Shown: positions 1 through 64,000 of the stretch, one piece after another
Numbering within the stretch: position 1 is the stretch's first letter
Layout: each line of letters opens with the position of its first letter
Assembly (NCBI RefSeq): GCF_003284725.1
Contig: NZ_PGTO01000015.1
Span: forward strand, 1 to 64,000
Direction of reading: 5' to 3'
DNA length: 64,000 nucleotides
DNA from: Paramagnetospirillum kuznetsovii
Lineage (GTDB): Bacteria > Pseudomonadota > Alphaproteobacteria > Rhodospirillales > Magnetospirillaceae
Made by a program: the position numbers and the translations under genes
The notes under the pieces: generated by a model
What the model was told of the DNA's origin: nothing
Seen by the model: the letters and a program-made list of their open reading frames with translations, nothing else
The model's database searches: none

Positions 1-380
1 CCGAAATCGAAGCCCCTCCGGGGCTCCGAGCCCGGCCCCATTGCTCAACCCGCGCCAGACGGCGTAACTTTAGTCGGGACTCTACTTCAGACTGGAGGAG
101 GATTCCCACGGCAGGTCACTGAATACTCCCCTGCGCCATAGCCCTCCCAAGCCCGAAGACGCGAGCGCCTCCCACTAATGACCTGGTTGGGCCGGAAGCG
201 GAAGGGCAGTTGTCCCACAAGGAAATAGTGTAAGCGGGCGCTGCCAACACGTATGGCTTCGGCGGGATTTGACCCAATCCGCACGTCCAGACAACCACAG
301 CGCAAACGCGCGAGGCCGTTGTTGCCGCAAAATCACTTTAGCATTACCATGCATTCTAATTCAGGTTCTTTGAGCTTAAA
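1..380. other. gene-free left edge
   Basis: No convincing coding region is seen here; the short open frames on the minus strand have no recognisable motif. Positions 11-25 form a small hairpin (AGCCCC/GGGGCT, 3-nt loop) that could end a gene lying to the left of the window. The last 60 bases are AT-rich and probably hold the promoter of the kinase gene starting at 381, but no clear -35/-10 pair is visible. Confidence 0.4.
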
Positions 381-1481
381 ATGGTTATGAGAAGCGAGCG
401 TCCAGTCGTTCTCATCGTCGACGACGTTGCCGAGAACCTCCAAGTTCTTGGCGAGTTATTGCAGCCATCATATTTGGTTAAGGTGGCGACGTCTGGCGAG
501 CGTGCGTTAAAAATCGCCTTAGCCTATCCACAACCCGACCTCATTCTGCTCGATGTGATGATGCCGGTTATGGATGGCTATGAGTGCCTTCGGCGGCTCA
601 GGGAAAATCCCGAGACGCGAAAGATCCCAGTGATTTTCGTGACCGCGCTGGATAGCACGGAGGATGAGCGTAAAGGGCTGGACTTGGGCGCAGTGGACTA
701 CATCACGAAGCCGATCCGTCCGGCCATCGTCGAAGCGCGGGTCCGTAATCATTTGGATATGAAGGCAACGCGCGATTGGCTGTATGACCAAAATGTCGTT
801 CTTGAAGCGGAATTGAGTCGTCTTCTGGAAATACTCGCGCACCACTTGCAAGAGCCGGTTCGGCGTCAGTTCACATTTGCGCAATTGCTACAGCGGTCAC
901 TGCCGAAGCCTCTGAATGAGGCCGCTGAAATGTCCCTGGCACAGATAATGGACGGGGCTGTACGGCTGCGGACCATGCTTCATGACGTCGTGCTGTATCT
1001 CGCGGCCTGCCAGGCTCCAGATCCCTCCGCGCTCTGTGATGCGGAGAATGCCCTGAATATCGCCATCAGACAGGTTGGTCACCGACTAGAAGATGCCGGG
1101 GGCAAGATCACTCGAGCTGAAATGCCGTCCGTTTGGCTGAACTCTGACCAACTGACTGCGATTTTCAGGGCGCTTATCACCAATTCCATCGATTACCGAG
1201 ATCCGGAGCGCGACCTCCACATTACCATCATGGCAAATCTCGATGGATCCGATGCTGTCTTTTCGGTTGCCGACAACGGCATAGGAATACCATGTGAATT
1301 CCGCGATCGAGTATTCTGGTTGTTTGAACGGCTTCATGCTGATTTTAACAGGCCCGGAACGGGCATCGGCCTTGCCCTAGTAAAGAAAATTGTCGAAGCC
1401 GCAAGGGGCCGGGTCTGGATTGAAGATAGTGATGAGAGAGGGGTGAAAATATGCTTTTCACTGCCTCGCAGAACCGAATAG
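381..1481 (+). CDS. response regulator-histidine kinase (REC-HisKA-HATPase)
   Basis: A soluble 366-aa protein with an N-terminal receiver domain (about residues 8-125; phosphoacceptor D58 in LLDVMMP, K110 in ITKP) and a C-terminal histidine kinase. The H-box reads AHHLQEPVR (H154), matching the HxxxEPxR type common in bacteriophytochrome-like kinases. The ATPase domain shows a variant N-box (ITNSIDYRD, about 258-266), DNGIGIP and GTGIGLALVKK. It has no membrane segment, so its input probably comes through the receiver. The receiver is strongly similar to that of the next gene downstream, suggesting duplication. ATG 387 is an alternative start. The gene is visibly less GC-rich than the lig region. 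Family assignment is firm; the partner and signal are unknown. Confidence 0.9.
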   Translation: MVMRSERPVVLIVDDVAENLQVLGELLQPSYLVKVATSGERALKIALAYPQPDLILLDVMMPVMDGYECLRRLRENPETRKIPVIFVTALDSTEDERKGLDLGAVDYITKPIRPAIVEARVRNHLDMKATRDWLYDQNVVLEAELSRLLEILAHHLQEPVRRQFTFAQLLQRSLPKPLNEAAEMSLAQIMDGAVRLRTMLHDVVLYLAACQAPDPSALCDAENALNIAIRQVGHRLEDAGGKITRAEMPSVWLNSDQLTAIFRALITNSIDYRDPERDLHITIMANLDGSDAVFSVADNGIGIPCEFRDRVFWLFERLHADFNRPGTGIGLALVKKIVEAARGRVWIEDSDERGVKICFSLPRRTE

Positions 1482-1544
1482 ACTAAGTCGAAAGTTTATG
1501 GTTAGGCGACTTGCCATGTGCATGGCTATGACAAGGATCCACCT

Positions 1545-2696
1545 ATGGACCAGGACTCGGGCCCGCATCCGCAGACAAGCGTCCTGATCGTTGACGACAC
1601 CCCACAGAATCTGACCATCTTGGGGGAGCTTCTCCAGCCGTTGTACCAAGTCCGCGTCGCCAATTCGGGCGAGCGAGCTTTAAGGATAGTCGGCTCAACT
1701 CCTCGCCCAGACATCATTTTATTGGATGTCATGATGCCAGGCATGGACGGGTACGCGGTCCTTGAGCAGCTCCGTTCGGATGCCAAGACTCATGACATTC
1801 CCGTGATCTTCATCACCGCCATGAATGCGACCGAGGATGAGGAGCGCGGCTTTGCCCTGGGGGCCGTCGATTACATCACCAAACCGATTGTTCCCGCGAT
1901 CGTGCTGGCACGGGTTCGCACCCATCTTGAGCTCAAGCGCTCGCGCGACCGACTGGCCAGTCAGAATGACTGGTTAGAGCAAGAGGTCGCGCGACGCATG
2001 GGCGAAAATCTGCTCATCCAGGACCTCAGTGTCCGCGCCCTAGCATGTCTTGCAGAGGCCCGAGATAACGAGACCGGCCATCACATCATTCGGACGCAGG
2101 CCTATGTCGATCTTCTGGCCCGGCGGCTTTCCGATCACCCCCGCTTTCGCCAGGCTCTGGCCGGAACACGCCTCGGCATGGTGGTTAAGGCTGCGCCGCT
2201 GCACGACATCGGCAAGGTTGGCATTCCCGACGCGATTCTGCTCAAGCCCGGGCGGCTGACGCCCGACGAATTCGAGGTGATGAAGACGCATCCCGCGATC
2301 GGCGCCGAAGCCATTGGCCGGGCCATGGATCAGGCGCTGGCGCAGGCCGATAACAAGACGGCGGCCCAAGCCGGTGAAGCCTTCTCATTCCTCAAAGTCG
2401 CGCATGAGATTTCCATCAGCCATCATGAGAAATGGGATGGCAGCGGCTATCCTAACGGCCTGAGCGGCGATGCCATTCCGGTCTCGGCGCGATTGATGGC
2501 TCTGGCCGACGTCTTCGACGCCCTGATTTGTCGGCGGGTCTATAAGTTGGCTATGAGCCTGGAGGACGCCACCGCGATCATAGCCGAGGGACGTGGCCGG
2601 CATTTCGATCCCGACGTGGTCGACGCTTTCATGTTGCGCCGCGATGACTTTGTTGAAATCGCTCGCCGCCACGCGGATCCCGAGCAGGGGGAGTAA
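1545..2696 (+). CDS. response regulator with HD-GYP c-di-GMP phosphodiesterase domain
   Basis: A receiver domain (residues 11-128, D61 in LLDVMMP, K113) is followed by a short helical linker and an HD-GYP domain (about 155-375). The HD pair is H220-D221 (LHDIGKVGIPD) and the signature HHEKWDGSGYP is at 293-303. HD-GYP proteins of this type hydrolyse cyclic di-GMP under control of receiver phosphorylation. ATG 1545 is preferred because AAGGA lies 7 bases upstream; a GTG at 1518 would add nine residues. The gene lies 63 bp after the REC-kinase gene, whose receiver is a close paralogue, so the kinase is a plausible partner (inference). Catalytic motifs look intact. Confidence 0.92.
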   Translation: MDQDSGPHPQTSVLIVDDTPQNLTILGELLQPLYQVRVANSGERALRIVGSTPRPDIILLDVMMPGMDGYAVLEQLRSDAKTHDIPVIFITAMNATEDEERGFALGAVDYITKPIVPAIVLARVRTHLELKRSRDRLASQNDWLEQEVARRMGENLLIQDLSVRALACLAEARDNETGHHIIRTQAYVDLLARRLSDHPRFRQALAGTRLGMVVKAAPLHDIGKVGIPDAILLKPGRLTPDEFEVMKTHPAIGAEAIGRAMDQALAQADNKTAAQAGEAFSFLKVAHEISISHHEKWDGSGYPNGLSGDAIPVSARLMALADVFDALICRRVYKLAMSLEDATAIIAEGRGRHFDPDVVDAFMLRRDDFVEIARRHADPEQGE

Positions 2697-2701
2697 AGGC
2701 G

Positions 2702-3364
2702 ATGACGATCACTGTCCGCATGGCCATCATCCTGTTTGTGGCGACAGCCGTCCTCGGCCCTGTCCGCGTCCATGCCGATGCTACCGGCGCGGCTCCGGCC
2801 GAGGCGGCAAAGTTCAAGGAGATCACCGCCACCAAGGAGACCCTGGAGCAGTTGCGCCGGGGAGGCTGGGCGCTTTACATGCGCCATGGCCGCACAGACA
2901 ACACCAAGCCGGATCGATATCCATCTGTTGATCTCAACGACTGCTCCACGCAACGACCGCTGACCGAGGATGGGCTCAAAATGGCGACCCAGGTCGGCGA
3001 AGAAGTTCGAAAGGCCCGCATTCCCATCGGAGAAATCCGCATCAGCCCGCTATGCCGGGTCAAGGACACGGTGGCGGCGGCTTTCCCAAACCAAGCGTTC
3101 ACACTCGACAATGAGTTGCTTTACACGGCGAATTTGACGGATGCCGAAAAGCAGCCAATCATCGCCAATACCCGCCGCCTTCTTTCGGCGCCGGTCGCCA
3201 ATGGAGTGAATCGGCTCCTGATCGCCCATGCGCCGAACCTGATGGACCTGATCGGTTATTTCCCCAAGGAAGGAACCCTGGTGGTGTTCCGTCCCAAGGG
3301 CAATGGCGAATTCGATTACATCGGCAGCATTCCGCCGTCTCTGTGGCCTAACCTGCAACAATAG
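2702..3364 (+). CDS. exported histidine phosphatase-family protein
   Basis: A 220-aa protein with an N-terminal hydrophobic segment typical of a Sec signal peptide (residues about 5-24, ending near VHA). The histidine phosphatase (phosphoglycerate mutase-like) fold is indicated by YMRHGRTD (catalytic RHG at about 60), the [10 protein letters not shown] segment and the second histidine in [10 protein letters not shown]. The family dephosphorylates small metabolites or proteins through a phosphohistidine intermediate. It starts 5 bp after the HD-GYP gene and its 3' end lies just upstream of the large kinase, so it is probably co-transcribed with signalling genes. Its predicted periplasmic location makes a direct SixA-like role on the cytoplasmic Hpt domain unlikely. 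The substrate is unknown. Confidence 0.82.
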
Positions 3365-3380
3365 CCATTTGGGTGACAGC

Positions 3381-6300
3381 ATGACTTTCCGTCCAGCCCG
3401 GATGTCGCCCTATCTGGTGGTGATTCTTGCGCCGGTTATTGTGGTTACGGTCTTGGCTGGAGCCCTGAATCTTCTCTCCTTTCATAGCCTTAGAGAAAGC
3501 CACAGGATGGTCAGCATCCTGCAAGGCCGGGAATTGGAGCGGGTTGCTTCGGCCACGCATATCAATGAAGAGGTTGCCAGCATCCAGCGCCTGGTCGGAT
3601 CGACGCTGGAAATGGCGAGTGACGGAAAGCTTGACGAGGCTACGACCTATCGCGTCCATAGCGAGGTGGTCAATCGCTTGGCCGAACTGGAGAAATTACT
3701 TCCAAATCTGCGGCTTGACGTCGGATTGCTGAATGAAGCCGAAGACGCCAGGATCGATTTTGACGCCTACCGAAAGTTCATCATCCAGGCGACAGACCTC
3801 GCTGCCGTCGATCCTCCGGGGGCCATGAAGTTCGCCTATCAGGCCGCCAACAGCTATCTCGCGCTGTCCGAGCACACCCATGCCATCGCGCGGGGCGTCG
3901 CCGAGGCGGCGGCTCGTCAGGGAGAGGCGCAGTCAGCCAGCTTTGAGGGGCAGGCGGCGCGCATCATGGTGAATGGGGGAATCCTGATTGGGGCGCTGCT
4001 GATTCTTTGGGTTCTGGTAGGAAGCTGGATGGCGCGGCGTGTATCCAGCCTGAGTTCTGCACTTCACGATCTGGCGCAAGGCGATGTCGCCTCTGCCTCC
4101 TTGCCCGAAGTTCAAGGGATCAGCGCGAACCGCCACAGCATATTGCGGGACATGGCCCAAGCCATCCTTACGTTTCGGGATGCTCTGGTGTCGCAGGAAA
4201 AGTCGCAGGCCGAACTCCGCAAGCTTTCCCTGGTTGTCGAGCAAAGCCCGAATCCAGTCGTGATCGCAGACCTCAATGGCAAGATCGAATACGTGAATGA
4301 CGCCTTCATCCGAAACTCGGGTTACAGCCGGGAAGAGGTGATTGGCCGCAATCCCCGCATCCTCAAATCAAAGAGGACGCCAAATTCGACCTACAGAGCC
4401 ATGTGGGACGCATTGACGAGGGGGGAAACTTGGTCAGGGGAATTTATCAATCTTACCCGAGACGGGCGGGAACGGACCGAGATAGCAACCATCGTTCCCC
4501 TTCGTCAGTCCGATGGGCGCGTCAGTCACTATGTCGGAATCAAGGAGGACGTAACTGAGAAGAAGAAACAAGAGGGCACTTTAAGAAAGCTTTTTATGGC
4601 GGTTGAACAAAGCCCAGAAAGCATTGTTATTACGGATCTTGAGCCAAAGATCGAATACGTTAATGGCGCTTTTGTCCGCAACACGGGTTTCAGCCGCGAT
4701 GAGGTGATAGGTAGTAACCCTCGTGTTCTTCAGTCTGGCCTAACTCCTCCAGAAACATTCAAGGATATGTGGGCGAAGTTGAGCCAAGGTGAGTCTTGGC
4801 ACGGCGAACTTGTTAATCGCCGCAAGGACGGCAGCGAATATGTCGAATTCGCCCATATCGCCCCGGTCCGTCAGGCGGATGGCGAAATCACCCATTACCT
4901 TGCAATCAAGGAAGACGTCACCGACAAAAAGCAGATGATGCGGGAGTTGGAGCTTCACAAGGATCACCTTGAGCTGATGGTCGCAGAGCGAACCAACGCT
5001 CTCTCCATTGCCAATCAGGAACAGAAGGCGATCTTTGACGCATCCGGGGTCGGCATTGCTCTCATCCGGGACCGGGTCGTTATTCGTTGCAATCGAAGTC
5101 TCGACAAAATGTTCGGCTACGGCCTCGGGGAGTTGGAGGGGCAACAGACCCGTGTTTGGTATTTGGATGATGACGACTGGGAGCGGCTTGGGCATGAGAT
5201 CTACGAGCAGGTTGGGCAAGGCGAAACCTACGAATGCGATCAGCAGTTTCGCAAGAAGGACGGCTCGCCGTTCTGGACCCGACTTGCGGTGCAGGCCCTC
5301 AATGCCGCCGCGCCCAACGAAGGCATTGTCGCCATTTTCGAGGACATAACCGATGAGCGCAAATCCGCCGAAGCGTTGCGGTTGGCCTTTGCCGAACAGC
5401 AGGCAATCCTGGACTCGGCAACCTCCGGCATCGTCCTGATTAAAAATCGGATCCTGGAGCGCTGCAATCGAAAGCTGCACGAGATCTTCGGCTGGCCCGA
5501 TGGCGAGATGGTCGGGAAGCCCAAGCGGATCTGGTACACCGACGAGGACAGTTGGATCGGCGGCGGCGGCGAGGCCTACGAGGAAATTTGGCAGGGCCAG
5601 ACCCATCGCCGCGAGCAGCAATTGCTGCGCAAGGACGGCAGCCTATTTTGGGCGCGCTTGACAGCCCATGCCGTTGATGCCCGAGACCCGACCCAGGGAT
5701 CCGTCTGGGTCATCGACGACATTACTCAAGAACATGCACTTATGGAGGAAATGCAGAGAGCGCGCATGCTGGCCGAGGATGCGGCTCGGGCGAAATCAGA
5801 CTTCCTTGCAAACATGAGTCACGAAATACGCACGCCCATGAACGCGATCATTGGGCTCACCCATCTGCTGCAACGCGATATTGCTGACAAAACGCAAAGA
5901 ACAAGGCTGGATAAGGTATCCACGGCGGCTCGCCATCTGCTCAATATCATCAACGATATTCTTGACCTCTCTAAAATCGAAGCCGGGAAGCTCCAACTCG
6001 AAAATACCGATTTCGAGATCGAGCATATGATCGAGACCGTATGCACTCTTGTCCATGATAAGGCAGAAGCCAAAGGGCTGGAACTCGTGGTCTCCATGCA
6101 TGCCCTTCCGGCAAATCTTCATGGCGACGGCCTGCGGATTGGACAGGTTCTACTCAATTTTGCCAGCAACGCCGTTAAGTTCACGGAATCGGGAAGCATT
6201 GCGCTTCGAGGCTCTGTAGTAAGCCGCGATGACAATGGCCTCGTGGCCAGATTTGAGGTTTCCGATACCGGTATCGGCCTTACGACCGAGCAGCAAGCGC

Positions 6301-8018
6301 GTTTGTTTCAGGCATTTGAGCAAGCCGACTCATCGACTTCCCGGAAGTATGGAGGTACTGGTCTCGGTCTTGCGATCTCCAAGCGTTTGACCGAGATGAT
6401 GGGGGGGCGAATCGGCGTAGACAGCGAATTTGGCCAAGGAAGCTCCTTCTGGATCGAAGTTCCCTTATCATTTCCCCTGGGTGGTGGGAATTTTCCATCC
6501 AAGCGAGTAGAGGCGAGCGGCCTGCGGGCTCTTGTGGTTGATGATCTCAGTGATGCCCTAGAGGCCCATGTCGGCATGCTGGAAATGCTTGGTCTGCAGG
6601 TTTCGGCTGTTGCTGATGGCGTTTCCGCTCTCGCCGCTGTGGAAGAAGCCGACGCCTCCAAAAAGCCATTCGACATTCTTCTGATCGATTGGCAGATGCC
6701 TGGGATGGATGGGCTTGAATTGGGGCGGCGATTGTTCTTGCTGCCCATCTCGCGTCAGCCTGCAAGGATGCTGGTCACTGCCTATGGCGATAGCGTCTCC
6801 GCCGATGTGCTGGCCGAGACCGGGTATCACAATATGTTGCTGAAGCCATTGACGCCGTCCCGGCTTTTCGATGGCTTGCAGGACACGCTTTCCGGCAAGC
6901 ATACGATCATGGGCGGGCTCGCCGCGGGAGAAGCCGAATCCGTCCTTCTGCATCGCCGCGGCGGCCGTGTTCTGCTTGCAGAGGACAATCTGGTGAACCA
7001 GGAGGTCGCTGTCGAACTTCTTTGTGCCGTCGGCCTTGATGTCGATGTTGCGGAAGATGGCCAGGTCGCACTGGATAAGGCAGCCCAAGGCCAATATGAC
7101 GTCATCTTGATGGATATGCAGATGCCGAACATGGATGGATTGGCTTCGACACGCGCGATTCGAAAGCTTCCGAACCACGTGAAAACGCCCATCTTGGCTA
7201 TGACGGCAAATGCTTTTGATGAAGACCGCAATGCCTGTCTCGACGCGGGCATGAACGATCACATTGCGAAGCCGGTGGACCCTGAGGCTCTTTACCTCGC
7301 ATTGCTGAAATGGCTTCCGGCGACGGCCGACCGCAAAGACGGATTTCGCCCGTCGTCTTCCCGCGACACCAAGGCTGACGACGTGGATTACGGCCTTGCC
7401 CGCGACCGGCTGTCTTCGATCGACGGCCTTGACGTCGCCGCAGGCCTCAAAGCGGCCAATGGGCGTTTGGACCTTTATCTCCGGCTCTTGGCGAAGTTCA
7501 TTGAAAATCAGGATGGCAATCATCTGATTCAGGCCCTCTCCTCGGGGGATATTCATGCGGCGCATAGGATTGCCCATACCCTGAAGGGAATGTCGGCGAC
7601 CCTGGGAATTGAAGGTCTCCGGAGGATCGCCGCTGAGATTGAAGCTGCTCTCAAGAATGCCTCGGGCGACGCGCCCGCTGACATCGCTGACAAGGCGCGG
7701 CTGCTCGAAGTTGAATTCCAGGCCATGCGCGACCGGCTGCGGCCCGTGGTGGCGGCCCCGCAAGCCACCGAAAGTCGCGAGCGGCCAGTTGGCGGCGACG
7801 TGGACAAGGCCGAGGCCAGTACTCTCTTGCGGCGACTTGACGAACTTCTGTCCATGGACGACATGTCGGCGGGAAATCTCTATCGCGAAAATGAAGCCGT
7901 TTTCCGCGCGGCGATTGGCTGTCAATTCGCAGCGATCGCTCAGAACATCGAAGACTTCGCCTTTGAGGAGGCCTTGGCTCTGCTCAGAAGTGCCGTTCGG
8001 GGCGGATCCGAGCAATGA
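3381..8018 (+). CDS. hybrid histidine kinase: 2 TM, 4 PAS, HisKA-HATPase, 2 REC, Hpt
   Basis: A 1545-aa membrane sensor. TM segments are at about 10-32 and 196-217, enclosing a roughly 160-residue periplasmic helical domain. Four PAS/PAC units follow (about 280-395, 400-515, 545-660, 670-785). PAS1/PAS2 are near copies, as are PAS3/PAS4. The HisKA H-box [10 protein letters not shown] gives H814; the ATPase motifs SDTGIGL and [10 protein letters not shown] are near 961 and 991. Receivers have D1103 (LLIDWQMP) and D1245 (LMDMQMP), and the Hpt domain has H1399 (AHTLKGMS). This is a complete phosphorelay in one chain. ATG 3381 was chosen because it directly precedes the first TM and has GGGTGA upstream; longer in-frame starts overlap the phosphatase gene. 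Confidence 0.93.
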
Positions 8019-8084
8019 ATGTTCAGCCTGGGTAGGCGTCCGATTTTGGAGACGGGGACGTCGATTCCCCGGCAAGGAGGGGGC

Positions 8085-8975
8085 ATGACCTGCATTCTCG
8101 TCGTGGATGACGACCCAATCTGTCTAGAACTACTCTCCGAGACCTTGATCGGCGCCGGTTACAGCGTTGACCTTGCTGTCGACGGCGAGGACGCTTGGGA
8201 CAAATTGAACTCCTACAAGCATGACCTGGTTCTGCTGGACCGGGTCATGCCGCGTCTGGATGGGCTTGGCCTGCTTCGCCGCATGAAGGGCGTCGCCGCC
8301 TTATCCGGAATTCCGGTGATCATCCAGACCTCCGCCTCGTCGCAGGACGAAATACGGGAAGGCTTGGAGGCCGGAGCCCACTACTATCTGTGCAAGCCCG
8401 TTTATCCGGACCTGCTTTGCCCGCTGGTGGCCGGAATTGTCGCAGACATCGCCGAACGCAAGAGCCTGAGGGACTGCAAGGCCAACGTCGCCGTGGCCTT
8501 GTCGCTTATGACAAGCGGCGATTTCATGTTTCGAACGCTGGATGATGTTCGCTCATTGGCCGCCGTTCTCGCCGAGCTCTGCGACAGGCCCGACGATGTC
8601 GGCATGGGGCTACTGGAATTGATGATCAACGCGGTCGAACACGGCAATCTCGGCATCAGCTATACCGAGAAATCGGAATTGCGGAAGACATGGCGTTGGG
8701 AACAGGAGATAAGCCGCCGTCTCGGCGTCGCGCCGTGGTCAAGCCGCGTGGCGCGCGTCCGCGCGTCCCACGATTGCGATGACGTTGTTTTCGTGATTTC
8801 GGACGAGGGTGTTGGGTTCGATCCCGGACGCTTCATGCAAATGGAGCCCGCGCGCGCCTTCGACCTGCATGGTCGCGGCATCGCCATGGCGAACGCCGCC
8901 AGCTTCTCCCGCTTGGAATATCAGGGACGAGGCAACGTCGTCATGGCGAGGGCTCCCGCCCGGCGCGATTGTTAA
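8085..8975 (+). CDS. response regulator with RsbW-like HATPase output domain
   Basis: A 296-aa protein with a receiver domain (residues 2-120; D52 in LLDRVMP, K in CKPVYP) and a C-terminal GHKL ATPase domain (about 150-290). The ATPase domain shows an N-box-like ELMINAVEHGNLGI and DEGVGFD, with a GRGIAMA glycine loop. It lacks a HisKA dimerisation/His box, so it resembles anti-sigma-kinase-type outputs rather than a classical sensor kinase. ATG 8085 has a near-perfect AAGGAGG at 8074-8080; an upstream in-frame start at 8019 would be adjacent to the hybrid kinase stop. Its position directly after the Hpt-bearing hybrid kinase suggests it is the terminal receiver of that relay (inference). Confidence 0.9.
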   Translation: MTCILVVDDDPICLELLSETLIGAGYSVDLAVDGEDAWDKLNSYKHDLVLLDRVMPRLDGLGLLRRMKGVAALSGIPVIIQTSASSQDEIREGLEAGAHYYLCKPVYPDLLCPLVAGIVADIAERKSLRDCKANVAVALSLMTSGDFMFRTLDDVRSLAAVLAELCDRPDDVGMGLLELMINAVEHGNLGISYTEKSELRKTWRWEQEISRRLGVAPWSSRVARVRASHDCDDVVFVISDEGVGFDPGRFMQMEPARAFDLHGRGIAMANAASFSRLEYQGRGNVVMARAPARRDC

Positions 8976-9363
8976 GAGCTTTCTATCACCATTAAGAGAC
9001 ACGATCAGGCCAGGGGAATATTCAGCCAGGATGTTTGTGATGAGGAACCTGGCGAACGGACAACAATGGTGAAGGCAGTTCCCATCCTCGTCGAGGCCGA
9101 GAGGCTTGGTCGTCGTGCAACGGGTGCTGACTATGTCCGGTCATGGCACATCAGCGACATTCCCGGCAACCACCTCAATGGCCGCTTTCGAGCGCAGCAT
9201 TCGGGCTGCTGAATGACCACCATGGGCGCAAAGCCGACTCTAATAGGTGTCGGCCCATTGAAGCTCTGCTGCGCAGATGGGCGTGGCCGTCGAGAGTGAT
9301 GTCTAGATGTTTGATCCCAGGCTTTGATGGTGCATTTTCTTCGCAGGAATGGAAGGAAGCACT
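8976..9363. other. non-coding stretch with degenerate dispersed repeat
   Basis: No supported gene is seen. A 48-codon open frame (9066-9212) runs into a dispersed repeat (9142-9233) that recurs near 12.2 kb, and is probably an accidental translation of repeat DNA. The final bases (AAGGAAG at about 9353) form a ribosome-binding site for the transposase fragment starting at 9364. Confidence 0.45.
9142..9233 (+). repeat. dispersed ~92-bp repeat, copy 1
   Basis: This segment aligns without gaps to 12211-12302 in the same orientation. The first 20 bases are identical, and the blocks CCGCTTTCGAGCG and GGGCGCAAAGC are shared. Both copies lie outside coding sequence and bracket the transposase remnants and the chemoreceptor gene. 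The nature of the repeat is unknown. Confidence 0.7.
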
Positions 9364-9444
9364 ATGGGCCAGATTCTACACGGCTGCGCCACCACGACAG
9401 AGGCAATCCGTCGAGCAATACAAAATAGTCAAGAGAGCCTGAGA
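9364..9444 (+). pseudogene. IS481-type transposase, N-terminal fragment only
   Basis: The ATG at 9364 has an upstream AAGGAAG. The frame encodes a start of MGQILHGC followed by ATTTEAIRRAIQNSQESLR, the highly conserved N-terminus of a group of IS481-family transposases with an HTH head. Similarity ends after about 27 residues, where the sequence passes abruptly into the interior of an unrelated IS256-type transposase. It is a truncated remnant and cannot encode an active enzyme. Assignment rests on remembered family sequence, not on a search. Confidence 0.6.
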
Positions 9445-10301
9445 TCGATCTGGTCAAGGCCATGGGCATGAGCGGCATTTCCAAGAGCCAGGTCTCGCGC
9501 CTGTGCGCCGAGATCGACGGCAAGATCGCCACCTTCCTGGAGCGCCCCATCGAGGGCGACTGGCCCTATCTCTGGCTCGACGCCACCTATGTCAAGGTGC
9601 GCCAGGACGGCCGCATCGTCAGCGTGGCGGTGATCATCGCCGTCGGCGCCAATGCCGCCGGGCGGCGCGAGGTGCTGGGCATGGCTATCGGTCCCTCGGA
9701 GGCCGAGACCTTCTGGACAGACTTCCTGCGCAAGCTGGCGCGGCGCGGCCTGCGCGGGGTCAAGCTGGTGGTCTCCGACGCCCATGAAGGCATCAAGGCC
9801 GCCGTGTCCAAGGTGCTGTGCGCCACTTGGCAGCGTTGCCGCGTCCACTTCATGCGCAACGTCCTGGCCCATGCCGGCAAGCAGGGGCGACGGGTGGTCT
9901 CCGCCTTCATCGGAACCGCTTTCGCCCAGGACACCGCCACCGCCGCCCACGCCCAATGGCGACAGGTGGCTGATCAGCTGCGACCCAGGGCCCACAAACT
10001 GGCCGAGTTGCTGGACGATGCCGAGATGGATGTCCTGGCCTACATGGACTTCCCACCCGCCCATCGCACCAAGCTGCACTCCACCAACCCCATCGAGCGC
10101 CTCAACGGCGAGATCAAGCGCAGGACCGAGGTGGTCGGCATCTTCCCCAACGAGAACGCCATCACCCGCCTGATCGGCGCCATCCTCTTGGAGCAGAACG
10201 ACGAATGGGCCGTCCAGCGAGCCCGCTACATGACCCTGGAATCCGTCGCCACCTTGGGCGATGATCCCCTGGTGAGCCTGCCGCCCGTCGCGGCAGCCTG
10301 A
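9441..10301 (+). pseudogene. IS256 (mutator) family transposase, 5'-truncated
   Basis: About 286 residues match the C-terminal two thirds of IS256-family transposases, which are normally about 400 aa. The catalytic triad regions are present: LDATYVKVR (first D), VVSDAHEGIKAA (second D) and NPIERLNGEIKRR (E). The N-terminal DNA-binding third is missing; the in-frame sequence starts at EIDLVKAMGMSGISKSQ, directly joined to an IS481-type fragment. ATG 9462 could restart translation, but such a product would lack the DNA-binding region. High GC compared with its neighbours suggests origin in another replicon or genome region. Probably inactive. Confidence 0.85.
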
Positions 10302-10380
10302 TCAAACCGGCCAAGCCCGCCGGAGATCAAACGGCGACCGTGCTGTTACACCAATCCATGGGACACGATCCCAAGGCTGA

Positions 10381-12066
10381 TTAGCCATTGCGGACCTTGG
10401 TGACGAAATCCCCGACCAATCGACGGAGCGACGCGGACTCCGAAGAGAGTTTCTGCGCAGCACAAAGAACCATGGCTGAGGACTGTCCGGTTTCGCTGGC
10501 AGCCGATGTGACTCCGCCAATGTTGCAGGAAACCTCTTGGGTGCCCCGGGCAGCCTCTTCCACGTTGCGGGCGATCTCCTGCGTTGCTGCTGATTGCTGC
10601 TCCACGGCAGATGCAATCGCCGATGAAATTTCATCAATCCGGCCGATGGTTGAATTGACGCTTTGAATTGCCTCGACGGCACGACCCGTCTCGGTCTGAA
10701 CGGTATTGATCTGCTGTGCAATCTCATCGGTCGCCCGTGCAGTCTGATTGGCAAGGCTCTTGACCTCGTTGGCTACCACGGCGAAACCCTTGCCAGCCTC
10801 ACCCGCACGAGCAGCCTCAATAGTCGCGTTTAAGGCGAGTAGGTTGGTTTGGCTGGCAATGTCGTTGATGAGTTTGACAACTTCACCAATTCGTCCGACC
10901 GCTTCAGACAGACCATGGACGATTGCATCCGCGTGAGTCGCCTCATCAACCGCATTGCGTGAAACGCGTGCCGCATCGCTCACTTGCCTACCAATCTCCG
11001 AAACCGAGGCCGATAGCTCCTCGGCGGCAGCGGCAACGGTCTGAACATTGGAACTTGCTTGTTCTGACGCGGCTGCGACAGCATTGGCCTGGGCTGAAAC
11101 CTGCCCGGATAGAGAGGACATGGTTTGAGCTGTCAGTTCCATATCGGAAGATGCGCCAGCGACATTGTCCACCACCATGGCGACACTGGACTCGAACTCC
11201 CCGGCAAGGCGCTGCATTTCCGAACGAAGCTGCTGATCAGCCCGCAGCTTGGCGTCGGCTGCCTCTTTCTCGACGCGAGATTTGTCTATGGCATTGCGTT
11301 TAAAAACCTCGACCGAACGGGCAATCTGTCCAGCCTCATCTTTTCGCTCAGTACCAAACACGGTGATTGAAACATCGCCTTGGGCAAGGCTCTGCATGAC
11401 CGTGGTGATCTGGTGAATGGGCACGGAAACCGAGCGAGAAATCAGGACCGACAACACCACGCCGAGAATGATGCCAAGGCCCACGAGGCTAAAGCTGACG
11501 GTCCGATCAGCTACATAGTTAGCCTCCCCCTCCAAGAAGGAAGCGTTGGCTTCTTCTCGCTGGTAGTCCATCAGTTTGCGGAGGGGGGTGGCGGCCTTGC
11601 GAAACTGCTCAGTTCCCGGTCCCAGCAAATCGCTACGCGCACCTTCCAGGTCACCGGCAGAGATGCGGTCCCAATTGGCAGTCAGGTAGCCGCGATATGA
11701 CTTGAACCCAGCCTCAGCGTCCCGAGCCAGGGCCGCCTCTTGAGCAGTCATCTTGGAAGATGTATAGCTCGCCCACGCCTTGTCCAGATCACTCATCTGC
11801 TTTTTGAACTCGTCCCTCAGCGCCGCCACCTTGGCAGAGTCGCGTTCCACCGTGGCAGTGACCGTCCGTATGCGGATGCGGTGAAGGGCGTCGACGACCC
11901 CGGAAAGGTCGCTAAGCGCCGTGGTGGTATCCTGGGCGACCCCTTTGAAGCTGTCGTGCATTCGGCTCAACCCGTGAACGCCGAACCCACTGGTGGCGAT
12001 CAAGATCGTCAGCATAATGGCGGTCAGGGCGGTCAGTCGCCGAGCAATGTTCCAGTGGAAAGCCAT
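10381..12066 (-). CDS. methyl-accepting chemotaxis protein
   Basis: A 561-aa chemoreceptor with TM1 at about residues 10-30, a periplasmic four-helix-bundle-like ligand domain (about 31-185), TM2 at about 188-211, HAMP (to about 265) and a cytoplasmic signalling domain. The conserved hairpin tip [20 protein letters not shown] is clear. It would bind CheA/CheW and control flagellar rotation. ATG 12066 is preferred because GGGGGA lies just upstream and TM1 follows closely; an upstream start at 12105 adds 13 residues. It is isolated from other chemotaxis genes and carried on the putative integrated element. The ligand is unknown. Confidence 0.93.
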
Positions 12067-12463
12067 CACATCCCCCAGGGAAGCCACATTGAAAATGTAG
12101 GGCAATTTTATCTAGAATAATTCCTATCACTAATGTAGCTGATGTAAATGGGGGCGGGAAGAGGTGAGGCTCACGGCTACCCACCGTGCGGATGGGTTTG
12201 AAGGGCTGAACATGGCACATCAGCGACATTTCCAGCAGTCACCCCAATGACCGCTTTCGAGCGGTGCGTGTGAGCTATTGGATAACCGCATGGGGCGCAA
12301 AGCGGTCGGAGCCGTGTGTACGGGACCTGCGGGAAGATAAAGGCAGTTCAACCCATCCGAACAAGGGCCGTGCAGAAAACAACATGTCATCAACTTGATC
12401 AACTGGCCCAAAACAATTCAAATCGCCATACTGATTGGATTGAAACAGCGCGTGAATTTCATC
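12067..12463. other. intergenic region with repeat copy 2
   Basis: Starts with the AT-rich promoter region of the minus-strand chemoreceptor (about 12080-12150). It continues through the second copy of the dispersed repeat (12211-12302) and a stretch with no supported gene up to the HTH protein. Short open frames here have no recognisable motif. Confidence 0.4.
12211..12302 (+). repeat. dispersed ~92-bp repeat, copy 2
   Basis: Gapless match to 9142-9233 in direct orientation, identical over the first 20 bases and degenerate further on. Together the copies flank about 3 kb containing the insertion-sequence remnants and the chemoreceptor. Confidence 0.7.
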
Positions 12464-12934
12464 ATGACAACCCGGAAAATTTTTTCTCAACTTTCACTCG
12501 GGCCAACCCTTTCAAACCATCTGATCGCGGTCCAGTTCACCGAGAACCCTGCCGCAAGCTTTGGTACCGTTACGGCCATTGGGGCCGTGGTCCAGATTCC
12601 TCGCACAACGTCGGCGGCATCCACCTATATGACCGTGCGCCAGGCAGCTGACGAGCTCCAGGTCCAGCGCAAAACCGTTTACGAATGGATCAAGTCTGGC
12701 CTTGTGCGGGCTGGAATCTTGCCCGGCGGAACCGAATACCGGATCCACCGCAACGACTGGCTCATCTTCCTGGATCGCTTGTTTACCCAGGGTGTCCGGC
12801 CGTCAGTTCGGCAGCCTTCGAATCCTCCTTGCGCCATCATCGAGGAAGGTCGTGGTTCCTCCCCTCGCCCGCAGCTCAAGCCCGATTTCTTCACCCTGGG
12901 GGCTGATGGCCGCAAGGTTGGAAAGGGCCTCTAG
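12464..12934 (+). CDS. HTH DNA-binding protein, excisionase/AlpA-like
   Basis: The recognisable part is a MerR/excisionase-type helix-turn-helix: YMTVRQAADELQVQRKTVYEWIKSG followed by a short wing and YRIHRNDWLIFLDRLF (about residues 56-110 of the 156-aa form). Such small proteins act as recombination directionality factors or regulators for nearby integrases. No good ribosome-binding site is seen, so the start is uncertain: TTG 12395, ATG 12464 and ATG 12629 are all in frame. It lies 89 bp upstream of the integrase in the same direction, with GTCC-type repeats between them. The tail after residue 110 is proline- and arginine-rich with no recognised domain. Confidence 0.65.
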   Translation: MTTRKIFSQLSLGPTLSNHLIAVQFTENPAASFGTVTAIGAVVQIPRTTSAASTYMTVRQAADELQVQRKTVYEWIKSGLVRAGILPGGTEYRIHRNDWLIFLDRLFTQGVRPSVRQPSNPPCAIIEEGRGSSPRPQLKPDFFTLGADGRKVGKGL

Positions 12935-12941
12935 CAGATTC

Positions 12942-12978
12942 CAGGACATTTTTTGTCCTGAAATCTGTCCTGAAATCT
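12942..12978 (+). promoter_or_regulatory. inverted and tandem GTCCTGAAATCT repeats before the integrase
   Basis: CAGGACA (12942-12948) and TGTCCTG (12954-12960) form an inverted repeat with a five-T loop. GTCCTGAAATCT occurs twice in perfect tandem at 12955-12966 and 12967-12978. The site sits between the HTH stop and the integrase start, so it could be an operator, integrase arm-type sites or a terminator. Related GTCC motifs occur after the integrase. Confidence 0.55.
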
Positions 12979-13023
12979 GATTCATGCTACAATGGCGCCT
13001 TCACTTCTTGATGGAGGTCCGCC

Positions 13024-14301
13024 ATGGGACGAGCATCGAAGCCACCGCGGCTCGTACTACGGGGAGCCAGCTGGTACATCGTCGATGAAGGCCAGAAGAT
13101 CGCCTGCGGCACCCGGGACGAAGGCGAGGCTCGGCGTGCGCTGGCTCAGTACGAAGCTGGCAAGGCAACAGCCGCCCATCGCGTAAAAGCTGGCATTCCG
13201 TCGGCAAGCGCAGATGTGCTGATCAAGCACATCCTTGAGGGATATGAGGTCAGCCGCCTTAAGGAATTGAAGAAGAAGAAAAATCGCGCGGTTTATGGCG
13301 AGACCCGAATCGCCCTTCTGAAGCAAGGGATAGACGAAGCCGAAGCGCATACGCAGGCCAACTTGGCCTCCAAACGGGCTGAAGCCGAAATTACCACCAT
13401 CGGCAATGATCGCTTCGTCATGAAGCATTTGAAGGAATATTTTGGCCCATTGCGGCCTAGCCACATCAGCCAATCAGTGGTCGAGGAATACGCCATTCGC
13501 CGTAGGGACGCCGGCATCTCCCGGAGATCCACCGGCCAAGTTATCCGCAGAATTGCTGACGCAACTATTGAAAAAGAATTGGTGATCCTGCGCGCTGCCT
13601 TGCGCTGGGCCGAAAAAGATGACCGCAACCGTTGGCTTGGAGGTGTTGAAGCCCCGGCCTTCACCATGCCTGTGTCTGGTGCCCGGGCCCGGATCCGGTG
13701 GTTGACCAAAACCGAAGCGGCCACGCTGATCGCCAGTTGCCACCTGCCCCATATCCGGTTGTTTTTTCGTATTGCTTTGGCGACTGGCGCCAGGAAGGAA
13801 GCAATCGAACAACTGCGCTGGGATCAGATCGATTTCGATCGGAACCTCATCGACTTCGGCCAAGTCGCAGCTGACAACAATAAGAAGCGCCCGCTGATTC
13901 AGATGACACCGGAACTGCGACGTGAATTGTGGAATGCCAAGCAGGTTGCCTGTTCAAACTATGTCATCGAATTCCGTGGGCGGCAGGCTGGAAACGTGAA
14001 GAAATCCGTGCGCGCCGCCATCGAAAAGGCTGGCCTGAAGAGCGTTGATCCCTCCGAAGACGTGGTTGGCCACATTATGAAGCACACCTTCGTCTCGTGG
14101 ATGGCCCAGAGCGGCAAGGCATTCGAAGATATCGCTTTGATCCTCAATACGTCCGCCGCAACGCTGAGACGTACTTATGCCCATGCCGACCTGACTGCGG
14201 CGGCCGACGTCGCCGATGCAGTGGCCTTGGATGAGCATATTCAGCGGATCGACTGGCAGCCCACTACCGCCCTCCTCCTGTCCAAGGAAGCGGCCGCCTG
14301 A
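13024..14301 (+). CDS. tyrosine-type site-specific integrase
   Basis: A 425-aa phage-type integrase. The catalytic domain begins at about residue 225; RI-ALATGARKEAIEQLRW supplies the first arginine (R257), and the C-terminal block HIMKHTFVSWMAQSGK to RRTYAHADL supplies the nucleophile Y385. Two conserved positions differ: the HxxR motif reads HIMK (H350, K353), and the usual LGH reads LNT (374-376). The preceding region (about 70-190) resembles a SAM-like core-binding domain. It ends 144 bp before a tRNA-Val 3' fragment, the probable attachment site, and follows an excisionase-like HTH gene. It probably integrated the left-hand segment; current activity is uncertain because of the substitutions. 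Confidence 0.9.
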   Translation: MGRASKPPRLVLRGASWYIVDEGQKIACGTRDEGEARRALAQYEAGKATAAHRVKAGIPSASADVLIKHILEGYEVSRLKELKKKKNRAVYGETRIALLKQGIDEAEAHTQANLASKRAEAEITTIGNDRFVMKHLKEYFGPLRPSHISQSVVEEYAIRRRDAGISRRSTGQVIRRIADATIEKELVILRAALRWAEKDDRNRWLGGVEAPAFTMPVSGARARIRWLTKTEAATLIASCHLPHIRLFFRIALATGARKEAIEQLRWDQIDFDRNLIDFGQVAADNNKKRPLIQMTPELRRELWNAKQVACSNYVIEFRGRQAGNVKKSVRAAIEKAGLKSVDPSEDVVGHIMKHTFVSWMAQSGKAFEDIALILNTSAATLRRTYAHADLTAAADVADAVALDEHIQRIDWQPTTALLLSKEAAA

Positions 14302-14311
14302 CATCACCCTT

Positions 14312-14367
14312 GTCCGGAAATCCAGGAATATCCGACTGATTGAATCAGGACAATTGTCCCGAAACCA
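14312..14367 (+). promoter_or_regulatory. GTCC-type motifs and palindrome after the integrase
   Basis: GTCCGGAAATCC (14312-14323) and GTCCCGAAACCA (14356-14367) resemble the GTCCTGAAATCT units before the integrase. GGACAATTGTCC (14348-14359) is a perfect 12-bp palindrome. The arrangement between integrase and tRNA-derived att site fits recombinase or excisionase binding sites; this is inference from position and repetition. Confidence 0.45.
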
Positions 14368-14445
14368 GGTAAACACACGGCTCTAAACTGCACTCTCCGG
14401 TCATCGCAAAAAAACGTAAGGGATTGAAGTTACAATCTATCGCCG

Positions 14446-14492
14446 CCTTCACACGGGAGGGGTCGCAAGTTCAATCCTTGCATCGCCCACCA
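14446..14492 (+). other. attachment site: 3' fragment of tRNA-Val(CAC)
   Basis: The sequence holds the 3' half of a tRNA: loop TTCACAC (anticodon CAC at 14450-14452), 3' anticodon stem GGGAG, variable loop, perfect T-arm GCAAG-TTCAATC-CTTGC (14465-14481), acceptor strand ATCGCCC, discriminator A and CCA (14490-14492). The 5' half is absent, since the upstream bases cannot pair with GGGAG or ATCGCCC. It lies just after a tyrosine integrase, the standard footprint of integration into a tRNA gene. The intact tRNA and the other att copy should be outside the window. Confidence 0.82.
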
Positions 14493-14562
14493 TCTACCTC
14501 TTGATTTTCAGAAATCTCAAGACGCGATGACACGCCGGTTGGTGCTGCGGCCTTTGGCCTTG

Positions 14563-14598
14563 CCGCCCGTTCGACGAATGACTTCATTCGACGGGCGG
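14563..14598. promoter_or_regulatory. long hairpin upstream of the LysR gene
   Basis: CCGCCCGT (14563-14570) pairs with ACGGGCGG (14591-14598), and inside it CGAATG pairs with CATTCG around an ACTT loop, leaving a TCGA bulge. It sits between the tRNA fragment and the LysR gene and lacks a following T-run. It could be the terminator of the original tRNA-Val gene or an operator for the regulator. Confidence 0.45.
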
Positions 14599-14647
14599 GA
14601 CCAGTCGTGACATCATCAAAGTCGGCGGCGCCTTCCGCGGTGGAAAG

Positions 14648-15568
14648 ATGAATCTCAAACAGCTCGAATACTTCGTCCGGGTCGCCGAACTGGGCAGTTT
14701 CAGCAAGGCGGCGATGATCATCAACATCGCCCAGCCCGCGCTGTCGCGCCAAGTGCGCCTGCTGGAAACCGACTTGAACGCCACTCTGCTGACCCGCACC
14801 GGGCGCGGCGTGGTGCTGACCGAGGTGGGACAGCGCCTGTTCGATCACAGCATCGGTATCCTGCAATTGGTGGCCCGCGCCACCGAGGACATCGAGTCCA
14901 CCCGCGATGAACCGGCCGGACGCATCGTCATCGGCCTGCCGCCCAGTATCGGACGCCGCCTGACCCTGCCGCTGGTGGAGGGTTTCCGCCGCACCTTGCC
15001 CAAGGCGCGCCTGGCCATCGTCGAAGGGCTATCCACCCATCTCACCGAATGGATCGCCACCGGGCGGGTCGATATGGGCCTTGTCCACAATCCCGAGCCC
15101 AATCCCGCCATCGAAGCAACCCCCGTGCTGGACGAGGCGCTGGGCCTGATCAGCCCCGCCGCGCCGGGCGAAGCCCTGCCGCTGTCGCTGGCGGATCTGG
15201 TCGGCTTCCCGCTGATCCTGCCCGAGCGCACCCATTCCATGCGCAAGCTGCTGGAGACGCAGGCGGCCTTCGCCGACCTCAAGCTGAACGTGGTGTTGGA
15301 AGTCTCCGCCGTGCCGTCCATTCTCGATCTCGTCACGGCCGGCTATGGCCATGCCGTCCTGACCGAGACCGCTTTGGCCGCCTCGGGGCGGCCGAACGAC
15401 TTCCGCCTGCGCCCGCTGGTCAAACCCAGCCTGACCAGCACCTTGTTCCTGGCCCAATCGGCGCAAAAGCCCATCACCCCCCTGGGCCGCCGGGCCATGC
15501 GCCTGCTGCGCGATCTGGTGGCCGCGGCCGGTGAAGGCGCGCGTGGCGGCCATAGCAAATTGCGATAG
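14648..15568 (+). CDS. LysR-family regulator, likely of the protocatechuate 4,5-cleavage operon
   Basis: A 306-aa LysR-type protein. The N-terminal winged HTH is at residues 1-60 (MNLKQLEYFVRVAELGSFSK, then PALSRQVRLLE). The substrate-binding domain follows from about residue 90 (GRIVIGLPPSIG, ending near 295). It lies 78 bp upstream of galD in the same direction, whereas many LysR genes are divergent from their targets. By analogy with LigR in sphingomonads it probably activates the downstream operon in response to an aromatic pathway intermediate (inference). GGTGGAAAG just upstream of the ATG serves as ribosome-binding site. Confidence 0.88.
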   Translation: MNLKQLEYFVRVAELGSFSKAAMIINIAQPALSRQVRLLETDLNATLLTRTGRGVVLTEVGQRLFDHSIGILQLVARATEDIESTRDEPAGRIVIGLPPSIGRRLTLPLVEGFRRTLPKARLAIVEGLSTHLTEWIATGRVDMGLVHNPEPNPAIEATPVLDEALGLISPAAPGEALPLSLADLVGFPLILPERTHSMRKLLETQAAFADLKLNVVLEVSAVPSILDLVTAGYGHAVLTETALAASGRPNDFRLRPLVKPSLTSTLFLAQSAQKPITPLGRRAMRLLRDLVAAAGEGARGGHSKLR

Positions 15569-15571
15569 CTG

Positions 15572-15618
15572 ATAGTGGCGGCGGGGGGCTAACTCGGACC
15601 CGATGAATTTGCCACTAT
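15572..15618. promoter_or_regulatory. inverted repeat in the galD leader
   Basis: ATAGTGGC (15572-15579) and GCCACTAT (15611-15618) are perfect inverted copies separated by 31 bp, between the LysR stop and the preferred galD start. It could be an activator-binding site or an mRNA hairpin. Its overlap with an alternative galD ATG (15617) argues for the later GTG start. Confidence 0.4.
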
Positions 15619-15646
15619 GGCAGCGTCGAATGCTGGGAGGCCGACA

Positions 15647-16738
15647 GTGCAAACCCCGATCCCCTGCCTGTTCATGCGCGGCGGCACTTCGCGAGGGCCG
15701 TTCTTCCTGGAGTCCGACCTGCCCGCCGACACCGCGCTGCGCGACCGCGTGCTGCTGGCGGTCATGGGCTCGCCCGACCGGCGCCAGATCGACGGAATGG
15801 GCGGCGCCCATCCGCTGACCAGCAAGGTGGGCATCGTGCGCAAGAGTGCTGCGCCGGGGGTCGATCTCGATTTCCTGTTCGCCCAATTGCAGCCCGACAA
15901 GGATACGGTCGACACCACCCCCAACTGCGGCAACATGCTGGCCGCCGTGGTGCCCTTCGCCCTGGAACGCGGCATCGTCGCGGCGCAAGGCGAGACCACG
16001 ACGCTCCGCGTGCTGACGCTGAACACCGACATGCAGTGCGACATCACGGTGCGCACCCCCGGCGGCCGCGTCGCCTATGAGGGAGACGCCAGGATCGACG
16101 GCGTGCCCGGCACGTCTTCGCCCATCACCATCAATTTTCTCGATACCGCCGGGTCCGTCTGTTCCGGCCTGCTGCCCACCGGCAATGTCCGCGACGACAT
16201 GGACGGGCTGGCGGTCACCTGTATCGACAACGGCATGCCCATGGTCCTGTTCCGCGCCGCCGACATGGGCCGCACCGGCTCCGAGAGCGTGGAACAGATG
16301 AACGCCGACACCGCGCTGAAGACCAGGATCGAGGCGCTGCGCCTCAAGGCGGGCCATCGGATGGGCCTGGGCGACGTGACGGACAAGAACTACCCCAAGA
16401 TGTGCCTGATCGCGCCGCCGCTGGCAGGCGGCGCCATCGGCACCCGTTGCTTCATCCCCCATGTCTGCCACGATTCCATCGGCGTGCTGGCCGCCGTCAC
16501 GGTGGCGACCGCCTGCGCCCTGGACGGCTCGGTGGCCGACGGCATCGCCGTGATGCCGGAAGGCTTGGTCAAGACCGTCGCCGTCGAGCACCCCTCGGGC
16601 GAGTTCAGCGTCGAACTCGGCCTCGACCCCGCCAATCCGCAGGCCGTGACCCGCGCCGCCCTGCTGCGCACCGCCCGCCTGTTGATGCGCGGCGAGGTCA
16701 TGGTTCCCGCCTCCGTCTGGGAAGGACATCGCGCATGA
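15647..16738 (+). CDS. galD: 4-oxalomesaconate tautomerase
   Basis: A PrpF/AcnD-accessory fold protein that interconverts keto and enol 4-oxalomesaconate before hydration by LigJ (also called LigU in sphingomonads). Family signs are the N-terminal PCLFMRGGTSRGPFF, the GGAHPLTSKVGIV segment and TTPNCGNMLAAV. GTG 15647 is chosen since GGGAGG lies six bases upstream and the resulting start, MQTPIPCLFMRGG, fits GalD proteins at 363 aa; ATG 15617 adds ten residues. It is the first gene of the operon and overlaps ligJ by 4 bp (ATGA). No anomalies are seen. Confidence 0.9.
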   Translation: MQTPIPCLFMRGGTSRGPFFLESDLPADTALRDRVLLAVMGSPDRRQIDGMGGAHPLTSKVGIVRKSAAPGVDLDFLFAQLQPDKDTVDTTPNCGNMLAAVVPFALERGIVAAQGETTTLRVLTLNTDMQCDITVRTPGGRVAYEGDARIDGVPGTSSPITINFLDTAGSVCSGLLPTGNVRDDMDGLAVTCIDNGMPMVLFRAADMGRTGSESVEQMNADTALKTRIEALRLKAGHRMGLGDVTDKNYPKMCLIAPPLAGGAIGTRCFIPHVCHDSIGVLAAVTVATACALDGSVADGIAVMPEGLVKTVAVEHPSGEFSVELGLDPANPQAVTRAALLRTARLLMRGEVMVPASVWEGHRA

Positions 16739-17763
16739 TCATCGACATCCACGGCCACTACACCACCGCACCCAAGGCGCTGGAAGACTGGCGCAACCGC
16801 CAGATCGCCGCCCTCAAGGATCCGTCCCAGGCCCCCAAGGCCTCGGAGCTGAAGATCAGCGACGACGAGCTGCGCGAAACCATCGAGACCAACCAGTTGG
16901 CCAAGATGAAGGAGCGCGGTTCCGACCTCACCATCTTCAGCCCGCGCGCCAGCTTCATGGCCCACCATGTCGGCGATTTCCAGACCAGTTCCACCTGGGC
17001 CGCCATCTGCAACGAGCTGTGCGCCCGGGTGGCGGGGTTGTTCCCCGACAATTTCATCGGCGCCGCCATGCTGCCGCAATCGCCCGGCGTCTCCCCTGAG
17101 ACTTGCGTCGCCGAGATCGACAAATGCGTCAGGGAGTACGGCTTCGTCGGCATCAACCTCAATCCCGATCCGTCCGGCGGCCACTGGACCTCGCCGCCGC
17201 TGTCGGACCGTCACTGGTATCCCATCTACGAGAAGATGGTGGAATACGGCCTGCCCGCCATGATCCACGTCTCGACCTCGTGCAACGCCTGTTTCCATAC
17301 CACCGGCGCCCATTACCTGAACGCCGATACCACCGCCTTCATGCAATGCCTGACCTCGGACCTGTTCAAGGACTTCCCCACCCTGAAATTCGTCATCCCC
17401 CATGGCGGCGGCGCGGTGCCCTATCACTGGGGCCGCTTCCGGGGACTGGCGCAGGAGCTGAAGAAGCCGCTGTTGCGCGAGCATCTCTTGAACAACATCT
17501 TCTTCGACACCTGCGTCTACCACCAGCCTGGCATCGACCTGCTGACCAAGGTGATCCCGGTGGACAACATCCTGTTCGCCTCGGAGATGATCGGCGCCGT
17601 GCGCGGCATCGACCCCGAGACCGGGCATTATTACGACGACACCAAGCGCTATATCGAAGCGACCCTGAACCTGTCGGCGGAAGACCGCTTCAAGGTCTAT
17701 GAGGGCAATGCGCGCAGGGTCTATCCCCGCCTGGATGCGGCGCTGAAGGCCAAGGGGCTCTGA
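16735..17763 (+). CDS. ligJ: 4-oxalomesaconate hydratase
   Basis: A 342-aa amidohydrolase-superfamily protein. The metal-binding start IDIHGHYTT (HxH) is at residues 3-8, and later histidines occur in MIHVSTSC and [17 protein letters not shown]. The LigJ family hydrates 4-oxalomesaconate to 4-carboxy-4-hydroxy-2-oxoadipate in the protocatechuate 4,5-cleavage pathway. Length matches LigJ (about 341 aa). ATG 16735 overlaps the galD stop. The flanking genes galD and ligK catalyse the preceding and following steps, which supports the assignment over other amidohydrolases. Confidence 0.92.
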
Positions 17764-17867
17764 CCGACGAGCCTAAAGCGAGGAGTTGCGGCCAAGGGCC
17801 GGCGCGCCACGTGGCGCGGGAGCCAAGGGTTTCGGAGAAACCCGCCCGGCGATTGAGGGACAAGAGA

Positions 17868-18563
17868 ATGAGCACAATCATGAACGACCTCGGCATCGTC
17901 AAACGGAATATCACCCGGGCCGACAAGGCCGCCGTCGAGAAGTTGTCGCGCTTCGGTGTCGCCACCATCCACGAAGCCATGGGCCGGGTCGGCCTGATGA
18001 AGCCCTATATGCGGCCCATCTATACCGGCGCCCATGTCTGCGGCACCGCCGTCACCGTGCTTTTGCATCCCGGCGACAACTGGATGATGCATGTGGCGGC
18101 CGAGCAGTTGCAGCCCGGCGACGTGGTCATCGCCGCCGTCACCGCCGAGTGCACCGACGGCTTCTTCGGCGACCTGCTAGCCACCTCGTTCCGGGCGCGG
18201 GGCGCCCTGGGCCTGATCATCGACGCCGGGGTGCGCGACGTGAAGGATCTGACCGAGATGAATTTCCCGGTGTTCTCCAAGGCCATCAGCGCCAAGGGCA
18301 CCATCAAGGCGACATTGGGCTCGGTGAATATCCCGGTGGTCTGCGCCGGGGCCGTGGTCAATCCCGGCGATGTGGTGGTGGCCGATGACGACGGGGTGGT
18401 GGTGGTTCCCGCCGCCGTGGCGCAAGCCGCCGCCGACGCCGCCGAGGCCCGCGAGAACAACGAGACCTCCAAGCGCAGGCGCCTCGCCGCCGGTGAACTG
18501 GGACTCGACATGTACGACATGCGCCCGGCCCTGGCCAAGGCGGGGCTGAAATATGTGGACTGA
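17868..18563 (+). CDS. ligK: 4-carboxy-4-hydroxy-2-oxoadipate aldolase
   Basis: A 231-aa class II pyruvate aldolase of the RraA-like/HMG aldolase fold. It cleaves 4-carboxy-4-hydroxy-2-oxoadipate to pyruvate and oxaloacetate and usually also decarboxylates oxaloacetate. Visible motifs are the substrate loop [24 protein letters not shown] and [10 protein letters not shown] (the R and D of the metal/substrate site). The usual length is about 228 aa. ATG 17868 has GAGGGACAAGAGA upstream; earlier in-frame starts lie in the 104-bp leader after ligJ. Its last 11 bp overlap the next gene. Confidence 0.93.
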
Positions 18564-19473
18564 CGCGCCCATCCGCGCCGTCGGCCTCGTCGGTTATGGC
18601 GAGGTGGGACGCATCCTCGCCGAGGATCTGCGCGCCCAGGGCGTCGCGGCCGTGCTGGCCTTCGATATCAAGAACGATACCGCCTTGCGCGACCATGCCA
18701 CCCGGCACGGCGTCGAGCTGGCCGCCAGCCATGCCGAACTGGCGGCGGGCGCCGATCTGGTGATCTCGGCGGTCACCGCCAGCCAGGCGGTGCCGGTGGC
18801 CCAGGCCTGCGCCCCCGGATTGCGCGACGGCGCCTGGTTCCTGGATTTCAATTCCGCCTCGCCCGGCGCCAAGATCAAGGCGGGCGCCATCGTCCATGGC
18901 GCGGGCGGCCGCTATGTGGAAGGCGCGGTGATGACCTCGGTGCCGCCCCATCGCATCCGGGTGCCGCTGCTGCTGGGCGGTCCCCATGCCACCGAACTGG
19001 CCCCCACCCTCGCCGCCCTGGGCTTCAAGCCCTCGGTCGCCAGCCCGACCCTGGGCGTCGCCTCGGCCACCAAGATGTGCCGTTCCGTGATGATCAAAGG
19101 CTTGGAGGCCATGGTGATCGAGAGCTTCACCGCGGCCCGCGCCCATGGCGTCGAGGATGCGGTGATCGCCTCCCTTTACGAGACCTTCCCCGGCATGGAT
19201 TGGGAAAAGCTGGGGGCCTATTTCTTCCAGCGCGTCATCCAGCACGGCCGCCGCCGCGCCGAGGAAGTGCGCGAAGTGGCCGAAACCGTGCGCGAGGCCG
19301 GACTGCCCCCGTGGTCGGCCCAAGGGACGGCGGACCGTCAGGCCTGGGTCGCCGATCTGGCCGATGCCGGAGTGTTTGGCGCCAAGGACGCTCCCGGTTT
19401 TGCCCGCAGCGAGGACTGGCGCGCCGAAGCCGACCGCGTCCTGGCCGCCGTAAACGCGAAGGAGCCGTCATGA
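18553..19473 (+). CDS. NAD(P)-dependent dehydrogenase, 6PGDH-like with DUF1932 domain
   Basis: A 306-aa protein with an N-terminal Rossmann fold ([17 protein letters not shown]; GxGxxG at about 14-19) of the 6-phosphogluconate/3-hydroxyisobutyrate dehydrogenase type. The C-terminal helical domain is of DUF1932 type ([19 protein letters not shown] catalytic region near 176-184). It overlaps ligK by 11 bp and ligI by 4 bp, so it is firmly inside the lig operon. No step of the standard pathway needs this fold, as LigC is encoded separately. It may act on a pathway side-product or a related hydroxy acid; the reaction is unknown. Confidence 0.8.
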
Positions 19474-20384
19474 GCTTTGAAAAGACTCCCGGCTGGCTGG
19501 ACTGGTATGCCGGTCCCTCGATTCCGGCCTTCAAGCTGCCCCCTGGCGCGGTGGACGCCCATTGCCACGTCTTCGGCCCCGGCGCCGAATTCCCCTATGC
19601 GCCGGAACGCAAATACACCCCCTGCGACGCCTCCAAGCATCAGCTTTACGCGCTGCGCGACCATCTGGGCTTCGCCCGCAATGTGGTGGTCCAGGCCACC
19701 TGCCACGGCGCCGACAACCGCGCCATGGTGGATGCGCTGATCCATTCCGGCGGCAAGGCGCGCGGAATCGCCACCGTGCGGCGCTCGGTGACCGACGGTG
19801 AATTGCGGGCGATGCACGAGGCCGGGGTGCGCGGTGTCCGCTTCAACTTCGTCAAACGGCTGGTGGACTTCACCCCCAAGGACGAGTTGATGGAAATCGC
19901 GTCGCGCATCGCGCCGCTGGGCTGGCATGTGGTGATCTATTTCGAGGCGGTGGACCTGCCCGAGCTGTGGGACTTCTTCACCGCCCTGCCCACCACCATC
20001 GTGGTCGACCATATGGGCCGCCCCGACGTGTCCAAGCCGGTGGACGGGCCGGAATTCCAGCTTTTCGTCAAGTTCATGCGCGATTACCCCAATGTGTGGA
20101 GCAAGGTCAGCTGCCCCGAGCGGCTGTCGCTGTCCGGCCCCAAGGCGTTGGGCGGCGAGCGCGCCGCCTATGCCGACGTGGTGCCCTTCGCCAAGGCCAT
20201 CGTCGAGACCTTCCCCGACCGGGTGCTGTGGGGCACCGACTGGCCGCATCCCAATCTGAAGGATCACATGCCCGACGACGGGCTGCTGGTGGACTTCATC
20301 CCCCATATCGCCGCGACGCCCGAGCTTCGGCGCAAGCTGCTGGTGGACAATCCCATGCGGCTTTATTGGCCGGAGGAGGTCTGA
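19470..20384 (+). CDS. ligI: 2-pyrone-4,6-dicarboxylate hydrolase
   Basis: A 304-aa amidohydrolase-superfamily lactonase that opens 2-pyrone-4,6-dicarboxylate to 4-oxalomesaconate. The signature VDAHCHVFGPG (HxH at about 31-33) is followed by the arginine-containing RKYTPCDAS. Further family signs are GVRFNFVKR, VVDHMGRPD, and the terminal WGTDWPHPN bearing the catalytic aspartate. These match the LigI subgroup, which works without a bound metal. ATG 19470 overlaps the upstream stop by 4 bp. A GGAGGAGGT near its end serves as ribosome-binding site for ligA. Confidence 0.94.
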   Translation: MSFEKTPGWLDWYAGPSIPAFKLPPGAVDAHCHVFGPGAEFPYAPERKYTPCDASKHQLYALRDHLGFARNVVVQATCHGADNRAMVDALIHSGGKARGIATVRRSVTDGELRAMHEAGVRGVRFNFVKRLVDFTPKDELMEIASRIAPLGWHVVIYFEAVDLPELWDFFTALPTTIVVDHMGRPDVSKPVDGPEFQLFVKFMRDYPNVWSKVSCPERLSLSGPKALGGERAAYADVVPFAKAIVETFPDRVLWGTDWPHPNLKDHMPDDGLLVDFIPHIAATPELRRKLLVDNPMRLYWPEEV

Positions 20385-20385
20385 G

Positions 20386-20817
20386 GTGGCCCTGAACAAG
20401 CCCTATCGGGATATCCCCGGCACCACCATCTTCGATGCTGAGCAATCGCGGCGGGGCTATCACCTCAACCAGTTCTGCATGTCGCTGATGACCGCCGACA
20501 ACCGCGCCCGCTTCAAAGCCGATGAGCGCGGCTATCTCGACCAGTGGCCCATGAGCGAGGAGCAGAAGCAGGCGGTGCTGGCCCGCGACCTCAACCGCTG
20601 CATCGCGCTTGGCGGCAACATCTATTTCCTCGCCAAGATCGGCGCCACCGACGGCAAGTCGTTCCAGCAGATGGCGGGATCCATGACCGGCATGAGCGAG
20701 GAGGAATACCGCGACATGATGATCGGCGGCGGCCGCTCCATCGAGGGCAACCGCTTCATCGGCGAGGACGGCGATGCCCAGGCCCATCGTCAACCTCAAG
20801 GCAAGGGGCGAAGCTGA
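20386..20817 (+). CDS. ligA: protocatechuate 4,5-dioxygenase alpha subunit (copy 1)
   Basis: A 143-aa small subunit of the class III extradiol dioxygenase LigAB; it forms a helical lid over the LigB active site. It contains IPGTTIFDAEQSRRGYHLNQFCMSLM, and the C-terminal KSFQQMAGSMTGMSEEEYRDMM region typical of sphingomonad LigA (about 139 aa). It starts at GTG 20386 just after the ligI stop, with GGAGGAGGT at 20371-20379. The ligB copy follows after 3 bp, supporting translational coupling. Compared with the second copy at 23.6 kb it is 25 residues longer at the C-terminus. Confidence 0.92.
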   Translation: MALNKPYRDIPGTTIFDAEQSRRGYHLNQFCMSLMTADNRARFKADERGYLDQWPMSEEQKQAVLARDLNRCIALGGNIYFLAKIGATDGKSFQQMAGSMTGMSEEEYRDMMIGGGRSIEGNRFIGEDGDAQAHRQPQGKGRS

Positions 20818-22613
<1,796 letters not shown>

Positions 22614-22620
22614 GCCCGTC

Positions 22621-23610
22621 ATGCAACAGCGCCGCATCGGACCGTTCGACGTTTCCGCCCTGGGCTTGGGATGCATGAATCTCAGCCATGCCTACGGCAC
22701 GCCCCCCTCCCCCGAGGCGGCCGAGGCGCTGCTGCTGCGCGCCCTGGACCATGGCGTCACCCTCTTCGACACCGCCGCCCTGTACGGCTTCGGAGCCAAC
22801 GAGACCCTGGTGGGCCGCGTATTGAAGCCGCACCGTTCCAAGATCGTGCTGGCCAGCAAATGCGGCATGACCGGAATCGACGGCAAGCGGGTCATCGACG
22901 GCCGTCCCGAGACCATCAAGCGCACCTGCGACGAGAGCTTGAAGCGCCTGCAAACCGAGGTCATCGACCTCTACTACCTGCACCGCTGGGACAAGCAGGT
23001 GGCCATCGAGGACAGCGTCGGCGCCCTGGCCGATCTGGTCACGGCGGGCAAGATCAGGGCCATCGGCCTGTCGGAAGTCTCGGCCGCCACCCTGCGGCGC
23101 GCCCATGCGGTCCATCCCATCGCCGCCCTGCAGACGGAATATTCCCTGTGGACCCGCAATCCCGAGATCGCGGTGCTGGATGCCTGCCGCGACCTGGGTG
23201 TCGCCTTCGTCGCCTTCAGCCCGCTGGCCCGCGCCTTCCTGGCCGACGGTCTGCACGACCCCGAGACGGAGCTGGAGGCCAAGGACATCCGCCGCCAGAT
23301 GCCGCGCTTCGAGCCCGCCAATTACCGGCGCAACCTCGCCTTGCTGGATGAATACCGCCGCATGGCCGCCGAGATGGGGTGCAGCCCGGCCCAATTGGCC
23401 TTGGCTTGGTTGCTGGCCAAGGGCAGCGACATCATTCCCATACCGGGCACCCGTTCGCCCGACCATCTCGACGACAATCTTGGCAGCCTGGCGGTAAGGC
23501 TTGAAGAGGCGACGATCCGGACACTGGACGCCCTCATCAATCAGAAGACGGTCACAGGGCCGCGATACAACGCGGCGACCCAACAAGAAATCGACACCGA
23601 AGAATTCTAA
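22621..23610 (+). CDS. aldo/keto reductase
   Basis: A 329-aa AKR-family NADPH oxidoreductase with the catalytic tetrad regions visible: DTAALYGFGANE (D and Y at about 50-55), LASKCG (K), and LHRW (H, DLYYLHRWD). The C-terminal cofactor segment IPIPGTRSPDHLDDNLGSL is intact. It starts 7 bp after ligC and ends 22 bp before the second ligA, so it is part of the aromatic operon. AKRs of this group reduce aldehydes or ketones; an aromatic aldehyde or a semialdehyde intermediate would fit the context, but the substrate is not shown by sequence. Confidence 0.87.
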   Translation: MQQRRIGPFDVSALGLGCMNLSHAYGTPPSPEAAEALLLRALDHGVTLFDTAALYGFGANETLVGRVLKPHRSKIVLASKCGMTGIDGKRVIDGRPETIKRTCDESLKRLQTEVIDLYYLHRWDKQVAIEDSVGALADLVTAGKIRAIGLSEVSAATLRRAHAVHPIAALQTEYSLWTRNPEIAVLDACRDLGVAFVAFSPLARAFLADGLHDPETELEAKDIRRQMPRFEPANYRRNLALLDEYRRMAAEMGCSPAQLALAWLLAKGSDIIPIPGTRSPDHLDDNLGSLAVRLEEATIRTLDALINQKTVTGPRYNAATQQEIDTEEF

Positions 23611-23632
23611 TTCGAACAACTGGAGGAGCGTC

Positions 23633-23988
23633 ATGACCACCGGAAAGCAAAAGCGGGTGATCCCCGGCACCACCATCTTCGACGGCGATCAGGCCCGCAA
23701 GGGCTATGCGCTGAACAAGATGTGCTACTCGTTCAACTCCGAGGAAAACCGTCAGGCCTTCCTGGCCGACCGCGACGGCTATTGCGCCAAGTTCGGCCTG
23801 AACGAACAGCAGAAGAAGGCCGTCTTCGACCTCAATGTGCTCGACATGATCGCGGCCGGGGGCAACGCCTATTTCCTGGCCAAGCTGGGCGGCATCTACA
23901 AGCTGGACATGCAGGATATCGGCGCCCAGCAGACCGGAATGACCAAGGAGGCCTTCCAGGCCAAACTCATCGCAGCGGGGAAAAACTG

Positions 23989-23989
<1 letters not shown>
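23633..23989 (+). CDS. LigA-type extradiol dioxygenase alpha subunit (copy 2)
   Basis: A 118-aa LigA-like protein with IPGTTIFDGDQARKGYALNKMCYSF and GGNAYFLAKLGG, homologous to copy 1 but divergent and lacking its C-terminal 25 residues. The C-terminal TGMTKEAFQAKL keeps the TGM-EE pattern in reduced form. ATG 23633 has GGAGGAGCG upstream. The stop overlaps the second ligB start by one base (TGATG). It is probably the lid subunit of a second LigAB enzyme for protocatechuate or another catechol such as gallate or methylgallate; specificity cannot be read from the sequence. Confidence 0.88.
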
Positions 23990-26024
<2,035 letters not shown>

Positions 26025-26030
26025 TCGCGG

Positions 26031-27431
26031 CTACTTATCTTTTTCCGCATAGGGATTCTTGCCGCCGCGCACGAACAGGCGGATCGGCACGCCGGGCAGC
26101 TTGAAGGCTTCGCGCAAGCCATTGATCAGGTAGCGGACATAGGATTCCGGCAACTGGTCGGGCTTGGTCGCGAACAGCACGAAGGTCGGCGGCCGCGCCT
26201 TGGCCTGGGTCATGTAGCGGATCTTGTAGCGCCGACCGCCCGGCAGGGCTGGCGGCGGATGCCGGTCGATGACCTCTTCCAGCCAGCGGTTCAACCCGGC
26301 GGTGGGAATGCGCTTGTTCCAGGTATCCCAGGTCTCGATCACCGCGTCCATCAGCCGGTCGACACCGCGCCCCGTCAGGGCGGACAGGGTGACGGTGGTG
26401 ATTCCCTTGGCCTGGGGCAGCGAAGTCTCCAGCCGGTCGCGCAGGCGCTTCAGCGCCGTCTGGGGGTCGTCCACCACATCCCATTTGTTGATGGCGATGA
26501 CCAGGGCGCGGCCCTCCTCCACCACCAGACGGGCGATGGTCAGATCCTGCTTGTCGAGAATGGCGGCGGCATCCATCACCAGCACCACAACTTCGGAGCG
26601 ACGGATGGATTCGATGGTGTTGCTGACCGACAGCTTTTCGATGGCGTCGCTGATCTGGGCCTTCTTGCGCAGCCCGGCGGTATCGACCAGCTTGACCGGG
26701 CGGTCGCGATGCAGCCATTCCACCGCGATGGCGTCGCGGGTCAGCCCGGCTTCCGGCCCGGTCAGCAGACGATCCTGCCCCAGCAACTGGTTACCCAGAG
26801 TCGACTTTCCCACATTGGGACGCCCCACGATGACCATGGTCAGCGGGCGGCCTGGATCGGGTTCGGCGTCATCGGCCTCGGGTACCGGTTCGGCGAAGAA
26901 GTCGTCGTCCTCGTCCTCGTCGTCCAGGGCACCGGCCTTCTCGGCATAAGGACGCAGAGCCTCGAACAGCTCGTACATGCCCTCGCCGTGCTCGGCCGAG
27001 ACCGGCACCGGTTCGCCCATGCCGAGGCCGTAGGACTCGTAGAGGCCGGGCGCGCCCGCCTTGCCTTCGCATTTATTGGCCACCAGGATCACCGGGGTCG
27101 GCAGGCGGCGAAGATGGTCGGCGAAATGACGGTCCAGCGGCGTGACGCCCGCCCTGGAATCGATCAGCAGCAGGGCCACGTCGGCCTCGCCCACCGCCAG
27201 ATCGGTCTGGCGGCGCATGCGGGCCTCGATGCTGTCGCCGCCCTCGTCCTCGAAACCGGCGGTATCGACCACGTGGAAGTCCATTCCCATAAGGCTGGCG
27301 CGCCCCTCGCGGCGGTCGCGGGTGACACCGGGAAGGTCGTGCACGATGGCGAGCTTGCGGCCCACCAGTCGATTGAACAGGGTGGACTTGCCCACATTGG
27401 GGCGGCCGATGATGGCGACGGTGAACGGCAT
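26031..27431 (-). CDS. der: ribosome biogenesis GTPase Der
   Basis: A 466-aa double-GTPase required for 50S subunit maturation. Two G domains start with [14 protein letters not shown] (about 8-21) and [14 protein letters not shown] (about 205-218). Each has DTAG and NKxD-type motifs (ANKCEG, a variant, in the first; INKWD in the second). A C-terminal KH-like domain ends the protein. An acidic linker ([10 protein letters not shown], about 170-180) separates the G domains. It is the last gene of a minus-strand run after the YfgM-like and bamB genes, an order also known from gammaproteobacteria. Confidence 0.97.
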
Positions 27432-27468
27432 GAGGTTTTGCTTAGCCCCCGAAACCGGGGTGCTCCTT

Positions 27469-28800
27469 TTAACGATAAGCGACGAGGTCGGCGTCGTCGG
27501 TCAGGAAATACAGGGTGCCGTTGGCCACGATGGGAGAGATGCTGACCCCGTCGGGGGCTTCCTCCCAGCCCAGCATATCGCCGGAATAGGGCGACAGCGA
27601 CACCAGCTTGCCGTCGGATGAGCCCACGATCAGACGATCCGAGGCCAGCACCGGACCGGACCACAGGATACGGCCTTCCTTGTCCTTGGGCTTTTGCCAG
27701 CTCTGCATCTGGGTCACCCAATTGATGCGGCCGGTCTTGGCCTCCAGCGCCACCACTTCGTTGTTGTTGGTGATGAGAAAGAGGTAATCACCGCCGATCC
27801 ACGGGCTTTGAACCCCGCCGATTTCCTTTTCCCACAGCCGCCGCCCGGTCCGCAGGTCAAGGCAGACCATCAGGTCGCCGTTGCCGATGGCATAGACACG
27901 GCCGCGATCGATCACGGGACGGCCGCGAATATCCATCAGGGCGCCCACATTCTCGGTGCGGCGAATGGTGATCAGCGAGTCCTGCCAAATGACGCCGCCG
28001 TTTTCCACCTTCAGGGCGAACAGCTCGCCCGAGGTATAGGGCACCACCACCACATTGCCGTCCACCGCCGGAGAGTTGCCCGCCAGCAGTCCGGTGACTT
28101 CGGAGATGCCGGAATGGGTCCACAGCAGGCTGCCATCCTCGGCGGCCAGGGCATGGGTCTGGTTGTCCACCGTCACGGCGAAGACGCGGCCGCCGCGAAC
28201 GGTAGGAGCGCCGCGCATGGGGCCCGACACCGACTGACGCCAGTCGATCTTGCCGGTCCGCGCGTCCAGCGCCACCACCTGGGCGAAGCCAGTGGCGACG
28301 AAAACCTGTCCGTCCTCATAGGCGAGGCCGCCACTGGTATAGGAGTCGGAGGTATCCTTGGGGGTGATGTCCACCTTCCACAACCGCTTGCCGGTCCCGG
28401 CATCGAAGGCACTGACCTCGGACGAGGAATCGACGGCGAACAGCTTGCCTTCGGCCATGATGGGCTGTGCCAGCAACTTGCGGCGCTTGCCCGAACCGTC
28501 GCCGATGCTGCTGCTCCAAGCCTGGCGCAGCGAGTCAGCCACCACGGTGTGGTGCATGGCGTGGTTGGAATAGCCACCGGCCTGGGGCCAGTCGTCATTG
28601 TCCTCGGGCGGCGGCAGCACGATCTTGCCCACCGGGCCGGAAATCTCGGGCTCGGCGATCTTCTCGCGGGCGAGGATGCTGATACGCTTGCCGGGCAGCG
28701 GCGGCGGCTTGTTCTCGCCCAGCCAACTGTCGCAGGCGGACAGCGCCATCACTGCGATCAAGACTCCGACGATCCGGCGCGGCATGACGCACATCCCCAT
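27469..28800 (-). CDS. bamB: outer membrane assembly lipoprotein BamB
   Basis: A 443-aa PQQ-type beta-propeller lipoprotein. The N-terminus has a lipoprotein signal ending in the lipobox LSAC, followed by repeated blade segments (for example [41 protein letters not shown]). BamB is the scaffold of the BamA beta-barrel assembly machine at the outer membrane. AGGAG lies about ten bases before ATG 28800; ATG 28785 is an alternative start. It lies 6 bp after the TPR gene and 37 bp before der. The N-terminal proline-rich linker is slightly long but otherwise regular. Confidence 0.93.
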
Positions 28801-28806
28801 GGGTGT

Positions 28807-29490
28807 TCAGCTCCTGGCGCGTTGGCTGGTGGCCGCCAACATTTCGGCGGCGCGGGTCCGAAGTCCCTGCGGCGCGGCGGCATCCTCGGCGATTTTCGCG
28901 AATAGGTCGGCGGCGCGGGCATCGTCGCCGCGCTTCAATGCCGTCAGCGCCTGAATTTCACGGGCGGAATGGCGCCAGGAACTTGATTCGGCGGCCAGCG
29001 GCTCCAGCGACTTGTCCAGCGCCGCCGGATCGGCGGTATCGACCACCAGATAAGCGGCCCGGATGGTGGCCATGTCGCGATAGACCTTGTCCACGCCGGA
29101 ATCGGCCGCCAAGCGCTGATAGAGCGCGGCGGCGCCCAGGAAGTCGCCCGCCTGCTGCTTCAGATCGGCCAGACGCATATCCGCCAGGGCGCGATAGCCC
29201 TTGGTTCCATCGGATTTGAGCTTTTCCAGCGTCTCGGTGGCCTCGTCCTTGCGGCCCTGTTCCGCCAGACCGGCCGCTTCCGCATAGCGCAATGACGACG
29301 CCTGACGCTGCTTGAGGTCGTAGGAGGTCCAGCCCTGCCAACCGGCCACGGCCAGCACGATGGCCACGGCACCGCCGGTGATCAGGCTGCCGTACTTCTT
29401 CCACGTCTGCTCAAGTTGTTCCTGCCTGAGGTCTTCGTCGACTTCCTTGATCAGGAGGTCGGTGGCGGCATCATCGGTCTTGTCGGTCAA
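28807..29490 (-). CDS. YfgM-like membrane-anchored TPR protein
   Basis: A 227-aa protein with a short cytoplasmic N-terminus, one TM segment (about residues 36-53, ITGGAVAIVLAVAGWQGW) and a periplasmic region of TPR-like helical repeats rich in alanine. This is the YfgM (ancillary SecYEG translocon/PpiD partner) architecture. The gene order with bamB and der supports the assignment. It helps periplasmic handling of exported proteins in E. coli; the role here is inferred from homology. Confidence 0.85.
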   Translation of the reverse strand: MTDKTDDAATDLLIKEVDEDLRQEQLEQTWKKYGSLITGGAVAIVLAVAGWQGWTSYDLKQRQASSLRYAEAAGLAEQGRKDEATETLEKLKSDGTKGYRALADMRLADLKQQAGDFLGAAALYQRLAADSGVDKVYRDMATIRAAYLVVDTADPAALDKSLEPLAAESSSWRHSAREIQALTALKRGDDARAADLFAKIAEDAAAPQGLRTRAAEMLAATSQRARS

Positions 29491-29645
29491 GAATCACTCT
29501 CCCTCGGGCTCGGCCTACGCGGCACCCGCGCCGTAAGATAGTCCGTGCGACGCCCCTTGGCAAACAGGGGATTCGACGAAGCGTATTGACGCCGTCCAAG
29601 CGACCGGCTACCCCGGCGGACGATCCGGCCACCTTGGAGCCCGCT

Positions 29646-29918
29646 ATGTCCTGGCCCACCCCCATCGACCTGCTTGGCGCGGCCGCCGGAATTCTGACCA
29701 CCGCGTCCTTCGTACCCCAGGTGCTCAAGACCCTGCGATCCGGCCAAACCCGCGATATTTCGCTGGCCATGTGGCTGGCGTTCTGCACCGGCGTGGCTTT
29801 GTGGACGATCTACGGACTCCTGCTCGGCGCATGGCCCATCGTGGCCGCCAACATCCCTACCCTTGTCCTGGCCGGCACCATCCTGGTGCTGAAGATCCGC
29901 AACCTGCGCAAGGAGTGA
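29646..29918 (+). CDS. SemiSWEET sugar transporter
   Basis: A 90-aa protein with three TM helices and the PQ-loop motif (ASFVPQVLKTLRSGQTRDIS, about 20-39), typical of bacterial SemiSWEETs, which dimerise to give a sugar uniporter. The conserved tryptophan and asparagine positions (WTIYG, AANIPTL) are seen. ATG 29646 is preferred over an upstream start at 29586 because the hydrophobic first helix begins within ten residues. It converges on pyrE with no gap between stops. The substrate is unknown. Confidence 0.88.
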   Translation: MSWPTPIDLLGAAAGILTTASFVPQVLKTLRSGQTRDISLAMWLAFCTGVALWTIYGLLLGAWPIVAANIPTLVLAGTILVLKIRNLRKE

Positions 29919-30611
29919 CTACTCCTTGCGGCCGCCGTGCAGACCGGACCATTGCACCGGATCATGCAGGAAGGAGCGGACTTCTTCCACGGCACGGCGG
30001 TCGAACTGGCCTTCTTCCTCGACCACTTCCAGCACGTCCCACCAATTGCACAGATAGCCCATGCTGACGCCGATCTCTTCCAGGCTCTTCAGGGCGCCGG
30101 GGAAGACGCCGTAGAAGAACACCACGAAGGAATGATCCACCTTGGCGCCCGCCTGGCGCAGGGCGTTGACGAAATTGACCTTGGAGGCGCCGTCCGAGGC
30201 GAGATCCTCCACCAGCACCACCCGGTCGCCGTCCTTGAAGTCGCCTTCGATCTGGGCGTTGCGGCCGAAACCCTTCGGCTTCTTGCGGATGTAGAGCATG
30301 GGCAGCGCCAGCCGGTCGGACACCCAGGCGGCATAGGGAATGCCCGCCGTCTCGCCGCCCGCGATGGCGTCGGAGGATTCGTAGCCCACCTCGCGCAGGA
30401 TGGCCGCCGACATCAGCTCGCTGATCTTGGCCCGGGCGCGGGGAAACGAGATCACCTTGCGGCAATCCACATAGACCGGGCTGGCCCAGCCCGAGGTCAG
30501 GATATAGGGCTCTTCCGGGCGGAAATTGACCGCCTTGATCTCCAGCAGAATGCGCGCCGTGGTCAGCGCCGCCTGCTTCTGCTCGGGGGTACGGGAAACG
30601 GTTTGTGCCAT
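29919..30611 (-). CDS. pyrE: orotate phosphoribosyltransferase
   Basis: A 230-aa enzyme of pyrimidine synthesis forming OMP from orotate and PRPP. The PRPP-binding motif VVLVEDLASDGASK (about 125-138) and the flexible loop RKKPKGFGRNAQIEG are visible, and TSGWASPVYVDCRK matches the orotate-binding N-terminus. ATG 30611 was chosen because it starts near the first conserved helix and follows GAGAGGG; a start at 30653 would add 14 residues. It is divergent from the crotonase gene with 115 bp between. Confidence 0.94.
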   Translation of the reverse strand: MAQTVSRTPEQKQAALTTARILLEIKAVNFRPEEPYILTSGWASPVYVDCRKVISFPRARAKISELMSAAILREVGYESSDAIAGGETAGIPYAAWVSDRLALPMLYIRKKPKGFGRNAQIEGDFKDGDRVVLVEDLASDGASKVNFVNALRQAGAKVDHSFVVFFYGVFPGALKSLEEIGVSMGYLCNWWDVLEVVEEEGQFDRRAVEEVRSFLHDPVQWSGLHGGRKE

Positions 30612-30726
30612 GTTCTGAGCCCTCTCGCCTAGCCGCTCGTGGCCATCGGCCACAAAACAGTTTTTTCATCTGGGCTCTATAGGCACAATCGCGGTTTCCT
30701 GCAAGATGACAACACAAGGAATCGCA

Positions 30727-31506
30727 ATGTCCGACGTGATCCAGACCAGCCGCGACGGCGCCATCGCCACCGTGACCCTGAACCGTCCCGACCGCATGAA
30801 TGCCCTGAATCTCCCCATGTGGCGCGGACTGACCGAGGCTTTTACCGCCATCGCCGCCGACACGTCGATCCATGTGGTCATCCTGCGCGGCGCCGGTGAC
30901 AAGGCCTTCGCGCCCGGCGCCGATATCGAGGAATTCGACACGCTGCGGGCCAATGCCGATCAGGCCAAGGCCTATGACGTCATCATGCGCGGCGCATTGA
31001 ACGCGGTGCGCGCCTGTCCGCAGCCGGTGGTCGCCGCCATCTGGGGGCCTTGCGTCGGCGGCGCCCTGGAACTGGCCACCTGCTGCGACCTGCGCATCTC
31101 GGCCAGGTCGGGCAAGTTCGGGGTTCCCATCAACAAGATCTCGGTGGTGATGGCCTATCCCGAACTGGCGTCCATCCATCGGGTGGTCGGCCCCGCCGTG
31201 GCGCTGGAAATCCTGTTGGAAGGCCGGGTGTTCGACGCCGACGAGGCCTTCGCCAAGGGTCTGGTCAACCGGGTGGTCGAGGATGCCGCCATGGAGGCCG
31301 AGATTGCCGCCACCGCCAAGCGCATCGCCGCCGGGGCGCCGCTGGCCAATCGCTGGCACAAGGCCTTCATCGCGCGCCTGGACGATCCCAAGCCGGTCTC
31401 GGATGCGGAATTGGACGAGTGCTATCGCTTCTTGTCCACCAAGGACTATGCCGAGGGACTGGCCGCCTTTCGCGCCAAGCGCAAGCCGGTCTTCACCGCG
31501 GAATAG
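30727..31506 (+). CDS. enoyl-CoA hydratase/isomerase family protein (crotonase)
   Basis: A 259-aa crotonase-fold protein with the two oxyanion-hole segments KAFAPGADI (about 62-70) and GPCVGGALEL (about 104-113). The position normally holding the first catalytic glutamate of enoyl-CoA hydratases (FGxPE) reads FGVPIN, so classic hydratase activity is uncertain; other family reactions such as isomerisation, hydrolysis or lyase chemistry are possible. AAGGA lies seven bases before ATG 30727. It is monocistronic, followed by a repeat cluster. Confidence 0.86.
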   Translation: MSDVIQTSRDGAIATVTLNRPDRMNALNLPMWRGLTEAFTAIAADTSIHVVILRGAGDKAFAPGADIEEFDTLRANADQAKAYDVIMRGALNAVRACPQPVVAAIWGPCVGGALELATCCDLRISARSGKFGVPINKISVVMAYPELASIHRVVGPAVALEILLEGRVFDADEAFAKGLVNRVVEDAAMEAEIAATAKRIAAGAPLANRWHKAFIARLDDPKPVSDAELDECYRFLSTKDYAEGLAAFRAKRKPVFTAE

Positions 31507-31529
31507 GGGGGGGCGAAATAGGGGGGCCT

Positions 31530-31624
31530 GCGGGCAGGATGCCCGCGCTCCAAAAGAGGCAAGCGGGCAGGATGCCCGCGCTCCGAACGAGGCAAGCGTG
31601 CCGGAGCGCGGGCGTCTCGCCCGC
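31530..31624. repeat. REP-like palindromic repeat cluster
   Basis: GCGGGCAGGATGCCCGCGCTCC-type units (22 bp) occur at 31530-31551 and 31563-31584. An inverted unit at 31603-31624 is identical to one at 51376-51397. Each unit can form a hairpin (GCGGGC/GCCCGC). The cluster lies between convergent genes and may act as a bidirectional terminator or a REP-type element. Confidence 0.7.
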
Positions 31625-31627
31625 ACC

Positions 31628-32713
31628 TCACCCCCGCACCGCGCCTTCGGTGAGGCCGACCAGGGCCTTCAACTCGGTGCGGGAATTGACGTTGCGCTTG
31701 CGCATGCGACCGGCGACGGCTTCCACCATTTGGGCCTTGCCGGGCATGCCGAACACCTGATTGAAGACGTTGCGGCCCATCACCCGATAGGCGGTGGACA
31801 GGCACACCGCCGCCTGGACCGTGGACAGCGACAGCCCGGCGAACAGTTCGGAACGAACCGTCTCGTTGACTCCGGCCAGGGCGGCGACCATCTCGCGCAT
31901 CTCGTGGCCGCTGCGGCTTCCCAGCACCTCGACCGCCTTCTTGTCGGTCATGGCTTCCCACCAGAACTCTTCCTGCGGCGTCCCCGAGAAGGACTGCACC
32001 GAGGCCACCGGCATGAAGGCGCCGCCGCGACGGGCGACCACCGTGGCCGATTGGGCGGGGGCACCGACCTCGAAGCGGGGCGGCAGCGGCGGCCGCGTCG
32101 CGGGAAGCCCATGGGACGGAGGGGGCGACGACCAGCCCGAGGCGGCGGCGGTAATGGCGTCCAACAGCTCAGCCTCGCGCACGTCAAGGATGCGCGGCCC
32201 CATTTCCAACACCTTTTCCACCGGCATGGGGGCGTAATGGGGCACCAAAGGCACCTGCCAGTCGTGGATCAGGTATTCGTTCATGGCCTGATACATGCGC
32301 CCGGCCCGCGACTTCGGATCATTGGGATCGCCGCCCAAGGTCTCCTTGAAGTGACGCTTGGCATGGGTGCGCACGATCATGGCGATGATGTCGTGAACGG
32401 AACGGCCGCAGCGAAGCTGCACGAAGTCGTCGTTGACCGGACGGCCGCGCGCGTCCACCAGCAGCGAGCGGAACTGGTCGCGGTGGCGGCGGAAGATCAG
32501 GATGCAGCCGTGCAGCAGTTCCGAACTGGCCATCACGGTGTCGTAGAAGTCCGGCCCGGCGATATCGCCGAAGGCCGGGACCAGCGCGCGGAAGATTTCG
32601 GCAACCGGTCCCTTCAGCGTCTCGTTGATGAAGCGGATGGCATCGCCATGGCCAAGCACCTTATCGGTTCGGCCAACGGTCACTCTCTTCGAGGCGACGT
32701 CGTCGCGAGGCAT
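31628..32713 (-). CDS. hypothetical protein
   Basis: A 361-aa soluble protein of unknown function; I do not recognise a family. It has no signal peptide or TM segment. The N-terminal half (residues about 1-190) is mixed helical with several charged pairs (RRHRDQFRSLL, THAKRHFKETLGG), followed by a proline-rich linker (SSPPPSH to PPLPPRF, about 194-215) and a helical C-terminal part ending in basic RMRKRN. Two domains joined by a flexible linker are likely. It is a single gene, 79 bp downstream of the hybrid kinase gene on the same strand, so co-transcription with it is possible. Confidence 0.75.
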   Translation of the reverse strand: MPRDDVASKRVTVGRTDKVLGHGDAIRFINETLKGPVAEIFRALVPAFGDIAGPDFYDTVMASSELLHGCILIFRRHRDQFRSLLVDARGRPVNDDFVQLRCGRSVHDIIAMIVRTHAKRHFKETLGGDPNDPKSRAGRMYQAMNEYLIHDWQVPLVPHYAPMPVEKVLEMGPRILDVREAELLDAITAAASGWSSPPPSHGLPATRPPLPPRFEVGAPAQSATVVARRGGAFMPVASVQSFSGTPQEEFWWEAMTDKKAVEVLGSRSGHEMREMVAALAGVNETVRSELFAGLSLSTVQAAVCLSTAYRVMGRNVFNQVFGMPGKAQMVEAVAGRMRKRNVNSRTELKALVGLTEGAVRG

Positions 32714-32792
32714 GCCTGTTTATCCCAAATTTACTACAGACTAAGCCAGAACGCGTATGCAAACAATCGACTTTTGTTGACAAGTTGTTCAC

Positions 32793-35732
32793 TTAAGTTA
32801 CAGAGGGCGTCCGCACCAATTGATCCAGCGCCTCCTTCAGACGGGCCAGATCCACCGGCTTGGCGAGGTAGAAATCCATGCCCGCCGCGATGCAGCGCTC
32901 GGCCTCGCCCGACAGCGCATTGGCGGTCAGGGCGATGATGGGAATGTGACCACCGTCACCGGCCAGCGCCTCGGCCTCACGGATGGCGGCGGTCAGATGG
33001 AATCCGTCCATCACCGGCATGTGGCAGTCGGAGACCACGGCGGCGAAGGGCCGCTCCCGCCATGCGGCCAGGGCGGTCGCGCCATCGGGGTGAAGCTCCA
33101 CCGCGTAGCCCAGTGTCCGCAATTGGCGGCAAATGACCTCCTGGTTCACCGGATGATCCTCGGCCACCAGGATGGGCGCGCCGTCCCAGGCGGGCTCTGC
33201 GGCGCTGACCGGCGGCAGCGAGGGCGCGCAGACGGCGCGGCTGACCGGCGAGGCTCGGGTGGTCCAGGCGGCGGCTTCCAGAATTTGCGTCCGGGTCAGG
33301 GGACGCCCCAGGAAACCGACGCAATGGGGCAGACGTTCAAGCGCGAACCGGTTGGCATCGCCCGAATCGACGAAGATCAGCGGCGTCGCGCCCAATGACG
33401 GCAATTGAGCGGCATCGAGCCCGGCGGTCGACAGCAGCGCCACGTCGAACGGCGCCTGGGTCGATGCCGCCTTGCTGGAAGCCGCCAAGGCCTCCCTGAC
33501 GCCGGGAACCCGCACCACCGCCGCCCCAGCCCTTTCGGCCTGCTGGGCGATCAAGGCCCGCTCCTCGGTCTCGGGATCGACCACCAGCACCCGCAGACCC
33601 AGGAAGTCCGCCTTGGCCGGATATTCTCCATCCGCATCCTCCAAGGCGGCCAAAGGCAGGCTGCACCAGAAGGTGGAGCCCAGGCCCGGTTGGCTTTCGA
33701 AACCGGCGGTCCCCTCCATCAGATCCACCAAGCGCTGGGTAATGGACAGGCCCAGGCCGGTGCCGCCGAAACGCCGGGTGGTCGAGGATTCCGCCTGGGA
33801 GAAAGGCTGAAACAGCCGATCGCGAATATCCGCGGCGATCCCGATACCCGTATCGATGATCCGCAGATGCACCAATATCCGGCCATCCTCGGTCCGACCG
33901 GCCCGTTCAGCATGGATGCTGACGCGCCCCTGGGCGGTGAACTTGATGGCATTGCCGGTCAGGTTGAAGAGGATCTGGCGCAGCCGCGTCGGATCGGCCA
34001 TCACCAGGGCGGGCAGCCCGGGATCGGCGAAGGCGGTCATGGTCAGTCCCTTGGCCGCCGCCGCCGGTCCCACCAGATGGACGACGCCGTCCATGAGCTG
34101 GGCCAGCGACACCGGCACCCGTTCAAGCTCCATGCGGCCCGCCTCGATCTTGGAGAAGTCCAGAACGTCGTCGATGATCCGCAACAGGGCGAGACCGGAT
34201 TCGCGGGTGGTCGCGATCAGCGCGCGCTGATCCTGATCCAGGGGGGTGAGGCCGAGAAGTTCCAGCAATCCCACCACGCCATTCATGGGCGTGCGGATTT
34301 CATGGCTCATGGCGGCCAGGAACGACGATTTGGCCAGATTGGCGGATTCGGCGGCCTCCTTTGCGCTGGTCAGGGCATGGATGGCGGAATCGCGATCCCC
34401 CGTGGCGTCATGGAATTTGGCCAGCACGCGATTGAACACGGCGGCGATCTCGGCGGCCTCGGTCTCGGGCGCGGCGGCCACCGGCCGCGAAAAGGATTGA
34501 GGGAATTCGTGGGCCTCCATCTGGGCAAGCAGATCCTGAAGCGTGCGGCGCTTGGCCTCGCCTTCCCACCGCTCGGATTCCGCCTTCTCTTCCTCCAACC
34601 GACGGCGTTCCACCGAGTTTTGCTTGAACACCTCGACGGTGCGGGCCATGGCCGCCAATTCATCATCGAGGTCGCGATCCTCCACTTCCTGGGTCCAATC
34701 CCCTTCCGCTCCCGCTTCCATGGCGCCTCGCAGGCTGAGCAACGGGCCACGGATGGATTGGCCGATCATCCAGCTGATCCAGGCGCTGGCGGCCAGCAGC
34801 AGAAGGGCCGCCACGGCGCCCACGCCTCCCAAGCGCACCAGTTGCTCGTGGGAGCGTCGCTGAAGCGTCTCCTCGCGGGCGCGGCCCTGGGCGATCAGCC
34901 GGTCGATAGCGCCGGACATGGCCGCCTGACTGGCGTCGACCTCGTCGGTCAGAATGCGCGAGCGCTCCTCGAAGCCACGCGACATGGCATCGATGGCCCC
35001 GGCCAGGGTACGGGCCCGCTGCGCCAGCACCTGCAAGGCGTCGCGCTGAAGATCGTTTCCGGCCAGGCCCTGCAAGACCGGCATGGTGTCGGTCATGCGT
35101 TCCAGGCTGGCATGGGCGCCGACGGCGCGAATGGGATTTCCGTTGAAGTAAAACACGTTGATGGCGATCAGCGTTTCGACGAAGTTTTCATGCGACTTCA
35201 CCAGGGCCGGTGCCAGCAGATCGCCGCTGCGCGTCCGCGCGGTGGAATTGAGAATGGCGTAAAGCCCGGACATCTCGCTGGTGGTCTGCAAGACTTGGCT
35301 TTCATAAAGTCGCGAAATGTCGGCGTTGACCGCCTTCAAGGTCTGAAACCCGCCGACGAATTTGCGCGCCGCCTCGTGCATGGCCACCGCGTCGTTGGAC
35401 AAAGGATTTTCATGGGCCGTCGCGTCGCCCATGGCGACGAACAACTCCTCGGACCGGCGCATGGCCTCCTTGAGAAGATCATCGGAGGGATTGGCGAGAT
35501 ACTGCCGAATCAGCCCTTGCAGCCGTCCGGCATGGACGTCGATATCGGCCAGCCCGCTGGTCTGGCGCTGGACCGTGCGCAATTGGACGAGATCGCCGTT
35601 GATGACCGAGGCGGCATGCCATCCCAGCCCCCCCACCGCCAGGGCGACGAACACGTTCATGGCCACCACAAGCGGGATACGCCATGCGATGGGCAGGGAT
35701 CTGATCCAGCGAATGAGCCGTTGCGTGGACAT
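32793..35732 (-). CDS. hybrid histidine kinase with one degenerate receiver
   Basis: A 979-aa membrane sensor: TM1 near residues 17-40, a periplasmic helical region to about 300, TM2 at about 303-325, HAMP, HisKA ([17 protein letters not shown]), and HATPase ([17 protein letters not shown]). Two receiver-like domains follow. The first lacks the acidic pocket and the phosphoacceptor (LLSTAGLD where LLDxxMP is expected) and is probably inactive. The second has [19 protein letters not shown] and the lysine in AKPVD and looks functional. ATG 35732 has a GGGGAAGGGGAAG leader; a TTG at 35756 is less likely. No Hpt domain is present, so a separate Hpt protein may be needed. Confidence 0.92.
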
Positions 35733-35923
35733 CAGAGACGGCTTCCCCTTCCCCAAGGCGCCGGGCGACGCGTCACACCCATGGTAGCCGCCCGCAGCCC
35801 AAGGGGGAAGCCATGTTGCGGGACCACCGGGCCGATCCCAACAGAAAGGGTTTCACTTGACCAAAATCAAACATTCCTCCAGCATGTTCTCCGATTTCAA
35901 TTTTAGAATGGATGTGCGCGGCC

Positions 35924-36358
35924 ATGCGCCTCACGTTGCATACCGACTACGCCATGCGGGTTTTGGTCCATGTCGGGCTGCGCAACGGCGATCTCGTCAC
36001 CATTACCGAGATTGCCGATTGCTATGGCATTTCCAAGAATCATTTGACCAAGGTCGTCCATCAGTTGGGGCGCATCGGATATCTTGAGACCGTGCGCGGC
36101 AAATATGGCGGCGTCCGGCTGCTGCGGCAGCCCGACGACATCCGCCTCGGCGACTTCATCCGCGACACCGAGGAAGATTTTTCGCTGGTGCGCTGCATGC
36201 GTTGCGAATCCTCGGCCGAATGCCGCCTCAGCGGTCAGTGCATCGCCCATGACGCGCTGTCGGCCGGATTGCGGGCCTTCTTCGCGGAATTGAACCGCTA
36301 TACCTTGGCCGACATGCTGGCGACCCAGCGCAGCGCCGCCGCCGCCGCCGCTGAATAA
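35924..36358 (+). CDS. nsrR: Rrf2-family regulator, NsrR-like
   Basis: A 144-aa winged-helix regulator. MRLTLHTDYAMRVLVHVGL at the start and the HTH ITEIADCYGISKNHLTKVV match NsrR, a nitric-oxide-sensing [Fe-S] repressor. Four cysteines (C91, C94, C100, C106) lie in the expected ligand region, allowing a cluster. The first ATG in frame is 35912; ATG 35924 gives the family-typical N-terminus. Targets are not evident nearby; no typical nitric oxide detoxification gene follows. The symbol is given from sequence resemblance, so another Rrf2 member is possible. Confidence 0.8.
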   Translation: MRLTLHTDYAMRVLVHVGLRNGDLVTITEIADCYGISKNHLTKVVHQLGRIGYLETVRGKYGGVRLLRQPDDIRLGDFIRDTEEDFSLVRCMRCESSAECRLSGQCIAHDALSAGLRAFFAELNRYTLADMLATQRSAAAAAAE

Positions 36359-36436
36359 GCACAAACTAAACGGCGGGTTTCTTGGCGTCGCAATTCAGTG
36401 TATCCCTGGGACGGGGGTCTTCACTGGGGGAAAGTC

Positions 36437-37219
36437 ATGTCCACTTCCGATATCGCTGACAACGAAAACGAACTGAGGGTCATCAACGAGTTTCTGGACG
36501 AGTTGCGCGACACCGCCAGCCAATTGCAGGTTTTGCTCGGGAACCTCCGCTCCCACAGTGTACCCGCCGACGAAGGCTTGGCGACACTCAAGCGCGAGGC
36601 GAGCAATCTGCGCAGCCACGCCCAGGGCCTCAACCTGCCCATGATCAAGCTGGTGACCCACCGGCTGGACGAATACATGGGAGATCTGAAGGCGGTCGGC
36701 AGCGCCGAGCTGGATGAAATCCAGGTGTTCGTCGACAAGATCGAGAAGCTGGCCGACGGCGAACATGTCTCGGAAACCGACGCGCCCGCCGTGGTGCGCG
36801 CCCTGCCCGCCAAGCGCTCCGCCGACATCGACTTCGGCAAGATCGAGAAGAAGAACGTCGAGATCCTGCTGGTGCTGCCGGAAAAGGCCATGTCGCGCAT
36901 CGTCGAGCGCGAATTGGCCGCCTGCGGCTATCGCACATCCACCATCCGCGACGGATTCGCCGCCATCGAGACGGTGGTTCGCACCCGTCCCGACATGGTG
37001 CTGGCGTCCATGGAATTGGGGCTGCTGTCGGGCATCGACCTGGGCAATGCCCTGGCCGCCATGATGCCCACCCAGCAGATTCCGTTCGCTCTGTTCACCA
37101 GCTACGAGTGGGGCAATCCCAAGCTAAGGGGTCTGCCCGCCCGCGCGGCGGTGATCCGCAAGGGACCGCAGTTCGGCGACGATCTCGCCGAGACCCTGGC
37201 GCGGTTCGAAATCACCTGA
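36437..37219 (+). CDS. Hpt-like/receiver-like protein lacking phosphoacceptors
   Basis: A 260-aa protein. Residues 10-110 are helical and resemble Hpt-type domains (KREASNLRSHAQGLNLPMI then THRLDEYM), but the position of the phospho-histidine appears to be serine (about 56). The C-terminal half (about 137-258) has a receiver-like pattern (VEILLVLPEKAMSR, FALFTSYEW, VIRKGP) in which the phosphoacceptor aspartate is missing (LASMELG). GGGGGAAAG precedes ATG 36437. It may work as a phosphorylation-independent scaffold or regulator; this is inference. It follows the NsrR-like gene by 78 bp. Confidence 0.72.
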   Translation: MSTSDIADNENELRVINEFLDELRDTASQLQVLLGNLRSHSVPADEGLATLKREASNLRSHAQGLNLPMIKLVTHRLDEYMGDLKAVGSAELDEIQVFVDKIEKLADGEHVSETDAPAVVRALPAKRSADIDFGKIEKKNVEILLVLPEKAMSRIVERELAACGYRTSTIRDGFAAIETVVRTRPDMVLASMELGLLSGIDLGNALAAMMPTQQIPFALFTSYEWGNPKLRGLPARAAVIRKGPQFGDDLAETLARFEIT

Positions 37220-37256
37220 CATTCTGTCACCCGGCGGCACGCGACCGGAGATAGCC

Positions 37257-37610
37257 ATGCTGGGTTCCCTGACCATTCTGTTGCTGTGCCAGTTGGCGGG
37301 CGAGGTCGTCGTTCGCCTGCTGGGACTGCCGCTTCCCGGCCCCGTGGTGGGGATGGTGATCCTGTTCCTGGGACTGGTGATCCGCGGGCGTGTCCCAACC
37401 ACCATGGAGCAATCCGTTCGTGCCATTCTGGGTAATTTCGCCCTGCTGTTCATTCCGGCCAGCGTCGGCGTCATGGTCCATCTGGCCGCCATCTGGGCTG
37501 AAATCCTTCCCATCACGGCGGCCGTCCTGGGCAGCACCGTCGCCACCATCGTCGTCGCCGGGCGCCTGATGCAGGCCTTGAGCCGTCACAAGCGGGAAGA
37601 CGCGGCATGA
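37257..37610 (+). CDS. lrgA: LrgA/CidA-family holin-like membrane protein
   Basis: A 117-aa protein with four TM helices and the family motif GLPLPGPVVGMVILFLGLV (about 22-40). LrgA/CidA proteins were described as holin-like modulators of autolysis and are linked in several bacteria to pyruvate or glycolate transport. The stop overlaps the start of the LrgB gene (ATGA), so both are co-translated. No two-component LytSR pair is adjacent. Confidence 0.9.
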   Translation: MLGSLTILLLCQLAGEVVVRLLGLPLPGPVVGMVILFLGLVIRGRVPTTMEQSVRAILGNFALLFIPASVGVMVHLAAIWAEILPITAAVLGSTVATIVVAGRLMQALSRHKREDAA

Positions 37611-38326
37611 GCGGCGATCTGACCAGCATCTGGGTCTATCTCTCCACCTCGCCCCTGCTGGGGCTGACCTCCACCTTGCTGGCCTATCAGGCGGCCATGT
37701 GGATATTCGAGCGCGGCGGCCGTTCGCCGCTGCTCAATCCCATCCTGATTTCGGTCTCCATGATCGCCGGCTTCCTGATGGCCACCGGCACCGAGTACCG
37801 CACCTATTTCGACGGGGCGCAGTTCGTTCACTTCCTGCTGGGACCGGCGACGGTGGCCCTGGCGGTGCCGCTCTACAACCAGTTGCCCTTGCTGCGCCGT
37901 TCATGGGCGGCGGTACTGGCGGTGGTTCTGGTGGGCGCGCTGATGGCGGGTGGCAGCGCCGTGCTGATCGCCTGGGCCATGGGCGGATCGGAGAAGATCC
38001 TGCTCTCCCTGGCCGCCAAGTCGGTGACCATTCCCATCGCCATGGGCGTCACCGAACGCATCGGCGGCATTCCGTCGCTGACGGCGGTCATGGTGATGCT
38101 GACCGGGGTGTTCGGCGCCGTCACCGGTGGCTGGATCCTGGACATGGCGCGGGTGCGCGATCAGGCGGCGCGCGGCCTCGCCATGGGCATCGCCTCCCAC
38201 GGCATCGGCACGGTGCGGGCGCTGCAGATGAGCGAGACGGCGGGCGCTTTCGGCGGCTTGGCCATCGGCCTGACCGGTCTGGTCACCGCCGTGCTGGTTC
38301 CCCTGATCCATAGCTGGATCAGATAG
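37607..38326 (+). CDS. lrgB: LrgB-family membrane protein
   Basis: A 239-aa polytopic membrane protein (about 7 helices) of the LrgB/PlgG family, partner of LrgA. Typical segments are LNPILISVSMIAG, FLLGPATVALAVPLY, KSVTIPIAMGVTERIGG and ASHGIGTVRALQMSE. The pair may export three-carbon acids or act in envelope stress. Its 3' end overlaps the convergent hypothetical gene by 8 bp. Confidence 0.93.
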   Translation: MSGDLTSIWVYLSTSPLLGLTSTLLAYQAAMWIFERGGRSPLLNPILISVSMIAGFLMATGTEYRTYFDGAQFVHFLLGPATVALAVPLYNQLPLLRRSWAAVLAVVLVGALMAGGSAVLIAWAMGGSEKILLSLAAKSVTIPIAMGVTERIGGIPSLTAVMVMLTGVFGAVTGGWILDMARVRDQAARGLAMGIASHGIGTVRALQMSETAGAFGGLAIGLTGLVTAVLVPLIHSWIR

Positions 38327-38915
38327 CCAGATATTTCCTGATCCCGGAGATATTCCAGCCCTTGGCGGCATCCACCAGAAGATCGCTGCTGCCCAGGCTG
38401 TCGCCCTCGATCTGCAGCAGCACCCGGTTGCCCAGGATAAGCATGATCTCGCCCGCCCGATTGGTCGCGTCCCAGCGCAACAGCGCGTCCTCGCCCCCGA
38501 TCTTGACCCGGCGCATATTGGGCTGGGCCGGTGCGTTGGCGGCGAATTGCAAGGCGGCGGACGAGACCGCCGGGCTGTCCAGAATCAAGGTGGCGTTGAG
38601 ACTTGCGTCATCGCGGGCATAGGCGCGGCTGACGGCAAAGCCGCCGCCCGCGCTGGCCAGCCCCTGGGTCTCAGGGGCCTCTGCCTGCCACGAGGCCAGT
38701 GGCGCGGGCAGGAACTCCGCCAGCGCCTTGCCGAGACGGCCGTGCAGATCGGCGATGACCGCTTCCAGTTCGCTAGCGGCGCGGGCGATGTCGCCCCTGG
38801 CATGGGCGGCCTTGGCGGCCTCCATGCGGGTGGCAACCGACTCCGTCGCCGTCGCCGAAAGCCCCGACAAGGCCAGAGCGGCGGCAATGCACCCCATGAA
38901 CAACGCCTGACGCAT
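38319..38915 (-). CDS. exported hypothetical protein
   Basis: A 198-aa protein with a Sec signal peptide (residues about 1-24, cleavage near SATATES). The mature part begins with an alanine-rich helical stretch and continues as a mixed fold with ATLILDSPAV and RWDATNRAGEIMLILGNRVLLQIEG, which resemble small periplasmic proteins of unknown function. ATG 38915 is chosen because the signal peptide starts there; longer frames overlap the divergent membrane-protein gene. Function unknown. Confidence 0.75.
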   Translation of the reverse strand: MRQALFMGCIAAALALSGLSATATESVATRMEAAKAAHARGDIARAASELEAVIADLHGRLGKALAEFLPAPLASWQAEAPETQGLASAGGGFAVSRAYARDDASLNATLILDSPAVSSAALQFAANAPAQPNMRRVKIGGEDALLRWDATNRAGEIMLILGNRVLLQIEGDSLGSSDLLVDAAKGWNISGIRKYLAI

Positions 38916-39008
38916 GATCCCCGCCAAACCGAAACCCGATGCGTCGAGCTTTACAACGACGCGGGCGAGGCGGCAAGGTGACAGTGTGAAACCGACCGGA
39001 TCCATTGC

Positions 39009-40232
39009 GTGAACATCGTCTTTCTCGTCCTTGTCGTCGGCTCGTTCCTGGTCTCGGCCATGGCGGAGCTGTCCGGAACCCACGGCGCCATGGAATCCCT
39101 GTCCGCCGCCGTCATCGACGCCGCCGCCGCCGCCGTTCCGCTGGTGCTGGGGCTGGTGGGGATCATGGCGCTGTTCCTCGGCCTGATGAAGGTGGCCGAG
39201 GAGGGCGGCCTGCTCGCCGCCACCGCCCGCCTGCTGGAACCGCCGTTGCGCCGCCTGTTCCCTGAAATCCCGACCGGCCATCCCGCCATGGGGGCCATGG
39301 TGATGAATGTCGCCGCCAATCTGCTGGGCCTGGGCAATGCCGCCACGCCCTTCGGCATCCGCGCCATGGAGCATCTCGAGGCGCTGAACCCCCGCAAGGG
39401 CACCGCCAGCAATGCCCAGGTGCTGTTTCTCGCCATCAACACCGCCGGAGTCACCTTGCTTCCCACCAAGGTGATCGCGCTACGCGCCTCGCTGGGCGCC
39501 GCCGATCCCACCAATGTGGTGGCGCCCACCCTGGTCGCCACCCTGGTCGCCGCCACGGTGGCCATCATCGCCGCCAAGAGCCTGCAAGGGCTGTGGTGGC
39601 CGGACCCGGCCGCGCCGCCCCCCGTGCAGGCGTCGTCCGCGTCACTGTGGCCCAGCCTGCTGGCCCTGGCGGGCCTGCTGGGCGCCATTCCGCTGCTATT
39701 GGCCAATGGCCGCGTCATCGGTCCCTGGATCATGCCGGGGCTGGTGGCCGGCCTGCTGCTCTACGGCGCGGCGCGGCGGGTGCGCATCTATGAATGCTTC
39801 GTCGAAGGCGCCAAGGAAGGCTTCGCCGTCGCCGTGCGCATCATTCCCTATCTGGTGGCCATCCTGGTCGCCATCGGCATGTTCCGCGCCTCCGGCGCCA
39901 TGGATCTGGTGCTGCGGCCGCTGGGGCAACTGACGGCGCCGTTGGGCCTGCCCGCCGAGGCGCTGACCATGGCGGTCATGCGCACCTTGTCGGGATCGGG
40001 CTCCTATGGCTTGCTGGCGGCCCATCTCAAGGATGCGTCCATCGGTCCGGACGGCTATCTGGGAACCCTGCTCGGCACCATCTACGGCTCCACCGAGACC
40101 ACTTTCTACGTGCTGGCGGTCTATTTCGGCGCGGTGCAGGTCCGCCGCATCCGCCACGCCCTGGCGGTGGGCCTGATCGCCGACTTCGCCGCCCTGGTGG
40201 CGGCGGTGGTGGTGTGCGGCGTGATGTTCTAG
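39009..40232 (+). CDS. nucleoside-recognition (SpmA-SpmB fusion type) membrane protein
   Basis: A 407-aa polytopic membrane protein that fuses two nucleoside-recognition (Gate) domains, equivalent to SpmA and SpmB of spore formers, which are also widespread in non-sporulating bacteria. Typical segments are PAMGAMVMNVAANLLGLGNAATPFG in the first half and TMAVMRTLSGSGSYGLLAAHL and GSTETTFYVLAVYFG in the second. The start is GTG 39009. Its exact transport substrate is unknown. It converges on the NUDIX gene. Confidence 0.88.
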   Translation: MNIVFLVLVVGSFLVSAMAELSGTHGAMESLSAAVIDAAAAAVPLVLGLVGIMALFLGLMKVAEEGGLLAATARLLEPPLRRLFPEIPTGHPAMGAMVMNVAANLLGLGNAATPFGIRAMEHLEALNPRKGTASNAQVLFLAINTAGVTLLPTKVIALRASLGAADPTNVVAPTLVATLVAATVAIIAAKSLQGLWWPDPAAPPPVQASSASLWPSLLALAGLLGAIPLLLANGRVIGPWIMPGLVAGLLLYGAARRVRIYECFVEGAKEGFAVAVRIIPYLVAILVAIGMFRASGAMDLVLRPLGQLTAPLGLPAEALTMAVMRTLSGSGSYGLLAAHLKDASIGPDGYLGTLLGTIYGSTETTFYVLAVYFGAVQVRRIRHALAVGLIADFAALVAAVVVCGVMF

Positions 40233-40831
40233 GCCCAGCGCTTGCGCAGGTCGGATTTTTCCAGCATCAGCCATTGAATGGCGACGGCGGCCATGGCGTT
40301 GTTGATGCGGCCGTCCTTGACCATGGCATAGGCTTCGTCGGTGGAGACCACGAAGGCGCGGATATCCTCGCCCTCGTGCTCGAGGCCGTGAAAGCCCGAT
40401 ACCCCCGAGGCATCGACGCGGGCGCAGTACAGCCTGACCGTCTCGGACGAGCCTCCGGCGGTCACCAGATAATCGCCGATGCGCATCATGTCGGTAGGCT
40501 CGGCGCCCGCCTCCTCGGCGGTTTCGCGCCGCGCCACATCGTCGGGATGCTCGCCCTCGTCGATGATTCCCGCCACGCATTCGATCAGCCAGGGATGCCA
40601 CCCCGCCGCCAGGGCGCCGCAACGGAACTGTTCGATCAGCACCACCTGGTCGCGGTCGGGATCGTAGAGCAGCACCACCACGGAATGGCCGCGCTCGAAA
40701 ATCTCGCGCTCCATGACCTGGGTCCAGCCGCCCGCGAAGGTGCGATGCCGCAGGCGATAGCGGTCGATGCGGAAATAGCCCTTGAACACGGTATCCCGGC
40801 CGAGGATTTCAACGTCGGTCTTTGCGTCCAA
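40229..40831 (-). CDS. NUDIX hydrolase, ADP-ribose pyrophosphatase type
   Basis: A 200-aa enzyme with a perfect NUDIX box (GIIDEGE followed by seven residues and RETAEEAGA, about 90-112). The flanking layout, with an N-terminal beta domain YFRIDRYRLRHR and PYLVTAGGSSE-like segment after the box, matches NudF-type ADP-ribose pyrophosphatases that hydrolyse ADP-ribose to AMP and ribose-5-phosphate. Its stop overlaps the convergent membrane-protein gene by 4 bp. Confidence 0.91.
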   Translation of the reverse strand: MDAKTDVEILGRDTVFKGYFRIDRYRLRHRTFAGGWTQVMEREIFERGHSVVVLLYDPDRDQVVLIEQFRCGALAAGWHPWLIECVAGIIDEGEHPDDVARRETAEEAGAEPTDMMRIGDYLVTAGGSSETVRLYCARVDASGVSGFHGLEHEGEDIRAFVVSTDEAYAMVKDGRINNAMAAVAIQWLMLEKSDLRKRWA

Positions 40832-40851
40832 GCTCGCCCTCTTCGATCAAC

Positions 40852-41325
40852 TCAGGTTCCCAGCAGGGAGCCCACGGTCCCGATGAAAATGGTCAGCATC
40901 CCCAGGATCAGGTTGATGGTGACGATGTGGCGGATCCGCGCCTGATATTCGGCGGTCTTGGGGAAATCCCCGGCGGCGAAGGCCCGCTTGAAGCCCTGCC
41001 AGGGGCCGAAGAACAGTTGCACATACAGTCCCATCATGACCAGGCCGGACAACTGCATGACGTCCACATGGCTGGGACCGCCTGAGAACCCGCCGCGAAA
41101 GCCGAACAGCAGCACGCCATAGCCGGTCGCCAACAGACCGATGATGCTGATCCAGACGAAGGTGAAGAAGCGCGGCAGCACTTGGCGCCATACACCCAGA
41201 CGCTGGGCAGGCTCCAACTCTCCCAGGACCGGACGCAGGATCACATGGGCGAAGAACATTCCACCGACCCAGACCACCGCCGCCAAGGTATGGATCCCCA
41301 TGGCCAGTCCGTAAGTGTAGTCCAT
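40852..41325 (-). CDS. CopD-like membrane protein
   Basis: A 157-aa protein with four predicted TM helices. MDYTYGLAMGIHTLAAVVWVGGMFFAHVIL is a common start of small CopD-domain proteins, and the terminal RHIVTINLILGMLTIFIG matches the family end. CopD proteins have been linked to copper uptake, and relatives lack a defined role. ATG 41325 begins 5 bp after the ParA-like gene stop, suggesting one transcript. Longer upstream frames run antisense-like through the ParA gene and are not used. Confidence 0.82.
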   Translation of the reverse strand: MDYTYGLAMGIHTLAAVVWVGGMFFAHVILRPVLGELEPAQRLGVWRQVLPRFFTFVWISIIGLLATGYGVLLFGFRGGFSGGPSHVDVMQLSGLVMMGLYVQLFFGPWQGFKRAFAAGDFPKTAEYQARIRHIVTINLILGMLTIFIGTVGSLLGT

Positions 41326-41330
41326 CTCGC

Positions 41331-41975
41331 TTACCCCAAACCCAGCTTGGCCGCGATCTCGTCGGCCAAGGCCTTGATTTCCTTGGTGGCGGTATGGCGC
41401 GGATTGCTTTCCAATACGCCCTTGCCCTCCATCATGGAGGCGGCGAAGGCAACGCGGTTGCCCAGGACGGAGGCCGCCACCGGAACCTCGGCATCGGCGA
41501 TCTTGCGGCGAACCGCATCCACCAGCTTGCCGCGCGACGGAGTCCGGTTGAAGACCATCAGGGCCGGAGACTTCTCCTTGCGCGCCATCTCCAGGGTGGG
41601 GCCGGTGGCCCACAGATCCATGGGCGAAGGCTGCATGGGCACCAAGATCAGGTCGGCGGCGCGCACCGCGATGCGCACCTCGGTCTCGGCATGGGGCGGG
41701 CTGTCGATCAGCACCAGATCCACGTCGCGCTTCAAGCGTTCCAGCTCGGTGGACAGCCGCCAGCCCGAGGCCTGCACGAAGGTGATGCCGCCGCCGGTAT
41801 CGTCCACCAGCGCCTTGCGGATGTCGTACCATGCCGCCAGCGAGCCCTGCGGATCGATATCCAGCAATCCGACCCGCATGCCCGCACGAGCATAGGTCAC
41901 GGCCAATTGCGCCGCGATGGTGGTCTTTCCCGCGCCGCCCTTCTGCTGGGCGATGGTCACGGCCTTGGCCGACAT
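41331..41975 (-). CDS. ParA-family ATPase
   Basis: A 214-aa deviant-Walker ATPase with QQKGGAGKTTIAAQLA (about 10-25), the Walker A' aspartate in DIDPQGSLAAW and a switch II region LIDSPPHAE. The short length, without an N-terminal HTH, fits the orphan ParA group (for example those placing cytoplasmic clusters or plasmid-type partition ATPases). No ParB or centromere-like repeats are next to it. In an organism with many chemoreceptors, a role in protein positioning is possible but unproven. Confidence 0.9.
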   Translation of the reverse strand: MSAKAVTIAQQKGGAGKTTIAAQLAVTYARAGMRVGLLDIDPQGSLAAWYDIRKALVDDTGGGITFVQASGWRLSTELERLKRDVDLVLIDSPPHAETEVRIAVRAADLILVPMQPSPMDLWATGPTLEMARKEKSPALMVFNRTPSRGKLVDAVRRKIADAEVPVAASVLGNRVAFAASMMEGKGVLESNPRHTATKEIKALADEIAAKLGLG

Positions 41976-42054
41976 GGCGTCCCCCTGATTGAAACCGATG
42001 GAAGGAAGGCTAGCCCTTTGGCGTCATTTTGCAAGGCCCAGTGGCGCAAACCGG

Positions 42055-43116
42055 TCATTCACCATGCAAAATCCACAAGGTCCGCAGTCCGAGCATTCCC
42101 ACGGCCACCAAGGCCGCCCGCCAGAAGCGGCGGTGATCGGGGGGGGGAAAGACCAGGGCACTGAGGCTCCACAAGGCGGCAAGGCTTGGTCCGCATAGGA
42201 TCTGGGCGGGCAACAGATCCACCTCGTCGCGCCGTCCGCCCACCAAGACCGCCAGGGCCAATTGCGCCGCCACCATGCCGGTCAGCAGACGCGCCAGGGG
42301 CTGGGCCGCGATCAGCCCGCGCCGCCTCAGTCGGAAATAGCCCATGAGGGCCATGAGCGATGCCGCCAGGATCACGGCGAACAGGGGATTGTCGGCGAGA
42401 AGGGCCGCCACGGCGTCGGGCCTTATCCGGCCTCCCAGCGCCAGCAGCGACGGGTCGGCCGCCGAAAGGATCACGGTGGCGAGGATGGCGGCCAGCGGCA
42501 GGATCACCAGGGCGCGGCGGCGATCGAGCAGAAAGACCGGAACCAGCGCCAATGCCGCGAAACTCCCCTTGCCGGCCACTCCCATTCCGATGATCAGCCC
42601 CAGCCACCCGGCATGGCGGTCCTCCAACGCCTCGGCCCGCATGACCCGGACCGCCGCCACCACCAGCAGACAAACGGCAATCATCAAGATCGGATCAGGC
42701 TGGAGCCTGCTCGCCCCGCCGATCACCCACGGAAACAGCAGCGGAGCACACTGCGCCAGCAGGGCCGGAGCCAAGCGGCCCGTCAGGGCGAACACCGCAG
42801 CCCCGCTCCATGCGAGAGCCAGACCGACAAGCGGATAAAGACTTCCGGTCGCCACGCGCCAATGGGACCGGGGATCGCCCATGACCGATTCCACCACCAA
42901 GCCGGTGGGATCGCCCGCATGCATCAGCCGGATCACAAGGGCGACGAAGGCGGAAATGGGGCGTCCCGCCTCCCCCTGGATCACTCGCAGACCATCCACC
43001 AAGGTCGCCAGATCCGCTTCGGGCACCGTCACGGTTCGCGTCATGAACAACAGCAAGACCACAAGGATCGGCAATGCGGTCAGCATCAGCCGCTCCTTGA
43101 CGGCCGCCCAGCTCAT
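42055..43116 (-). CDS. polytopic membrane protein of unknown function
   Basis: A 353-aa protein with about ten hydrophobic helices, leucine/alanine-rich, and a polar loop after TM1 (VPEADLATLVDGLRVIQGEAGR). The general layout recalls membrane glycosyltransferase-like (GT-C) proteins, but I see no diagnostic acidic motif, and the assignment would be speculative. Its start overlaps the methyltransferase stop by 4 bp, so the two are likely translated together. Confidence 0.72.
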   Translation of the reverse strand: MSWAAVKERLMLTALPILVVLLLFMTRTVTVPEADLATLVDGLRVIQGEAGRPISAFVALVIRLMHAGDPTGLVVESVMGDPRSHWRVATGSLYPLVGLALAWSGAAVFALTGRLAPALLAQCAPLLFPWVIGGASRLQPDPILMIAVCLLVVAAVRVMRAEALEDRHAGWLGLIIGMGVAGKGSFAALALVPVFLLDRRRALVILPLAAILATVILSAADPSLLALGGRIRPDAVAALLADNPLFAVILAASLMALMGYFRLRRRGLIAAQPLARLLTGMVAAQLALAVLVGGRRDEVDLLPAQILCGPSLAALWSLSALVFPPPDHRRFWRAALVAVGMLGLRTLWILHGE

Positions 43117-43814
43117 GGCGGCGACTTCAGCGACAGCACGGCATAGAGGTTGGCGCTCCAGAATTCCGGCGGCGTCAGCAGCGCCCAGGACAGGAAGCGA
43201 TGAACCAGCGCATCGGTGATCATCCGCCGCCGCGAGCCTTGCCGCTGGGCGTAGATCACGGCCGGACCATAACCGGCCGCATCGGCCAATTGGCGCAGCG
43301 AAATGGGCGAAAAGGCGGTGCGATGAGTCAAATCGCCGAATTGGTATTGCAGGCCCCAGGGCGCCCCGGCATTGGGCACCTTGACCACCACCTTGCCGCC
43401 GGGGGCAAGGCGGCCACGAATGGATTGCAGCAGGCGTTGCGCCTCTTCCGGCGAAAAATGCTCCAAGACATCCAACAAGACCACTCGGTCGAACGGCCCC
43501 AGGCCCGAATCGGCCAGCACGTCATGGGCGTCGCGGCAGGCGAAGTCGCCCCGGACTTCGGCAGGCACCACCTCGGCCAGGGCGGGGTCGTGGTCGATGC
43601 CCAACAGCCGCGTCACCCCCTTGGCCCGCAGATAGGCCAGGAACGCACCGGTGCCGCAGCCGATCTCCAGATAGGACATGCCCGGGGCGCAAGCCGCGGG
43701 CCCCCAGATTTCCCGGTCGAAACGGCTTATCTGCTTGGACCCGACCGATGGGGTGGCATAGCCCTTGTGACTGGCATAGGTGCCGTAGAAGCCCGGCGCT
43801 TGCTCGTTCAACAC
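43113..43814 (-). CDS. class I SAM-dependent methyltransferase
   Basis: A 233-aa methyltransferase with motif I YLEIGCGTGAFLAYL (about 48-62), an acidic residue after the second strand (GIDHDPALAE) and motif IV VVLLDVLEHFSPEEA. The C-terminal GDLTHRTAFSPISLRQL is common in methyltransferases found in surface-polysaccharide clusters. It is coupled with a downstream polytopic membrane protein. The substrate is unknown. Confidence 0.87.
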   Translation of the reverse strand: MLNEQAPGFYGTYASHKGYATPSVGSKQISRFDREIWGPAACAPGMSYLEIGCGTGAFLAYLRAKGVTRLLGIDHDPALAEVVPAEVRGDFACRDAHDVLADSGLGPFDRVVLLDVLEHFSPEEAQRLLQSIRGRLAPGGKVVVKVPNAGAPWGLQYQFGDLTHRTAFSPISLRQLADAAGYGPAVIYAQRQGSRRRMITDALVHRFLSWALLTPPEFWSANLYAVLSLKSPP

Positions 43815-43865
43815 ATTTTCTCCCGCTGGCCGTCGCTACGGTTTAGCGGAGGGTCGCCAAGACGG

Positions 43866-45737
43866 TCAATCGCCAACGAAGACCCGGTCGCGTCCGGCTT
43901 CCTTGGCCTGATACATGGCGGCATCGGCGCGGCGCAGGGCGGCATCGATATCCATGTCCTCTTCCTTCACTTGTGCAACGCCGAAACTGGCCGTGAGAGT
44001 CAGCGTCCCTCGGTCGGTCCGAATTGTGATTTCGCCGATTTTATCGTGCAGCCGCTTGGCGACTTCAAGGGCCGGTTCCAACTCGGTTTCGGGCAGCATG
44101 ATGGCGAATTCCTCGCCTCCCATGCGACCGACAACGTCGATATCGCGCAAGGTGGCGACGCAGCTATCGGCCACCGCCTTGATGGCATCGTCGCCGACCC
44201 CGTGGCCGTATCCGTCGTTGATGCGCTTGAAGTGGTCCAGGTCGAACATGATGACGCTGAGTTTGCGATCATGGCGCTGAACGCGGCTGAGTTCGGTGGC
44301 GGCCAGATCGAGGAAGTGGCGGCGATTGCCCACACCGGTCAAGGGATCGGTGGTGGCAAGGCGCCGCAACTCGGTCTCCATGGTCTGGCGCTCGGTGATG
44401 TCGATCACCGTGCCGACGATTCCGGCGGGCTTACCCTCGGCATCGTCGTAGCGCGCCTTGTCGATGATCACCTTGCGCACCGATCCGTCGGCGCGGGCCA
44501 AGTCGGTCTCGTAGGTCTTGTTGCCCGCGCCCAACATAATCTCGTTGTCGGAGGCGGCATAGGATTGCGCCACATCGGCGGGGAACACCTCGAAAATGGT
44601 CCGCCCTGACAGGCTTGCGCGCGGTCGTCCGAAGAAGCTTTCATAGGCCATGTTGCAGGTAACGAATCTGCCGTCGCGGTCGCGGGCGAAAATTGGAATG
44701 GGCAGCGTTTCCAGCAAGGCGTCCTGGAAGGACAACTGCGCCCCCAAGGTCTTGTCCAGTTGCCCCTTCCAATACGACATCACGGTGGCGACCACCGCCA
44801 CCAGCAGGGCAAGGGCGAGGATGATGATGGCCTGATCACGGGACTTGGACCACGCGCCCATCACTTCGGACTCGGCGATGCCCACCACCGCGTAGATGTC
44901 GTATTTCGGCAGCTTCCTGATGGCGGCGACACGCTTGGCGCCGTCGATGGGCGAAACGCTATCGAACCAGCCCTCGTCGTCGCCGCTGTCCAGGATCTGC
45001 GCCGCCCCATCGGATTTTATCACCTTGCCGAACAGGCTTTCCGAGACGGGATGGCGAACGAGAAGTCGGTGCTTGCCGTCACGCAGCGAGACGACACTGC
45101 CCGGCCCCAAGGCCAAACCGCCGTAAAAGCCTTCCATGTAGCTGGTCATGCCGATATTGGCGACCACCATGCCTGCGAATTCGCCCTTGGGGCCGACGAT
45201 GCGGCGGGCAACCTGAATCCCCCATTTATTGGAGACCCTGCCCTTCACCACCTCGGACACCACCGGCCCGTCTCCCGGCCCCGCCTTCAATTCGAGGAAA
45301 TAGCCGCGGTCTCCCAGACTGCCGCCCGGCGGCGTGCCCACCGAATTGACAAAAACGGTGCCGTCCTGATCGGTCATGGTCATGGAGACGATGGCGGTCG
45401 CCTTGGACTGCAAGGCGACCAACCGGCTTTCCAAATCCCTGCGGCGCATCGGGTCCAGCGACTTGGACGCGGCCATATCGGCGGTGGTGGGAAGCTTGAC
45501 CGCCTGTTCGAGAACCATGTCGGCCCGCTCGAAAGTGCCCAGCGCGTGCTCGGCCACCAAACGCACATAGGAGGTGGCGAGGCGAATGCCGCGCTCCCTG
45601 GCATCGGCATAGGATCGACTGAGATCGATATAGACGTGAATGGTGAGCAATAGCAGGGCCGTCCAAATGACGGCGATGGAAAGCCACCCACCCTTGGCGG
45701 TTAACGACCCTCTCGCCACATTCACCTCGTCGACCAT
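43866..45737 (-). CDS. membrane diguanylate cyclase (dCache-like sensor, PAS, GGDEF)
   Basis: A 623-aa protein: TM1 at about 20-40, a large periplasmic sensor with Cache/PDC features (LVRHPVSESLFGKV, GSVVSLRDGKHRLL), TM2 near 290-310, a PAS domain (about 330-440) and a GGDEF domain. The active site is GRMGGEEFAIMLP, and DHFKRINDGYGHGVGD is the substrate helix, so cyclic di-GMP synthesis is expected. An RxxD inhibitory site is not evident immediately before GGEEF. ATG 45737 is preferred over TTG 45755. Confidence 0.93.
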   Translation of the reverse strand: MVDEVNVARGSLTAKGGWLSIAVIWTALLLLTIHVYIDLSRSYADARERGIRLATSYVRLVAEHALGTFERADMVLEQAVKLPTTADMAASKSLDPMRRRDLESRLVALQSKATAIVSMTMTDQDGTVFVNSVGTPPGGSLGDRGYFLELKAGPGDGPVVSEVVKGRVSNKWGIQVARRIVGPKGEFAGMVVANIGMTSYMEGFYGGLALGPGSVVSLRDGKHRLLVRHPVSESLFGKVIKSDGAAQILDSGDDEGWFDSVSPIDGAKRVAAIRKLPKYDIYAVVGIAESEVMGAWSKSRDQAIIILALALLVAVVATVMSYWKGQLDKTLGAQLSFQDALLETLPIPIFARDRDGRFVTCNMAYESFFGRPRASLSGRTIFEVFPADVAQSYAASDNEIMLGAGNKTYETDLARADGSVRKVIIDKARYDDAEGKPAGIVGTVIDITERQTMETELRRLATTDPLTGVGNRRHFLDLAATELSRVQRHDRKLSVIMFDLDHFKRINDGYGHGVGDDAIKAVADSCVATLRDIDVVGRMGGEEFAIMLPETELEPALEVAKRLHDKIGEITIRTDRGTLTLTASFGVAQVKEEDMDIDAALRRADAAMYQAKEAGRDRVFVGD

Positions 45738-45866
45738 GCGCTCCGATCCGTACAATAAGCATGGATCGCCTCATGCATAAAGGGTTGCATTTCCATTTTC
45801 GCGACAGGCATTGCCGCCGCGTCGGAGCCACGCCATAGTCAGGTCTTCACCGTCCGGGAGGATAGG

Positions 45867-46367
45867 GTGCCAACCAAAGCCGCCGTGAACAAGAAAGCCG
45901 CCGCCGGGATTGCCCTGGCCGTCAATGGACAGAAGCGAACAGTGGCGGGAGACCCCAATCGCCCGCTTCTCTATGTCTTGCGCAATGATCTCGGTCTGAC
46001 CGGCGCCAAGTTCGGCTGCGGCAAGGGTCAGTGCGGCGCTTGCAGCGTCCTGATGAACAACGAGGCCGTCCGCTCCTGCCAAGTGACCTTGGCGCAAGCG
46101 GCGGGCAAATCCATCACCACCCTGGAAGGCCTGGGCGACATCAAGACCCCCCATCCGGTCCAGGCGGCCTTCATCGCCGAACAGGCCGCCCAATGCGGCT
46201 ATTGCGCCAACGGCATGGTGATGGCCACCGTGGCGCTGTTGGCCCGCACTCCCGAACCCAGCCTGGACGAGGCCAAGCAGGCCCTTGCCGGCAATCTGTG
46301 TCGCTGCGGCACCCATCGGCGCATCCTGCGCGCGGTGATGCGCGCCTCGGGGAGGGCGCAGCCATGA
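45867..46367 (+). CDS. [2Fe-2S] subunit of a molybdenum hydroxylase
   Basis: A 166-aa iron-sulfur subunit of the xanthine dehydrogenase family. The plant-ferredoxin-type cluster motif GCGKGQCGACSVLM is near 51-64, and the second cluster pattern CGYCANGMVM and CRCGTHRRI is in the C-terminal half. It passes electrons from the molybdenum cofactor subunit to an acceptor. GTG 45867 has GGGAGGATAG upstream. It overlaps the large subunit start by 4 bp. The N-terminus has a basic, alanine-rich extension but no clear signal. Confidence 0.92.
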   Translation: MPTKAAVNKKAAAGIALAVNGQKRTVAGDPNRPLLYVLRNDLGLTGAKFGCGKGQCGACSVLMNNEAVRSCQVTLAQAAGKSITTLEGLGDIKTPHPVQAAFIAEQAAQCGYCANGMVMATVALLARTPEPSLDEAKQALAGNLCRCGTHRRILRAVMRASGRAQP

Positions 46368-48580
46368 CCGCCGTCCTGTCTCGCCGCGATCTGCTGAGGG
46401 CTGGCGGCGCCCTGGTGGTCGGCTTCGCCCTGCCCCGCCCCAGTCCGGCCCAAGCGGCCATGGCCAAGACGGTGGACGCCACCGAATTGGACGGCTTCCT
46501 GGCCATTTCACCCGACGGCTCGGTGACCGTCTACTGCGGCAAGGTCGATCTCGGCCAAGGCTTGCGCATCGCCATCCCGCAGATGGCCGCCGAGGAATTG
46601 GGACTCGGAGTCGAGCGCATCACCCTTATCGAAGGCGATACCGCGCTGACCCCCGACCAAGGCCCCACCGCGGGCAGCACCGGAATCGCCAAGGGCGGCG
46701 TTCAGATCCGCCAGGCGGCGGCCACCGCCCGCCAAGCGCTGATCCGGCTTGCGGCCGCGCGGTTTGATGTCCCCGAGGACGGCCTGGATATCGTCGACGG
46801 CGACGTCCGTTCGCTGTCCGGCGAAGGCCCTTCGCTGGGCATCGGCGACCTGGTGGGCGAGCACGGCTTCGGCCTCAAGCTCGACCCCAAGGCGCCGCTG
46901 CGCAGCCCCGCTTCCTACAAGGTGGTGGGCAAGCCCCTGCCCCGGCCCGACGTGCCCGCCAAGGTCACCGGCCGCCACACCTATGTCCACGATTTCAGGC
47001 TACCCGGAATGCTGCACGGCAAGGTGATCCGCCCGCCCGCCGTGGGGGCGTCGCTGCTCGGCGTGGACGAGTCCGCGCTGAAGGCGTTCAAGGGTGTGCG
47101 CATCGTCCGCATCAAGGACTTCCTCGGCGTGGTCGCCGCCAGCGAGTGGGACGCCCTTCGCGCCGCCGACGCCTTGAAGGCCACCTGGTCGCAAACGGAG
47201 AACCTGATCGGCCACGAGGCGGTGCGGGACGCCATGAAGGCCGGTCCCTTCGTCGGCGAGGACATCGTCGTTTCCAAGGGCGATGCCGCCACGGCGCTTG
47301 CCGATCCAGACGTCGCGGTTCTAAAGGCCGAGTATTACTGGCCCGTGCAATCCCATGCCTCCATGGGGCCCAGTTGCGCCGTCGCCGACGTGAAATCCGA
47401 TTCCGCCACGCTGTGGACCGCCTCCCAGGCCACCCACCGTTTCCGGCCCGCCTATGCCGCCATGCTGGGCCTGCCCGTGGACATGGTGCGGCTGATCTAT
47501 CTGGATGGCTCGGGCTGCTATGGCATGAACGGCCATGACGACGCTTGCGCCGATGCCGCCCTGCTGTCCAAGGCGGTGGGCAAGCCGGTCCGCGTGCAGT
47601 GGAGCCGCGAGGATGAACTGGGCTGGGATCCCAAGGGACCGCCGCAATTGCTGGCCCTGGAGGCGACTCCCATGGAAGGCGGCGTCGTCGCAGGCTGGCG
47701 TACCGAGATGTGGCTGCCCAAGGCCACCGCCGGTCTGCCCAATGTGCCGTTGCTGGCCGCCCAGGCCGCCGGGATCGACCAGCCCATGGGGCTCGTCACC
47801 GGATTGATCACCCAGAACGGCGATCCGCCCTATGGCGTCGCCGCCGTCCAGGTCAAGGTCAACTGGCTGGCCGACGCCCCGCTGCGGCCCAGCAATATCC
47901 GCGCCCCGGGCAAGATCGCCAATTCCTTCGCGGTCGAGGGCTTTTTCGACGAGCTGTGCAACCAGGCCAAGGTGGACGGCCTTATCACGCGGCTGCAGAT
48001 GCTGAAGGATCTGCGCGGCATCATCGTGCTGAGCCGGGCCGCATCGCTGATCGGCTGGAAGCCGCGCCCGTCGCCCAACCCCGAATCCGATGGCGTGGGC
48101 CGTGGCGTCGCCTATGTCCACTACAAGCACTCCGAGACCTATGTGGCCGTGGCCATGGAAGTCTCGGTGGATCGCGACAGCGGCAAGGTCGCCGTGCGCC
48201 GGGTCGCCTGCGCCCATGATTGCGGGCTGGTGATCAATCCCGATGCGCTGAGGCTCCAGATCGAGGGCGCCATCATCCAGACCCTGTCGCGCACCCTGCT
48301 GGAGGAGGTCACCTTCGACACCAAGGCGGTGACCAGCACCGACTGGGCCAGCTATCCCATCCTAGGCTTCGCCGACATCCCCGACATCACGGTCGACCTC
48401 ATCAACCAGCCCAACCAGCCGCCCATGGGCGGCGGCGAGGCGGCGGCGACCCCCATCCCGGCGGCCCTGGCCAACGCCATCTTCGATGCCTGCGGGGCAC
48501 GGGTCAGGACGGTTCCCATCACCCCGGAACGGGTGAAGGCGGCCTTGGCGGAGGCTGACGCCAAGGACAAATTAGGATAG
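46364..48580 (+). CDS. molybdopterin-binding subunit, isoquinoline 1-oxidoreductase type
   Basis: A 738-aa large subunit resembling IorB and related periplasmic aldehyde oxidoreductases. The N-terminus SRRDLLRAGGALVVGFAL is a twin-arginine signal, so export of the folded enzyme is expected. The cofactor-contact regions include GQGLRIAIPQMAAEELG, QSHASMGPSCAVADV, RAPGKIANSFAVEGFFDEL and the C-terminal MGGGEAAATPIPAALANAIF with the catalytic glutamate. No FAD subunit or cytochrome subunit gene adjoins it, so the electron acceptor is unclear. The substrate is probably an N-heterocycle or aldehyde. Confidence 0.9.
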   Translation: MTAVLSRRDLLRAGGALVVGFALPRPSPAQAAMAKTVDATELDGFLAISPDGSVTVYCGKVDLGQGLRIAIPQMAAEELGLGVERITLIEGDTALTPDQGPTAGSTGIAKGGVQIRQAAATARQALIRLAAARFDVPEDGLDIVDGDVRSLSGEGPSLGIGDLVGEHGFGLKLDPKAPLRSPASYKVVGKPLPRPDVPAKVTGRHTYVHDFRLPGMLHGKVIRPPAVGASLLGVDESALKAFKGVRIVRIKDFLGVVAASEWDALRAADALKATWSQTENLIGHEAVRDAMKAGPFVGEDIVVSKGDAATALADPDVAVLKAEYYWPVQSHASMGPSCAVADVKSDSATLWTASQATHRFRPAYAAMLGLPVDMVRLIYLDGSGCYGMNGHDDACADAALLSKAVGKPVRVQWSREDELGWDPKGPPQLLALEATPMEGGVVAGWRTEMWLPKATAGLPNVPLLAAQAAGIDQPMGLVTGLITQNGDPPYGVAAVQVKVNWLADAPLRPSNIRAPGKIANSFAVEGFFDELCNQAKVDGLITRLQMLKDLRGIIVLSRAASLIGWKPRPSPNPESDGVGRGVAYVHYKHSETYVAVAMEVSVDRDSGKVAVRRVACAHDCGLVINPDALRLQIEGAIIQTLSRTLLEEVTFDTKAVTSTDWASYPILGFADIPDITVDLINQPNQPPMGGGEAAATPIPAALANAIFDACGARVRTVPITPERVKAALAEADAKDKLG

Positions 48581-48589
48581 GCTTGCATC

Positions 48590-48895
48590 ATGATGACCGA
48601 GGCTCGCCGACGCTGGATCGAGGAAGCCCGCCTGCGTGTAACCCACGCGGCGCTGCCCTTCGGCGCGCGAGTGTGGCTGTTCGGCTCTTGCGCCCGAGGC
48701 GATGCCTCTCGATTTAGCGATATCGACATTGCCGTCGAAGCCAAGGCCCGACTTTCCGGAATGGCACGCGCCGCCATCGATGAAGCCATCGAGTCGAGTT
48801 GTATTCCTTGCGATGTGGATGTGGTCGATCTGGCCGATGTCTCGGATACCTTCCGCGCTCGTGTGATGGCGGAGGCCGTGGAGTGGACCGCCTAG
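48590..48895 (+). CDS. MNT-type nucleotidyltransferase (probable antitoxin)
   Basis: A 101-aa minimal nucleotidyltransferase with the motif GSCARGDASRFSDIDIAVE (G32-S33 and D44/D46) and a third acidic position near DVDVV. In MntA/HepT systems this protein AMPylates and neutralises the HEPN toxin. It overlaps the HEPN gene by 13 bp, the classical arrangement. Starts 9 bp after the molybdenum hydroxylase stop. Confidence 0.88.
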   Translation: MMTEARRRWIEEARLRVTHAALPFGARVWLFGSCARGDASRFSDIDIAVEAKARLSGMARAAIDEAIESSCIPCDVDVVDLADVSDTFRARVMAEAVEWTA

Positions 48896-49296
48896 ACCAA
48901 AAGCTCGAGGTCGCGGGCAGAGCCTGCGCAACTTTGATTGAACTCGTCTCTCGCCCATATGGCGACGCGGTCGTGACACGGGACGCAACCATCCTTCGTT
49001 TCGTCTACAGCTTCGAGACCACATGGAAAGCGGCCCAGCGCGTCCTGAATCTCTACGAATCCATTGATGTCGCGACCCCCAGGGCGGTGATCCAGTCTTG
49101 CTGGAAAGCAGGTCTGCTCAATGATGAGCAAGCCGAGCAGATCATGGCGATGATCACCGATCGCAATCTCACGGTACATGCCTATGACGAGAAGCTAGCC
49201 GTCGAGCTTGCCACTCGTATTCCGGCCCATGCGGCGCTGCTCGGTTTCTGGCTGACCGCGTTGCGCAATCGCGTTGGCCGCGAGCAGAAGCCTTGA
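48883..49296 (+). CDS. HEPN-domain protein (probable HepT-like toxin)
   Basis: A 137-aa all-helical protein of the HI0074/nucleotidyltransferase-substrate-binding group. It starts at GTG 48883 inside the MNT gene. The RNase-type motif RNLTVHAYDE (R94-x4-H99) and the following tyrosine, the AMPylation site in HepT, are present. The YSFETTWKAAQRVL helix is typical of the family. The pair is probably a toxin-antitoxin module; the HI0074 branch has also been described without toxicity, so function needs caution. Confidence 0.85.
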   Translation: MDRLDQKLEVAGRACATLIELVSRPYGDAVVTRDATILRFVYSFETTWKAAQRVLNLYESIDVATPRAVIQSCWKAGLLNDEQAEQIMAMITDRNLTVHAYDEKLAVELATRIPAHAALLGFWLTALRNRVGREQKP

Positions 49297-49356
49297 TCCC
49301 AACCCTCGGCGAAGCTACATTAGACAGATGCTAATTAGCCGGAAATTACACCAATC

Positions 49357-50361
49357 ATGATGGATATTCGCGACGGGTTCCTGGACGCCATCGGCAACAC
49401 CCCCCTGATCCGCCTCAAGCGCGCCTCCGAGGAGACGGGCTGCGCGATTCTCGGCAAGGCGGAATTTCTCAATCCCGGCGGATCGGTCAAGGACCGCGCC
49501 GCCCTGGCCATGGTGCGCGATGCCGAGGCCAAGGGGCTGTTGAAGCCGGGCGGCGTCATCGTCGAGGGCACCGCGGGCAACACCGGCATCGGCCTCTGCC
49601 TGGTCGGCAATGCCCTGGGCTATCGCACCGTCATCGTCATGCCCGAGACCCAGAGCCAGGAAAAGAAGGACATGCTGCGCCTGATCGGCGCCGACCTCCG
49701 CCTGGTTCCGGCGCTTCCCTACGCCAATCCCGGCAATTACGTCCGCTATTCCGAAACCCTGGCCGCCGAACTGGCCAAGTCCGAACCCAACGGGGTGCTG
49801 TGGGCCAATCAGTTCGACAATACCGCCAACCGCATGGGCCATTTCCATACCACAGGCCAGGAGATCTGGCGCCAGACCGACGGCAAGGTGGATGCCTTCA
49901 CTTGCGCGGTGGGCACCGGCGGCACCCTGGCCGGGACCGGAATGGCGCTGAAGGAGAAGAACCGCGATGTGAAGATCGTGCTGGCCGATCCCATGGGCTC
50001 GGCTTTGTATAACCACTATGCCCATGGCGAGTTGAAGGCGGAGGGCACCTCCATCACCGAAGGAATCGGTCAGGGCAGAATTACCAAAAATCTGCTCGAC
50101 GCCCCCATCGACGATCAGCTTCGGATCACCGACGAGGAGGCTTTACCGTTGATTTTCAATCTGGTGAAGGAAGAAGGGCTGGTGCTGGGCGGGTCCAGCG
50201 GCATCAATGTCATGGCCGCCATCAAGGTCGCCCGCATGCTCGGTCCCGGACACACGGTGGTGACAGTGCTCTGCGATTATGGTACGCGCTATCAAAGCAA
50301 GCTGTTCAACCCTGCCTTCCTGCGCGAGCGCGATCTGCCGGTGCCCGATTGGCTGGGGTGA
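49357..50361 (+). CDS. cysK: cysteine synthase A
   Basis: A 334-aa PLP enzyme forming cysteine from O-acetylserine and sulfide. GNTPLIRLKR is at the N-terminus; the PLP lysine is K45 in NPGGSVKDRAAL, and the phosphate loop is EGTAGNTGIG. The C-terminal GGSSGINVMAAIKVA is typical. It is followed 42 bp later by sseA in the same direction; metC lies downstream as well, giving a loose sulfur-amino-acid group. A second ATG at 49360 is possible. Confidence 0.93.
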   Translation: MMDIRDGFLDAIGNTPLIRLKRASEETGCAILGKAEFLNPGGSVKDRAALAMVRDAEAKGLLKPGGVIVEGTAGNTGIGLCLVGNALGYRTVIVMPETQSQEKKDMLRLIGADLRLVPALPYANPGNYVRYSETLAAELAKSEPNGVLWANQFDNTANRMGHFHTTGQEIWRQTDGKVDAFTCAVGTGGTLAGTGMALKEKNRDVKIVLADPMGSALYNHYAHGELKAEGTSITEGIGQGRITKNLLDAPIDDQLRITDEEALPLIFNLVKEEGLVLGGSSGINVMAAIKVARMLGPGHTVVTVLCDYGTRYQSKLFNPAFLRERDLPVPDWLG

Positions 50362-50403
50362 GCAAGACCAGATAAGACCAAGCGAGCGAGGGGAAACCAC
50401 CGT

Positions 50404-51261
50404 ATGACCTACCCGAATCCGGACGCTCTCGTCAGCACCGAGTGGCTGGCCAGTCATCTCAGCGCGCCCGATGTCCGCGTCGTGGACGCCAGTTGGTACA
50501 TGGGCGCGCAGAACCGCAACGCGCGCGAGGAATACGACGCCGAGCATATTCCCGGCGCGACGTTCTTCGACATCGACGAGATTGCCGATTCCGACACCGA
50601 CCTGCCCCACATGCTGCCCTCGCCCGAGAAGTTCTCGAGCAAGGTGCGCAAGCTGGGCCTGGGCAACGGCAACAAGATCGTCATCTATGACGGCACCGGC
50701 TTCGCCAGCGCCGCCGCCCGCGTGTGGTGGATGTTCCGCACCTTCGGCCACCGCGATGTCTCGGTGCTGGACGGCGGCTTCCCGAAATGGCTGCGCGAGG
50801 GCCGTCAGGTGGAAGACCTGCCGCCGGTGCCGCGCACCCGCCACTTCATCGCCCACTACAATCACCTGCTGGTGCGCGACCTGGACCATGTGAAGGCCAA
50901 TATCGAATCGGGCCGCGAGCAGGTGCTGGACGCCCGCGCGTCCGCCCGCTTCAAGGGCGACGCCCCCGAGCCGCGTCCCGCCAAGCATCTGGGCCATATT
51001 CCCGGTTCCATCAACGTGCCCTTCGCCGATCTGATCGACGACAAGACCCGTTGCATGCTGCCGGCCGAGCAGTTGCAGGCCCGCTTCGACGCCGCCGGAA
51101 TCGACCCAAAGCGGCCCATCACGGTCAGCTGCGGCTCTGGCGTCACCGCCTGTACCGTCGCCCTGGCCTTGAACCTGTTGGGACATCCGGACGTCGCCAT
51201 CTATGACGGCTCGTGGTCCGAATGGGGCAATCGCGACGACACCCCCATCGAAAAGGGCTGA
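50404..51261 (+). CDS. sseA: 3-mercaptopyruvate sulfurtransferase
   Basis: A 285-aa tandem-rhodanese protein. The first rhodanese domain covers about 10-140 and the second 165-280. The active-site loop CGSGVTA (C243) is the mercaptopyruvate sulfurtransferase form rather than the thiosulfate form. It transfers sulfur from 3-mercaptopyruvate to thiols or cyanide. GCGAGGGGAAACC precedes the start. A strong hairpin follows the gene at 51289-51316. Confidence 0.92.
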   Translation: MTYPNPDALVSTEWLASHLSAPDVRVVDASWYMGAQNRNAREEYDAEHIPGATFFDIDEIADSDTDLPHMLPSPEKFSSKVRKLGLGNGNKIVIYDGTGFASAAARVWWMFRTFGHRDVSVLDGGFPKWLREGRQVEDLPPVPRTRHFIAHYNHLLVRDLDHVKANIESGREQVLDARASARFKGDAPEPRPAKHLGHIPGSINVPFADLIDDKTRCMLPAEQLQARFDAAGIDPKRPITVSCGSGVTACTVALALNLLGHPDVAIYDGSWSEWGNRDDTPIEKG

Positions 51262-51288
51262 TCGGGCTTTTTCATGGCTAAACGAACG

Positions 51289-51316
51289 ACACCCCCGCCG
51301 GAAACGGCGGGGGTGT
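51289..51316 (+). terminator. terminator-like hairpin after sseA
   Basis: ACACCCCCGCCG (51289-51300) pairs perfectly with CGGCGGGGGTGT (51305-51316) around a GAAA tetraloop. A very stable 12-bp stem 27 bp after the sseA stop, followed by a moderately T-rich TCTCGTT; it would stop transcription or protect the 3' end. Confidence 0.75.
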
Positions 51317-51334
51317 TCTCGTTCCGGGGATAAT

Positions 51335-51397
51335 GCGGGCGAGACGCCCGCGCTCCCAGAAATGGTGCTCTACTTGGAGCGCGGGCGTCTCGCCCGC
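51335..51397. repeat. REP-like inverted repeat pair
   Basis: The 22-bp unit GCGGGCGAGACGCCCGCGCTCC occurs at 51335-51356 and in inverted orientation at 51376-51397. The inverted copy is identical to the unit at 31603-31624. The pair lies between sseA and the convergent cytochrome gene. Confidence 0.7.
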
Positions 51398-51455
51398 ATG
51401 AGTTGCAGCCCCATGGAGAGCTTGGAGAGCGCAGCGCCCCTGGGCATGTTCCCGG

Positions 51456-51896
51456 CTATCTCAGGCGATACAGGGAGTGGCAGGCCTCGCAGGCGGCCGT
51501 CATCTCGCGCAGGGCAGCGAAGGTCTGGCGCGCCGCCTTGTCCGGCGGTTCCAATTCGGCGTCGCGGACGGTGACGGCGAAGCGGCTGGCGGCATGATGC
51601 AGCGCGGTTCCGATTTCGCGCATGGTCAGCGGCATCATGGGCGCCATGTGCTCGGCACCATGGGCGTCCAGCGACGACATCCCCAGCTTGGATTCGGCCA
51701 GTTCCGCCGCTCCCTTGGAATCGCCCTTGGACAGAGCCTCCAGGATCAGATCGAGGCTGCGCAGATGATCGCGCATATTGGCCAGCATGTGGTCGCGCAT
51801 CATGGGCGGCATCTCGACCAATTTGCGGCTGTCCGCCCAAGCCAGCGACGGCAACGACAAGGCTAGGGCGGCAATGAAGAGGACAAGGCGGCGCAT
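51456..51896 (-). CDS. exported cytochrome c'-like protein
   Basis: A 146-aa protein with a Sec signal peptide (residues 1-21, cleavage near AWA) and a single haem c motif CEACH (C136, C139, H140) at the extreme C-terminus. A C-terminal CxxCH following a helical bundle is the layout of cytochrome c' and cytochrome c556-type proteins. Methionine-rich segments (MPPMMRDHMLANM, HMAPMMPL) could offer a distal ligand or a metal site. It is probably a periplasmic electron carrier or gas-binding protein; the specific role is unknown. Confidence 0.82.
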   Translation of the reverse strand: MRRLVLFIAALALSLPSLAWADSRKLVEMPPMMRDHMLANMRDHLRSLDLILEALSKGDSKGAAELAESKLGMSSLDAHGAEHMAPMMPLTMREIGTALHHAASRFAVTVRDAELEPPDKAARQTFAALREMTAACEACHSLYRLR

Positions 51897-52020
51897 GAGG
51901 ATCTCCCGCGATCAAATCAACACCAGCATCTATCACCGTCGCGAAAGAGTCGCACGCGCGTATTGATGTCTCCCCCATTCACGTCCATATTGGAGTCAGA
52001 CAGTGCGAGGAGGTCAGTCC

Positions 52021-52137
52021 ATGCGGAACCGTAAGGCAAAAGCGCGTGTTGCGACGCAGGACGGCGGCGCCCTGATCCTCGCGGTGGCGGCGACCGCCAT
52101 GGTGCTGCTGGCGGCGCTGATTTCGGCGCTCTCCTAG
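52021..52137 (+). CDS. 38-aa single-TM small protein
   Basis: A short open frame, MRNRKAKARV then a hydrophobic stretch ALILAVAATAMVLLAALISA, ending in TAG at 52135-52137. GAGGAGG lies about ten bases before the ATG, an unusually strong ribosome-binding site for a random frame. The basic N-terminus and single helix predict an inner-membrane peptide with N-in topology. Codon use is GC-rich like the neighbours. No homologue is recognised. Confidence 0.55.
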   Translation: MRNRKAKARVATQDGGALILAVAATAMVLLAALISALS

Positions 52138-52212
52138 TCCAAAACAACACTTGGCCTTGACCCGGCGGCGAGTCACCATGCTCGGCCGCCATTATTTTTC
52201 CGTTCGAGCGCC

Positions 52213-53382
52213 ATGAAAAAAGACACCCGCATCCTGCACGCCGGCCGCCACCCCGAGAAATTCGACGGCGCGGTCAATCCGCCGGTCTTCCACGCCTCCA
52301 CCATCCTCCATCCCTCGGTGGCGGCCATGGAGAAGAGCGGCAAGACGCCGTTCGAGGGCGTGCGCTACGGCCGCTTCGGCACACCGACCACCTTCGCCCT
52401 GGAAGAAGCCGTCGCCGAGTTGGAAGGCGGCCACCGCGCCGTCGCGACCTCGTCCGGTCTGGCCGCCATTACCGGTGCGCTGATGGCCTTCCTCAAGACC
52501 GGCGATCATCTGCTGATGGTCGATACCGCCTATTTCCCCACCCGCAAGTTCTGCGACGAGGTTCTGAAGGGGCTTGGCGTCGAGACCACCTATTACGATC
52601 CGCTGATCGGTGCCGGGATCAAGGCGTTGATGCGCCCCAACACCAAGGTGGTGTTCACCGAAAGCCCCGGCTCGCTGACCTTCGAGGTCCAGGATATTCC
52701 CGCCATCGCCGAAGTGGCCCATGCCGGGGGGGCAATTGTCATGATCGACAATACCTGGGGGGTGCTGACCTTCCAGCCCTTCGCCAAGGGCATCGACATC
52801 TCCATCCAGGCCGCCACCAAATATATCGTCGGCCACGCCGACGCCATGCTGGGAAGCATCACCTGCGCCACCCCGGACCTGTGGCTGAAGGTGAAATCCT
52901 CGGTCGCCACCTTCGGCCATAGCCCCGGCGCCGAGGAGATGTATCTGGGCCTGCGCGGCCTGCGCACCCTGGCGGTGCGGCTGCGCCAGCACGCGGCCAG
53001 TGCCCTGCGCCTGACCACTTGGCTGGAGAAGCGGCCCGAGGTGGACCGGATTTTGTATCCGCCGCTGCCGTCGGACCCCGGCCATGCCTTGTGGAAGCGC
53101 GACTTCTCCGGCGGCTGCGGCTTGTTCGGGGTGGTCCTGAAGCCTGCCGCCAAGGCGGCGGTGGATGCCATGTTGGACGGCTACGAGCATTTCAAGCTGG
53201 GCTTTTCCTGGGGCGGCTTCGAGAGTCTGGTGATCCCCACCTCGGGCCATTCCATCATCCGCACCGCCACCGCCTGGACACCCGCTGGTCCATCCTTGCG
53301 CTTCCATGCCGGATTGGAAGACGCCGACGACCTTCAGGAGGATCTTGAAAAGGGCTTCGGGCGATTGGCCGGGGGCGGCTGA
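52213..53382 (+). CDS. metC: cystathionine beta-lyase
   Basis: A 389-aa PLP-dependent Cys/Met-metabolism enzyme. The PLP lysine is K203 in QAATKYIVGHAD; RYGRFGTPTTFALE near 51 and ATSSGLAAITGAL near 78 are typical. The wording WGGFESLVIP near the C-terminus is characteristic of MetC rather than MetB. It converts cystathionine to homocysteine, pyruvate and ammonia. The next gene begins 1 bp after its stop, so it is transcribed with the metal-export genes. Confidence 0.9.
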   Translation: MKKDTRILHAGRHPEKFDGAVNPPVFHASTILHPSVAAMEKSGKTPFEGVRYGRFGTPTTFALEEAVAELEGGHRAVATSSGLAAITGALMAFLKTGDHLLMVDTAYFPTRKFCDEVLKGLGVETTYYDPLIGAGIKALMRPNTKVVFTESPGSLTFEVQDIPAIAEVAHAGGAIVMIDNTWGVLTFQPFAKGIDISIQAATKYIVGHADAMLGSITCATPDLWLKVKSSVATFGHSPGAEEMYLGLRGLRTLAVRLRQHAASALRLTTWLEKRPEVDRILYPPLPSDPGHALWKRDFSGGCGLFGVVLKPAAKAAVDAMLDGYEHFKLGFSWGGFESLVIPTSGHSIIRTATAWTPAGPSLRFHAGLEDADDLQEDLEKGFGRLAGGG

Positions 53383-53383
53383 G

Positions 53384-53965
53384 ATGCGTCTTGCCGCCCT
53401 TGTTCTCCTGTTCCTTCTCGCCACCCTGCCCGCCCGCGCCCATCCCCATGTCCTGGTGGATGTCCACGCCCTTGTGGAATTCAAGGACGGCAAGATCGTC
53501 AGCCTGTTCATGGGCTGGAAGTTCGACCCGGTCTACAGCAGCACCTTGTTCAAGGATTTCGACAAGAACAAGAACGGCAAGCTGGACGCCGCCGAGATCA
53601 GGGACATCGAGGCCAACGCCTTTCGCGACACCAAGGATCAGAGCTATTTCACCTATGGCCAGGTGGACGGCAAGCCGATCCAGTGGAAGGATGCCACCGA
53701 CTTCAACGTCATCGGCATGAAGGATTCCCTGCTTTATGCCTTCCGGCTGAGTTTTCCCGAACCGGTGGACCCGCGTAAGCATGCGGTCAGCGTCACCACC
53801 TATGAAGAGACCTTCTATATCGACATGGACTTCCCCAACGACAAAGCCGCCACCCTGAACGGCGAGGGCTCCCAGGGCTGCAAGGTGACCATCGCCCCCG
53901 ACCACGGCAACACCATCTTCGGCGGCGTGGTCACGCCCAAGCGGGCGACCGTCACATGCGAATAG
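53384..53965 (+). CDS. DUF1007 periplasmic protein, nickel/cobalt transporter partner
   Basis: A 193-aa exported protein with a signal peptide (LAALVLLFLLATLPARA, ending before HPHVLVD). After cleavage the mature N-terminus HPH could bind a metal. An EF-hand-like acidic loop (FDKNKNGKLDAAEIRDIE, about 62-79) follows. DUF1007 proteins commonly lie beside NicO-type transporters and are thought to deliver or bind the metal. Its 3' end overlaps the transporter by 10 bp. Confidence 0.85.
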   Translation: MRLAALVLLFLLATLPARAHPHVLVDVHALVEFKDGKIVSLFMGWKFDPVYSSTLFKDFDKNKNGKLDAAEIRDIEANAFRDTKDQSYFTYGQVDGKPIQWKDATDFNVIGMKDSLLYAFRLSFPEPVDPRKHAVSVTTYEETFYIDMDFPNDKAATLNGEGSQGCKVTIAPDHGNTIFGGVVTPKRATVTCE

Positions 53966-54903
53966 CCTTTCCCGCCGCCGTCCTGACACTGCTGCCCCGC
54001 TTGGCCCAAGCCGCACTGGTCCCAGGCGGCGGCGCGGCGCCCGGCGGCGACCTGCCCGAGCCGCTGCGCTCACTGGCCAGTTGGGCCTTTGCCTTGCAGC
54101 GCCAGTTGAACGGCGAAATGCGCCAGCATCTCGCCGCCATGAAGGAAACCGGGTCGTGGGAACCGGCCACCGCCATCGTGCTGGCCGCCTTCCTTTACGG
54201 CATTTTCCACGCCATCGGACCGGGGCACGGCAAGGTGGTCATCGCGGGCTGGTTCGCCACCCGCCGCGCCCGCATCATGCATGGCCTGATCGCCAGCCTG
54301 ATCGCGGCCATGGTCCAGTCGGCCTCGGCCATCGCGGTGGTGCTGGCCCTGGCCGGAATTCTGGCCTTGACCCCCAAGGACGTGCTGGCCAGCGCTGGCT
54401 GGCTGGAAGTGGCTTCCTACGCCATGATCGCCGGGCTCGGCGCCGTCATGTGCTGGCGAACCGCCACCGGCAAGGGCTGCGGCCATGATCATAGCCATCA
54501 TCATGATCACGACGGAGCCTGCTGCGGCCACCATCACCACGCCCCGGTGCGGATCACCGATCCCCGCGCCGAACGCAACACGCTGTTCGCCGTTTCGGCG
54601 GCGGTGGGATTTAGGCCATGCTCGGGCGCCATCCTGGTGCTGTTGTTCTGCTTCGCCAACGAGATGATGCTGGTGGGCGTTCTGGCCACCTTCGCCATGG
54701 GCTTGGGCGTCGCCATCACCATCGCCGCCATCGGCATGGGCGCCCTGGGCCTCAATCGGCTGATCGAGACACGCTTCGGCGACAAGGCGATCGGTGGCCG
54801 CATCCGCACCGGTCTGGCCCTGACCGGCGCCTTGGCCATTACCCTTTTGGGTGTCGTATTGCTGGTGGGAGCCGTCGTCAACGGCCCCTCGCTTGGTGGC
54901 TGA
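53956..54903 (+). CDS. NicO-family nickel/cobalt transporter
   Basis: A 315-aa membrane protein with about six TM helices. GIFHAIGPGHGKVVIAGWF (about 77-95) is the family motif with HxxxPGHGK. A cytoplasmic or periplasmic loop rich in histidine (DHSHHHDHDG and GHHHHAP, about 178-194) is the typical metal-binding loop of RcnA-like exporters. FRPCSGAILVLLFCF is the second signature. It probably exports nickel or cobalt. Confidence 0.91.
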   Translation: MRIAFPAAVLTLLPRLAQAALVPGGGAAPGGDLPEPLRSLASWAFALQRQLNGEMRQHLAAMKETGSWEPATAIVLAAFLYGIFHAIGPGHGKVVIAGWFATRRARIMHGLIASLIAAMVQSASAIAVVLALAGILALTPKDVLASAGWLEVASYAMIAGLGAVMCWRTATGKGCGHDHSHHHDHDGACCGHHHHAPVRITDPRAERNTLFAVSAAVGFRPCSGAILVLLFCFANEMMLVGVLATFAMGLGVAITIAAIGMGALGLNRLIETRFGDKAIGGRIRTGLALTGALAITLLGVVLLVGAVVNGPSLGG

Positions 54904-54907
54904 TATA

Positions 54908-55006
54908 CCATACCAAAGGTATCGATGCCGGTGCAAAGGTGCTAATGGTGTCGCCTTATTGCGTGCACTGCAATATCTGGGGTATCATCCGATTATTGGG
55001 TGATAC
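54908..55006. promoter_or_regulatory. intergenic inverted repeats upstream of the cysteine-cluster gene
   Basis: ATACC-AAA-GGTAT (54910-54922) and GTATCA (54982-54987) with TGATAC (55001-55006) are short inverted repeats in an AT-richer leader. They share the GGTATC/GATACC core and could be operator sites or a weak terminator plus operator. Low certainty. Confidence 0.35.
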
Positions 55007-55026
55007 AGCAGGTATGGCAGGAGACG

Positions 55027-55776
55027 ATGATGGCTCCCCTCGATTGTTCTGGTCAGGCTCTCCTGGCGAATGATCACAAGCGAATCACCTACCGGTTTTT
55101 CGCCAATGCCGAAAAGCCCATGCCGGTGGATCTTCTGTTCGAGAAGACGTCCTTCAAGCTGGTGGTGCCCGATGCGGCGCCTCGGCCGTCCTGGGCGAAG
55201 CTCCCCTACAACCGCTGCTCCAACTGCACACTTTCCGATGATTGCGAGTACTGCCCGGCGGCCTTGGGGATCGCCATGTTCCTGCCGCTGTTCGAAAGCC
55301 GGGTGTCCCACGAAAAGACGGTGGTCGAGGTGGAAACCGCCCAGCGCACCATCGTCGCCAAGACCACCTTCCAAAGCGGCATGGCATCGCTGATCGGCCT
55401 TGTCTGCGCCACGTCGGGTTGCCCGCTGACCCAGTTCCTGCGCCCCATGGCGCGCTTTCACATGCCCTTCGCCGAGGAGCAGGAGACGCTGTACCGCTCC
55501 TTCGCCAGTTGGCTGCTGATGTCCCATGTCCAGCAGACCCTGTCCGGCCAGGGCGGAGCCGTCAGCCTGGACGGCTTGAAAACCAAGTACCAGCATCTGT
55601 CCGTGATGAACGCCAGCCTCGCAGAGCGGCTGCGGGCGGGCGTCAAGCGCGATGCGGCGCTCAACGCCGTCATCATCCTCGATCTCTTCGCCCAGATCGC
55701 CCCTGACAATATCGACGGGGGCTTCGAGGACATCATGGAGGCCTTCGCCATCGAAGGCGGCACCCTGGTTAATTGA
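55027..55776 (+). CDS. hypothetical protein with four-cysteine cluster
   Basis: A 249-aa soluble protein of unknown function. The motif YNRCSNCTLSDDCEYCPAALG places four cysteines (C64, C67, C73, C76) in a CxxC-x5-CxxC pattern fit for zinc or an iron-sulfur cluster. Two more cysteines follow (CATSGC, about 136-141). The N-terminal part looks like a small beta-domain (KRITYRFFANAEKPMPVDLLF), the rest mainly helical. ATG 55027 follows GCAGGAGA. It is probably monocistronic, preceded by palindromic DNA and followed by a chemoreceptor gene. Confidence 0.78.
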   Translation: MMAPLDCSGQALLANDHKRITYRFFANAEKPMPVDLLFEKTSFKLVVPDAAPRPSWAKLPYNRCSNCTLSDDCEYCPAALGIAMFLPLFESRVSHEKTVVEVETAQRTIVAKTTFQSGMASLIGLVCATSGCPLTQFLRPMARFHMPFAEEQETLYRSFASWLLMSHVQQTLSGQGGAVSLDGLKTKYQHLSVMNASLAERLRAGVKRDAALNAVIILDLFAQIAPDNIDGGFEDIMEAFAIEGGTLVN

Positions 55777-55995
55777 GACCGGGTGACGCCGCCGAACACG
55801 CCCGTCCGGTGCCCGGACCGGCGCGGCATTCACCGCCCAGAGCCTGCCCGCCCGATCAAACTCATTGTCAATTGCAGCCAGTATAATTGCGAACGCAAAT
55901 CATTTTTATTTTCTGTTGATCTACACACGCAACTTTAGTCATATTTATATCGCAATAAGGTGCGCCAGATCGCTTCAGCCCCCGAGGACTCCGCC

Positions 55996-57684
55996 ATGCG
56001 CATGCTCAGCAACCTGCCTATTCCGCTCAAGCTATCGTCCGCGTTTGGCATCCTTCTGCTCCTGTTCGTCGCCAACGGCGCCCTGTCATACATGCAGATG
56101 TCGAACATGAATCGGGCGGCCGACGATATCAGCGAAAACTGGATGCCCAGCGTCGAGACCCTGGCGCTGCTGGAAAAGCAGATTCTGGAACATCGCCGCT
56201 ACGAACTGTCTCATGTGCTGGCCACCGCCGAGGCCGAGATCGCCGGGATGGACGTCGAGATCTCAAAGATCCGCAAAGAGATCGTCGATACGCGCAAGAA
56301 ATATGAGCCGCTCATTTCGAGCAGCAATGAACGCGCCCTCTATGATGATTTTTCAAGCGTATTCGGCAAATACATCGAAGTGAGCGACAGAATGCTCATG
56401 CTTTCACGCCAGAACCAGAATGAAGCCGCTTACGAAATGATAAAATCGGAAAGCCGCCCCGTCTTTTCCAAGGCGCACGACATTCTTGAGAAAGCCATCG
56501 CCCTGAACCGGGATGGCGCAACCGCCGCCGCCGCCGTCCAGCATGGCAGCTACGAGTCCGCCAAATGGGTGACCATCGCCCTGCTCGTCAGCGCGATCGT
56601 GCTGACCAGTATGCTATGGCTGGCTCTGCGCTCCGCCATCGCCGCACCGATCACCAGCATGACGGCGGCCATGCGGCGGCTGGCCGACGGCGACAAGGGG
56701 ATTGAGATTCCCGCCCGCGATCGCCGCGACGAAATCGGCGGCATGGCGGAAGCGGTGCAGGTGTTCAAGGACAACGCCATCCGGGCAGACCAGATGGCGG
56801 CGGAGCAGGCCGCCGAGCAGGCTGCGCGGGAACGCCGGGCCAAGGCCATCGAAGCCATGACCTCGACTTTCGACAGCAGCGTTTCCGGCGCCTTGGAAAC
56901 CGTTTCCGGCGCGGCCACCGAAATGGAAGCCACCTCGCAATCCATGTCGGCTACCGCCGATCAGACCAACCGTCAGGCCAACGTGGTGGCCGCCGCCACC
57001 GAGGAGGCGTCGGCCAGCGTGGAAACCGTCGCCACGGCGGCGGAGCAATTGTCCGCCTCCATCCGCGAGATCAGCCAGCAGGTTTCCCATTCCAACCGCA
57101 TTTCCCAGGCGGCGGCGGAAGAGGCGGCGCGCACCAACAGCTCGGTGCAGGGTCTGGCGGAAAGCTCGACCCGAATCGGCGAGGTGGTCAATCTGATCAA
57201 CGACATCGCCAGCCAGACAAACTTGCTGGCGCTCAACGCCACCATCGAGGCGGCGCGGGCCGGGGATGCCGGCAAGGGCTTCGCCGTGGTCGCCGGCGAG
57301 GTCAAGAACCTTGCAAACCAGACCGCAAGGGCCACCGACGAGATCAGTTCCCAGATCAGCGCCGTCCAAACCGCCACCGGCGAAGCGGTTTCCGCCATCC
57401 GGGGCATCGTCGGACGCATCGACGAGATCAACCAGATCGCCGTCGCCATCGGTTCCGCGGTGGAGGAACAATCGGCGGCCACTGCCGAAATCGCCCGCAA
57501 TGTGCAGCAGGCCTCAACCGGCACCAAGGAAATCGCCGAGAATATCGGTGGCGTCACCCAGGCCGCCTCGGAGACCGGCGCGGCGGCCCAGCAGGTTCTG
57601 TCCTCCGCCCGCTCGCTGGCCCAGGAAGCCTCGAGCCTGAAATCCATGGTGGACAAGTTCCTGGGCGACGTGCGGGCGGCGTGA
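55996..57684 (+). CDS. methyl-accepting chemotaxis protein
   Basis: A 562-aa chemoreceptor: TM1 at about 12-32, a periplasmic four-helix-bundle ligand domain (about 35-195), TM2 near 199-219, HAMP (about 215-270, RRLADGDKGIEIPAR), and a signalling domain with the hairpin tip [20 protein letters not shown]. It shares a C-terminal domain very similar to the chemoreceptor at 10.4-12.1 kb, with differing ligand domains. GAGG precedes ATG 55996; a GTG at 55960 is in frame. The leader (55777-55995) is AT-rich. Confidence 0.93.
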   Translation: MRMLSNLPIPLKLSSAFGILLLLFVANGALSYMQMSNMNRAADDISENWMPSVETLALLEKQILEHRRYELSHVLATAEAEIAGMDVEISKIRKEIVDTRKKYEPLISSSNERALYDDFSSVFGKYIEVSDRMLMLSRQNQNEAAYEMIKSESRPVFSKAHDILEKAIALNRDGATAAAAVQHGSYESAKWVTIALLVSAIVLTSMLWLALRSAIAAPITSMTAAMRRLADGDKGIEIPARDRRDEIGGMAEAVQVFKDNAIRADQMAAEQAAEQAARERRAKAIEAMTSTFDSSVSGALETVSGAATEMEATSQSMSATADQTNRQANVVAAATEEASASVETVATAAEQLSASIREISQQVSHSNRISQAAAEEAARTNSSVQGLAESSTRIGEVVNLINDIASQTNLLALNATIEAARAGDAGKGFAVVAGEVKNLANQTARATDEISSQISAVQTATGEAVSAIRGIVGRIDEINQIAVAIGSAVEEQSAATAEIARNVQQASTGTKEIAENIGGVTQAASETGAAAQQVLSSARSLAQEASSLKSMVDKFLGDVRAA

Positions 57685-57705
57685 CATAACGCCAACCGGA
57701 CCTGC

Positions 57706-58848
57706 CTACAGCAGGTCCGGCATGCCCTTGGCCAGGGTTTGGCGTTCCGCCGCGTAGCTTCCGCTCAGCGCAAATCCCAGGGGCTGGCCGTCACCTCCCA
57801 CGAACAGGGCCTTGCGGTCCCGCCCCTGCCCCTCGACCCGCCATTGGCCCACGGTCCCGGGCGCGGGCGGACAAACCGCCATGGGCAGGGCGGGAGTCTT
57901 CACCACCACCGGCAAAGCGGGCAGCGTCAACGGCGTCTCGATTCCGGCCAGTGTCGCCGCCAAGGCCTTGGCCTCGGCCATCAGCGGAGCCACGAAGGGC
58001 AACGGCCCCGCCTCGGTCTGGGTACAATCACCCAAGGCGTAGATGTCCGGGTCGGAGGTCCGCAACAGTCGGTCGACGACGATCCCCTTATCGACGGCCA
58101 ATCCCGCCGCCGCCGCCAGTCCGGTGCGCGGAACCAGCCCGATGGCCGACAGCGCCTTGTCGAAGTCCACCACGACGCCATTGTCCAAGGTGGCGCGGCC
58201 GGGTTCCAACTTGGCGACCGAACGTCCGAGGTGGAACACAACGCCGATGGCCGACAGGGCCGTGGCCGCCTCCTCGCCCAATTCCTTGGGCAGCAGGCGA
58301 CCCAGCGGCCAGGGCGCCGGATCGACCACCGTCACCTTTTGACCGGCGGTGGTCAGGTCGTTGGCGAATTCGGACCCGATCAGACCGGCGCCGATCAGCA
58401 AGACCCGTCCGCCCGGGATCAGGCCGTCGCGCCAGACCGCGTAGTCGTCCAGGTCGTTGACCGTATGAATGGTGACACTGTCCGAGCCCTCGACCGTGTA
58501 AGGACGCGGGTCGGCGCCGATGGCGAGGACAAGCCGCTGGTATCCGATCCTGCCGTCGCTCAACACCAGTTGCTTGGCGGCGCGGTCGATGGCAACCACC
58601 TTCTGCCGGGGCAAAACCGTGATGTTCAACTCGGCCTGGTATTGCCGCGCGGTCTTCTGGATCAGCGTCATGGGCGTCTTGCCCTGGGCGAAGGCCGCCG
58701 ACAGCATGGGCTTGGAATAAACCTCGCCGCCATCGGCGGTTATCACGGTGACGGGGGCATCGGGGGCCAGCTTGCGGAACTCGCGGGCCAGGGTATACCC
58801 CCCCAGCCCGCTGCCGACGATGACCACTCCCCCAGGATCGCGGGGCAT
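57706..58848 (-). CDS. FAD-dependent rubredoxin reductase
   Basis: A 380-aa pyridine nucleotide-disulfide oxidoreductase-fold protein. FAD motif VVIVGSGLGGYTLAREF is at the N-terminus, NAD motif VLLIGAGLIGSEFANDL near 147-163, and the second FAD site DPDIYALGDCTQ near 268-279. The similarity is to rubredoxin-NAD+ reductases. ATG 58848 lies 7 bp after the rubredoxin gene, and a rubrerythrin gene precedes that, so electrons probably flow from NAD(P)H through rubredoxin to rubrerythrin. Confidence 0.9.
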   Translation of the reverse strand: MPRDPGGVVIVGSGLGGYTLAREFRKLAPDAPVTVITADGGEVYSKPMLSAAFAQGKTPMTLIQKTARQYQAELNITVLPRQKVVAIDRAAKQLVLSDGRIGYQRLVLAIGADPRPYTVEGSDSVTIHTVNDLDDYAVWRDGLIPGGRVLLIGAGLIGSEFANDLTTAGQKVTVVDPAPWPLGRLLPKELGEEAATALSAIGVVFHLGRSVAKLEPGRATLDNGVVVDFDKALSAIGLVPRTGLAAAAGLAVDKGIVVDRLLRTSDPDIYALGDCTQTEAGPLPFVAPLMAEAKALAATLAGIETPLTLPALPVVVKTPALPMAVCPPAPGTVGQWRVEGQGRDRKALFVGGDGQPLGFALSGSYAAERQTLAKGMPDLL

Positions 58849-58855
58849 GATGGCC

Positions 58856-59017
58856 TTACTCCTGAACTTCGAAGTCGGACTTGGAGACGCCGCAATCGGG
58901 GCAGCACCAATCGTCGGGGATGTCCTCGAAAGCAGTCCCGGCGGAGATGCCGTCTTCCGGCATGCCGATGGCGGGGTCATAGACGAAGCCGCAGACGACG
59001 CAGACATATTTCTTCAT
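58856..59017 (-). CDS. rubredoxin
   Basis: A 53-aa rubredoxin with both iron-binding CxxC pairs: CVVCGFVYD (C6, C9) and CCPDCGVSK (C39, C42), and the typical [11 protein letters not shown] core. It is a one-electron carrier. It lies between rubrerythrin and rubredoxin reductase genes on the same strand, which gives it its likely job in peroxide reduction. It is short but full-length for the family. Confidence 0.96.
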
Positions 59018-59045
59018 GATTTCGCTCTCCTCTTGGTCGGTTGGC

Positions 59046-59525
59046 TCAGGCGCCCTTATGGGCGGCCAGGGTGTCGCGATAGTGGTTAGCGTGACGCTCT
59101 TCCACCTTGGCCAGGGCGGCGAAGCGCTTGGCGGCGGTGGCGAGAATGGCCTTGAACTGACCGGCATGCTCCTTGGACTCGGCGATCTGTTCGTCCATTT
59201 CCTTGACCGCGGCGCTGTTGCCTTCCTGCTCGGCCAGATGGCGGAACTTGGGATACATCTCGGTGTATTCGTAGGTCTCGCCGTCGATGGCCATCTGCAG
59301 CATCTTCTCCACCGTCAGTTCGGCCTTGGGATAGAGCAGTTCAAGATGCCCGAACGCGTGCATGGTCTCCTGCTCGGCGGTCTTCTCGAACACCTCGGCC
59401 ACCTCGACGGCGCCAAGCTCGCGAGCGCGGCGGGCGAAGTAGAGGTATTTGCGGTTGGCCATGGATTCGCCCGCGAAGGCGGCTTCCAGGTTCTTGACGG
59501 TAGGGGAGGATGAATTCTGGGCCAT
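59046..59525 (-). CDS. rubrerythrin-type ferritin-like diiron protein
   Basis: A 159-aa four-helix protein with diiron ligands in ExxH-type motifs ([10 protein letters not shown] about 52-61, and SKEHAGQF about 116-123) plus glutamates in [11 protein letters not shown] and [11 protein letters not shown]. It has the ferritin-like domain but no C-terminal rubredoxin domain; the separate rubredoxin gene 28 bp downstream supplies it. It would reduce hydrogen peroxide. GAGACGC and similar purine stretches precede the start. Confidence 0.93.
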
Positions 59526-59644
59526 TTGCGTCTCTCCTTGGGGTGATTTGATGTAGCGACATTACCGAAAGCGCGCGATCGAGTGAAACGCGTTAAAATC
59601 GTTTCTGTAAGTGATAAAATCGATTATATTGGAGCCATCGTTCT

Positions 59645-59669
59645 CCCTCCCCACGCAAGCGGGGGAGGG
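59645..59669 (-). terminator. hairpin after the NodT gene
   Basis: CCCTCCCC (59645-59652) pairs with GGGGAGGG (59662-59669), enclosing a 9-nt loop. It lies 5 bases beyond the stop of the minus-strand outer-membrane factor. No T-run follows. This type of G/C-rich hairpin is also a common dispersed intergenic element. Confidence 0.5.
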
Positions 59670-59674
59670 GAAAA

Positions 59675-61135
59675 TCAGCTGCCCGACCAGCCGCCGCCCA
59701 TGGCCTTGTAGAGTCCCACATTCGCCTGGAGTTGCAGCAGGCGGGCCTGGGCCAGGGCGTCCTGGGCGGCGAACAGGGTCTTTTGGGTGTTGAGCACGGT
59801 GGTGACGTCCACCGTGCCGCCCGCCATCAGGGATTGGGCGATCTCGAAGGCGCGTCGCGCGGTGGCTTCGGCCACCTTTTGCGCCTCCACCTCCTCGCCC
59901 GTCTTTTCCACCGCGATCAGGGCGTTCTCCACATCGGAGAAGGCCGAGGCCACCGATTTGCGGTAGGTGGTCGCCAGCTCGTCCTGGCGGGCACGCTTCT
60001 GCTCCACATTGCCCGCGATCTTGCCGCCGTCGAAGATGGTCTGGGTCACCGAGGACGCCACCGACCACAGCAGGCTGCTATGGGTCATCATCTTGGCGAA
60101 GTCCACGCTTTGGAAGCCGCCTTGGCCGGTCAGGCTGATGGAGGGAAACCAGGCGGCGCGGGCCACCGCGATATCGGCATTGGCGGCCCGCAAGGACGCC
60201 TCGGCCGACTGGACATCGGGCCGCCGGTTCAGCAGGTCCGACGGCAGGCCGGGCGCGACCGAAGGCACCAATAGCGATTCCAGCGCTTCGGGCACCAGGG
60301 ACAATTCTTCCGGCATACGTCCGGTCAGGATGGCCAGGGCGTTGAAGTCCTGACGCATCTGCTGTTCCAGCGGCGCGATGGTGGCGCGCTGATTGGCCAC
60401 CACGCTTTCCTGCTGCGCCACATCCAGCGAGGTGGCGGTCCCGGCGGCGAAGCGGTCCTGATAGACGCGCAGCACGCTCTCGGCGTTGGCGATATTGTTA
60501 CGCGCCACCCGCAGGCGTTCCTGCAGGCCGAGGATTTCGAAATAGGTGGTGGCCACCGAGGATTGGGCGGTCAGCATCACCGTTTGCTGGTCGAACCGGC
60601 TGGCCTGGGCCGCCGCCTCGGCGGAGTCCAGTCCGGCGGCGTTCTTGCCCCAGAAATCCAGTTCGTAGCTGGCGTTGAGCAGGCTGTTGAAGCTGTTGGA
60701 ATAGACCGCCTTGACCACCTTGCTCGACGAGGAGGAAGACGACACACTGGACGACAACGAGGATCGCTGACGGGTACCACCGGCGCTGGCCGACAGCGAG
60801 GGCAGCAGCGGCGCCCCCATGATGGCCACCTGGGCGTCGGCCTGGCGCACCTTGGCCATGGCCACCGCGATGTCGAAATTTCCGGCGCGGGCCTGGCCCA
60901 TCAAATCATCCAGCCGAGACGAGCCGAATCGCCGCCACCAATCGGCCGAGGGCCATTCCGCCTTCGCCATGGGAGCCGCGTTCTTCCAGGCCGACGGCGG
61001 CTTGGTCTCGGGCCGGACATAGGCGTCGCCCACCGAGCAGGCGGTCAGGGTCAAGAGTGCGAGGGCGCATAGGCATCCCCGCTCCCAGCGGGAGAGGGTG
61101 GCGCGCAGCGACGGGTGAGGGAGAATGGACCACAT
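59675..61135 (-). CDS. RND efflux outer-membrane factor, NodT/OprM type
   Basis: A 486-aa outer-membrane lipoprotein (TolC-like trimer channel). A lipobox LTAC ends the signal (CLCALALLTLTAC), and two OEP repeats cover about 70-270 and 280-480. Motifs include WWRRFGSSRLDDLM, SYELDFWGKNAAGLDSAEAA and GRRPDVQSAEASL-like RRPDVQSAE. The gene continues open upstream to 61261 through repeat DNA; ATG 61135 gives the usual length. It follows the RND pump gene and completes the tripartite system. Confidence 0.88.
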   Translation of the reverse strand: MWSILPHPSLRATLSRWERGCLCALALLTLTACSVGDAYVRPETKPPSAWKNAAPMAKAEWPSADWWRRFGSSRLDDLMGQARAGNFDIAVAMAKVRQADAQVAIMGAPLLPSLSASAGGTRQRSSLSSSVSSSSSSSKVVKAVYSNSFNSLLNASYELDFWGKNAAGLDSAEAAAQASRFDQQTVMLTAQSSVATTYFEILGLQERLRVARNNIANAESVLRVYQDRFAAGTATSLDVAQQESVVANQRATIAPLEQQMRQDFNALAILTGRMPEELSLVPEALESLLVPSVAPGLPSDLLNRRPDVQSAEASLRAANADIAVARAAWFPSISLTGQGGFQSVDFAKMMTHSSLLWSVASSVTQTIFDGGKIAGNVEQKRARQDELATTYRKSVASAFSDVENALIAVEKTGEEVEAQKVAEATARRAFEIAQSLMAGGTVDVTTVLNTQKTLFAAQDALAQARLLQLQANVGLYKAMGGGWSGS

Positions 61136-61212
61136 CGGACTCGATGGCCGAGATCCCCCCCTCACCCCGGCCCTCTTCCTCGAGGGAGAGGGAGAGGGAG
61201 AGGGAGAAGAGG
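61079..61212. repeat. intergenic palindrome and GAGGGA tandem repeat
   Basis: CCCGCTCCCAGCGGGAG (about 61079-61095) forms a hairpin, and GAGGGA is repeated about four times in tandem from 61182 to 61207. The segment lies between the RND stop and the NodT coding region and contributes the ambiguous N-terminal frame of NodT. Tandem hexamers keep the reading frame when copies change in number. Confidence 0.6.
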
Positions 61213-61224
61213 AAGCGCGTCCCA

Positions 61225-64000
61225 TCAACATTTTACATCCTCCCTTATCCCTTTCCGCCACTGTGAGAAGCGGGCGAGCGATAGATAGACCACCGGCGTG
61301 GTGTACAGCGTCAGCATCTGCGACAGCAACAGCCCTCCCACGATGGCGATGCCCAGGGGCTGGCGCAACGCACCGCCAGGCCCCGAGGCCAGCGCCAGCG
61401 GCACCGCGCCCAGCAAGGCCGTCAGCGTCGTCATGGTGATGGGGCGAAAGCGGATGCGGCAGGCTTCCAGGATGGCGTCAAGCGGTGCCGCCCCGCGCTT
61501 CTCCGCCTCGATGGCGAAATCCACCATCAATATTCCGTTCTTCTTGACGATGCCCATCAACAGGAACACGCCAATGACGCTGATCAGGGTCAGTTCGGTG
61601 CCGGTGGCCATCAGGGCCAGCAAGGCCCCGATCCCCGCCGAGGGCAACGTCGAGATGATGGTGACGGGATGCAGCGTGCTCTCGTAGAGCACGCCCAGCA
61701 CGATATAGATGGTCAGCAGGGCGGCACCGATGAGGATCGGCTGGCCGCCCAGGGACTCGGCGAACACCTTGGCGTTACCGGCGAATTCCCACCGCACGCT
61801 GGCGGGCAGCCCGATGGAGCGGGCCGAGACGGCAAGGCGCTCCGCCGCTTCACCCAACGGAACCCCGGGGGCCAGATTGAAGGTCAGGGTGGCGGCGGGA
61901 AACTGGCCCTGATGGGCCACCGTCACCGGAGCGGTGGCGGGCTCGAAGTGGGCCAGGGCGTCCAGCGGAACCTGCCTGCCATCGGCGGCCCGCACCCACA
62001 GGAGATGCAGCGAGGCAGGATCTTCCTGGAATTGCGGCTCGACCTCGAGGATCACCTTGTATTGATTGCGCTGGGTATAGATGGTCGAGACTTGGCGTTG
62101 GGCGAATGCGTCCTGCAACACCTGATCCACCTCGGCCATGGAGACCCCCAGCCGGGCGGCGGCATCGCGATCGACCACCACCTGAGCCTGGGGAATGGCG
62201 GAATCCTGATCGCTGGAAACGTCCACCAGCCCCTTTTCCTGCTTCAAGCGCGCCACCAGACGCGGCGTCCATTCCCGCAACTCGTCCAGGGATTCGCTCC
62301 ACAGCACGAACTGGAACTGCGCCTTGCCCATGCGCCCGCCGAACCGGATATCCTGGCCGGGAAACAGGAAGACCGAGACGCCGGCCACCTGGGCCAGTTT
62401 GGGTCGCAGCCGGTTGACCACGTCCTGGGCGGCGATCTTACGTTCGCCCAGCGGCTTCAGATTGATGAACATGCGGCCCTGGTGATTGGTGCCGAAGCCG
62501 CCCGCGCCCACGAAGGATCCGATGCCTTCCACCGCCGGATCGGCCAGCACCACCGCCGCCACGCTCTGCTGGCGCTCGGAGATGGCGCGGAACGAGATAT
62601 CGACGCGGCCCTCGATGGTTCCGAAGATCAGGCCGGTATCCTGGGGCGGAAAGAACCCCTTGGGCACCACGCCGTAAAGATAGACGGTCAGCCCCACCGT
62701 CCCCAACGTCACCCCAAGCATGATTCTCTGATGGCGCAGCACCCAACCCAATCCCGACTGATAGACGCGCTCGGCCCAGGCCATGGCCGCTTCGCCGCAC
62801 CGCGCGGCAAAGGACGGCGGACGATGGCTGGCCCGCGCCATCAGATGGCCGTAGACGGTGGGCGTCACCGTCAGCGACACGATGGCCGAGGCGACGATGG
62901 CCACCGACAAGGTAACGGCGAATTCGCGGAACAGGCGCCCCAGGATGCCGCCCATGAACAGCAGCGGAATGAACACGGCAACCAGCGACAGGGTAATGGA
63001 AATCACGGTGAACAGGATTTCACGAGAGCCCTTGACCGCCGCCTCCAGCGGCGATTCGCCGTTCTCGATGTGGCGCGAGATGTTCTCGATCATCACGATG
63101 GCGTCATCCACCACGAAGCCTACCGAGATGGTCACCGCCATCAGCGAGATGTTGTTGAGGCTGTAGCCTACCAGCCACATGACGGCGAAGGTGGCGGCCA
63201 GCGACAGGGGCACCGTGATGGAGGCGGCCAGGGTGGGCGTCATCCGCCCCAGCGACAGATAGACGATCAGGATCACCAGACCGATGGAAATGGCCAGGGT
63301 GGTTTCCACGTCATCCAGATTGCCGCGAATATTGACGGTACGGTCCGACAGCAGCGAGACCTTGGCGCCCGTCGGCATCCAGCGTTGCAGTTGGGGCAGG
63401 ATCTGCTTGATGCGGTCCACCGTCTCCACCACATTGGCGCCCGGCTGCTTGTTGATGATGATCAGCACCGCCCGGTCCCGGTTGAACCAACCGCCCAGAC
63501 GCGTGTTCTCGCTGCCGTCCAACACCTGCGCCACCGCCGTCAGCCGCACGATGGCGCCGTTGGAGGACTTGACCACCAGCGGCGCATAGCCCGAGGCGGT
63601 GAACAATTGGTCGTTGGTCGCGATGGACAAGGCCGCCGACTCGCCGTCGAATCCGCCCTTGGGCATGTTCACATTGGCCTGGGCCAGGGCGGTCCGCACA
63701 TCCTCGATCCCCACCCCCATGGCGGCGAGCCGCGACGGGTCGACGCGAACGCGCACGGCGGGCTTTTCGGCGCCGCTGAGCGTCACCTGGGCGACACCCT
63801 CCACCTGGGAGATGCGCTGCGCCATGATGGCGTCGGCGGCGTCGTAGACCTTGGACATGGGCAGGCTGTCCGAGGTCACCCCCAGGATCAGGATGGGGGC
63901 CTCGGCGGGATTGACCTTCTTGTAGGTGGGCGGCTGCGGCAGATCGATGGCCAGTTCGGCCCCGGCGGCATTGATGGCGGCCTGTACGTCATGGGCGGCG
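61225..64000 (-). CDS. RND multidrug efflux permease (5' end beyond window)
   Basis: The visible 924 or so residues cover most of an AcrB/MdtBC-type inner-membrane pump; full members are about 1030 aa, so about 100 N-terminal residues lie outside. Signs are VEGVAQVTLSGAEKPAVRVRVDP, the TM segments VGYSLNNISLMAVTISVGFVVDDAIVMIEN with the proton-relay aspartates, GRLFREFAVTLSVAIVASAIVSL and the C-terminal KKNGILMVDFAIEAE. The layout fits the MdtC/MuxB group. The frame is open to the window edge. It forms a pump with the NodT-type factor downstream; an adaptor gene should lie to the right. Confidence 0.94.
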   Translation of the reverse strand, partial: AAHDVQAAINAAGAELAIDLPQPPTYKKVNPAEAPILILGVTSDSLPMSKVYDAADAIMAQRISQVEGVAQVTLSGAEKPAVRVRVDPSRLAAMGVGIEDVRTALAQANVNMPKGGFDGESAALSIATNDQLFTASGYAPLVVKSSNGAIVRLTAVAQVLDGSENTRLGGWFNRDRAVLIIINKQPGANVVETVDRIKQILPQLQRWMPTGAKVSLLSDRTVNIRGNLDDVETTLAISIGLVILIVYLSLGRMTPTLAASITVPLSLAATFAVMWLVGYSLNNISLMAVTISVGFVVDDAIVMIENISRHIENGESPLEAAVKGSREILFTVISITLSLVAVFIPLLFMGGILGRLFREFAVTLSVAIVASAIVSLTVTPTVYGHLMARASHRPPSFAARCGEAAMAWAERVYQSGLGWVLRHQRIMLGVTLGTVGLTVYLYGVVPKGFFPPQDTGLIFGTIEGRVDISFRAISERQQSVAAVVLADPAVEGIGSFVGAGGFGTNHQGRMFINLKPLGERKIAAQDVVNRLRPKLAQVAGVSVFLFPGQDIRFGGRMGKAQFQFVLWSESLDELREWTPRLVARLKQEKGLVDVSSDQDSAIPQAQVVVDRDAAARLGVSMAEVDQVLQDAFAQRQVSTIYTQRNQYKVILEVEPQFQEDPASLHLLWVRAADGRQVPLDALAHFEPATAPVTVAHQGQFPAATLTFNLAPGVPLGEAAERLAVSARSIGLPASVRWEFAGNAKVFAESLGGQPILIGAALLTIYIVLGVLYESTLHPVTIISTLPSAGIGALLALMATGTELTLISVIGVFLLMGIVKKNGILMVDFAIEAEKRGAAPLDAILEACRIRFRPITMTTLTALLGAVPLALASGPGGALRQPLGIAIVGGLLLSQMLTLYTTPVVYLSLARFSQWRKGIREDVKC

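Follow-up and report, generated by a model that had tools for sequence, protein, structure and literature searches.

A Split tRNA-Val(CAC) Gene in Paramagnetospirillum kuznetsovii Very Probably Marks an Island That Supplies Its Own Complete Copy of the Gene

The tRNA-Val(CAC) Fragment and Its Surroundings

The window, meaning the whole stretch of 64,000 nucleotides analysed here, corresponds to C6:1-64000 in the genome of P. kuznetsovii (hereafter G000; 4.41 Mb in 69 contigs). Positions 14446-14492 matched nt 29-75 of a tRNA-Val(CAC) gene, starting with the segment CCTTCACACGGGAG and finishing with CCA (Table 1). The 47 bases were all identical (47/47) to the unsplit tRNA-Val(CAC) gene of the relative G005, a gene which was itself identical in eight of the nine unsplit relatives compared. 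No whole tRNA was detected in the window by ARAGORN, and a search of segment 14200-14700 with Rfam returned chance matches alone (best E 0.3).

The ORF 13024-14301, which stops 144 bp ahead of the fragment, was assigned to the tyrosine integrases, and the product of the ORF 12395-12934 to the excisionase-like helix-turn-helix proteins. Both assignments were made with Pfam, NCBIfam and PHROGs; phrog_66, matched by the helix-turn-helix protein, is a family of excisionases and transcriptional regulators. Measured in 2 kb steps, the G+C content was 0.55-0.61 until position 14000, compared to 0.607-0.690 from position 15001 on. The more AT-rich left side contained the transposase remnant and a set of signalling genes (four response-regulator, kinase or HD proteins, a histidine-phosphatase-like ORF and a methyl-accepting chemotaxis protein, MCP). 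The GC-rich right side contained catabolic genes coding for a 4-oxalomesaconate tautomerase, a CHA aldolase and class III extradiol dioxygenases. An earlier note, made from the sequence of the window, had described the fragment, the neighbouring integrase and these differences between the two sides, and had taken the fragment for the right border of an integrated element. All these points were borne out, the fragment fitting the integrase-side end (attR) of such an element.

Table 1. Features at the island end of the window and tRNA fragments of the more distant genome G179. Positions are those of the window unless a locus is given.
Feature	Position	Strand	Basis
Signalling block, likely island cargo: response regulators, hybrid kinases, HD-GYP	270..9152	+	Pfam
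IS256/Mutator-type transposase remnant, 5'-truncated	9462..10301	+	PF00872 Transposase_mut, positions 129-377 of 379
Methyl-accepting chemotaxis protein, likely island cargo	10381..12105	-	Pfam
Excisionase-like helix-turn-helix protein	12395..12934	+	TIGR01764 excise, 35 bits (cut-off 28.8); phrog_66
Arm-type-like motif TGTCCNGAAAT	12954..12964	+	Motif search; putative integrase binding
Arm-type-like motif TGTCCNGAAAT	12966..12976	+	Motif search; putative integrase binding
Tyrosine integrase, 425 aa	13024..14301	+	Pfam Phage_integrase 1.4e-10; phrog_1 integrase 5e-34
Arm-type-like motif, integrase-side arm of attP	14311..14321	+	Motif search; putative integrase binding
Palindrome GGACAATTGTCC, integrase-side arm of attP	14348..14359	.	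Word shared with G006 and G009
Putative attR, 3' part of split tRNA-Val(CAC) gene	14446..14492	+	47/47 to unsplit tRNA of G005
Attachment core CCTTCACACGGGAG, tRNA-Val nt 29-42, anticodon loop and stem	14446..14459	+	
tRNA trailer, island type, unlike host type of relatives	14493..14510	+	95% identity to C54; trailer comparison
tRNA-Thr(GGT) 3' fragments of G179	L141 8017-8068; L149; L150		

A Separate 5' Half and a Complete Gene on Contig C54

The earlier note had called for a search of the genome, to the left of the window, for an intact tRNA-Val(CAC) gene with the same last 47 bases. An intact gene of 75 bases was indeed found, on contig C54, but it agreed with the fragment at 45 of the 47 positions. 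The two differences, at nt 29 and nt 39, affected bases that pair together and amounted to the swap of a C-G to a G-C pair in the anticodon stem, which we take to be pair 30:40 in standard tRNA numbering. The likeness between the fragment and the intact copy ran 18 bp beyond the CCA into the trailer, until position 14510 (95% identity between window 14447-14510 and C54 26290-26227). A 33-base probe with up to three mismatches allowed matched the 4.4 Mb genome twice, in the window and at C54:26245-26277, while the reversed control gave no match; a single 3' half was thus found with this probe. Forty-six tRNA matches were present in G000, of which ARAGORN named 45. Three of the named ones were tRNA-Val genes (TAC, GAC and a single CAC), and the C54 copy was the sole tRNA-Val(CAC) among the 45.

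BLAST with the whole gene revealed a separate 5' half (nt 1-42) at C54:26476-26435, upstream of the intact gene and separated from it by a spacer of 115 bp. The last 14 bases of this 5' half were exactly the core with which the window fragment opens. Such an arrangement indicates that the split gene is composed of the C54 5' half and of the window 3' half, the intact C54 gene being an additional complete copy. The partner of the fragment appears to be the 5' half at C54:26476-26435 rather than, as in the usual model of tRNA integration, an intact gene regenerated by the integration. A single 5' half was seen in G000 (40 of 494 candidates scored), together with a single integrase of the family (5 of 5 candidates scored).

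Split and Unsplit tRNA-Val(CAC) Loci in Relatives

The tRNA-Val(CAC) loci of 12 relatives of the genus were fetched out of 16 searched (G002, G003 and G008 gave no match and G011 was not fetched), with 25 candidates scored in most genomes. Nine of the 12 possessed one unsplit gene, and no 5' half was present in the stretches fetched from them. The other three, G006, G009 and G015, showed a 5' half and a whole tRNA copy. The upstream flanks were homologous in 12 of the 13 loci, that of G000 included (the flank of G014 matched no other), and the loci therefore correspond to the same chromosomal site. Integrase matches with E <=1e-40 were obtained in five of 317 genomes of the order: G000, G006, G009, G146 and G179. 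The copies of G006 and G009, 91-94% identical to the integrase of the window, adjoined the same kind of att site. G146 belongs to another genus of the family; its integrase was 50% identical and showed the same target and the same split-and-replace layout.

The 5' half lay directly upstream of the whole copy in the five occupied loci (G000, G006, G009, G015 and G146), and in each of them the whole carried copy was identified as tRNA-Val(CAC) by ARAGORN. In G006, G009 and G146 the order was 5' half, spacer, whole replacement tRNA, island, integrase and 3' half. In G146 the whole layout lay on one contig: the 5' half ran from about 219920 down and was followed by 188 bp and by the whole copy, which was quite divergent (15 of 75 positions differed from G005). 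The G146 integrase (104482-103280) ended approximately 2.6 kb ahead of an inner 3' half at about 100718; no integrase was found beside the outer 3' half, at about 90458. The left end alone was seen in G015, whose best integrase match was 37%, and the genome searches found there neither a close integrase nor a separate 3' half.

The DNA bordering the islands of G006 and G009 could be aligned with unoccupied sites, a comparison that the earlier note had called for and that turned out in favour of an insertion. Over 5.9 kb, the right flank of the G006 attR shared 88% identity with the stretch that follows the unsplit G005 tRNA. For the right flank of the outer G009 attR, the identity to the stretch that follows the unsplit G010 tRNA was 93% over 1.8 kb, the match beginning 290 bp beyond the att site in G009 and 75 bp beyond the gene in G010. 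The tRNA was rebuilt at neither junction, the 5' half passing into island DNA and the 3' half following island DNA.

Attachment Core, Crossover and Putative Arm Sites

The 14 bp core CCTTCACACGGGAG had a single site with at most two mismatches on the + strand of the 64 kb window, and both junctions of the G006 island carried it unchanged. At core position 13, the 5' junction of G009 showed an A whereas its outer 3' half showed a T, as did the unsplit gene of its near relative G010. The same position was occupied in G146 by an A in the 5' junction and by a T in both 3' halves. The base difference between the junctions in these two relatives places the exchange 5' of core position 13, in the anticodon loop and its flanks, with the crossover lying within CCTTCACACGGG.

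The motif TGTCCNGAAAT, which was picked by eye after inspecting the sequences, is likely an arm-type site. All three of its sites in the window (12954, 12966 and 14311) lay at the island end, compared to 0.02 sites expected in the window from mononucleotide shuffles. Two sites were present in 40 kb of C54, one on each side of the whole tRNA copy, and nine of the 10 sites in 120 kb of G009 and the five sites in 105 kb of G006 were at island ends; there was none in the fetched stretches of G146 and G179. In G006 and in the outer island of G009, the att site likewise had the palindromic word GGACAATTGTCC beside it. The position of the putative arm motifs on both sides of the C54 tRNA copy suggests that, in the close family, the replacement tRNA gene sits inside the attP arm.

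Proposed Mechanism and Alternatives

We propose that the window fragment is the attR of an island that integrates into the anticodon arm of tRNA-Val(CAC), with no tRNA rebuilt and with a copy supplied by the island itself. The match between the unsplit sites of G005 and G010 and the outer flanks of the G006 and G009 islands argues for this reading, which we hold to be very probably correct. In this model, the tyrosine integrase would recombine at the anticodon arm, leaving the 5' half at attL and the 3' half at attR. The complete island-borne tRNA-Val(CAC), located about 115 bp inside attL, in the attP arm, would take over the function. On excision, the two halves, both matching the native gene exactly, would be joined again. 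In G000, attL would be on C54 (26476-26245) and attR on C6, in the window, the two contigs breaking inside the island. The island would in this way hold the tRNA gene hostage, as a deletion of its left end would cost the only tRNA-Val(CAC) found. The tRNA-Val(TAC) also present in G000 might read GUG.

The DNA to the right of the fragment requires an additional step. The view that it is the original neighbour of the insertion did not hold, as the trailer of the fragment is of island type and as, in G005, G009 and G010, the three complete relatives, more than 0.8 Mb separates tRNA-Val from the block formed by LysR and the protocatechuate genes. In these relatives, regions far from tRNA-Val were collinear with 14649-26032, which covers LysR and 11 kb of protocatechuate genes. 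The right flank of the window matched neither the host downstream DNA nor the island left ends, and the downstream region of G005 mapped to C54:162 kb and to other contigs of G000. Since the ancestral downstream flank is absent beside the window fragment, a later rearrangement or deletion at the right flank needs to be added. A synteny break was also observed at window positions 26032-26038, where the protocatechuate block stops, the next DNA lying elsewhere in the three complete relatives.

The distance between the LysR block and tRNA-Val could also be explained if the window end and the C54 locus were parts of separate islands or loci, with a stray attR brought next to LysR by rearrangement. 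The assembly does not link C54 to C6, and the blocks which the window has in common with the G006 island are in inverted orientation, two observations in keeping with this explanation. We nevertheless judge it unlikely, as the genome showed a single 3' half, a single integrase of the family and, among the 40 of 494 candidates scored, a single 5' half. Moreover, the window trailer is of the same island type as the leader that precedes the 5' half on C54, and C54 is AT-rich right to the contig end, with a G+C content of 0.41-0.62 per kilobase over the 26 kb from the tRNA to the end compared to 0.62-0.68 on the other side. By parsimony, the simplest reading is that C54 and C6 carry the two ends of one island.

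In a canonical tRNA island, the 3' part brought by attP regenerates an intact tRNA and one displaced 3' fragment is left at the far end. An intact tRNA-Val(CAC) and a 3' fragment with an adjoining integrase do exist in G000, and a situation of this kind was encountered in the more distant genome G179, where an integrase 43% identical lay beside one of three tRNA-Thr(GGT) 3' fragments; an intact copy of the gene was located elsewhere, and none of the candidates (10 of 10 scored; genome 81% complete) was a 5' half. The G179 island is more likely of the usual kind, made of an intact gene and a fragment, and the split-and-replace layout is therefore not extended to the whole integrase family. At the tRNA-Val loci themselves the canonical scheme seems very improbable: a 5' half precedes the intact gene in five of five occupied loci, it carries the host leader in G006 and G009, where 115 bp of island DNA come before the whole copy, and the two bases that set this copy apart from the fragment in G000 pair with one another. 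The proposal that tRNA pieces arose by tandem partial duplication or random copying, without integration, draws on the fact that tRNA fragments have other origins, e.g., CRISPR spacers (PMC9897764), but it can practically be set aside in view of the identical breakpoints in several species, the unsplit sites in relatives and the integrase and arm-like motifs at the ends.

Independently of the layout, G179 illustrates a switch of target in the integrase family, to tRNA-Thr(GGT), with an integrase 43% identical. The viral contigs yielded one weak integrase relative (26%), and the 108 phage records with an integrase match were each below 60% identity. The left att region matched 26 plasmid records, and the eight matches listed covered the tRNA gene alone; another plasmid search was dominated by the IS256 piece and was uninformative on the island.

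Island Extent and Cargo

The window starts at base 1 of C6, and C54 likewise ends inside island-like DNA, so that the island of G000, read as a single one, measures at least about 41 kb. The view that the whole of 1-14492 is element DNA, put forward in the earlier note, stood in part. This DNA is element-like and has counterparts in the G006 island, the contig ends of which matched window 270-632 (96%) and 6343-9150 (93%), but the signalling block recurred at other places in G006 and at a place in G009 that belongs to neither of its islands, and the complete block was present in G010, a genome with no integrase of this kind. Block 270-9150 therefore seems to be mobile in its own right and constitutes a weak proof of island content.

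The 8.9 kb signalling block (window 270-9152) had sharp ends, with TGACCCAATCC at the left one. Copies 93-98% identical, whole or partial, were located at G010 C1:3124454-3133349, at G009 C1:2416334-2423631 and on several G006 contigs. Matches were obtained in six of the 17 genomes of the genus (G000 included; two were about 70% alike) and there was no match at E 1e-100 in 11 of the 17. No transposase was found among the five scanned ORFs of the block, which is possibly a mobile signalling cassette.

The island genes on C54 encoded signalling proteins, hemerythrin proteins, an MCP, a transposase and an FtsH-like protease. The protease gene and the adjacent DNA were 90% identical to the left end of the second, 23 kb island of G009. 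This FtsH-like AAA/M41 protease belongs to a left-end module common to both islands, at L034:2221-4248 (G000 island) and L088:17161-19371 (23 kb G009 island). Close to the left end of the 75 kb island of G009 lay a further tyrosine recombinase, distinct from the integrase (L087:11753-12610). A STAND NTPase and OLD-like or AriA-like ATPases, which resemble anti-phage defence proteins, were encoded in both G009 islands: at L088:10872-13157 and L088:8811-10610, near the integrase end of the 75 kb island, and at L089:6191-8047 in the 23 kb island. The latter also carried genes for a FeoB ferrous iron transporter and an OprB porin (L089:12772-14886 and L089:11010-12407), a cargo of interest in a magnetotactic genus.

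No phage structural family and no conjugation family (relaxase, type IV secretion) was found among the proteins scanned, i.e., 17 of the 20 listed ORFs of the 23 kb G009 island, 20 of the 42 of the 75 kb island, 20 ORFs on C54 and nine to the left of the window fragment. Magnetochrome genes were present in the six genomes tested (6/6). The 11 matches of G000 were located on C21, C31, C33 and C35, none of them on C54 or C6, and there was no sign that the island is a magnetosome island.

Replacement Copies with and without the Core

An older layer of integration was suggested by the sequences flanking the split genes. In G000, an island-type leader separates the 5' half from the host promoter, as it also does in G015. 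The trailer of the window fragment is also of island type, differing from that of the G006 attR and of the outer attR of G009 and G146, and the inner 3' half of G009 has an island-type trailer too. The pairing of leaders with trailers is coarse and sorts types only, four of the nine unsplit genes scoring 1 against their own trailer and seven of the nine scoring 6 or less. From the island-type leader and trailer, it is most likely that the gene split in G000 had been left there by an earlier island as its replacement copy. For G009, it is likely that either one island entered the replacement tRNA gene of the other or the two travel as a composite.

The native unsplit genes showed an exact core in eight of nine cases, with one mismatch in G010. 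Among the whole island copies, those of G000 and G006 had two mismatches due to the same pair swap, which was also present in the G146 copy; the G015 copy had two mismatches of another kind, and that of G009 had none. The swap, which preserves the stem, breaks the 14 bp core in G000, G006 and G146. It may represent one shared event in G000 and G006. In the putative older split copies of G000 and G009, the core was intact in the remaining 3' halves, and the inner 3' half of G146 had one mismatch. The present G009 copy keeps the core yet is whole.

The C-G to G-C swap keeps the tRNA and spoils the core, and on this ground we propose that the island could be shielded from its own kind. The replacement tRNA would then also serve as a device for immunity and accretion, core-keeping copies regenerating an attB for the next island. 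The comparison of core losses concerns a small sample, and we would give this additional role slightly less than an even chance. If true, it implies that the chromosomal tRNA-Val(CAC) was handed from island to island like nested dolls and finally became island-owned.

Comparison with Known Systems

The open-access literature, surveyed through titles and the starts of abstracts with subscription papers outside the scope, contained among the papers listed no recognised report of such islands in this genus, nor of non-phage islands with whole replacement tRNAs.

The closest parallel is the tRNA-dependent lysogeny of actinobacteriophages such as Fionnbharth, in which the host tRNA is destroyed and a complete one is brought by the phage; the requirement for this tRNA was shown by mutation, and a Lactobacillus prophage was remarked on in the same paper (PMC10865867). 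Both systems use a tyrosine integrase and a core inside a host tRNA gene (10 bp there, 14 bp here), no tRNA is rebuilt, a whole tRNA of the same isotype is carried and putative arm-type sites surround the core. The Fionnbharth-type elements are temperate phages for which the need for the tRNA was demonstrated, whereas we are dealing with islands for which the need is deduced, and which had no phage structural genes among the proteins scanned. The islands also differ by the location of the replacement copy, inside the attP arm, and by their nested and tandem arrangement. A mechanism of temperate phages would thereby be extended to chromosomal islands of alphaproteobacteria, in two genera.

In the vTRX32-1-like phages of Rhizobium, a whole tRNA-Leu is carried without the 12 bp att motif, and the authors presume that it replaces the host tRNA and prevents super-integration (PMC8631192). 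The core-less replacement copies described here fit this idea of super-integration prevention. Those elements are phages using tRNA-Leu, whereas in the islands the core is spoiled by a compensating swap of an anticodon-stem pair, one integrase family includes copies with and without the core, and there are signs of later insertions into core-keeping copies. The islands offer a small natural set of replacement tRNAs, some keeping the att core and others lacking it, together with their outcomes, on which a control of repeated integration by the replacement tRNA is directly testable.

The islands recognised by Islander share with ours the integrase, the tRNA target, a crossover class centred on the anticodon, a 3' fragment at the far end and tandem arrays (PMC4383910). 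The Islander signature consists of one regenerated tRNA and one displaced fragment, as opposed to the two fragments and the separate whole copy observed here; regenerated genes with fragments are also described in PMC9897764, PMC8371274 and PMC3293823. Island finders searching for one intact gene plus one fragment would set the left end at the replacement tRNA and miss the 5' half.
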